A DNA stretch of 35,497 nucleotides. It comes from Cellulophaga sp. BC115SP. Its GTDB lineage: Bacteria > Bacteroidota > Bacteroidia > Cytophagales > Spirosomataceae. Location: positions 1 to 35,497 of the forward strand of contig NZ_JAAALB010000054.1 in the NCBI RefSeq assembly GCF_009905545.1, written 5' to 3'. The notes below the pieces were generated by a model. That model worked only from the letters and a program-made list of their open reading frames with translations. It searched no databases and was not told the DNA's origin. Below are positions 1 through 35,497 of the stretch, one piece after another; position 1 is the stretch's first letter; each line of letters begins with the position of its first letter. Both the position numbers and the translations under genes were made by a program.

Positions 1-4
1 AAAT

Positions 5-36
5 AAAAAATCCACCCGTATTTGAGTGGATTTTTT
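5..36. terminator. Bidirectional hairpin terminator at window edge
   Basis: Eleven-base arms (5-15 and 26-36, core TCCAC/GTGGA with A6 and T6 flanks) surround a 10-nt loop. The A-run on one side and T-run on the other let it work as an intrinsic terminator in either direction. The gene it serves on the left lies outside the window. Confidence 0.7.
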
Positions 37-246
37 GTAGGCCTTCGCAGGAAAAAGTAATTTTCAAGGGAAGCCTAATTAGTCACGCACTGCGTGGCGA
101 ATTATCGTGGACACATTATCGTTTGCTCCTAAAGGTACAAAATGAAAAAGCCTGTCAGTATTATTTATAGGAGTCTATTGATAATCAATGTATTATAGAG
201 TGACAAGTTCAAGACATTGCTAAGAAAGGTTAGTAGCAAGCCAGAA

Positions 247-306
247 AAACGATTAATCGAATCAGAGAAATCATTTCAACAAAAGAACCCGTAATGATTT
301 CTCTGA
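247..306 (-). terminator. Probable terminator of the first WYL gene
   Basis: A perfect 14-bp inverted repeat (262-275 and 293-306, TCAGAGAAATCATT) with a 17-nt loop lies just beyond the stop of the minus-strand WYL gene. It is followed, reading leftwards, by the self-complementary CGATTAATCG and a short T-run. The remaining sequence from 37 to 246 shows no gene. Confidence 0.5.
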
Positions 307-319
307 CGAAGGACAATGA

Positions 320-1300
320 CTACATCCCATATTTTCTAGCCATTTCCTGAATGTGTTCAATCATTTTTTCTCGTAAATGAAGCGGTTCGAGAATTTCAAG
401 ATCTTTGCCAAATTCGAGTAGCTTCGCAAAAAGCTCGTTATTAAATCGTAGTTGATAAGTGAATACTACGTGTGTTTCGCTAGTTTCTTCGGATACTTCT
501 TGCTGACTATGGTGTAATGGCTTGGTCCTGATATAGTTGGCTCTTGGGAGATCCACCTTGATTTTGACAGTTTCTAATGCTGCATAAGTCTCTGTTTCTG
601 CATCGTAGAGATAGGTAAAACCAATAATGTCATTGAGAAAAGCTAGGTCATTAGGTTTTTGTTGTCTAAAAGGTAAAGCTGATTTTTCAATGGCAAGTAT
701 TCTATCTAAGGCTAAATTATAGATTTTCCCTTTTTTGTGTTCATAACCATACACATGCCAACGGTTATGATATTCTTTTAGCATATAAGGACTTATGCTG
801 TATTCTGTTTTGGATTTAGAAAAATCGTGAAAGTGAATCTTAAGTGTTTTCTTATCTTTGATGGCATTATAAATTTCTTGTAACCTCTTTAAGCCCGCAT
901 ATTCGTCATTTTGTTCAAATTGGACAAATGATTCTTTTGATTGAGAAGATACTCTTTCGTTTAACTTGATTCGTACTTCTTCTAGTCCTTTGAACTGTGG
1001 GAATGCAGCAAATTGTTCAAACAAACTATTGAGTTCTATTGCTAGCTGAAAATCATCGATATTAAATAATTTGTACAACGAGAATTCCTTGGTATAGAAG
1101 TATATGCCTTTTTCACGTTTAATTGGTGCGTCGAACACCTCCTTCATCTTTTCTATATCATTGAAAACTGTTTTTTTTGTTACTCCTTGGTTTTTAGTAA
1201 TATAGGCTTTTTCTATATCTGTCCATCTTACGGGAATACCACGACTAAGAAGGTCATGTAAAATTTCAAATCTTTTGAATTGTTTTTGATTTACTGCCAT
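320..1300 (-). CDS. WYL-domain transcriptional regulator
   Basis: A 326-residue cytoplasmic regulator. Residues 1-75 form a winged helix-turn-helix (VTKKTVFNDIEKM is the recognition-helix region). Residues about 145-210 form the WYL domain, with NRWHVYGY at 179-186; the eponymous Trp-Tyr-Leu reads Trp-His-Val here. The C-terminus (TKPLHHSQ, then LEPLHLREKM) matches the second WYL protein of the window at 19749-20765 closely, so the two are paralogues. The gene diverges from a cupin gene, with a perfect 9-bp inverted repeat between them that is a likely autoregulatory operator. WYL regulators commonly control defence or DNA-damage genes and sense a ligand, often nucleic acid; the ligand here is unknown. 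The ATG at 1298-1300 is the natural start. Confidence 0.9.
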   Translation of the reverse strand: MAVNQKQFKRFEILHDLLSRGIPVRWTDIEKAYITKNQGVTKKTVFNDIEKMKEVFDAPIKREKGIYFYTKEFSLYKLFNIDDFQLAIELNSLFEQFAAFPQFKGLEEVRIKLNERVSSQSKESFVQFEQNDEYAGLKRLQEIYNAIKDKKTLKIHFHDFSKSKTEYSISPYMLKEYHNRWHVYGYEHKKGKIYNLALDRILAIEKSALPFRQQKPNDLAFLNDIIGFTYLYDAETETYAALETVKIKVDLPRANYIRTKPLHHSQQEVSEETSETHVVFTYQLRFNNELFAKLLEFGKDLEILEPLHLREKMIEHIQEMARKYGM

Positions 1301-1311
1301 AGTTTATAAAT

Positions 1312-1334
1312 TTAGTGTAATTACTTTACACTAA
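1312..1334. promoter_or_regulatory. Inverted-repeat operator between WYL gene and cupin gene
   Basis: TTAGTGTAA (1312-1320) and its exact complement TTACACTAA (1326-1334) are separated by 5 nt. The site is 11 nt upstream of the WYL start codon and just upstream of the -7 box of the divergent gene, so a bound dimer could block both promoters. Assigning it to the WYL protein is inference from position. Confidence 0.6.
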
Positions 1335-1341
1335 TATACGC

Positions 1342-1349
1342 CAACTTTG
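1342..1349 (+). promoter_or_regulatory. Candidate -7 promoter box for cupin operon
   Basis: CAACTTTG resembles the Bacteroidota -7 consensus TAnnTTTG with one mismatch. No clear -33 TTTG is seen; the region where it should lie is occupied by the inverted-repeat operator. Confidence 0.4.
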
Positions 1350-1370
1350 CATTCGAAACAAGTCGAAAAC

Positions 1371-1419
1371 CTTAAACTTTTATACGACCTTCAATACTCC
1401 AATTCACACGCCTTCTTTC
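1371..1419 (+). promoter_or_regulatory. ATG-less translation-start block, twin of 20867-20916
   Basis: CTTAA (1371-1375), then ACTTTTAT, then ACGACCTTCAATA (1384-1396). The same block precedes the helicase gene at 20867-20890. The genes at 2339, 22398 and 23758 have CTTAA, then 11-13 nt, then ATGACGAC. Here the ATG is missing and the spacing is 6-8 nt shorter. The frame of the cupin gene is open from 1321 and reads TTFNTPIHTPSF from 1384, which looks like genuine N-terminal coding sequence. Confidence 0.55.
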
Positions 1420-1449
1420 GCTGCCAAAGCAGCATCTATTCATTACGGT

Positions 1450-2253
1450 TTGCCAAGCGATGCACATTCTTTTAGGAATGATACGGTTTTGTTGTTTGAG
1501 CCTAATGCTTCAAATGAAGTAGGGGTATGTCTGCGTCAGGCATTGAGTACGGGTAGTTTGTTGGTGCTCGAAAATTGTGTTGCGGACTTGTTGCTTCGTG
1601 ATGTCAATGGCTCGATGATTAGCCAGATTATTGCTTGTTTGGGTAGTCCTGAGTTGCGTGGGCAATTATTTAGTTTGTTTATGATGGATGAAACTTCGGC
1701 ACTTCGTACCGTGAATGCCTCGTATCATCATGACAATGGGTTTGAAAAATGGGTATTGATTAACCATCCAGATTTCAAATTGCGTTTGCATGTTTATGAG
1801 GCTTCTAGTTTGATTCCGCAAGAAAATCGCCATAATCACGCTTGGGATTTTGCTTCGTATATCATAGAGGGTTGTTTGGAAAATACGTTCTATGAGTTGG
1901 ATGATTTGAGTGGTGAGGAGCTACTAATGCACTATCAATATAGTCCAGTGCAGGGTGGGGCGTATCATACAGAGTTGTTGAATCCAAGTCAGCGTTTACG
2001 TCGCTCGGCCAATCTTACCTTGTCTGGTGGACGAGCCTATTTTTTGCCTGCTACTGTGATTCACCGTATCAATAGTGAGCATACGTTTAAGCAACGTACC
2101 TCTACACTGATGCTTACGGGTAAGCGACGCACTTATCACTGTGATTTGTTTGCCGAAAAGGAGTTTGTTCACACCGAAACACCTACTAGGAGAATGTCGC
2201 TCGACCATCTACACCATCGAATCGAGACACTTTCCTATGGTCTGACAGCATAG
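1450..2253 (+). CDS. Cupin-fold protein, putative metal-dependent enzyme
   Basis: At least 267 residues. The C-terminal half carries both cupin motifs. Motif 1 is NRHNHAWDFASYIIEG (about 126-141), with His128 and His130 as likely metal ligands. Motif 2 is GRAYFLPATVIHRIN (about 194-208), with His205. The N-terminal half is not recognised. Cysteine-dioxygenase-like or other cupin oxygenase activity is possible, but the substrate is unknown. The stated start is a TTG. The same frame is open 129 nt further upstream with no ATG, and shared leader similarity suggests the ancestral protein began 22-23 codons earlier, near 1381-1384. It is the first gene of a short plus-strand operon with the GreA-like gene, divergent from a WYL regulator. 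If the start codon really was lost, this may be a weakly translated or dead gene. Confidence 0.75.
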   Translation: MPSDAHSFRNDTVLLFEPNASNEVGVCLRQALSTGSLLVLENCVADLLLRDVNGSMISQIIACLGSPELRGQLFSLFMMDETSALRTVNASYHHDNGFEKWVLINHPDFKLRLHVYEASSLIPQENRHNHAWDFASYIIEGCLENTFYELDDLSGEELLMHYQYSPVQGGAYHTELLNPSQRLRRSANLTLSGGRAYFLPATVIHRINSEHTFKQRTSTLMLTGKRRTYHCDLFAEKEFVHTETPTRRMSLDHLHHRIETLSYGLTA

Positions 2254-2261
2254 TAGTAATG

Positions 2262-2289
2262 GAGGTGGGCTTTGCCCATCTCTATTTTT
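2262..2289 (+). terminator. Hairpin terminator or attenuator after cupin gene
   Basis: GAGGTGGGC (2262-2270) pairs with GCCCATCTC (2274-2282), with one G-U pair and a TTT loop, followed by TATTTTT. It lies between the cupin gene and the GreA-like gene and may reduce read-through into the latter. Confidence 0.6.
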
Positions 2290-2338
2290 CTTTAATTCAA
2301 ATTTTTATTTTTTATAAATCAACTTAATCGATACCATC

Positions 2339-2827
2339 ATGACGACAATGACACAAAAAACATATATTACTGTTCAAGGTAAAATTACATTGGAAGAACG
2401 CCTTATTTCTCTTGAAAAAGAATTAAAAGAAATTCAAGAGGAAAAAGCAGTGGCATATCATGCCTCAGGCGATGGCTGGCATGATAATCCTGGGTGGATT
2501 CAGATTGGACAAATAGAGGAGCGTTTGAGCAAGGAAATCATTTTGATGCGTCAAAAACTAGCTCAATCCGTAGTGATTGCTTCGGAACAACGTAGTTCTG
2601 ACCGTGTGCAAATTGGGTCAATTGTTCGTATTTGTCAGTATCATGGAGCACAGGTGCGAGAAATGGTTTTTGAGATTGTAGGAAGTGGCGAAACGAATAT
2701 TGCTCAAAAGCGATTGGCTTATGATACACCTTTGGGTGCTGCGCTTATCAATCAAGAGAGAGGAACTTCCACTACTTTTGAAGCTCCGGCAGGATTGGTG
2801 CGGATTGACATTTTGGATATAACCTAG
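2339..2827 (+). CDS. GreA/GreB-family transcription elongation factor-like protein
   Basis: 162 residues, close to the roughly 158 of GreA. Residues 15-80 form the antiparallel coiled coil that in GreA enters the RNA polymerase secondary channel. The tip reads GDGWHDNPGW (44-53), where GreA has GDLSENAEY; acidic residues are retained at the tip, though altered. Residues about 88-160 match the FKBP-like C-terminal domain (VQIGSIVRI, FEIVGSGETN, PLGAALINQ). It would rescue or modulate stalled RNA polymerase. As an accessory-replicon copy beside a WYL regulator it is more likely a specialised Gre-like factor than the housekeeping GreA. It begins ATGACGACAATGAC, sharing the ATGACGAC start block with two genes of the second WYL module. 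Confidence 0.85.
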   Translation: MTTMTQKTYITVQGKITLEERLISLEKELKEIQEEKAVAYHASGDGWHDNPGWIQIGQIEERLSKEIILMRQKLAQSVVIASEQRSSDRVQIGSIVRICQYHGAQVREMVFEIVGSGETNIAQKRLAYDTPLGAALINQERGTSTTFEAPAGLVRIDILDIT

Positions 2828-3004
2828 TGAATAGGATATTTTACCTACTTCAGGCAATAAGCTTTATCCCACAAGCTAAACGTTTAAATTTCTCATTTAA
2901 AAAATTCCTGCTTCATGTATGTAGCTTATCGCCTAGATAGTAGCTTAATTAAGTAATCGTATTTGACATGATAACCTAGGTGATTATTAGGTATTTTTAT
3001 GAAT

Positions 3005-3048
3005 AAAAAAAGGCATTACTTAAGGTTCGATTTGAATTTGATTGCCTT
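3005..3048 (-). terminator. Possible terminator of the mannan operon
   Basis: On the minus strand AAGGCA (3043-3048) and TGCCTT (3010-3015) could pair across a 27-nt loop, followed by a run of T. It is four bases beyond the last gene of the operon. The long loop makes this a moderate call. Confidence 0.4.
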
Positions 3049-3051
3049 CAG

Positions 3052-4236
3052 TTACTTTTTGCTTAATTTAAGCATACTGATTCGTGCATATAGCTCAGCA
3101 ATGCAAGCCTCATCTAGTAACCATTTCGGTTTTTCCAATTCTTTTGCATCAGGTGTCCAGCTATGTGTTATCAAACCATATTTATCTCTGGAGTTTTCCC
3201 AAGCATAATCAAGGCTTTTTATGACGGCTTTAATATAAGTCTCGTTGCCATCAATATGATATAACCTCTCATATCCACGATACAGTACAGTTACAAACCA
3301 AGGAAGGTCGATATGTAATTGCAGAGTAGGTTTTTTGTTTTGTGCGGTAAAATGTTTGAATGTACCAGCTGCTACTGCTTGTGCTTCTTTTAAATAGCTG
3401 ATATCGTGTGTAAACTCATATAACATTACTGCTGCTTCAAGCATCGTTCCAGAGTTGTATGTCCACTGCGTATAGTTAATCGAGCCATCTGGCTTTTTAT
3501 CATTCCAGTAAACACCCGTAGAGTCTCTTAAGTTATCGTGCATCCAAGTATAAAATCGCTTACCCCAATTCAGATAAAAAGGGTCGTTGGTTGCTTTATA
3601 CAAGTGCAATGCTGATAAAGTAGCCATTCCATTACTACACGCTGGTTTTTGGTCGTTGTGTCCCTCCAACCATGTCACGCCGCCTCCAATATTATCACTC
3701 CATCCACTTAATATAAATGTGAAGGTTTCTTTTGCCTTTTTTAAATAGGCAGGTCTTTTGGTACTGATATAAGCTTCTGCATAGTCGATAGCTACCAATC
3801 CGTTGTCATCGTAATATCTATCCGATTTGTCCAACATTACAGGATAAGCCTGATAGCCCCCTGGTTTGCGTATGGTATCCTTGTAGGTTTCGTAGCCCAA
3901 AGAAAGACTATCTAAATAAACTAAATATTTATTTTTCACAGCAGGAACCTTTATGAGTACATTCGTTGCTGAAAACATCCCAGAGAATGGCCATAGAAAA
4001 CTAACTTCTTTTTCATTGACACTCCCACCTTGTAAATAGGTTAGCGAATCTTGTTTTCCAGATGGAAAATTTTCTGAAAATAACTTATATTTATCGACCC
4101 TATACCGCTTCCAGATGTTACTATACATTTCTTCTGCTCTTTTGAGATATTGTTTGGATGAAACCATTTCTTGTGATTTCCCAGTTTGAGTCACACCCAG
4201 TAACAACATTAGCGTAATTGAAATTAGAGCTTTCAT
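3052..4236 (-). CDS. GH76 alpha-1,6-mannanase, exported
   Basis: 394 residues with an N-terminal signal peptide (hydrophobic 4-16, then KSQE). It has the (alpha/alpha)6 barrel pattern of GH76, with the conserved paired aspartates in RYYDDNGLVAID (Asp143-Asp144) and WNDKKPDG/YTQWTYNSGTML further on. GH76 enzymes hydrolyse alpha-1,6-mannan backbones by a retaining mechanism. It is the last gene of the minus-strand locus, 24 bp after the GH92 gene. It lacks a lipobox, unlike the other GH76 of this locus (6645-7880), so the two may act in different compartments: periplasm here, outer surface there. Confidence 0.85.
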   Translation of the reverse strand: MKALISITLMLLLGVTQTGKSQEMVSSKQYLKRAEEMYSNIWKRYRVDKYKLFSENFPSGKQDSLTYLQGGSVNEKEVSFLWPFSGMFSATNVLIKVPAVKNKYLVYLDSLSLGYETYKDTIRKPGGYQAYPVMLDKSDRYYDDNGLVAIDYAEAYISTKRPAYLKKAKETFTFILSGWSDNIGGGVTWLEGHNDQKPACSNGMATLSALHLYKATNDPFYLNWGKRFYTWMHDNLRDSTGVYWNDKKPDGSINYTQWTYNSGTMLEAAVMLYEFTHDISYLKEAQAVAAGTFKHFTAQNKKPTLQLHIDLPWFVTVLYRGYERLYHIDGNETYIKAVIKSLDYAWENSRDKYGLITHSWTPDAKELEKPKWLLDEACIAELYARISMLKLSKK

Positions 4237-4260
4237 TTTATGTTTTATTTGTGTTGAAAA

Positions 4261-6603
4261 CTATTGGACAGACGGAGGTGGAACCTGAGTGCCCCATTTT
4301 GTATTAGGTTTGTTTGTCATTACTAAAACAAGCTTCCCTCCTTTCATCAGATCATTTTTGTATAACCAACAATTATTTAATGGTACCCCGTTAAATTGTG
4401 CTGATTGAATGTAAACATTCTCTTTAGCATTATTTTTTGTTTCAATCACCAATTGTTTACCATTACCTAATTGTATGGATGCTTTATCAAATAGAGGACT
4501 TCCTATTTCTACAATTGGGCGACTATCTGTAAATCCTTTTACGTCAAACAAACCAAGAGCTGCCATCACATACCATGAACCTAACTGTCCCTGATCTTCA
4601 TCTTGCCCATATCCGTAACCATGAATAGGCTCTGTACCATAAAATTCATTACAAATTGCCCTTGTCCACTTTTGGGTAAGCCATGGTTTTCCAGAAAAAT
4701 TAAATAACCAGCTAATATGAAGATTGGGCTGATTACCATGATTGTACAGTGATTTTATCCCTGCAAAAGCGTCTATTTCTTTTCCACCCCCAAAATCAAG
4801 TTTTTGAGCAGTTTCAAAAATATCTTCAAGTCTTTTGTTGAACTCAACCTTTCCTACCGCTTTAATTAGCTCATTCGGATTATGTGGTACAAAAAACGTA
4901 TATTGTATAGCGTTTCCTTCTTGAAAGCCACGCCAAGCTTGTAATGGGTCAAAATTATCGATGAATTTACCATTAACAGTTTTTGGTCGTATTAGCTTTA
5001 ATGTACTGTCGTATAGGTATTTCCAACCTTCTGCATATTTTATCAATTTACTGTAGTCTTGCTTTTTACCAAGAGATTTGGCCATTTGTGCTGCCGCAAA
5101 TGCACTAAAAGAATATTCAAGGGTGTGCGATGCTGAGAAGTGTGAACCCGTCGAATCAGTGTTATCCGCTTCTAAATACGGAGAGTAACCATGCTCGACA
5201 AATGCCTTAACATCCATTTTACCTGATCCTACTTTACGATTCTTCCATGATAATTCATTTGCTTTTATGGCTTCATAGGCAAGCTTTACGTCATAATCTC
5301 TAATGCCTGCTTGGTAAGCTCCTGCAATAGCTAAACCCACGAAATTGGTACCTACGCCAGAAACAAAATTGCTATTGGCAATACCATCTCCAAACCAGCC
5401 TCTTTCTTTATAAATTTCTAATTGGGTTTTCACAAAGTCATTGTACCGCTCAGGATAGCTGAGTGCCCACAGTTGTGTCAAATTCCAATAGCCTCCCCAG
5501 ATAGCGTCAGTATTATAAAAATTATAGCTAAATCGCCCTGCTTTATCTACTGGCAATTGTCCAATGGAACCATCGTGTCGTGGAAAAGTACCCTTAACAT
5601 CATTGGCGATTCCTCTACCCAACAAAGCGTGGTATAAACCTGTATAAAACTTGGTTTTGTTTGATAAATTCTCATCCGTAATTCGAATTCTGCCAAGTTG
5701 CTGATTCCATTCTTGTTGAGCCAGTTTTTTGGCATTGTTAAATGAGAGGGTCTGAGCCTCTGAAATGAGATTTACTTTTGCATTTTGAATACTTGTATAA
5801 GAAAGTCCCACTTTCATTTCAAGTACTTCGTTTTCTTTTGTATCAAATTCAAGGAAAATACCAGCACCTTTTCCACTTGCCTTTGAGGTGTTTTTAGAGA
5901 TATTATTGGCATCAAAAGCCCCAACATTTTTTGGCTTTTTGTTTATTTCACCCCAAAAATACATGGAGATTTGACCTTCTGAATCATAGGTCTGGACGTA
6001 CCTTGGATAGGTTGTAACAAATCCTTCAAAATGCGTTTCATCAATCATCCGCACAGAGGCATCTTTAACTTCGCCACTTTCGCCTTGCTTGTTACCAATA
6101 TCCAGAATAACTCTGGCTGAGTTGCTTGCTGGAAAAGTATAGCGGTGAAAGCCAACGTGTGCAGTAGCTGTTAATTCAGCAGTAACTTTATAATCATCTA
6201 AAAATACTTTGTAATAGCCTGGTTGTGCTATTTCATTTTTACGGTCAAATTGAGAGCGGTAGCCACTACTTGGCTTGTCTAAGTCGCCTGGTTTTACCCT
6301 CAGTTCGCCAGTACTTGGCATCACAGATACGCCACCGATTTGCCATTCATGGAAATGAACAAAACCCTCAATCGAATTATGTCTTACGTCGTAGCCAGTA
6401 GCTTCCCAACCCGAAGGATTGCCGTAATGCCCATTGGTTGAGGGTGCCAATTTAGCCATACCATGTGGTACAGCAGCGGGGGTATAAAAGAACCAACGGC
6501 TATGAGCTGTGCCTATGTTTGGGTCAACGTACTTCAATAAATCCTGCGAATAAATCGTAATGGTATTGAGTAAACCAAGCCCAGCGAAAAGTAGTCTTTT
6601 CAT
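4261..6603 (-). CDS. GH92 exo-alpha-mannosidase
   Basis: 780 residues, full length for GH92, with a signal peptide ending near residue 20. The N-terminal domain starts YVDPNIGTAHS and PAAVPHGMAKLAPS, typical of the family. The catalytic (alpha/alpha)6 domain has GYGYGQDEDQGQLGSWYVM (about 662-680), corresponding to the family motif around the catalytic acid. GH92 enzymes are calcium-dependent inverting exo-alpha-mannosidases that remove alpha-1,2, -1,3 or -1,4/1,6 mannose depending on subgroup; the linkage cannot be told here. It sits between two GH76 genes (41 bp and 24 bp gaps), giving an enzyme set for trimming side chains and cutting an alpha-mannan backbone. Confidence 0.93.
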   Translation of the reverse strand: MKRLLFAGLGLLNTITIYSQDLLKYVDPNIGTAHSRWFFYTPAAVPHGMAKLAPSTNGHYGNPSGWEATGYDVRHNSIEGFVHFHEWQIGGVSVMPSTGELRVKPGDLDKPSSGYRSQFDRKNEIAQPGYYKVFLDDYKVTAELTATAHVGFHRYTFPASNSARVILDIGNKQGESGEVKDASVRMIDETHFEGFVTTYPRYVQTYDSEGQISMYFWGEINKKPKNVGAFDANNISKNTSKASGKGAGIFLEFDTKENEVLEMKVGLSYTSIQNAKVNLISEAQTLSFNNAKKLAQQEWNQQLGRIRITDENLSNKTKFYTGLYHALLGRGIANDVKGTFPRHDGSIGQLPVDKAGRFSYNFYNTDAIWGGYWNLTQLWALSYPERYNDFVKTQLEIYKERGWFGDGIANSNFVSGVGTNFVGLAIAGAYQAGIRDYDVKLAYEAIKANELSWKNRKVGSGKMDVKAFVEHGYSPYLEADNTDSTGSHFSASHTLEYSFSAFAAAQMAKSLGKKQDYSKLIKYAEGWKYLYDSTLKLIRPKTVNGKFIDNFDPLQAWRGFQEGNAIQYTFFVPHNPNELIKAVGKVEFNKRLEDIFETAQKLDFGGGKEIDAFAGIKSLYNHGNQPNLHISWLFNFSGKPWLTQKWTRAICNEFYGTEPIHGYGYGQDEDQGQLGSWYVMAALGLFDVKGFTDSRPIVEIGSPLFDKASIQLGNGKQLVIETKNNAKENVYIQSAQFNGVPLNNCWLYKNDLMKGGKLVLVMTNKPNTKWGTQVPPPSVQ

Positions 6604-6644
6604 AATAATATTTTTTAATCCTTGTTGTTAATATTCCTGTCGTG

Positions 6645-7880
6645 TTATTTGTATTTTGACATGAGTGCTTGCACACGTTGCATCCACGCTTGGTCAACCC
6701 CTTCAAACTCTGGTGAGCGATTGCCACCACCAAAGCTTGCAAAAAAGTGATAACCATTGTTTGATGTATTTCTACAGGCAATATTTAGTCCATCAATGTT
6801 TTGTTGTGCATAGGTGAGCCAAGCTGGGTTTTTATCAGCTTCATAAAGTTTGATCATGGCTTGCGAACCCCAACCACACCAAGCAGGATTTACACGACTT
6901 TGAGCAGGGTCTGTCAAAAATATGTATGCCTTGGCAGCAGGATTCCATAGTGTAAGGTTCATTGCCCTGCCCAATGCTTGTGCTTTTTCCAAATAATTAC
7001 TATTTCCAAGTATTTTACTGTAAAGTAGGTAGGCTTCGACCATAATTGCATTGTCATAGGTAAATTTCTCAGTATGTAAGACAGATGCGTTGGGGCCATC
7101 ATACATCCAATTGAATAGACCACTCTGTGAATCATACATTTTTGACGTGAGCCATGTATCTACTTGTAAAGCCCAATTTTTATATACCACTTCTCCTGTA
7201 AGCTCATACAACCGCAAGAAAAGTTGTAAACATAAACCATTTGATTGAGTTGGCTTTTGTGTTTTTTGAGTACTCCACCAAAAGCCTCCTTCAGCTACAT
7301 TATCCCATAGCCCGCTTTTTATTAACCAGTCACCACAGGCCTTAGCTCTATTCAAATACGCCTGTTTGGTTGCACCAGAACTAACATCATAGGCACTCAA
7401 GTACACCATGCCAGTAAGAGCATTATCGTCTATGTATTTATCACCACCTGCTCCAGTACCATCTAGGTTACATGCGGCGAAATACCCCCCGTTACCGTTG
7501 TTGGAACGATCCCACATATTATCCATCCATGAAAATGTTTTATTCATGTACGTAAAATAAGTAGAATCTCCAGCGGCAATCATAGCAGCATCGGCGTATA
7601 TCTGACTGGTCACATACCATTCATATACGATGTTGGACTTGGAAGTAGTATTAGCTCTGTAGCTGCCATATTGGGTAAGTAAATTACTGGTAATGAAACC
7701 GTGAGTTTCTCTGGCTAGTTTCTGGTAATCTGCTTTTTTGACCGTTGTATCAATGGGTATGACTGGGAGCACAGTTTCCGAGTCGATATTTTTCTTTGAA
7801 CAAGAAAAAAAGCAAAGGAACATCAAAACTAATGGTTTTATTACCAACAGTTGTGATAAGTTATAGGGTTGTAATTTCAT
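6645..7880 (-). CDS. GH76 alpha-1,6-mannanase, lipoprotein
   Basis: 411 residues from the ATG at 7878-7880. This start gives a short hydrophobic segment ending in a lipobox (FFSC, Cys27), so the enzyme is probably anchored to the outer membrane. An ATG eight codons upstream would add residues inside the end of the SusE-like gene. The paired catalytic aspartates are in DKYIDDNAL (Asp151-Asp152), and GGFWWSTQKTQK and YDNAIMVEAYLLY fit the GH76 barrel. It overlaps the SusE-like stop by 20 bp, which suggests translational coupling. As a surface endo-mannanase it would release oligosaccharides for SusC/SusD import. Confidence 0.88.
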   Translation of the reverse strand: MKLQPYNLSQLLVIKPLVLMFLCFFSCSKKNIDSETVLPVIPIDTTVKKADYQKLARETHGFITSNLLTQYGSYRANTTSKSNIVYEWYVTSQIYADAAMIAAGDSTYFTYMNKTFSWMDNMWDRSNNGNGGYFAACNLDGTGAGGDKYIDDNALTGMVYLSAYDVSSGATKQAYLNRAKACGDWLIKSGLWDNVAEGGFWWSTQKTQKPTQSNGLCLQLFLRLYELTGEVVYKNWALQVDTWLTSKMYDSQSGLFNWMYDGPNASVLHTEKFTYDNAIMVEAYLLYSKILGNSNYLEKAQALGRAMNLTLWNPAAKAYIFLTDPAQSRVNPAWCGWGSQAMIKLYEADKNPAWLTYAQQNIDGLNIACRNTSNNGYHFFASFGGGNRSPEFEGVDQAWMQRVQALMSKYK

Positions 7881-8988
7881 GAGAGTACGGTCCTTGAGCT
7901 CCAAAAATCAAAGAGGCTTTTATGTTGCCATTGTCGGCACTAGGATTAAATTTATAGGTGTTGTCCCACTGATTATCGCTAACAGGATATATATAAAAGT
8001 AAGATGCTGGCTGTCCCACAGGGCTACCATTGTTTGCGTTGGCGCTTCCAACATACTGGTCTCCTGCCGATGTATGTAAAACAAATTTGTAGCGTTCGTC
8101 ACGCCCCCAAGAAAACTGGTAAAATACCACAGGAATCGACGTTGATTGCCATTTACCCGCACCTACATAAGAAAGCTTGCCAATCTCTGCATTGTAGGCC
8201 GACATATACAACCCTACTTCTTTTATTTCAGTAGCCTCTAAAACGGCTGCAACATTAAAGTCATATCTTATGCGATATACCTTACTAGCACCTGAAACAG
8301 TGGTATTATTTGTTCCTTCTTTGACAGAAGAACCATCTATATAAAATTTGCGTCCTGTAGTATTTTGCTTGTCAGTGAGCTGATAAGTCCCTTCTTTTAA
8401 CGAAGTGTATATTTCAAAAACTCCGTCTTCAACTTTTTTCATTGGCACAGCTTTGGCAATATCAGCTCCAGCCTCTGTAGCCGTGCCGGTAATATAAAGT
8501 GCTGATGGTATTTCTGCAAAACCAGCTGGTCTTTGAATTTGAATGGTACGAACTGTGGTGCTTACTTTCAAATTCAGCGATTTTGAGGCAATTACCGTCC
8601 ATTTCAATTTGCCTGTCGAAGATGAGTTTATCCCTCCTGCAGCAGCTATTTTCACCAATTGCTTATGTGTGACGGTTGCTTGTCGTTGTGTACCGCCTCC
8701 GTCAGAAAGGATTTTGAAGACAGGCTTTGAAAAATCGCCTCCCTCTTTATCAAATGCGAGTTCATAAAGTACTAAGCCACCATCTTCAGCAATGGCTTCA
8801 TCCCATTTAAATACTTCGCTTGCCGTGGTGATAGGACGCAAATTGATATTTACATTATCATCAGGCAAATTGAGTTTTGTTACTCCGCTAAAATTTATAT
8901 TCAATTCCCTTTCAATATTTTGACAGGAAAGGAATATTACAGTAGATAGCAGTGAAAAAAAAGCTTTTATCATAGTTGACTTTTTCAT
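7861..8988 (-). CDS. SusE/SusF-like outer-membrane carbohydrate-binding lipoprotein
   Basis: 375 residues. An N-terminal signal with lipobox (FLSC, Cys22) is followed by a SusE-type immunoglobulin-like domain (FKWDEAIAEDGG, YELAFDKEG, around 60-150). One or two beta-rich domains with aromatic surface residues follow (about 160-370; YKFVLHTSAGDQYVG and PASYFYIYPVSDNQWDNTYKFNPS are typical of SusE/F). It likely binds mannan chains at the cell surface. It lies between susD and the GH76 lipoprotein gene. The sequence is family-like rather than a clear orthologue of starch SusE, as usual for these proteins. Confidence 0.82.
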   Translation of the reverse strand: MKKSTMIKAFFSLLSTVIFLSCQNIERELNINFSGVTKLNLPDDNVNINLRPITTASEVFKWDEAIAEDGGLVLYELAFDKEGGDFSKPVFKILSDGGGTQRQATVTHKQLVKIAAAGGINSSSTGKLKWTVIASKSLNLKVSTTVRTIQIQRPAGFAEIPSALYITGTATEAGADIAKAVPMKKVEDGVFEIYTSLKEGTYQLTDKQNTTGRKFYIDGSSVKEGTNNTTVSGASKVYRIRYDFNVAAVLEATEIKEVGLYMSAYNAEIGKLSYVGAGKWQSTSIPVVFYQFSWGRDERYKFVLHTSAGDQYVGSANANNGSPVGQPASYFYIYPVSDNQWDNTYKFNPSADNGNIKASLIFGAQGPYSHEITTL

Positions 8989-9105
8989 CTGTATAAAATA
9001 AGTTAAATTTTGATAATCAATGATTTACAAAAAAGATAAAATACCCAAAAACATCTATTAACATTTTGAATGTACATCTATCAGTTTTTGGATATTTCAT
9101 AACAA

Positions 9106-10737
9106 TTAATATCCTGGATTTTGAGTCAGATTTTTATTCAAAGAAAGCTCTGATGCAGGAATAGGCCACAAATAATGTTTACTAGCATCAAACTGACGGC
9201 GCTGAGCTCTGATATAGCCTCTATCGATGGTTGGGTCGCTAAATTTTGCCCCGTGTGCATAGCCATTCAGTACTACCTCAGCTATTTTCCATCTTCTAAT
9301 GTCGTCGGTACGTAGGCCTTCCATAGCCAGTTCTACACGTCTTTCATCTCTGATGATATTTGTCATATCGCCAGTACCCGGATAGTTCAAAGCAGCTGGG
9401 TCAGTGAAACCTGCTCTCATACGCAAAGCCTTTATGGTTTTGTCCCAAACGCTTGCATCCATCTGTCCCAAACTATTTTTTGCTTCGGCATAGGTAAGCA
9501 ATACTTCTGCATATCTGATTAGATGTAGGTTTGAACCCGAAGCAAATGACGCTAAAGCGGTGGGGTCAAAGTATTTTCTCCAGTAATACCCTGTTGCTGA
9601 TCCTTGTCCACTAGTAGAATATTCGTCAGCACCTGGCTGTACGGGATCGGTACCAGGTTTTATGTAGATTTTCTTGGTACTACCGTTGGGATTCACCCAG
9701 TTATAACCGTCGTAGACAATAGTGGCTGTCAAACGAGGGTCACGATTGATGTATGGATCGTTCTCGTTATAACCAGACGCAGGATCGGTAATCTTTTTGC
9801 CATTCAACATACGGTACGAATCTACCAACTCCTGTGTGGCTCCTAAATTGTTCGTTCTGGCTCCTACTGACCTTGGTGCAAAATCGAAAAATTCACCCCA
9901 AGTTCTTACAGCAGGTACATATTGTAATGCAAGAATAGTCTCATTATTAACCTTATTTGCAGCAGGGTCGTTAAACAAGGCACTATAGCTTTCATGCAAT
10001 GAATATTTGCCATAAGTGGCTTGGTTATTCATTAGTTTTTCACAAATAGAAGCCACTTCAGCCATTTTATTACCTTGGTATAACAAGACACGTGCTTGTA
10101 AAGCAAGTGCAGCAGCTTTGGTAATTCTACCATTCTCACTGGCTGGTATTGCATCTTTTGAAGGAAGGTCGGCGATAGCAGCTTCCAATTCAGAAACCAC
10201 AAAATTAACAACCTCTGCTTTGGGCTTTCTTGCAACAACCTGAGCTTCCTCTATTGTAAGGTCACGATCAAGTAGAGGAACATCGCCATACCATTTTGTT
10301 AGGTTAAAATGTGCAAATGCACGAAGAAAACGTGTTTCAGCTTTGAGGCGGGCAATGGTTGCTGCAGGTAGTGTTGTATTTTTATCTACATTTTCCAAAA
10401 ACAGATTACATGACTTGATAAGCTTATAATAATTACCCCAGTCGTTACGGAAACGTGGAAGAGTTGCAGTAAAGCTACCGCTGGTTATGGCATCGGCATT
10501 TCCACTTGAATTTCCTTGTGGCGAATAGGCGTTGTCGGAAGTAGCATCAAGGTAAAAATAGGAATTGCTATCGTACATCAAGCTGTAATTATTGTACAAA
10601 GCATTGTTAACATTCTGGTCTATTTTCCAAAATGTCAATTCTGAAAACCTATCAGTTGGAGCAAGGTCAAGTTGTTTGCAAGCACTTAGGTTCAAACATA
10701 CTGCAGCAATCGCTATGCTTATTTTTGAGAATTTCAT
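9106..10737 (-). CDS. SusD-like glycan-binding lipoprotein (RagB/SusD family)
   Basis: 543 residues from the ATG at 10735-10737, which gives a proper lipoprotein signal (MKFSKISIAIAAVCLNLSAC, ending at Cys20) followed by KQLDLAPTDRF. The TPR-rich RagB/SusD body follows (FLRAFAHFNLTKWYGDVPLL), and the C-terminal signature YLWPIPASELSLNKNLTQNPGY is typical. It caps the SusC pore and binds oligosaccharide. It follows susC by 22 bp. A longer reading that starts inside susC is rejected because it would bury the lipobox. Confidence 0.95.
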   Translation of the reverse strand: MKFSKISIAIAAVCLNLSACKQLDLAPTDRFSELTFWKIDQNVNNALYNNYSLMYDSNSYFYLDATSDNAYSPQGNSSGNADAITSGSFTATLPRFRNDWGNYYKLIKSCNLFLENVDKNTTLPAATIARLKAETRFLRAFAHFNLTKWYGDVPLLDRDLTIEEAQVVARKPKAEVVNFVVSELEAAIADLPSKDAIPASENGRITKAAALALQARVLLYQGNKMAEVASICEKLMNNQATYGKYSLHESYSALFNDPAANKVNNETILALQYVPAVRTWGEFFDFAPRSVGARTNNLGATQELVDSYRMLNGKKITDPASGYNENDPYINRDPRLTATIVYDGYNWVNPNGSTKKIYIKPGTDPVQPGADEYSTSGQGSATGYYWRKYFDPTALASFASGSNLHLIRYAEVLLTYAEAKNSLGQMDASVWDKTIKALRMRAGFTDPAALNYPGTGDMTNIIRDERRVELAMEGLRTDDIRRWKIAEVVLNGYAHGAKFSDPTIDRGYIRAQRRQFDASKHYLWPIPASELSLNKNLTQNPGY

Positions 10738-10759
10738 ATTATCAGAAAATTTTATGTTT

Positions 10760-13700
10760 TTAGAAAGTGACATCAATACTAGCTCCATAATATACAGGCA
10801 TAGGATAGCCACGCACACTATTAGAAGAGGAAGATACACTTAGGTTATTTCCAAATTCGGTAGTTTCAGGATCGACAAATGTGAGTTTACTTATTGTTAA
10901 AATATTTTGACCAACCAATGAAACTCTGAACTTTTCAAATCCTATTTTTTTACTGAAGTCTTGAGGTAAGGTATAACCTACAGTAAGGTTTTTTAATCGC
11001 AAATAAGAAGCGTCGTATTTATATAAATCAGAGCCGTATCGCCAATTGTTGGTGTTTGAAGATGAACCAATTGTGGCAAGTCGTGGGTATCTGGCATTAG
11101 GGTTTTGTGGAGTCCAATAATCGGTCATGTGTTTGTAGATGGTTTGCCCATAGTTATAATGGAAAGGTTCTACGAGTTCACCACGTAAAAAGGCATCTCT
11201 TTTTCCAACTCCTTGAAAGAATGCTTGAATGAAAAAGCCTTTATACTCAGCAGCATAGTTAAAGCCAAACGTAAATCGAGGGAAAGGATAGCCAAGTACA
11301 ACTCTGTCTTTGTCATCAATAATGCCGTCTTTGTTTTGATCTACAAACTTCAAATCACCCACGCCAACAGCTACTCCTACTGGTTTAGCATACTTTGTTA
11401 GGTCTTCAGTATTTTGAAAATATCCATCTGTTTTGAAACCATACCATTGTGTAATTGGATCGCCTACTCGTCTAAGTAGAGAGTAAACGTCTTGATTAAC
11501 AATGAGCTCCTTCGCTCCTGATGATAGTTCAAGTAGCTCATTTTGATTGTCGGCTATGTTAAAACTAAAGCTTTGATTAAAGCTCTTCCCTTCTAATTTG
11601 TATGATACTGTAGCATCCCAACCTGTATTTCTAACTCTAGCTACGTTAAAATCAGGAGAACCTGCTCCATAAATCAAAGGAATGTCCTGACGAGGTTGAA
11701 GAATGTCTTTTGTATTTTTGTTAAAATAGTCAAATGAAACATTCAGACGGTTCTTAAAGAAAGCTGCATCAAAGCCTAGGTTAGCAGTAGCAGACTTCTC
11801 CCAAGTTAGGTTTGGATTACCCAATAGAAAACCTGCTCCACCCACTACAGAATTATTAAATCCATAGGCACTTGGGTATGAAAAATAGGTAGTTTGATAT
11901 TGATAAGCATTTACATTTTGATTCCCCAAAATACCGTAAGTTGCTCTAACTTTTAGGTAGTCTAATGGGCCTCTTAGTTTCTCCATAAAGGATTCATCGC
12001 TAATAACCCATCCAACATTTACAGTAGGGAAAAATCCCGCTCGGTTTCCTTCGGCAAATTTTGAAGAAATATCTTCACGGAAAGTTGCCTCAAAAAGGTA
12101 ACGGTTTTTGTATGAATAGTTTAAACGACCTAATAATGAGTTGATACTGGTCTCATTAACTGCTATACTGTTAACCGAAGAGTTGGCATCAATTGTAGTA
12201 CCTGTTGTAGGTGTACCCAAAAAACGATCGGTATATAGTTTTTGTAGCTGAAAGCCTTTAGAACTAAACGATTCATTGGTTGCTCCTACTTGTACTTTAA
12301 ATGCATGGTCTCCCAGGGTTTTATCGTACTCTGCAAATAATTGAGTATTTACCAGCAATGATTTTCCTGAGTTATCCATTACAGCACCATCATTTCCATA
12401 CACCCCTCCAGGCAAATAATCAACCTGTATTCTGCGGTAGAGACTAGAGTTGTTTGAAACTGTACCACCAAACACACCCGTTAATTTCAAGTTATTGGTA
12501 ATATTAAATTGACCATTAATACTCCCAAATATTTGGTCGTCGTCAGACTGATTGGCACCACCTTTTAGTAAAACACCATACTCATTGTATTGTGAAGCTA
12601 CTGGATTCGTCAAAAAGTTTCCCTCAGCATCTACCCAGTTATAATTGGCAGGGACTCTGTTAGCATCAGCAAAAATATTATTATCCCCCACGCTATTTGA
12701 TTTGTTCATCGACTTGGTATAGCTCAATATGAGGTTAGCTTTTAACTTACCTATTACACTAGTCTGATTCAATCGGACATTATATTTTTGATAACCGAAG
12801 TCTGCCCCAGTGCCACCATTACCAATTAAATTACTTCCTTGATTTTGGTAACCTGCCGAAATAAAGTAGGAGCTATTGGTACTACCACCACTTACACTTA
12901 TGTTATGGCTTTGCATAGGTGCATTTTTCAATAAATAGTTAACATTCCAGTTGCCATCACCCTGATCTTTCAAGGCCTGAATTTGTGCTGGTGTATAGGC
13001 TGGTAATAATCCTGAGTTTACTAAAGCTTCGTTTTTATAATAAGCATTGTCCCACCCTGACACCTTATCAACCAAGACTCTAGCTACCTGTAGGCCATAA
13101 CTACTATTAAAGGAAACGGTAGGTTTTTGATTTAGCTTACCACCTTTAGTAGTAATTAATAAAACACCATTGGCCGATCTTGAACCATATATGGCAGCAG
13201 CACCCGCATCTTTCAAAACCGAAACACTGGCAATATCATTGGGATTTAACAGATTGATATCGCCACCGATAATACCGTCAATTACGATTAAAGGCGTGTT
13301 GTCGCCCAGTGTGCCTAGGCCTCTAATATTAATGAGGACGCTGCTACCCGGGTTGAAATTATTTTGTTGGATAGTTAAATTGGGAGACTGCCCCTGTAAG
13401 GCTTGCAATACATTGGTTACAGGCTTATTTTCTATTTGTTGAGATGAAACCTGATTTACAGCACCTGTTAGAGATACTTTTTTCTGTGTTCCATAGCCTA
13501 CCACTACTACTTCATCTAAGGACTTTACTGATTCGTTGAGGGTAACATTTATTACCTTACTTGCAGGAATTTGCAATTCCTGTGTGATCATTCCTATAAA
13601 AGAAAATGATATGCGTTGCTGCATGTAATTCGAGGGTACTTTTAAAGAGAACGCTCCGCTTGCATCAGTAAGCGTTCCTACCTTGGAATTCACTATGACT

Positions 13701-13861
13701 ACACTTACTCCTTTCAAAGCCTTGCCATCAATGTCAGTAACATGCCCAGTGATGTCGTGTGTGTTCTGTGCTTGTAAATTGGTTTTCACTAGCATCAATA
13801 AAACAGCTATTACCAAGCAGTTAAAGCACTTTGCCACTCTGGTCAATTTTAGTAGATTCAT
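10760..13861 (-). CDS. SusC-like TonB-dependent outer-membrane transporter
   Basis: 1033 residues from the ATG at 13859-13861; a TTG two codons upstream is a weaker alternative. After a signal peptide, the order is a carboxypeptidase-regulatory-like domain (about 35-115, HDITGHVTDIDGKALKGVSV), the TonB box region and plug (about 120-240, VVVGYGTQKKVSLTGAV, LIVIDGI, AAAIYGSRSANGVLLITTKGG), then the 22-strand barrel ending in an aromatic-containing strand (YYGASIDVTF). It imports mannan oligosaccharides across the outer membrane with its SusD partner. The 90-bp gap upstream could hold a promoter, but no clear box is seen. Confidence 0.96.
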   Translation of the reverse strand: MNLLKLTRVAKCFNCLVIAVLLMLVKTNLQAQNTHDITGHVTDIDGKALKGVSVVIVNSKVGTLTDASGAFSLKVPSNYMQQRISFSFIGMITQELQIPASKVINVTLNESVKSLDEVVVVGYGTQKKVSLTGAVNQVSSQQIENKPVTNVLQALQGQSPNLTIQQNNFNPGSSVLINIRGLGTLGDNTPLIVIDGIIGGDINLLNPNDIASVSVLKDAGAAAIYGSRSANGVLLITTKGGKLNQKPTVSFNSSYGLQVARVLVDKVSGWDNAYYKNEALVNSGLLPAYTPAQIQALKDQGDGNWNVNYLLKNAPMQSHNISVSGGSTNSSYFISAGYQNQGSNLIGNGGTGADFGYQKYNVRLNQTSVIGKLKANLILSYTKSMNKSNSVGDNNIFADANRVPANYNWVDAEGNFLTNPVASQYNEYGVLLKGGANQSDDDQIFGSINGQFNITNNLKLTGVFGGTVSNNSSLYRRIQVDYLPGGVYGNDGAVMDNSGKSLLVNTQLFAEYDKTLGDHAFKVQVGATNESFSSKGFQLQKLYTDRFLGTPTTGTTIDANSSVNSIAVNETSINSLLGRLNYSYKNRYLFEATFREDISSKFAEGNRAGFFPTVNVGWVISDESFMEKLRGPLDYLKVRATYGILGNQNVNAYQYQTTYFSYPSAYGFNNSVVGGAGFLLGNPNLTWEKSATANLGFDAAFFKNRLNVSFDYFNKNTKDILQPRQDIPLIYGAGSPDFNVARVRNTGWDATVSYKLEGKSFNQSFSFNIADNQNELLELSSGAKELIVNQDVYSLLRRVGDPITQWYGFKTDGYFQNTEDLTKYAKPVGVAVGVGDLKFVDQNKDGIIDDKDRVVLGYPFPRFTFGFNYAAEYKGFFIQAFFQGVGKRDAFLRGELVEPFHYNYGQTIYKHMTDYWTPQNPNARYPRLATIGSSSNTNNWRYGSDLYKYDASYLRLKNLTVGYTLPQDFSKKIGFEKFRVSLVGQNILTISKLTFVDPETTEFGNNLSVSSSSNSVRGYPMPVYYGASIDVTF

Positions 13862-13951
13862 CTGCAAATTGTTTTAAGTATTAAAAAAGTGAAAAATAGA
13901 AAATTTGATGAGGTTAAATAATTACTTCATGTGTGCGATTGATACATACTT

Positions 13952-15373
13952 TTATGCTTTCCATGTCCGCTCTATTTGTTCTAAAGACTGCCCTTTTGTT
14001 TCAGGGATTTTCGAAATGGTAAGCCATAGGGCTGGTGCGCATAAAATAGCAAAGGTCCAAAATGTATAGGCTGGTCCCCATAATGAGCTTTTAAGCATCA
14101 TAGGTGTCATTTGACCCACTAAAAAGTTAGCAATCCACATAGATGATATACCTATGGATACCGCTTGCGCTCTAATAGCTGTTGGAAAAATTTCACTTAC
14201 GATAATAAATGTTACTGGCCCAAACGAAAAAGCAAAACCAGAAATGAACAGAATGATGAAGATGAGTATCCATGGGCCTGTTGAAATATTGTAGTGAAAA
14301 AGCACGCCTATCACTACCAGAGATACGATTGTCGAAGCAATTCCTAAAATCAGAAGTGGCTTCCTACCCCATTTATCTACAGTGAAAATGGCTATAAAAG
14401 TGGCCAGAACATTTACGATACCAATTGTTACCTGTCCTCCGAAAGCATCACCCAATGAAAAACCTGCTTTTTCAAGTATTGACGGTCCATAATATATGAC
14501 AGCATTTATGCCTGATATTTGGGCAAAAAAGGGAAGACTAATTCCAATCAATAATGGCACTCGGTATTGCTTTACAAAGAGGTCTTTCAAGCTGGCTCTT
14601 TCGGTACTTAAACTATTATTCATTTCATCCACTTCTCTTACCGCTGTAGCTGCATCTGTTATTTTTAGTAGTACAGCCAAAGCCTTTTCTGTTTGGTTTT
14701 TCAAAAGCAGCCATCGAGGAGATTCGGGAATGAATAGTAGGCTAATCCAAAAAATAAAGCTTGGTAACAAACCTATTCCCAACATTGAACGCCATGTATG
14801 ATCAACCAAAATATATTTGAGAAATCCTGTAAAACTTTGGTCTTCAGATATTTTAAGTAAAACTACATTTGAAAAATATGCCGCAACGATTCCTATAGTA
14901 ATGGCTAATTGATACAATGCCACCATTTGACCACGGCTATTAGGAGGCGATATTTCTGTGATGTACAGGGGGCAAATCATGGAAGCAACCCCAATGCCTA
15001 AGCCCCCTATTAATCTGAATGTAATCAGCCAAAATGAACTTTCGGCAAGCATACAACCAACAGCGGATAACAAAAACAAACCTGCTGAAATTAGCATTAC
15101 AAACTTTCGGCCTTTCCAATCACTTAATTTTCCTGCTATTATTACCCCTATCAAACAACCGAGCAAGGCCGAGCTAACAAACCAGCCTTCCATCATTGAA
15201 TTAAAACCGAAACTCTTAACGACAAAAGGTAAAACACCTGAAATTACGGCAGTATCAAAGCCAAATAAGAATCCTCCTATTGCTGCAATGAGACAAATGA
15301 ACAGTATATGACTTTTGTGAGAGCTCACGTGGGTATTTGAGATTGTTTTGGATTGTGATTGATTGGCTGACAT
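13952..15373 (-). CDS. MFS sugar porter, probable mannose/hexose permease
   Basis: 473 residues with twelve predicted membrane helices. It carries the sugar-porter family signatures: GGFLFGFDTAVISG in the first helix, GKLSDWKGRKFVM between helices 2 and 3, PESPRWLL before the central loop, DKWGRKPLL between helices 8 and 9, and PETKGQSLEQIE at the end. It imports a monosaccharide with protons across the inner membrane; mannose is inferred from the neighbouring kinase/isomerase. It starts 8 bp after the stop of the fused kinase-isomerase, so the two are almost certainly co-transcribed. Confidence 0.9.
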   Translation of the reverse strand: MSANQSQSKTISNTHVSSHKSHILFICLIAAIGGFLFGFDTAVISGVLPFVVKSFGFNSMMEGWFVSSALLGCLIGVIIAGKLSDWKGRKFVMLISAGLFLLSAVGCMLAESSFWLITFRLIGGLGIGVASMICPLYITEISPPNSRGQMVALYQLAITIGIVAAYFSNVVLLKISEDQSFTGFLKYILVDHTWRSMLGIGLLPSFIFWISLLFIPESPRWLLLKNQTEKALAVLLKITDAATAVREVDEMNNSLSTERASLKDLFVKQYRVPLLIGISLPFFAQISGINAVIYYGPSILEKAGFSLGDAFGGQVTIGIVNVLATFIAIFTVDKWGRKPLLILGIASTIVSLVVIGVLFHYNISTGPWILIFIILFISGFAFSFGPVTFIIVSEIFPTAIRAQAVSIGISSMWIANFLVGQMTPMMLKSSLWGPAYTFWTFAILCAPALWLTISKIPETKGQSLEQIERTWKA

Positions 15374-15381
15374 TGTTTATA

Positions 15382-18066
15382 CTATTTTAAGAATGCTTTA
15401 ACTATTTTGATTTCGTCATTTGTCAGGTTACTGATGGTAAATTCGCCTACTGAAGCAGGGATAATAAACGTTTCGGCATAATTGTATCTTACAGGAGCTT
15501 TCCCATCTATTTCCACTGTTATAGCTTGACCTTCAACAAGCATCATTATGAAGCATTTACCATCGGTATTTAGCGAAATTGAGTTGCTAAATTCGATACG
15601 ATGTACATCATAAAAATGCTCTTTATGGGTTGGCAAATGGACTATCCTGTACTCATTGGTTTGTGTAAGAGTCTGAGGTTTAGAAATCAACTCATTTTTT
15701 ACTACATCACCTTTTCTTGAAAAATCGAGGTTGCGAAAGGCATGTTCAATATTGATCGGTCTTGGATTACCCTCAAGGTCTAAACGTAGCCAATCGTACA
15801 TCTTAAAGGTGAAAATGTAGGGTGTCGCACTGATTTCGAGGACTAGATTGTCTTTCCCTGCACTGTGAATCGTTTGATTTGGAATAAGGAACAAATCATG
15901 CTTTTGTGCGTTATGTGCTTGAACATAGTCGGTTATAGCTACAGGAATCTTTTTCTCTGTACTTTCATGTAATACATTTTCGAATTCTTCTGGGTCAATA
16001 GAGTCTTGAAAACCTAGAAATACCTGTGCGTTTTCCTTGCAGTCAAGTATATAATAAGTTTCGTCTTGTGTGATTTTTTCTCCAAACTCATTTTTAATGT
16101 AGTCAAGTGAGGGATGGCACTGTATGGATAGATTTCCGCCATCCATGGTATCCAAAAAGTCAAAACGAATAGGAAACTCTGAACCAAATACTTTTACATC
16201 TTCCCCCAATATTGCATTAGCCTGATTATCCATTAGCCAATCGAAGGCAACCTCAAGGTGGTTGTTATCACTTTCGAACACCAAACCATTTTCTGGGACA
16301 ATGAGCTCAAAAGACCAAGCGTAGTTAACCTCGTTTTTGTTTAGTCCATTCACCTGATTTTTTAGCCATTGACCCCCCCAAGCACCAGGCTCAAACCACG
16401 GTCTTGCTCTAATAACAGATCTCGTCATTTCATCAAAACCATCATAAATTGATGCCGCATGTGCCCATGTGATATCGTTTTGCCATTGGCTATCGGCAAT
16501 GATATCAATCTTTTTCTGTATGGCTATTCTATGTTTTCTGTTAATTACCCAATCAACAAAATAGAGGTGCTTATAAATTTCAGGGTTTGCAAATCCTTCA
16601 TTAGGAATTAAACTAACACTTTGCCCCGCCCTCATTCTAAACTGGATTTCATTTTTGGGTAGGTCGAAATACACTAAATTATCCCAACCAGCTAAAGATG
16701 CTCCAGTACCAATTAATATATGCAGTTGCTCCCCAGCTACTGGATTAAAGCTTGTTAAATCTTTATTGAAAAAGTCTGCGAGATCCAACGTACACTGTGT
16801 ACCCCAAACGTCTCCAATATTACCAATAAAAGGTTCTGTAAGTTTTTTTATGGTTGCAGGTGTATGTTGAAAAGTTTCGGCTTTATCCCATCGTACATTA
16901 ATTCCTATTACCTTAAACTCTTCTGCAAGTCGCTCTTGGATAGTATCCCAATCCGTTCCAGCTAAACCATCTATCATAACGGCTTTTTTGCCAACCATCC
17001 AGTTAGCTAGTGTATTATAGCCTTTGAATATTTTATGCTCGCCTAAAGAAAAGGACGGGTATAAATCATATTCGCCCGATGATAGTTCACTAGTAGATTT
17101 AGAAATTGGGAGTAAGGGTTGATTTGTTTTTCTTGACATGTTTGATTTTTTAACTTTTGAAAGTACCAGTGATGCGGCACCTAAAATTGTTGATTCTTCC
17201 AGTTGACCTGAAATTTTAATTGACACTTGCTGGCCAGATTGATTGACTTGAGACTTAAATTCTGGCATAAACAAGTGGGATGATTTGACAATACTTCCAC
17301 CCAAAACTATGCAGTCGGGTTTGAAGCTATTGATCCAAGGTTTTAGGCTTTCTGCTAAATGAAAACCAAATTCTTGAAAGACTTTTATTGCAATTTCGTC
17401 GCTTTCTTCGGTCGCCTTCATGGCAATATCTTTGACTGATTTAGCACCACCAGCAAGCGAGTTATAGGCAGACAATAACCATTTACTTGAAACGTAGTCT
17501 TCGATAATCCCTCCTTTGTAGGGTTGATTATAAAGCTCTCCATTGAATGGAACACCTTCATCGTTTTTGATTACTCTACCAGTGTCTAGGAAAGTAGAAC
17601 CTATGCCAGTTCCTAAGGTTATGGCGATTACGCGACTTTTGTCGATTATATCATTGCTCAAACTCTCTCCTATTCCAAAACAGGCTCCATCATTTTCAAA
17701 TACTATTGGGCAACTGTCGCTAAGTTGTAGTTGTTGTTTTAGAGCCTTTTTTATATCCATTCCAAAAAGAGAAGAGTATTTATTCACATCCTTCATTAAG
17801 GAAATCCCTTTCTCGTAGTTAAATGGACCTGGCATAGCAACCCCCATTCCCAATAAATGATAGTCATTTACACTATTTAGAGAATCATTTAAAGCTTCTA
17901 CCCACTCGTCAATAATTTGTGAAGAACTTGCCTGTGCATCTACCATTTTTTTTCTGATACTGCCCGATATTAAGTCTCCTGTATTGTTATCAATAAGGGC
18001 TGCCGATATATGTGAACCTCCAATATCCACACCTAAAATTATCTTTTTGTTCAAATGTTCGTACAT
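15382..18066 (-). CDS. Fused ROK sugar kinase and class I mannose-6-phosphate isomerase
   Basis: 894 residues from the ATG at 18064-18066; a GTG 19 codons upstream (18121-18123) is less likely. Residues 9-305 are a ROK kinase: ATP-binding VDIGGSHISAALID, catalytic FENDGACFGIGE (Asp126) and TLGTGIGSTF. The cysteine-rich zinc motif of many ROK kinases is absent. Residues about 350-560 contain a degenerate P-loop-like segment (GLAGTDWDTI). Residues about 555-894 are a phosphomannose isomerase: GGNLSIQCHPS (Gln649, His651), DETYYIL (Glu669) and IPNQTIHSAG (His734) are its metal ligands. One protein could thus turn mannose plus ATP into fructose-6-phosphate. The frame is continuous, so the fusion is not an assembly artefact. 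It is the first gene of the mannan operon. Confidence 0.9.
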   Translation of the reverse strand: MYEHLNKKIILGVDIGGSHISAALIDNNTGDLISGSIRKKMVDAQASSSQIIDEWVEALNDSLNSVNDYHLLGMGVAMPGPFNYEKGISLMKDVNKYSSLFGMDIKKALKQQLQLSDSCPIVFENDGACFGIGESLSNDIIDKSRVIAITLGTGIGSTFLDTGRVIKNDEGVPFNGELYNQPYKGGIIEDYVSSKWLLSAYNSLAGGAKSVKDIAMKATEESDEIAIKVFQEFGFHLAESLKPWINSFKPDCIVLGGSIVKSSHLFMPEFKSQVNQSGQQVSIKISGQLEESTILGAASLVLSKVKKSNMSRKTNQPLLPISKSTSELSSGEYDLYPSFSLGEHKIFKGYNTLANWMVGKKAVMIDGLAGTDWDTIQERLAEEFKVIGINVRWDKAETFQHTPATIKKLTEPFIGNIGDVWGTQCTLDLADFFNKDLTSFNPVAGEQLHILIGTGASLAGWDNLVYFDLPKNEIQFRMRAGQSVSLIPNEGFANPEIYKHLYFVDWVINRKHRIAIQKKIDIIADSQWQNDITWAHAASIYDGFDEMTRSVIRARPWFEPGAWGGQWLKNQVNGLNKNEVNYAWSFELIVPENGLVFESDNNHLEVAFDWLMDNQANAILGEDVKVFGSEFPIRFDFLDTMDGGNLSIQCHPSLDYIKNEFGEKITQDETYYILDCKENAQVFLGFQDSIDPEEFENVLHESTEKKIPVAITDYVQAHNAQKHDLFLIPNQTIHSAGKDNLVLEISATPYIFTFKMYDWLRLDLEGNPRPINIEHAFRNLDFSRKGDVVKNELISKPQTLTQTNEYRIVHLPTHKEHFYDVHRIEFSNSISLNTDGKCFIMMLVEGQAITVEIDGKAPVRYNYAETFIIPASVGEFTISNLTNDEIKIVKAFLK
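18055..18066. promoter_or_regulatory. Candidate GntR operator at start of kinase-isomerase gene
   Basis: ATGT-TCGT-ACAT, the half-site arrangement typical of GntR/HutC-type operators, overlaps the start codon. A 23-bp segment around it recurs with one change at 18468-18490. Confidence 0.45.
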
Positions 18067-18110
18067 ATTTAATTTGGGCAAAAAAATTAATGAATACTTT
18101 CTATAGTAAT

Positions 18111-18118
18111 CAAATCTA
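18111..18118 (-). promoter_or_regulatory. Candidate -7 promoter box of mannan operon
   Basis: On the minus strand this reads TAGATTTG, an exact TAnnTTTG. It lies 44 nt upstream of the ATG at 18066 and supports that start. No good -33 TTTG is evident. Confidence 0.45.
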
Positions 18119-18474
18119 CACACTTGCTGAGCGATACTACCTAGGTTATGAATAGACTATTAATACCTTCAAAACCTATGATTAGTACTTGTTCTCAAAC
18201 TTTGCTAATTGCTGGACAATACTTGATACCCCCTATTTTATCAATACGGAATGTTAAATACTAGTGTTGAATTCTACATTCACAACACAGGATTAGAACT
18301 TAAGCTTTCAGGTAACGGCTTTCGGCGGTGGGCTTTGGGAAAAATGCATGCCTGTGGTCATTAAAAACATTTTAACACTCTTTGCTTTGTGCCTGTTGCC
18401 TAAACACATAAATAAATCTTATTCTACATGATTACTTACTATATTGTCTCTTATTAATAATACATATTGTTCAA

Positions 18475-18486
18475 ATGTTCGGACAT
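18475..18486. promoter_or_regulatory. Candidate GntR operator, upstream copy
   Basis: ATGT-TCGG-ACAT within TTGTTCAAATG and CATATT flanks, almost the same as the site at 18055. Read on the minus strand it begins ATGTCCGAACATTTGAAC, like the first codons of the kinase-isomerase gene, so it may equally be a duplicated gene start. Confidence 0.4.
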
Positions 18487-18585
18487 ATTGATTGTTAAAA
18501 AAAATGTAGAAACTACATTTTAATCTATCAGGTTAGTCGTCAAAATTAAAGTCAAATATTGAGCTTTCGGTTTTCAGCTATGGGC

Positions 18586-18633
18586 TTTTGGCAAAATAGT
18601 TCTCATTGATTTAGAGGAATTATTTTGCCAAAA
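18586..18633. repeat. 13-bp inverted repeat
   Basis: TTTTGGCAAAATA at 18586-18598 and its complement at 18621-18633, with a 22-nt loop. It has no T-run immediately after the stem on either strand, so it is not a clear terminator. Confidence 0.5.
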
Positions 18634-18778
18634 ACCTTCGGCTTATTGTCTAAGATATAGTTATCATACTATTATCTTATAAGCTGTCTCTAGAGAACTG
18701 GAGAGTATCAAAAGCTTGTATTATACTGCTTATTTGGGTACTCCTTTTGTATTTATAAACAGCAATATTGTTACTCAA

Positions 18779-18790
18779 ATGTTCTAATAT
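18779..18790. promoter_or_regulatory. Degenerate GntR-like site
   Basis: ATGT-TCTA-ATAT: the left half and the CTCAAATGTTC context match the two other sites, but the right half has a mismatch. It is 19 bp beyond the stop codon of the GntR gene. Confidence 0.25.
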
Positions 18791-18808
18791 ATTTATTTTG
18801 GGAAAAGG

Positions 18809-19546
18809 TTATTGATTACTTTTTATATCAATCGAATATACAAACTTGTCTGAACGGTAGTATCCTATATTATACTCAATAGGTCGATCACCCGGGTCAT
18901 ATACAAAACGCTCTCGTACTAAAATTGCTTCACTGGCTTGAACCCCCAATCTGTTAGCATATCTACCAGCCAATCGTGCACTTATATTTTCATTCGATCT
19001 TACTACTTTAATTTTATACTTATCCTCAAGCATAGTATATAATGGTATCTCGAAATCGTCTTTCAATGAAACTCCTATTCTCGGGTGAAAGTAGCTTTCA
19101 AAATATACTATTGGCTCTTCTTTAGTACCTTTTAATTTCGAAAGTTTTACAATTTTCCTTCCTACCTCTATATTAAAAAAAGCAGCAATAGTTTCGTTCG
19201 CTGGTACTAGTTCTACATTGAGGGAGATATTGAATACATCTATCCCTTTTTCTTTCATCTCATTCGTAAAACTATACCAATGGTCTAATCCAGTGGAGAG
19301 TTTTTTCTTTACAGCAACACTAGTTCCTACCCCTTTTTTTCGTTTCAATAAGCCCTCATATTCAAGCTTGTTTGTTGCTTGTCTTATAGTACTTCTTGAA
19401 ACTCCAAGGGTATTAGCCAACTCAATTTCTTTTGGTAAAAATGTTGTTCCGTTACTGTAAGTGGGCGATGAAATCAATTCTCGCATCAAATTTTCTACCT
19501 GTACATGTAATGGTAACTTACTATTATGGTCTATTTTTAAAGTCAT
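18809..19546 (-). CDS. GntR-family regulator with UTRA ligand domain (HutC subfamily)
   Basis: 245 residues. Residues 10-75 are the winged helix-turn-helix (LPLHVQVENLM, FLPKEIELANTLGVSRSTIR, LEYEGLLKRKKGVGTSVA). Residues about 95-240 are the UTRA effector domain, ending with the usual PIEYNIGYYRSDKFVY. HutC-type regulators usually repress nearby catabolic genes and are released by a phosphosugar or substrate. Position beside the mannan operon suggests mannose-6-phosphate or a mannan-derived sugar as effector (inference). An ATGT-N4-ACAT site lies 12 bp upstream of its own start, so autoregulation is likely. Confidence 0.92.
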   Translation of the reverse strand: MTLKIDHNSKLPLHVQVENLMRELISSPTYSNGTTFLPKEIELANTLGVSRSTIRQATNKLEYEGLLKRKKGVGTSVAVKKKLSTGLDHWYSFTNEMKEKGIDVFNISLNVELVPANETIAAFFNIEVGRKIVKLSKLKGTKEEPIVYFESYFHPRIGVSLKDDFEIPLYTMLEDKYKIKVVRSNENISARLAGRYANRLGVQASEAILVRERFVYDPGDRPIEYNIGYYRSDKFVYSIDIKSNQ

Positions 19547-19557
19547 ATAATTATATT

Positions 19558-19569
19558 ATGTACAAACAT
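19558..19569. promoter_or_regulatory. Candidate GntR autoregulatory operator
   Basis: ATGT-ACAA-ACAT, 11 bp in front of the GntR gene's ATG. It is the third good match to the half-site pattern around this regulator. Confidence 0.45.
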
Positions 19570-19748
19570 ATCAACATAATTGAACTTTGCCAAATTTTAA
19601 TTTAATTTTTTTAATGTAATGTAAATTTTTTGTTACCAACAAGTATTATGTAAAATGGTCTGACTAACTACTTTACCACAAAGGCTTTTAGATTAGTTAG
19701 ATTGTATCCTTGGTCAGTGAAACACTCGCCATGTATAAAACTCATCAC

Positions 19749-20765
19749 TCAAGACTCTTTGTATCGACTAAGCATTTTTGAGGCAATACTTCTAATGGAT
19801 TTTCGGAGATGTAAGGGTTCAATGACTTCTAGGTCTGCACCGTATTCGAGTATTTTGGTGGTGAGTTCTGGATTGACTATTACTTGTAAACTAAACTCGT
19901 ATTGATCGTCAGAAATCTCTATATGCCTTTGGCTTTTGTGTAAAGGTTTGGTAATAAGATACTGTGCTCTGACTTTACTATGCGAACGTAATACCACGTT
20001 TTCAATGGTTTTTCCCTCAAGAACTGTTACTCCTACAACTGGTTCAAAGTGTTGCTTGATATTAAAATTTGAAGAATACTTAAATTGATGACTCGTCTTT
20101 TTGAAAGACTTGATTCTATCCAAAGCAATTTTGGATAAATAATCTACCCCTTCTTCCCATGCAATCAGATACCAACGATTGTTGTATTCTTTGAGCATGA
20201 GGGGATAAACCACCAAGTTTTTCAGGGATTCATGATAAGGTTTGTATTCCATCGTTAGATAATCGCCGCTTCTGATATGTTGTAACAGAGGTAACAAATG
20301 TTCACGCCCTTGTAAGTCAACTTCCTCAAAATCAATATATTCATTGGGTTCATTGCTGATGAGCGAGGAACGTTGCTCTAATTTGAGTAGAACGTCTTCA
20401 AGACCAATAAAATCTTCGGGATGATTATTAAAGAAGCGACGAACAACGGCGACTATTTCGATGATTCCGCTCGTGACTTTACCGTCCAGCTTTTCTAAGA
20501 GGGAATAGGTGTCTTGAGTTTCATAATAATACCCTTTGTGCTTATTGGCTTTTGGGGGTAATGGGGCATCGAGTTGATTTCTGAGAAATTTCAAATCATC
20601 TCTTAAGGTTTTTTCGTCTATGCTAATCTCATCAATGCTATATAAATACTCAAGTAGTTGTTCGCCTGAAAGACCAGACCTTTCATTGGTATTACGAAGT
20701 ATTCGGTGTAAACAAATGACTCTTTTGAGCTTTTCGTAGGAAGTTGATTTTTTGTTTTCACTCAT
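19749..20765 (-). CDS. WYL-domain transcriptional regulator, second copy
   Basis: 338 residues. The N-terminal winged helix-turn-helix spans 1-90 (SIDEKTLRDDLKFLRNQL as recognition helix). The WYL domain is about 165-225 with the canonical motif NRWYLIAW (Trp198-Tyr199-Leu200), followed by LSKIALDRI. The C-terminal extension (ITKPLHKSQ, EYGADLEVIEPLHLRKSI) parallels the first WYL protein at 320-1300. It diverges from the helicase gene, as the first copy diverges from the cupin gene. The intergenic region lacks the TTAGTGTAA inverted repeat found at the first copy, so operator specificity probably differs. It is likely the switch for the helicase-membrane-vWA operon. Confidence 0.92.
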   Translation of the reverse strand: MSENKKSTSYEKLKRVICLHRILRNTNERSGLSGEQLLEYLYSIDEISIDEKTLRDDLKFLRNQLDAPLPPKANKHKGYYYETQDTYSLLEKLDGKVTSGIIEIVAVVRRFFNNHPEDFIGLEDVLLKLEQRSSLISNEPNEYIDFEEVDLQGREHLLPLLQHIRSGDYLTMEYKPYHESLKNLVVYPLMLKEYNNRWYLIAWEEGVDYLSKIALDRIKSFKKTSHQFKYSSNFNIKQHFEPVVGVTVLEGKTIENVVLRSHSKVRAQYLITKPLHKSQRHIEISDDQYEFSLQVIVNPELTTKILEYGADLEVIEPLHLRKSIRSIASKMLSRYKES

Positions 20766-20828
20766 AATTTTTTTATAAATAGTAAGATTTCAATTTGTCA
20801 ACGGGAGATTTAGTGGTATTGAGCGTTG

Positions 20829-20836
20829 TAGCTTTG
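20829..20836 (+). promoter_or_regulatory. -7 promoter box of helicase operon
   Basis: TAGCTTTG, an exact TAnnTTTG, about 42 nt upstream of the shared ACGACCTTCAATA block. The -33 element is not clear. Confidence 0.5.
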
Positions 20837-20866
20837 TACCATCAAATCGGGAATAGTCCCACAGTA

Positions 20867-20916
20867 TTTAATCTTTTACGACCTTCAATAACACAATTTC
20901 ACACTTCCTTCCTTTT
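20867..20916 (+). promoter_or_regulatory. ATG-less translation-start block, twin of 1371-1419
   Basis: TTTAA, then TCTTTT, then ACGACCTTCAATA (20878-20890) and a further similar stretch (ACACAATTTCACAC). No ATG occurs in any frame between the WYL gene and the helicase TTG at 20944. The helicase frame is open from 20872 and reads TTFNNTISHFLPFSPTTEQ from 20878, which is typical helicase N-terminal sequence just before the Walker A region. Confidence 0.55.
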
Positions 20917-20943
20917 TCTCCAACTACTGAGCAATCTTTTGCG

Positions 20944-22236
20944 TTGGAAACTGTTAGTTCATTCTTGAAAAGTGGCGATAAAGCCCTGATTCTGAAGGGT
21001 GCAGCAGGTACTGGCAAGACGTCTATTCTAAAGGCTGTCGTAGATTATTTGAAAAATCAGCAAAAACAAGTAGAGCTTTGGGCTCCTACAGGCTGTGCGG
21101 CGATGAATTTATCTGAAAAGACAGATTATCAGGCTGGTACGATTCATTCGGGTATTTACAAACCAGAAACGGATGAAGAGCGTGCTTGTGTGAAACTGCT
21201 TCGTAAGGTGAATCAAGTGGAAGGTGAGGTAATTTATATCATTGATGAGAGCTCGATGATTAGTAATAGGGTAGAAAAATCTCCCGATTTTGAGTCTGAA
21301 ACACCTATGCTCTCGGACCTGATTGCTTATGTTCGTAGTGGACATTCGGATAGTAAAATCATTTTTGTGGGAGATGAATTTCAATTACCTCCTATCAAAT
21401 ATGATAGATATGACACGGCTCCTGCCTTGGATATGGATTTTCTGAGAAGTGAGTTTGGCTTACGCTGTTCGGAGGTATCACTATCGAAGGTGATGCGTCA
21501 GGCCGAGGGTTCTTATATATTGGAAGTTGCTACTGAAATTCGTGATAGTATTCGTACTGGTGGTAGATTTTTGGAGAGTATTGGTAAACCAATGTACAAA
21601 GAAGAAACGGTTACGAATTTATACCTAGAGCGCTTTGATGAAAGAAATCCTAGAGCTGCTGTGATTCTTAGTTTTACAAACGACTATGCTCGCAGGTGTA
21701 ATTATTTGGTTCGTCAAAAACTTGGTTTGACTGGTACTATAGCACCTGGTGATATGGTTGTGCCGAGCCGTAATTTTTATGGTTATCACAACACGTATAT
21801 ACCTAGTGGTGAGGTTTTACAGGTGGAACATGTAGGCAAAATTAATAAAGTTGCTGAAATGGAATTTATGCGCGTTGGTCTGAAAAGATTTAGTCGTGGA
21901 CAAGAGGCTGAGATAGTGGACGTGACTATTTCTTTGGATTATCTTCAAGACCCTAAAAGTATTACTATCGAAAAAAGGAAAGCATTGTTTGCTGCTGCCA
22001 ACAAGAACAACCCCATTTACAGAAAGACAAAGGATAGTCGTGATGACGAATATTTGTCTGCTATGCAGCTGGGTTATGCGCATGCGATGACTTGTCATAA
22101 AGCACAAGGTAGCGAGTGGAATACCGTATTTTTTAATACTTGGATGCCTAAAAATCCTGACCTGAGATTTTTGTACACAGGTGTTACCCGTGCTCGCAAG
22201 GAGTTGTTTACCAATAATTCTCATAGGTACGCTTAA
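20944..22236 (+). CDS. RecD/Pif1-like superfamily 1 DNA helicase
   Basis: At least 430 residues. Numbered from the TTG: Walker A GAAGTGKTS (19-27), APTGCAAMNL (48-57), TIHSGIY (66-72), Walker B IYIIDESS (97-104), GDEFQLPPI (143-151), VMRQ (motif IV region), and a C-terminal UvrD_C_2-type end with MTCHKAQGSEW and YTGVTRARKEL. All motifs for ATP-driven 5'-3' unwinding are present, so the enzyme looks intact. The coding frame continues 22-24 codons upstream without an ATG, and the true start is uncertain (see the start block at 20867). It is first in an operon with a membrane coiled-coil protein and an exported vWA-like protein, opposite a WYL regulator. It is shorter than RecD2. Confidence 0.88.
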   Translation: METVSSFLKSGDKALILKGAAGTGKTSILKAVVDYLKNQQKQVELWAPTGCAAMNLSEKTDYQAGTIHSGIYKPETDEERACVKLLRKVNQVEGEVIYIIDESSMISNRVEKSPDFESETPMLSDLIAYVRSGHSDSKIIFVGDEFQLPPIKYDRYDTAPALDMDFLRSEFGLRCSEVSLSKVMRQAEGSYILEVATEIRDSIRTGGRFLESIGKPMYKEETVTNLYLERFDERNPRAAVILSFTNDYARRCNYLVRQKLGLTGTIAPGDMVVPSRNFYGYHNTYIPSGEVLQVEHVGKINKVAEMEFMRVGLKRFSRGQEAEIVDVTISLDYLQDPKSITIEKRKALFAAANKNNPIYRKTKDSRDDEYLSAMQLGYAHAMTCHKAQGSEWNTVFFNTWMPKNPDLRFLYTGVTRARKELFTNNSHRYA

Positions 22237-22254
22237 GTTGGAATGAAGGCTATC

Positions 22255-22323
22255 GATTTGGGATATCGGATGTTGGATTTCGGAAGTAAAAGCTTTTAAA
22301 TCCGAAATCCAACATCCCAAATC
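22255..22323 (+). repeat. Long bulged hairpin between helicase and membrane-protein genes
   Basis: Inner arms GTTGGATTTCGGA (22272-22284) and its complement (22301-22313), plus outer arms GATTTGGGAT (22255-22264) and ATCCCAAATC (22314-22323), with a 7-nt bulge ATCGGAT on the left. That gives 23 base pairs. There is no T-run, so it is more likely a processing or stability element than a terminator. Confidence 0.6.
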
Positions 22324-22397
22324 AGCAATGGCTGGATGTCCTTCGTAAGCTACTCACAGATATATCTTTTTATTTTCATCTTAAACATTTTACTATT

Positions 22398-23657
22398 ATG
22401 ACGACTAACAATACTTTCGCCCCAAACACAACAGAAGAGGTTTTACCAACAGCAGAAATGACTGTAGAACAGGTGTTATCTACCTCATTGCCTACTCATG
22501 TGCCTGTAATTAAGGTCAACTTAAATGAGTATGGTATCGAGCAGTCTATGCACCATAAGGGTAATCCGAATGCTTTGCATAATACTTTGCTTGAAATCAG
22601 AAGTGGGCATATCATTGATGAAAATTCTGACGAGGTTCAGCAGGAAAAACATCGGAGAGAGCTTGATGAGAAGATTGCGGTATTAGAAAAGGAAATCGTG
22701 ACACTGAGTACGGAAGGACAACACCTCAATGCAGTGTCTATTCCTAGTCTTGAGAAGTCTATCGACGAGCTCGAAGAGGAGATTCATGAGTGGAAACTGG
22801 AGCGTCATCAGAGCAAGAAGCCTACTGCACGGAATCAGTTTACACTTTGGCGTGCAGCCATTTTTAGTGCAATTGGTTTTGTGTACATAATGGCATTTTA
22901 TATAAGTGCGGTGTATATGGGTATGACACGAGATATAAACGCAACCTTGCAGGAAATCCAGCAAAAAGGCGAAGGCTTAGGAGGTGTATTCAATGCTATT
23001 TTCTCGAAGGATGCTTTTACTACGTTTAATTTCCATTGGTTTGCTCCTATTCCTCTGTTGATGTTTGCAATGGTGATTGAAAAACTTTATACAGAATATC
23101 AAGGCAAAAAGAGATGGTTGTTTGTAGGGATTGCTGGTATATCGACGCTGGTTTTAGATGGTATTATTGCTTATAAAATTGAGGCAACCAACCAAAAACT
23201 ACAGTTTATGATAGGGCAAAATAGTACAGATTTAGCATGGTACGCTAGCCCCGACTTTTGGGCGGTATTGATGATGGGTTTTGTTTCTACGATTGTTTGG
23301 GGAATTGTGGTCGCTACTTTGTTGGAAGAACTTAACAAGTCGAATTATGAGCAAGTCGTCAAACTTGAAATCGAAAAACGTAAAGAAAAAATTACAAGTA
23401 TTCGAGAAAAAATAGATGGCTTGAAAAAGGAGTTTGGTGAGATTATGTCCAAAGTAAACCAATTGAAAATCGATATTGCGCGACTTTCGGAACGTAAGCA
23501 GAACATGAAGGTAAGTCTCTCTGAATTGGATAATTATGCTTCAAGGTTTTATGATGGTTGGATAAAGCTGGTAGGAACCCTGCCTAACAAACAGGATTTG
23601 CTTGGACTTTGTGAAGAAAGATATCAAGACTTTAGAAGTCGTTATCTTTCAGAATAG
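22398..23657 (+). CDS. Membrane protein with four helices and flanking coiled coils
   Basis: 419 residues, function not recognised. A polar N-terminus (1-80) precedes a coiled coil (about 82-138), four membrane helices (about 152-172, 213-230, 240-258, 287-308) and a second long coiled coil (about 318-380) with a short tail. Both coiled coils should be on the same side of the inner membrane, given the even number of helices. Such an architecture suits an oligomerising sensor or effector, but this is inference. It begins ATGACGAC, 13 nt after CTTAA, and is the second gene of the WYL-helicase operon. Confidence 0.85.
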   Translation: MTTNNTFAPNTTEEVLPTAEMTVEQVLSTSLPTHVPVIKVNLNEYGIEQSMHHKGNPNALHNTLLEIRSGHIIDENSDEVQQEKHRRELDEKIAVLEKEIVTLSTEGQHLNAVSIPSLEKSIDELEEEIHEWKLERHQSKKPTARNQFTLWRAAIFSAIGFVYIMAFYISAVYMGMTRDINATLQEIQQKGEGLGGVFNAIFSKDAFTTFNFHWFAPIPLLMFAMVIEKLYTEYQGKKRWLFVGIAGISTLVLDGIIAYKIEATNQKLQFMIGQNSTDLAWYASPDFWAVLMMGFVSTIVWGIVVATLLEELNKSNYEQVVKLEIEKRKEKITSIREKIDGLKKEFGEIMSKVNQLKIDIARLSERKQNMKVSLSELDNYASRFYDGWIKLVGTLPNKQDLLGLCEERYQDFRSRYLSE

Positions 23658-23757
23658 TGGTTGGTTCGTAACACTCACATTACTGCATTGTGGGTGTTAT
23701 GAACATGATGTACTCCTCAATACTATCGATTTTTTCATTTCTTAACTCCCAATTACT

Positions 23758-24600
23758 ATGACGACATTTTTTTACTTCCGCAATATCCTTTTCAGTTTGT
23801 TATTGACTTTGTGCGCTACCGTTTGGGCTTCGGCTCAAAAAAAAGAAGCTCATCATTATTTGGTGGTTCTTGATTTGTCGGATCGTCTTTTAGCAAGCGA
23901 TCAGATCAATCGAGATAAGGCAATTATTGAAGCCATTTTTGGAATTTTTGAGCAACAGGTTCGTAAAAATATGATGATTTATTCTAATGACTCTTTCAAA
24001 GTGAGCCTTGTCCCACAAGAAGGAGGCGTTGACGAACATACCTATACGTCGGGCTTGTATATCAATATGCAAAAGCTATCCTTACCAGATAGACGCACTC
24101 GATTGGATCAATTTCGTAAAGAGCTTCCTCAGCGCTTGCAACAGCTATACAAGGCAGCTACCACTGGAAAAACCCTATCGCAACATTTTCGAGGTGCTGA
24201 TATTTGGCGTTATTTCAATGACAACTTGGCTCAGGATACTCGACAAAACTGTCAGAATTACTTATACATCTTGACAGATGGTTATTTTGATTTTGAGTCA
24301 AATCGATTTGTAGGTCAGCAAGGCAATCGCCGAACAGATTCTCAAATGATTACACGACTTCGTAAAAGTAGCAACTGGCGTACCCAACTGGCACAATCCA
24401 GCGAAGGACTGATTCCTATCAAGAAAAGCTTCCCTCCTATTGTGGTACAAGTATTTGAAATCCAACCGAAAAGTAAAGTACTTGACGAGCAGGATCTTTT
24501 GATAGCATTATGGAAAAAATGGTTGAGTGAGACTAAGTTATCTCTTCGACAGATTCAACCTAGGGGAAATATAGATAAAATCACCGAACTACTAGAGTGA
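23758..24600 (+). CDS. Exported von Willebrand factor A-like protein
   Basis: 280 residues. A signal peptide (hydrophobic 7-24, then ASAQ/KK) is followed by a vWA-like fold: VVLDLSDR (36-43) as the first strand with the MIDAS-like D-x-S, and YILTDGYFDF (170-179) as the strand carrying the second acidic ligand. The third MIDAS position is unclear, so metal binding is uncertain. Probably periplasmic. It is the last gene of the operon, 100 bp after the membrane protein and 24 bp before a strong terminator. It begins ATGACGAC, 12 nt after CTTAA. Its partner may be the periplasmic loops of the membrane protein. Confidence 0.8.
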   Translation: MTTFFYFRNILFSLLLTLCATVWASAQKKEAHHYLVVLDLSDRLLASDQINRDKAIIEAIFGIFEQQVRKNMMIYSNDSFKVSLVPQEGGVDEHTYTSGLYINMQKLSLPDRRTRLDQFRKELPQRLQQLYKAATTGKTLSQHFRGADIWRYFNDNLAQDTRQNCQNYLYILTDGYFDFESNRFVGQQGNRRTDSQMITRLRKSSNWRTQLAQSSEGLIPIKKSFPPIVVQVFEIQPKSKVLDEQDLLIALWKKWLSETKLSLRQIQPRGNIDKITELLE

Positions 24601-24624
24601 TATGCTGATAGATAAATCACCTGT

Positions 24625-24651
24625 AGAGCCAATCAAATTGGCTCTTTTTTT
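24625..24651 (+). terminator. Strong intrinsic terminator of the helicase operon
   Basis: AGAGCCAAT (24625-24633), loop CAA, ATTGGCTCT (24637-24645), then T6. It separates the operon from the CRISPR leader. Confidence 0.9.
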
Positions 24652-24823
24652 ATTTAAAAGCAGCCTACAATAACCCTATAAATATGTATATTTGTAAAGT
24701 CTATATTGCTTGATGACAACAAATTAGGAACATTTTTGGTATAATAAATCAATGATAGGATATAAAAATTCAAATATTTTTAGTGCTAATAAAGTGATTA
24801 TTAAAAACTTAACAAATGGGTCT
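24652..24823 (+). promoter_or_regulatory. CRISPR leader
   Basis: 172 nt of AT-rich, non-coding sequence directly before repeat 1. An exact -7 type box TATATTTG lies at 24687-24694 and could start the precursor CRISPR RNA. The side is supported by the degenerate repeat at the opposite end of the array. Confidence 0.65.
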
Positions 24824-27793
24824 GTCAGAGCAGTACTTCCAGAAAAACAAGGATTAAGACAAAATTCAGCCTCATTTGGAAACAATTCAGTTCCACAAAG
24901 TCAGAGCAGTACTTCCAGAAAAACAAGGATTAAGACCCGATAAAAGTCAGTAAACAGTTTTGTAACTGTTCACCGTCAGAGCAGTACTTCCAGAAAAACA
25001 AGGATTAAGACTCTTTTAAGATATGGTACATATCATCAGCGATACGACAAAGTCAGAGCAGTACTTCCAGAAAAACAAGGATTAAGACTGTAATAAATAC
25101 ATTAAAATTGTGCCATTTTTCTTCAATCAGTCAGAGCAGTACTTCCAGAAAAACAAGGATTAAGACACAACTTATTGAAATCTAATCCAATAGTTGTATT
25201 ACGTCAGAGCAGTACTTCCAGAAAAACAAGGATTAAGACTGCATAACAAAGCGGTCGAACGTCGTACCGAAGCGTGTCAGAGCAGTACTTCCAGAAAAAC
25301 AAGGATTAAGACTTCAAACCGTCAATCAAGGTTTTTACCTTTTCTTGAATAGGTCAGAGCAGTACTTCCAGAAAAACAAGGATTAAGACGTTCCTGTAAT
25401 ATCGGGATAATTTTGAATCCCGTTGTGTCAGAGCAGTACTTCCAGAAAAACAAGGATTAAGACACGTTTTGGAACGTAAACAAAGTAATAAAACTAACAA
25501 GAAGTCAGAGCAGTACTTCCAGAAAAACAAGGATTAAGACTTCTTTATTCTCAGTGAATTTATGCACATATCGAGAATGTCAGAGCAGTACTTCCAGAAA
25601 AACAAGGATTAAGACCATTGACTTGATTAGTGAAACATAGTTCTGCACCCGGTCAGAGCAGTACTTCCAGAAAAACAAGGATTAAGACTATTATAATACC
25701 ATGTATCCGAAATAAACTTTCTGTAAGTCAGAGCAGTACTTCCAGAAAAACAAGGATTAAGACTCGTTTTTTTCGTTGACAGTTTTTTTAATCAGACGTC
25801 AGAGCAGTACTTCCAGAAAAACAAGGATTAAGACAATCACGGTAAAAGTAATAAGTTGTGTTATGAGTAATTAGTCAGAATGGTACTTCCACAAAAACAA
25901 GGATTAAGACATACAGATGAACGTATCCTCATTCTATTTATTTTAGAAAAGTCAGAATGGTACTTCCACAAAAACAAGGATTAAGACTCAAACATAATAT
26001 CTATATGGTTACAAACAACCAAAAAGTCAGAATGGTACTTCCACAAAAACAAGGATTAAGACCAGGCTTCCTTTGTTTTTACTTTCAGATAATAAAGTTG
26101 TCAGAATGGTACTTCCACAAAAACAAGGATTAAGACGGTAAAGCTAAATTGTCTTCCATACTCATTACTTGGTCAGAATGGTACTTCCACAAAAACAAGG
26201 ATTAAGACATATTAAAAATTTATATCCTGTGATTCTATTAAGTCAGAATGGTACTTCCACAAAAACAAGGATTAAGACTCTTACAAACATTTAAACTTTT
26301 AGCTCCTATTTGACAGTGTCAGAATGGTACTTCCACAAAAACAAGGATTAAGACCAAGTTTAAAAAATCTTTTTCGTGTTCATGGTAATTCACATGTCAG
26401 AATGGTACTTCCACAAAAACAAGGATTAAGACTCAATAAAAATTTGGTTTTCGTTAATAGTTTCAAAATCAATGTCAGAATGGTACTTCCACAAAAACAA
26501 GGATTAAGACACTGAAATAAATCCTTTATCCTTGCAAAATGTTTGTCAGAATGGTACTTCCACAAAAACAAGGATTAAGACGAATTTCAGGATGTTCTGA
26601 GTTATATAATTCTGAATATGTCAGAATGGTACTTCCACAAAAACAAGGATTAAGACTTCCTGTTCTTGAATAGATTTATATAAAGCTGTAAATACGTCAG
26701 AATGGTACTTCCACAAAAACAAGGATTAAGACATAAATTTGATGATTTAATTAAAATAGATGATTCATTTAGTCAGAATGGTACTTCCACAAAAACAAGG
26801 ATTAAGACACATTTGCTACCAACTCACTAATTTCTTCAAAACTGTCGTCAGAATGGTACTTCCACAAAAACAAGGATTAAGACGACATCTTGAGATGCTT
26901 TTTTAGAGAAATAGACATTTTGTCAGAATGGTACTTCCACAAAAACAAGGATTAAGACCTGATTTTCAAACCCATTTTTTCGGCATATTCAGTCAGAATG
27001 GTACTTCCACAAAAACAAGGATTAAGACTCACCTTGTCGGGTGTCAATAAGGTAAATTGTATTATAATGTCAGAATGGTACTTCCACAAAAACAAGGATT
27101 AAGACCTTTCAATGATTGGGCAACACTTTTCAGCTATTTTAATTAAGTCAGAATGGTACTTCCACAAAAACAAGGATTAAGACTGAGAATGCAAGCAAAA
27201 TACCAGCAATTGCGCATAAAAATGTCAGAATGGTACTTCCACAAAAACAAGGATTAAGACTTGTTAGTGTCAATATCATTATGAAAGTAGGCTTGTGCTA
27301 AGGTCAGAATGGTACTTCCACAAAAACAAGGATTAAGACTTGTTAGTGTCAATATCATTATGAAAGTAGGCTTGTGCTAAGGTCAGAATGGTACTTCCAC
27401 AAAAACAAGGATTAAGACCTTCTTATTACCCACCTTCTCTGGAGTATCGAACTCCAAGTCAGAATGGTACTTCCACAAAAACAAGGATTAAGACACGGTA
27501 AAATTTCTGGAAAAAACGTTTTTACTAAATGTAAAGTCAGAATGGTACTTCCACAAAAACAAGGATTAAGACTATAGGAAAACTCAGCACTAATGTTTAT
27601 TTGATTGAAGTCAGAATGGTACTTCCACAAAAACAAGGATTAAGACTCTAACTGCTTTAGCAACACTAACAAAATTTTTTTCTTTGGTCAGAATGGTACT
27701 TCCACAAAAACAAGGATTAAGACATGATTGCCCATGTATAGAAACTGATAATTGATTTGTCAGAATGGTACTTCCACAAAACAAGGATTAAGA
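24824..27793 (+). CRISPR. CRISPR array, 40 repeats and 39 spacers, two repeat variants
   Basis: The repeats are 37 nt and the spacers 33-42 nt. Repeats 1-14 (24824-25834) start GTCAGAGCAGTACTTCCAG; repeats 15-40 (25874-27793) start GTCAGAATGGTACTTCCAC. Both end AAAAACAAGGATTAAGAC. The variants differ at positions 7, 8, 9 and 19, with no intermediate forms. The last repeat (27759-27793) has lost one A of the A-run and its final C, so it is the trailer end, and transcription from the left is expected. The 3' end ATTAAGAC resembles the 5' handle of type I/III crRNAs, but the type cannot be fixed without cas genes, none of which is in the window. The spacers at 27261-27302 and 27340-27381 are identical. 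Confidence 0.98.
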
Positions 27794-27986
27794 ATAGGAG
27801 GGCAAATGAAGAAATGAAATGATAAGAAATCAATGTATGTTGGATATGAATTTTCCTCTTAGCTCTCAATTACATTTATCCATAAACTGGCAAAACGAAG
27901 AATAGGCATCATAGTTATTTGATACTTATTCCTCGTTTGATATTCCTCTGAGGGCTGCTTTTACGATATGACTACTTATGTCTCTC

Positions 27987-28994
27987 CTATTTCGACCGTG
28001 TTGTTTTCTTCTTCACTAAATCCAAACAAGCCAAAATATATGCCGTTTTGTTTTTGACTTTAGGATGTAGTCCATTTTCAAATTCGATGTGGATTGTTAC
28101 AAACTTGTCTATCAAGGTTGCGTTACTCAAAATGATTTGTTTCGTTTCTTTTTTGATTAGATATTGTTGGTCTATGATTTCCTCAAGTTTTGCATAAACT
28201 AGTGATGGATTCAATGTAACTGCGTCACGATATTCTTGCTGCTCTAATTGGCTCAATTCCCATTGAGTCACGATTGTAAACTCTAAATGTGTCACATTGC
28301 GCTGTTTGTTGCCCAAATGCTCGTATTCTACCACAATGGGAAATTTCTCGGTCGAGGCTAATTCCTTTCGGGCAGGTTCTAATACATATTTCTTAAAGTC
28401 ATTGAGGTTGGTATACTTCTTTTCTTCTACCTGAAAAAGACGACGAAGCTCGTCTATGCTGTAAATAAACTTCGTACGGTTTTGCCCTAAATGTAGCTTT
28501 ACAATCTTATACATAATCGTGGAGTATATCGATCGAAAAGCTAAGATTGTTTTAAAGTCATAACGCGTGTACTGTGTACCCAGCGAGGCTAAATACGGCG
28601 ATAATTGAGCATTGGAGCGAAATTCTAGGTAACCAGAGTTGTCTTCATTAAAACTGATGCTTGAAAATAGAGGTACATGCTTAAACTCTATATGTGATTT
28701 CGACATATCAAAAAATGTCATAACCTTTTGAGCCATTGAGCGTGTAACGGCTAATACCTGTTCTACTTTAACCGTTTCTCTAATTTTTGTAATAGGTATT
28801 TTAACTGAAATCCCATGTTTGATATTAATAGAATTATGATCTATTTGATTAATGAAATATTCAAATAGACGTTGTTCCACCCTAGAGAATTGGGTATTGC
28901 TTATAACCATTCTATTGGGTAAATAATTATCTCTCCTGTTAGGTGTATAAGGATGTTCGTAATAGTGTTCTTCTTCAAGTTCTGTATGTGCCAT
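27987..28994 (-). CDS. Rep_3-family plasmid replication initiator
   Basis: 335 residues with the two winged-helix domains of the RepB/Rep_3 family. The first domain is about 25-145 (NRMVISNTQFSRVEQRLFEYF, then IPITKIRET). The second is about 150-265 (FRSIYSTIMYKIVKL, FIYSIDELRRLFQVEEKKYTNLNDFKKYVLEPARKEL), which is the most diagnostic part. It binds iterons and opens the origin. Four direct copies of TTCCAAAAAACTCGCCTTA begin 35 bp upstream of its start codon, fitting both origin and autoregulation roles. Its presence with parAB marks this DNA as plasmid-like. Confidence 0.93.
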   Translation of the reverse strand: MAHTELEEEHYYEHPYTPNRRDNYLPNRMVISNTQFSRVEQRLFEYFINQIDHNSINIKHGISVKIPITKIRETVKVEQVLAVTRSMAQKVMTFFDMSKSHIEFKHVPLFSSISFNEDNSGYLEFRSNAQLSPYLASLGTQYTRYDFKTILAFRSIYSTIMYKIVKLHLGQNRTKFIYSIDELRRLFQVEEKKYTNLNDFKKYVLEPARKELASTEKFPIVVEYEHLGNKQRNVTHLEFTIVTQWELSQLEQQEYRDAVTLNPSLVYAKLEEIIDQQYLIKKETKQIILSNATLIDKFVTIHIEFENGLHPKVKNKTAYILACLDLVKKKTTRSK

Positions 28995-29028
28995 TGTATT
29001 ATTCCAAGATTATTAAAGTTGATGAAAT

Positions 29029-29122
29029 TTCCAAAAAACTCGCCTTAGCTTCCAAAAAACTCGCCTTACGAAGAAGAAAATTTCCAAAAAACTCGCCTTA
29101 CGCTTCCAAAAAACTCGCCTTA
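29029..29122 (+). repeat. Iterons 1-4, direct repeats upstream of rep
   Basis: Four exact copies of the 19-bp TTCCAAAAAACTCGCCTTA at 29029, 29050, 29082 and 29104. The start-to-start spacing is 21, 32 and 22 bp, i.e. two or three helical turns, so all present the same face to Rep. They are likely the origin core and the rep operator. Confidence 0.9.
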
Positions 29123-29298
29123 CGGCTTGCAATAATTTGATTATCAATTAGTTATGAGCCCCTAAATCAATCAAATAATATATGAGAAATATAAAAATCA
29201 AAAGAGTATTACTAAAAATAATAGTATTTAATTAATTTTCCCAGAACTTAAGCTTTTTTCCTTTAAATGCTTTTTTGAAAAATATATAATTCCGAAGT
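29123..29298. other. AT-rich stretch between iteron groups, candidate unwinding region
   Basis: No gene. The sequence is strongly AT-rich (for example TATTTAATTAATTTT near 29225-29239) and is flanked by iterons on both sides, as expected for a DNA unwinding element. No convincing DnaA box was seen in it. Confidence 0.45.
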
Positions 29299-29736
29299 TT
29301 CCAAAAAACTCGCCTTAGCTTTTTAACCCACTGATTAGTAGGCTTTTTATGTTCTAGCCTTTTGATGCAAATTTGCTGTTGCGATTTCCAAAAAACTCGC
29401 CTTACGATATTTGTGATATTATCTGTACTTTTAAATACAGTGCTAAAGCGAGTTTTTTGGAAGGTTTTAAGGTTTTTTGTTACGAGAATAGTGTTGCTTG
29501 GTACTCTAAGGCGAGTTTTTTGGAAAATTAATCATCATTTTTCCAAAAAACTCGCCTTAGAGTATTGAAATCTAATCTCAGATTAGGTTTTTGATTCAAT
29601 TGTACCATTTTGCAAGGCTTTTAGGCTACATAATTTTCCAAAAAACTCGTTTTATGAAGTAAATTGATTTAGTAATGATGTTGCAAGGCGAGTTTTTTGG
29701 AAATACAATGGTATCTCTTCCAAAAAACTCGCCTTG
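29299..29736. repeat. Iterons 5-12, dispersed and in both orientations
   Basis: Further copies of the 19-bp iteron. Plus orientation: 29299, 29386, 29541, 29636 (two mismatches) and 29718 (one mismatch). Minus orientation: 29444 (one mismatch), 29507 and 29684 (one mismatch). The group fills the space between rep and parA. No gene is supported here. Confidence 0.88.
29502..29564. repeat. 26-bp inverted repeat built on iterons 8 and 9
   Basis: Perfect arms 29502-29527 and 29539-29564 with an 11-nt loop. The symmetry goes 5 bp beyond the iteron (TACTC/GAGTA) on the outer side and 2 bp on the inner side, so it is not just two iterons that happen to face each other. Confidence 0.9.
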
Positions 29737-29741
29737 CAACA
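29679..29741. repeat. 24-bp inverted repeat built on iterons 11 and 12
   Basis: Perfect arms 29679-29702 and 29718-29741 with a 15-nt loop. The arms extend beyond the iteron with TGTTG/CAACA. Both iterons carry the same CAAGG/CCTTG variant, a sign of paired evolution or inverted duplication. Confidence 0.9.
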
Positions 29742-29782
29742 CTTATGAGTTTATTCTATCAAAAAAATCCATAAATATTCCT

Positions 29783-29844
29783 TTTTTTTGTAGTAAAGTT
29801 ATGACATTTTATTTTATATTTGTCATAACTTTACTACAAAAAAA
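29783..29844. promoter_or_regulatory. 24-bp palindrome and promoter in front of parA
   Basis: Perfect arms 29783-29806 and 29821-29844 around a 14-nt AT-only loop, ending 7 bp before the parA start. An exact -7 box TATATTTG (29816-29823) lies across the loop and right arm. This is the expected place for autorepression by ParA, whose N-terminus has a DNA-binding-like segment. Confidence 0.65.
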
Positions 29845-29851
29845 TATTCAA

Positions 29852-30805
29852 ATGCTTACACAAGAAAATGCGTTAAAGTTTTTGAGACATCGACCAGCCA
29901 TATCTGTAGCGGCTGTCGAAAAACAAGCTTCTATCCCTTCAGGAACTATTGCACAAGCTTTATCCAAAGGGCGTCAACTCAGCGAAAAGCATTTAGTAGC
30001 ATTAGATGGCGTTCTTCGTGACTATGGTTATAGAGATGATCTTTATCAAAAAGCCAGAGTTGTTTCGGTAATCAATCATAAAGGTGGTGTAGGAAAAACT
30101 ACCACGGTTTGTTCGCTTGGTGAAGCATTAGCAAATAAAGGTTTTAAGGTATTGATGGTTGACTTGGACCCTCAAGGTAACCTTAGCCAAATTTTGGGTA
30201 TCGAACAACCTGAATCTCAGGTAGCCGATGCCTTGATTCATGATGCAGATTTCCCTACCATCGAGCTACAGGAAGGTTTGGACTTGTCGCCAAGTGATAT
30301 AGATTTAGGGAATGCCGAATATCAGTTAATTCTTGTACCTGGAGGTGATTTACGTTTGAAAAATCGTATGACTCCCCTACTGACTAAATATGACTATATT
30401 CTAATTGACTGTCCACCATCCTTGGGTAAACTAACCGTATCGGCGTTGTATGCTTCAGATTCTTGTCTTATTACTATGCAGCCCGAAATGGCGGCCATGA
30501 AAGGAGTAAACTCTCTTTTGGAGAAAATCCATGAAATAAAGAAGAATTTGAATCCTATGCTTGAAATTGATGGCTTAGTATTCACGATGGTCAAAAAGAA
30601 TAGTGTGCACGATGGTATCAAAGAGGCGGTGCGTCATAATTTGCCTTTACGTATATTCAATACAGAAATAAAGCATTTGGTAGATTTTCAGAAAGCACAA
30701 GTGGCAGGGAATACCATCTCAAAATTTGCTAATCATTCGGAGGCAGCCCATCTTTATACCGCTTTTTGTGCTGAGTATATTGATTATTTACAGTTTTTAA
30801 AATAG
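29852..30805 (+). CDS. parA: ParA-family partition ATPase
   Basis: 317 residues from the ATG at 29852. Residues 1-60 form a helix-turn-helix-like extension (LRHRPAISVAAVEKQ, SGTIAQALSKGRQLSEKHL), as in type Ia ParA proteins that repress their own operon. The deviant Walker A motif HKGGVGKTTT is at 76-85, followed by MVDLDPQGNLSQ and DYILIDCPPSLG for the ATPase core. It moves plasmid copies apart with ParB. A reading frame 59 codons longer exists but would run through iterons 11-12 and the palindrome, so it is rejected. The parB start follows 6 bp after the stop. Confidence 0.95.
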   Translation: MLTQENALKFLRHRPAISVAAVEKQASIPSGTIAQALSKGRQLSEKHLVALDGVLRDYGYRDDLYQKARVVSVINHKGGVGKTTTVCSLGEALANKGFKVLMVDLDPQGNLSQILGIEQPESQVADALIHDADFPTIELQEGLDLSPSDIDLGNAEYQLILVPGGDLRLKNRMTPLLTKYDYILIDCPPSLGKLTVSALYASDSCLITMQPEMAAMKGVNSLLEKIHEIKKNLNPMLEIDGLVFTMVKKNSVHDGIKEAVRHNLPLRIFNTEIKHLVDFQKAQVAGNTISKFANHSEAAHLYTAFCAEYIDYLQFLK

Positions 30806-30811
30806 TGCGTC

Positions 30812-31723
30812 ATGGCTAAAAAGATAAATATTGGCAGTTTGATTGCCAGCAAGACCAAAGAAACTTTTAGTAATAATCAACTGATTAATAGCGAGTCTGT
30901 CAAAAATAATATTCAGATTATTGAAGAGCTTCGAGTGCTTATTCCACCACTCGGTGTAGATGAGTTCTCTCAGCTCGAAAGTAATATTATCAAAAATGGC
31001 TGTCGAGATGCTCTCACTGTTTGGGAAACCACTGCGGGAGTAATCGATTCTAACTCAGAAAATCCTTCTGCTCCACAATATGTACTCGTGGATGGTCATA
31101 ACCGATATGAAATTTGTAAGAAGAATGGTATTTCCTTCAGTGTTCAATTAATGTCTTTTGATTCTTTGCAACAAGTCAAAGAATACATGATTGACCTTCA
31201 GTTGGGACGAAGAAACCTTACTCCTGAGCAAGTATCCTATTTTAGAGGACTACGTTTTTTAAATGAGAAAAATGAAATAGGTAGATATGACCGTCAAAAC
31301 CATGCGGTTCAAAATGAACCTTATGATTCTACGGAAAAAGGCGATACTGCTGAAAGACTCTCAAAAGAATTTAACGTAGGGCGTTCAACGATTAAACGAG
31401 ATGCGGCGTTTGCCAAAGGGCTAAACAAACTTGACACCGAGCTAAGAAATGAAATTTTGACTGGAAAGAAAAAAGTCTCAAAAGGAACAATTCAGGCATT
31501 AGCGAATGAGGTTACTCTTGAAGAACCTATTACAAGTATTGAGCAGCTAGAAAGTACAGTTTCAAAGCCTGTAGCTTTAGCAGAAACGAAAAACGTTTCT
31601 CCGTTTGATACTCATTATCAGAAATTACTTAAAACAGCTAATGAGTTTTACCAGAACAAGGATAAGAAGTATTTGTCTGAGCTTCAAGATATTATCAATA
31701 GCTTCGAAAGCTTGTTATCTTAA
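30812..31723 (+). CDS. parB: ParB-family partition protein
   Basis: 303 residues. The ParB/Srx-like N-terminal domain is about 40-135 (LIPPLGVDEFSQLESNI, then VLVDGHNRYEICKKNGI, the ParB CTP-binding box region). A central DNA-binding helix-turn-helix is about 180-205 (AERLSKEFNVGRSTIKRDAAFAKGL). A C-terminal helical tail is the likely dimerisation domain. It should bind parS and stimulate ParA. A 15-bp palindrome that recurs twice just downstream lies inside the gene at 31306-31320, within the codons for HAVQNEP. Confidence 0.92.
   Translation: MAKKINIGSLIASKTKETFSNNQLINSESVKNNIQIIEELRVLIPPLGVDEFSQLESNIIKNGCRDALTVWETTAGVIDSNSENPSAPQYVLVDGHNRYEICKKNGISFSVQLMSFDSLQQVKEYMIDLQLGRRNLTPEQVSYFRGLRFLNEKNEIGRYDRQNHAVQNEPYDSTEKGDTAERLSKEFNVGRSTIKRDAAFAKGLNKLDTELRNEILTGKKKVSKGTIQALANEVTLEEPITSIEQLESTVSKPVALAETKNVSPFDTHYQKLLKTANEFYQNKDKKYLSELQDIINSFESLLS
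31306..31320. promoter_or_regulatory. Candidate parS site inside parB
   Basis: GGTTCA-AAA-TGAACC. Its left flank (ACCATGC) matches the palindrome at 31778-31826 and its right flank (TTATGA) matches the one at 31730-31778, so it looks like a hybrid of the two. Confidence 0.5.
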
Positions 31724-31729
31724 AAAGAA

Positions 31730-31778
31730 ATAATTTGGGGTCATAAGGTTCAATTTGAACCTTATGACCCCAAATTAT
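31730..31778. promoter_or_regulatory. Large palindrome downstream of parB, candidate parS
   Basis: Perfect 24-nt arms around a single T, centred on GGTTCA-ATT-TGAACC (31747-31761). In RNA it could also act as the terminator of parAB, though no T-run follows. Confidence 0.6.
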
Positions 31779-31826
31779 ATTCTTCCTACCATGCGGTTCA
31801 AAATGAACCGCATGGTAGGAAGAATA
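31778..31826. promoter_or_regulatory. Second large palindrome downstream of parB, candidate parS
   Basis: Perfect 23-nt arms around AAA, centred on GGTTCA-AAA-TGAACC (31795-31809). It abuts the previous palindrome. The outer arms are unrelated, so only the GGTTCA half-sites are conserved between the two. Confidence 0.6.
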
Positions 31827-31909
31827 AGTGAAATATCAATTGAGCGAGAGGGATTGAAAAGCTATCTTTGGCTTAATGCTTTTTCATAACGATTTTAAAC
31901 TTTTCCATC

Positions 31910-32197
31910 CTAATCGAATTTTTCTTCAATATTTGCTAAAATTTCGCAATCACAATAACCACCATTTTCTGACAACCAATTTAAAACGGCTTGATTATTT
32001 TCAATTTTATTCTTCGTTAAAAATTCCCTTGTAAGTTTGTTAGTGTCGTCACATTCGTTCTCTTCAAGTTTAATGTCGAGGTAGTCAAAGAGCTTTTCAA
32101 AAAGTACTCTTTCCATCGGTAAACTTTGTTCAAATATTTCTCTCTGTTTTTGTTTAAACTCTTTAATAAGCTCTTTTTTTCGTTGCTTTTCATCCAT
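31910..32197 (-). CDS. DUF2695 family protein
   Basis: 95 residues, acidic and lysine-rich, without signal peptide or membrane helix. The C-terminal half matches DUF2695: NKLTREFLTKN, then VLNWLSENGGYCDCEILANIEE (split here around Trp-Leu-Ser). The CDC pair is the family hallmark. Function is unknown. It is the last of a set of minus-strand cargo genes beside parAB, with a normal ATG start. Confidence 0.8.
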   Translation of the reverse strand: MDEKQRKKELIKEFKQKQREIFEQSLPMERVLFEKLFDYLDIKLEENECDDTNKLTREFLTKNKIENNQAVLNWLSENGGYCDCEILANIEEKFD

Positions 32198-32248
32198 AAT
32201 TAGAAGTGTTTGAGGTTGTAATTAGCGTACAAAGTTTCAATTTTATCA

Positions 32249-32980
32249 CTAAAGTTTATTGGAAGTAAGACGCCCTAGGTTTGCACAACCGAAATCCTCT
32301 TCAGTCAACAAGTTGTTAAAAACATTATCATCTTGCATAGAATAGTAGCATTGTCGATGATAGTCTTTTATCCCAAACTTGGTGTTATCTAACCATTTAC
32401 ACGTTTTTGAGTATTCATAAATCATGTCATCCCAAAACCAATTCTTCTTTTCGATCAAGATCTTATTGATAGTTTTTCCATCAGATTGTATTTGTATGCT
32501 TAAAATCGATTGATCTACACTTTTGGTGAGTAAAACTTGCCCTGTAGATTTCCTATCTCTTGATATTTTTGGGGGATAAACTCTTTCAAATTTGAATTGA
32601 CTTGCCATTATATGGTTGTAGGAATTAATGAAAACTGATTTGTCCCAACCATAAGTTTCTGATAGTTCCAATACAGCAAAATGAAGTAAGTCCAGAATAT
32701 ACTTGTACTTTCCATGCTTTGATAAACTTAGATATTCTTCTTCATTGAATATTTTATCATATATACAAATTGCTCCAAAATATCTTGGTCCAGCCAAACT
32801 AATATTTGGTCCAACATGTAAAGTTATTCTGCTTGTTTTTGGTGGTTTGTAACCATCTAAAGAATTATGATAGAAGTCTGAAATGTAGTTTAACGTCCTT
32901 TGAAACTCCAAATCTTCGGGTGTATTTTTTATTAAAGTACCATGGTAGTATATTGTTATGTCATGAAGAGGTCGTCCCAT
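32249..32980 (-). CDS. Hypothetical protein
   Basis: 243 residues from the ATG at 32978-32980; a GTG nine codons upstream is possible but adds only MIIFKKTPI. No signal peptide and no membrane helix. It is not recognised. Visible features are an N-terminal MGRPLHDITIYYHGTL, a mixed alpha/beta composition and many aromatic residues (FWDDMIYEYSKTCKWLD). The size and setting among small scattered cargo genes would fit an immunity-type or stress protein, but nothing in the sequence proves this. It lies 51 bp from the DUF2695 gene on the same strand. Confidence 0.65.
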   Translation of the reverse strand: MGRPLHDITIYYHGTLIKNTPEDLEFQRTLNYISDFYHNSLDGYKPPKTSRITLHVGPNISLAGPRYFGAICIYDKIFNEEEYLSLSKHGKYKYILDLLHFAVLELSETYGWDKSVFINSYNHIMASQFKFERVYPPKISRDRKSTGQVLLTKSVDQSILSIQIQSDGKTINKILIEKKNWFWDDMIYEYSKTCKWLDNTKFGIKDYHRQCYYSMQDDNVFNNLLTEEDFGCANLGRLTSNKL

Positions 32981-33030
32981 AATAGGTGTTTTTTTGAAGA
33001 TTATCACTATTGAATAGCGTTTGGGGTTGC

Positions 33031-33147
33031 TTACTGGGAGTTTTTTATTTTCGTTATTGTTTCTGTGTCAAGTCCAGCAGATTCAACATAAATTTCGTCA
33101 AAGTCTGGGGAGTCCGTTATGCCGATGCAGGCGTTGGTATTGTCACT
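33031..33147 (-). pseudogene. C-terminal remnant of a lost gene
   Basis: The minus strand encodes 38 residues, starting SDNTNACIGITDSPDFDEIY and ending ESAGLDTETITKIKNSQ before a TAA. A TAG closes the frame at 33154-33156 and there is no start codon. The composition is protein-like, unlike its AT-rich surroundings. It may be the 3' end of a gene removed by deletion or insertion of the neighbouring cargo. Parent family not recognised. Confidence 0.4.
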
Positions 33148-33221
33148 AAACTGCTAACGACGGCAGTAATAATCACCATTTAAGTACATACGTTCAAACA
33201 CTCTTCTATGCGACGCATAAG

Positions 33222-33641
33222 TTATTTTTTGACTTCGTTGTAAAATCCGTTTATAAAATACTTTCTTTTCAATAAACTATCCTCGTTGAAAGAAATATAA
33301 AATATCGTATGCTTTCTTATCTCATTAGCATCTTGATCGTCCATTGATTTAGGGAAATTATCAATGTTATTAACATAAGCGATACTAGTTACGGGCTTTG
33401 CATATCTAACCGTATCTACATACATCATTGCCTTATCCAATAAAAATAATGTATCTCTTTTAGTTTTTACATCATAGTTGCCAATATAGATATAATGTGC
33501 ATACCCATTTACATGAGTACCCAAAGGTATTTCAGTGTGAAATTTGTACGTTGTACTATTACTAACACCTTCCTTTTGATGATTACAACTTTCAAACGAA
33601 CAAAGAAGTACCAATAATAATCCTATGTTTTTTGATTTCAT
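33222..33641 (-). CDS. Putative lipoprotein, function unknown
   Basis: 139 residues. A short basic start, a hydrophobic core (6-15) and a lipobox-like FESC place a lipid-modified cysteine at residue 19. The remainder is a small beta-rich domain (YAHYIYIGNYDVKTKRDTLFLLDKAMMYVDTVRY). No family recognised. It is 38 bp downstream of the other lipoprotein gene on the same strand, so the two could be co-expressed. Confidence 0.65.
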   Translation of the reverse strand: MKSKNIGLLLVLLCSFESCNHQKEGVSNSTTYKFHTEIPLGTHVNGYAHYIYIGNYDVKTKRDTLFLLDKAMMYVDTVRYAKPVTSIAYVNNIDNFPKSMDDQDANEIRKHTIFYISFNEDSLLKRKYFINGFYNEVKK

Positions 33642-33679
33642 ACTTTAGTAAATGATTTACATTTTTGGTAGTCATATTA

Positions 33680-34120
33680 CTACTTTGATGTCGGGTCAAA
33701 TCCATACATAAAGTTGTTTAAGTGTCCATCTGAACTTTCAAGTCCTACAATATCCATCAGTTCTTCAAAGTAACTACATACTCTTTCTCTGTCTTCTGTG
33801 TCAAGTTGTAAATAGAGGTTGGCAAATCGTTCAAGTCCGTTTTTTATTGCGTTCTGGTATTCTGTATCGGTTGAATTGTCCTTTTCAGCAAGTTTTTTAA
33901 AATCGTCTGCTGCAAGATTAATTTTTTCAGTCAGAATAGGTTTTAAGGTTGGGTCGCCAATTCCTGGATAATAAAGTTTACTGTCTTTCGAAAATTTTTC
34001 TTTGCTCTTAAACTCTTCAAATTTTATCATTGCGTTTTCTGGTGTTTTTATTTTTCCTTGCCCACAAGCTGTGAAAAGAAGAAAGGAGAGTCCGATTATT
34101 ATGTTTATTAGCTGTTTCAA
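33680..34120 (-). CDS. Lipoprotein with DUF4844-like domain
   Basis: 146 residues. Hydrophobic signal (4-17) with lipobox FTAC (Cys19). The mature part resembles DUF4844: LYYPGIGDPTLKPILTEKIN, then LDTEDRERVCSYFEELMDIV, ending HLNNFMYGFDP. The function of this family is unknown. The start is a TTG (34118-34120); no in-frame ATG exists upstream before the stop codon at 34139-34141, and the signal peptide begins right after the TTG, so a non-ATG start is well supported here. Confidence 0.72.
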   Translation of the reverse strand: MKQLINIIIGLSFLLFTACGQGKIKTPENAMIKFEEFKSKEKFSKDSKLYYPGIGDPTLKPILTEKINLAADDFKKLAEKDNSTDTEYQNAIKNGLERFANLYLQLDTEDRERVCSYFEELMDIVGLESSDGHLNNFMYGFDPTSK

Positions 34121-34281
34121 GGGGCGTTTTTTAATGTGTTAATACGAGTTTATATCCCGCAATATAAATAAATTTTATGGTGTATATCTGCCTCCGTAGA
34201 GGATATAGGCTAATGTTTGAAGCAGGATTAAATTTTCTTAACCAAAGTCAATAAGTTATAGATTATGGGTATGAATTACCT

Positions 34282-34320
34282 TAAAATAAAACGGGAGTCT
34301 AATCCAAATAGACTCTCGTT
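34282..34320 (-). terminator. Terminator of the PDDEXK nuclease gene
   Basis: AACGGGAGTCTA (34290-34301) and TAGACTCTCGTT (34309-34320) pair with one G-U and a 7-nt loop. On the minus strand TTTTATTTTAA follows. The rest of 34121-34381 shows no gene. Confidence 0.65.
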
Positions 34321-34381
34321 TCCATTCATAAAAAAGTATATAATTGGGTAACAGCTTAGATCAAATAGTGCTAATTCCTAA

Positions 34382-35392
34382 CTATTGCTCATGTGTAGGA
34401 TATTTTTCTAATTCCGTTTCAATGGCTTGTTTCAATTGCGTTTCGGTTGGTAATATCAACTCATATTTGCTAGCAACAATATGCTTTTGATTTTCAGGCA
34501 AGCTGAATTTTACTACAGTATCATTTTTATCAGTACACAACAAAATACCAATTGTTGGGTTTTCGTGGGCTAACCGTTCTACTCGGTCATAATAATTGAC
34601 ATACATCTGTAATTGTCCTACGTCTTGATGAGTCAATTTATGGGTTTTGATTTCGATGATTACAAAACATTGCAATAGGCGATTATAAAATACTAAATCC
34701 ACAAAAAACTCATCATCTTCTAATAAGATACGTTTTTGTCGAGCCACAAATGAGAAACCATTTCCCATTTCTAGCAAAAACTCCTGTAAGTGCGTAATGA
34801 TAGCTTGTTCCAAATCTTTTTCGTAATAGCTACTTTCTCGTTTGAGTCCCAAAAATTCCAAAACCATAGGGTCTTTGATAATCTCTTTCGCTTCCGAAAC
34901 CTGTTTTTCACCATTGGCGACTGCCAGTACACTTTCTTTGTCATTACTCATTAAAAGTCTTTCGTACAAAAGGCTATTAATTTGGCGTTCGAGTTGTCGA
35001 GAAGTCCAATGATTTTTGATACTTTCTGCGATATAGAAAGCTCTTTTATCGGTATCTTCAATTCTAGAAAGTAAGCGATATTGAGTCCAGTTCAATTGTG
35101 AACGCAGTGCGTTCACAATTGGAAAAGCCTTGAAAAACTGAACAAATAAGTATAATTGTCGTCTTCCAAAACCGCTTCCAAATTCTGGCTCTAATTGTAT
35201 CGCCAAAAAATCGATAAGATGTTTCCCATACTCAGCACGGTCTTTTCCTTGCTGTTCTTCTTCAAAAATGTACTTACCGATATGCCAGTACATGAGTGTA
35301 CGTTCGTGATCAACTGCTCGAATAGCTCTTTCTTGTGCTTCTTTAATAACAGCTTTAATTTGGCTAACAAGTGTAGTGTTTATTAATTCCAT
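34382..35392 (-). CDS. DUF1016/YhcG-type PDDEXK nuclease
   Basis: 336 residues. The N-terminal DUF1016_N helical/HTH region is about 10-150 (RTLMYWHIGKYIFEEEQQGK, YGKHLIDFLA, FGRRQLYLFVQFF, SRQLERQINSLLYERL). The C-terminal PDDEXK nuclease domain is about 170-325, with Asp232 in FFVDLVFYN and the E-x-K in VIIEIKTHKL (Glu247, Lys249) all present, so it should be catalytically competent. Such proteins occur near restriction systems and mobile elements; their exact role is debated. Here it stands alone, without methylase or specificity genes, on the same strand as the cargo genes. Confidence 0.9.
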   Translation of the reverse strand: MELINTTLVSQIKAVIKEAQERAIRAVDHERTLMYWHIGKYIFEEEQQGKDRAEYGKHLIDFLAIQLEPEFGSGFGRRQLYLFVQFFKAFPIVNALRSQLNWTQYRLLSRIEDTDKRAFYIAESIKNHWTSRQLERQINSLLYERLLMSNDKESVLAVANGEKQVSEAKEIIKDPMVLEFLGLKRESSYYEKDLEQAIITHLQEFLLEMGNGFSFVARQKRILLEDDEFFVDLVFYNRLLQCFVIIEIKTHKLTHQDVGQLQMYVNYYDRVERLAHENPTIGILLCTDKNDTVVKFSLPENQKHIVASKYELILPTETQLKQAIETELEKYPTHEQ

Positions 35393-35497
35393 TGAAGATT
35401 GTGTGGGTTTAAATATTAGTTAATAATGCGAATATTGGGTTAAAAAAACAGAGATAGTAAAATCATAGGTCAGTAAATTTGTGTTGCCAAACATATA
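35393..35497. other. Intergenic end of window
   Basis: 105 nt upstream of the nuclease gene, AT-rich, with no gene seen. It presumably holds the nuclease promoter. Confidence 0.5.

Follow-up and report, generated by a model that had tools for sequence, protein, structure and literature searches.

The locus studied here raises the question of how an intact helicase gene can be translated when no start codon stands at its head. The window, a stretch of 35,497 nucleotides from Cellulophaga sp. BC115SP (genome G000), has on its forward strand a helicase open reading frame (20872-22236) that encodes a conserved N-terminus without any preceding ATG, GTG or TTG. The open frame of 454 codons is headed by a block (20867..20890, leader end and first codons) composed of TTTAA (20867-20871), TCTTTT (20872-20877) and ACGACCTTCAATA (20878-20890), with a gap of 6 nt from TTTAA to ACG. 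An in-frame TAA is found at 20869-20871, five codons 5' of a TTC at 20884, and the first ATG, GTG or TTG of the frame is the TTG at 20944. When read from the block, the protein begins with SPTTEQSFALETVSSFL, followed by GAAGTGKT. Pfam matches (AAA_30 with 1.7e-23, AAA_19, UvrD_C_2 and PIF1) identify the predicted protein as a superfamily 1 helicase; in PADLOC it hits PDC-M16A (3.5e-91), a candidate defence family. The block and the intact, ATG-less helicase behind it are as an earlier reading had described them, and sequence, frame translation and Pfam all agree on this point.

The window holds a second gene of this kind. The 19-mer TCTTTTACGACCTTCAATA has two sites at no more than 3 mismatches (1378 and 20872), against 0.02 expected from shuffles, and the block at 1378-1396 heads another ATG-less gene, termed gene 1. 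For gene 1, in-frame comparison of starts puts the proposed UUC start at 1390..1392, and the frame from TTC extends over 1390..2253 (both on the forward strand). Gene 1 has neither a Pfam nor a PADLOC match, and its predicted structure (mean pLDDT 34) was unusable.

Replacement of ATG by TTC was found at 16 gene starts from five families, in six genomes and three genera of freshwater bacteria. The families are the RecD-like helicase (window genome G000, Flectobacillus sp. BAB-3569, here G003, and G004), gene 1 (G000 and G003), cas1 (G003, G004 and G054), CRISPR-associated primase-polymerase type B, or CAPP_B (G003, G004, G054, Runella sp. SP2, here SP2, and G269), and a TPR/TOTE protein (G003, G054 and SP2). 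Neighbours of the helicase in G003 and G004 contributed further ATG-less starts (cas1, CAPP_B with a BT4734-like_N domain, and the TPR/DUF7017/S1-TOTE protein), and six were added from Runella (plasmid pSP2_2 of SP2, and G269, which has the same genus code) and from G054 of a third genus. The CAPP_B adaptation module, defined for the test as cas1, CAPP_B and cas2 with a RecD-like helicase, is present in G003 and also in G004, where cas2 was judged by similarity. The cases were collected by inspecting the module for frames that lack an ATG, and only later was it noticed that TTC is common to them.

All 16 starts are TTC and none is TTT. Inside the same 16 frames phenylalanine is encoded by TTT 272 times and by TTC 45 times, which argues that the codon and not the amino acid is conserved. 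When 13 non-redundant cases were compared in frame (the near-duplicate G003 helicase, G003 gene 1 and G269 CAPP_B being dropped), TTC was the sole invariant codon of the 18 from -10 to +7. The codon before it was ACC in 8 of the 13, ATC in 3, and GCT and ACT in one each; because of the eight ACC codons, ACCTTC could also be a motif of another kind.

Other genes were read for comparison. Apart from one hypothetical gene of SP2 that is annotated with an ATT start, none of them was seen to begin with a non-start codon in place of ATG; SP2 cas6 and cmr1 are annotated with TTG and GTG, respectively. The cas2 gene starts with ATG in all five TTC-bearing modules that were read (G003, G004, G054, SP2 and G269). 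Three comparison genes of the window have an ATG start in both G000 and G003: a GreA/GreB C-terminal-domain protein (2339..2827, Pfam), a predicted coiled-coil/membrane protein (22398..23657) and a 280-aa protein without Pfam match (23758..24600), all on the forward strand. The G003 frames at 1079-9435, type III effector genes by eye, have an ATG near the start except for the piece at 3014-4426. In that stretch (L034, G003:C88, 1827-4426), an effector-like frame appears split into the overlapping frames 1827-3059 and 3014-4426, perhaps by a frameshift. CAPP_B starts are of both types, with 5 TTC and 11 ATG among the 16 inspected, and those outside the window's family (G492, G484, G496, G167 and Persicobacter) have ATG in 5/5 cases. 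On Runella rosea and Aureispira plasmids, cas1 is annotated. In the SP2 record (L229 21519, 25664), a CTG is annotated as the start of CAPP_B and an internal GTG as that of the TPR protein, which looks as if software had failed on the TTC starts; if TTC is the start, automatic annotation mis-starts such proteins.

The TTC codons stand where orthologous proteins have their ATG. For the helicase, the start letters were masked and four ATG-start Runella proteins (SP2, L043, L044 and L046) were included in the alignment. The ATG of SP2 aligned on TTC 20884 of G000 and G003 in three MAFFT settings, the ATGs of L043 and L044 were one codon downstream of the TTC column, and that of L046 was one codon upstream. 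The TTC of the G004 helicase was two columns before the TTC 20884 column in two settings and in the column in the third. We therefore propose TTC at 20884..20886 (forward strand), at the orthologous-ATG place and invariant in the 16 starts, as the UUC start codon of the helicase, with the frame of the RecD/PIF1-like protein running over 20884..22236. The sequence-only reading had placed the start at the ACG and looked for an orthologous ATG at 20875, which is probably wrong, since the homologous start column is TTC 20884 and none of the four Runella helicases puts its ATG at 20875 in the three alignment settings. Deletion of an ATG and a start at ACG were both dropped because the invariant codon is TTC and the orthologue ATGs align there.

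Similar correspondence was seen in other families. In cas1, the TTC codons of G003, G004 and G054 share one column with the ATG codons of G156 and G149, and five other ATGs sit two or three codons further in. In CAPP_B, F and M fall in one column for four of the five TTC rows, the G054 protein being one codon longer. Leaders are seen with either codon (TTTAAACTTTTACGGCT-ATG in SP2, TTTAAACTTTTACGACC-TTC in G003), and so is one identical leader (TTCAACACC-ATG in G040, TTCAACACC-TTC in SP2 CAPP_B); to judge from such pairs, leaders are interchangeable between ATG and TTC. Immediately upstream of the cas1 TTC, a 1-nt indel between G003 and G004 breaks the common frame, so that the sequence 5' of this TTC is not common coding sequence.

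The start regions are well conserved. The helicases of G003 and G004 are 89% and 51% identical to that of the window. Between G000 and G003, positions -30 to +60 around TTC are identical at 86/90 bases for the helicase and 89/90 for gene 1 (28/30 and 30/30, respectively, in the 30 bases before TTC, and 30/30 in both genes in the 30 bases from TTC on), and the remainder of the genes at 1132/1290 and 743/801. For the same 90 bases, the ATG-start controls gave 76/90 (280-aa protein), 78/90 (GreA-like protein) and 88/90 (membrane protein). In view of the last value, conservation of the start region is high but not peculiar to TTC genes.

Changes between ATG and TTC were counted on protein trees that had been built without the first residues. 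The fewest changes required were 3 for CAPP_B, 2 for cas1, 3 for the TPR protein and 1 for the helicase, and those forced by starred branches alone were 2, 1, 2 and 1, respectively. The TPR tree is weak, with long branches and one starred fork, and its sister pair G003 (TTC) and G004 (ATG) differs in the start codon. In the helicase tree, the L046 row was in a wrong frame, which created a false long branch; L046 is correct in the start-column alignment. Leaders within one genome resemble each other, so the 16 cases represent fewer than 16 independent events, and TTC leaders may have spread by recombination.

Several explanations that do without initiation at UUC have to be weighed. It is highly improbable that the genes are switched off, be it as decaying genes or as silent cassettes that are given an ATG by recombination or RNA processing. 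The lack of an ATG near the start in 16 genes and the likeness of leaders within a genome would fit such a scenario, but the frames are open and dN/dS is low (0.122 for the helicase and 0.031 for gene 1, both G000/G003, and 0.097 for CAPP_B, SP2/G269; an ATG-start control had 0.066). With dN/dS at 0.03-0.12, purifying selection acts on all three pairs, which are hence not fresh pseudogenes; neither relaxed selection (three pairs) nor disrupted frames were found. The very recent inactivation considered earlier as one of two options is for the same reasons unlikely: G003 differs from the window in hardly a base of leader and start while the helicase has diverged under selection, and the 51%-identical G004 helicase is likewise ATG-less. 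The other option, continued translation by a non-AUG route, gains support from these comparisons and appears probable. As for silent cassettes, genomes were scanned with a model of the block, and 150 of 2946-4516 candidates were scored in each. The model recovered its ten training sites (E of at most 4.8e-4); beyond these, five genomes of the genus held no site with E better than 0.015 and hence gave no sign of an ATG-bearing twin. Inverted repeats near the starts were imperfect or not common to different genomes (three stretches). Cassette switching was rejected, as the model found no second copy among the candidates scored.

Ordinary start codons upstream offer no general solution, as 14 of the 16 starts have no ATG, GTG or TTG in the stretch from the in-frame stop to TTC. 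The two exceptions are a TTG 9 codons upstream in G003 cas1, which lies 5' of the frame-breaking indel, and a TTG 12 codons upstream in G054 CAPP_B. We consider it improbable that initiation takes place at a near-cognate codon immediately 5' of TTC (for the helicase, ACG 20878), with ACCTTC as conserved context only. ACG does precede TTC in the helicase and gene 1 of both G000 and G003, and ATT, ATC or ATA is found at most three codons before TTC in the G004 helicase, G003 CAPP_B, cas1 of G003, G004 and G054, and CAPP_B and TPR of G054. Where present, however, near-cognates vary in codon and place; G004 CAPP_B and SP2 TPR lack one over the whole distance from the in-frame stop to TTC, the 15 codons before TTC are free of them in SP2 CAPP_B, G269 CAPP_B and G003 TPR, and the orthologous ATGs of helicase, cas1 and CAPP_B align with TTC instead. 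A near-cognate at a constant place is thus absent in two leaders, distant in three and variable in the rest. Quite improbable, too, is a true start at a downstream ATG, GTG or TTG (TTG 20944 in the helicase) that would turn the conserved upstream codons into an untranslated leader. In its favour, a TTG is found at codon 20 in the helicase and gene 1 of both G000 and G003, and Walker A lies downstream of TTG 20944. Yet the first downstream ATG, GTG or TTG ranges from codon 11 to codon 43 over the 16 genes, the ATG orthologues are colinear up to TTC, and use of the first downstream start in G054 cas1 (GTG, codon 29) would remove a conserved N-terminal strand. The earlier suggestion that TTG 20944 might prove a normal, conserved start is borne out by half: ATG-less orthologues exist and G003 shares the TTG at codon 20, but G004 has no TTG until codon 57 and has an ATG at codon 19.

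A chromosome control was made with 270 ORFs of at least 150 codons from 400 kb of G000, for which a coding score was calculated upstream of the first start. Although 35/270 ORFs had their first ATG, GTG or TTG at codon 20 or later, none of the 270 scored at least 0.25 just before the first start in this coarse, homology-free test (highest value 0.20). On the plasmid contigs, gene 1 scored 0.30 (G000) and 0.31 (G003), CAPP_B of G003 0.30 and TPR of G003 0.33. The helicases reached only 0.17 and 0.18 and would be missed by the score alone, and G003 cas1 was not flagged because of its upstream TTG.

The reading that we prefer, with a confidence evenly poised between acceptance and doubt, is that the helicase starts at UUC 20884, in place of the orthologous ATG, and that UUC serves as a rare or conditional, IF3-gated throttle on adaptation genes. 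ATG and TTC would be exchanged within a CRISPR-adaptation gene set (helicase, cas1, CAPP_B, TPR/TOTE protein and gene 1), and initiation at UUC would be rare or bound to certain conditions, so as to throttle translation of spacer-acquisition proteins. The ordinary fMet initiator would most likely be used, at a codon against which IF3 normally discriminates, and output would be very low, rising when IF3 proofreading relaxes. In the experiments described in PMC7907450, no initiation complex formed on an mRNA with UUC start when E. coli components were combined with IF3, whereas 70S complexes without IF3 formed at about the AUG rate, with an amplitude about 30% lower. According to PMC10158994, Watson-Crick pairs are required at codon bases 1 and 2. 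From these results we favour IF3-gated use of UUC. It would also make sense for helicase, cas1, CAPP_B and TPR protein to share one throttle, because Cas1 of the published CAPP_B system interacts with CAPP and the RecD-like helicase, as stated in PMC8211822. Against a UUC start, at which the known translation apparatus would not be expected to initiate, the codon pairs with the CAU anticodon only at the middle base and so lacks the required pairs at bases 1 and 2; against a throttle, a mere throttle leaves the constant choice of TTC unexplained.

This choice would be accounted for by a dedicated route, such as an initiator-like tRNA with GAA anticodon or another factor that admits UUC, which we regard as unlikely. 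TTC in 16/16 starts and TTT in none, against the internal preference for TTT, argues for such a route, and the best explanation of the codon would be an initiator with GAA anticodon. Laboratory initiator tRNAs with altered anticodons shift initiation to other codons, as reported in PMC13232202, so that non-AUG initiation occurs once a matching initiator exists; those are laboratory systems, however, and no matching initiator was found in the genomes analyzed here. All 18 initiator-type tRNAs identified by a D-arm pattern had a CAT anticodon (hits in 12 of 14 genomes; none in G004 and G269, which carry TTC genes), the sole GAA tRNA in the G003 and G000 loci that were read is an ordinary tRNA-Phe, and neither the window nor the plasmid contig of G003 yielded a tRNA. 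A loose anticodon-stem pattern returned only a flood of chance-like matches. With the D-arm pattern, G003 has four initiator-type tRNA-Met genes (L188, L191, L192 and L197) and the window genome two; two of the four in G003 have a GAGG/CCTC anticodon stem and a CTCATAT loop. Pairing of ACGACCTTC with the initiator tRNA, an idea suggested by an E. coli sequence, was rejected, as the tested pattern was absent from five genomes of the genus. Broader in scope, and in our estimate unlikely, is the proposal that UUC is a natural start with a decoding route of its own that acts as a module-wide lock on spacer acquisition, ATG standing for the open and TTC for the locked state. The lock might be opened by some tRNA, factor or condition, for example by loss of IF3 proofreading during infection.

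The start codons generally recognised in bacteria are AUG and the codons that differ from it by one base. The AUU codon of infC is a poor near-cognate start gated by IF3. The proposed UUC starts would resemble it as starts that normal initiation disfavours and that give low or regulated output; AUU is one base from AUG, whereas UUC is two bases away, and in the present set the same codon is found in five gene families and alternates with ATG among orthologues. Chloroplast non-AUG starts are near-cognate codons and are not known to include UUC. A likeness to them would lie in the regulatory role, as evolutionarily kept non-AUG starts of chloroplast genes are proposed as a layer of translational regulation in PMC9845219. 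The type III module with CAPP_B has been described, in PMC8211822, as cas1, CAPP_B, cas2 and a RecD-like helicase that occur almost only in Bacteroidetes. The modules of G003 and G004 differ from it in that several of their genes carry TTC for ATG; the term start codon is absent from the main text of that paper. Among the titles listed from open-licence literature, none reports natural UUC starts; UUC initiation was met there in an in vitro study. If true, UUC at the starts of linked genes, with only the middle base in common with AUG, would represent an unknown mode of initiation, or else a new way of keeping CRISPR spacer acquisition nearly silent, and IF3 gating of UUC starts would become directly testable in living cells.

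Several elements were found in the leaders. The helicase is preceded by TAGCTTTG (20829..20836, forward strand), which ends 47 nt 5' of TTC and which we take to be a -7 box of the Bacteroidetes type. Upstream of gene 1, CAACTTTG (1342..1349, forward strand) is a -7-like box that ends 40 nt 5' of TTC. Overall, 7 of the 8 first genes checked have a promoter-like box (TAnnTTTG, or a single mismatch to it) that ends 24-47 nt 5' of TTC; none was found before G004 cas1. A GTGTAA-TTACAC palindrome precedes gene 1 of G000 (TTAGTGTAA-TTACT-TTACACTAA, 1312..1334, forward strand) and cas1 of G003 and G054, and is partial before G003 gene 1; no copy was detected upstream of the three helicases or of G004 cas1. 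In the window, both TTC genes are divergent from a reverse-strand gene for a WYL/WCX-domain regulator (Pfam; 320..1300 for gene 1, 19749..20765 for the helicase), and the palindrome may be a WYL operator. Folding of the helicase leader predicts a small hairpin, GGGA-ATAG-TCCC (20849..20860, forward strand), which is absent from the other leaders folded. Six leaders, each folded by itself (-0.1 to -5.2 kcal/mol), gave no common RNA fold at the start, and a different fold was obtained for the G004 leader. In G003 cas1 (L035:838-874), an 11-nt perfect inverted repeat extends across the promoter-like box and TTC.

The remainder of the window gives the setting of these genes. The window genome (7.08-Mb assembly) belongs to the same genus as G003 and G001, and the contig is probably a plasmid, as it carries Rep3 and ParA-type genes (Pfam). 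As regards the CAPP_B adaptation module, the window contains a helicase, a WYL gene and an array. No CAPP_B match was obtained anywhere in the G000 assembly, and helicase and gene 1 thus persist there without CAPP_B. The PADLOC candidate PDC-M16 consists of the M16A helicase and the M16B TPR protein; the G004 TPR protein matches M16B with 3.4e-94, and no PDC-M16B-like ORF was recognised by eye in the window. Viral contigs contained eight weak CAPP relatives, and neither a gene 1 relative nor a match to the block pattern. The helicase is followed by the coiled-coil/membrane protein, the 280-aa protein and a CRISPR array (24824..27723, forward strand) in which two 37-nt repeat variants make up 39 exact copies, followed by a degenerate one. 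The two variants are arranged in consecutive blocks (GTCAGAGCAGTACTTCCAG.. first, GTCAGAATGGTACTTCCAC.. second), and the 39 exact repeats enclose 38 spacers. No convincing spacer target was found in the DNA compared here; one spacer matches 20/21 bases at 32836-32856 of the window, which is near chance. Another minor feature of the array is a spacer that occurs twice in succession (about 27260-27380).
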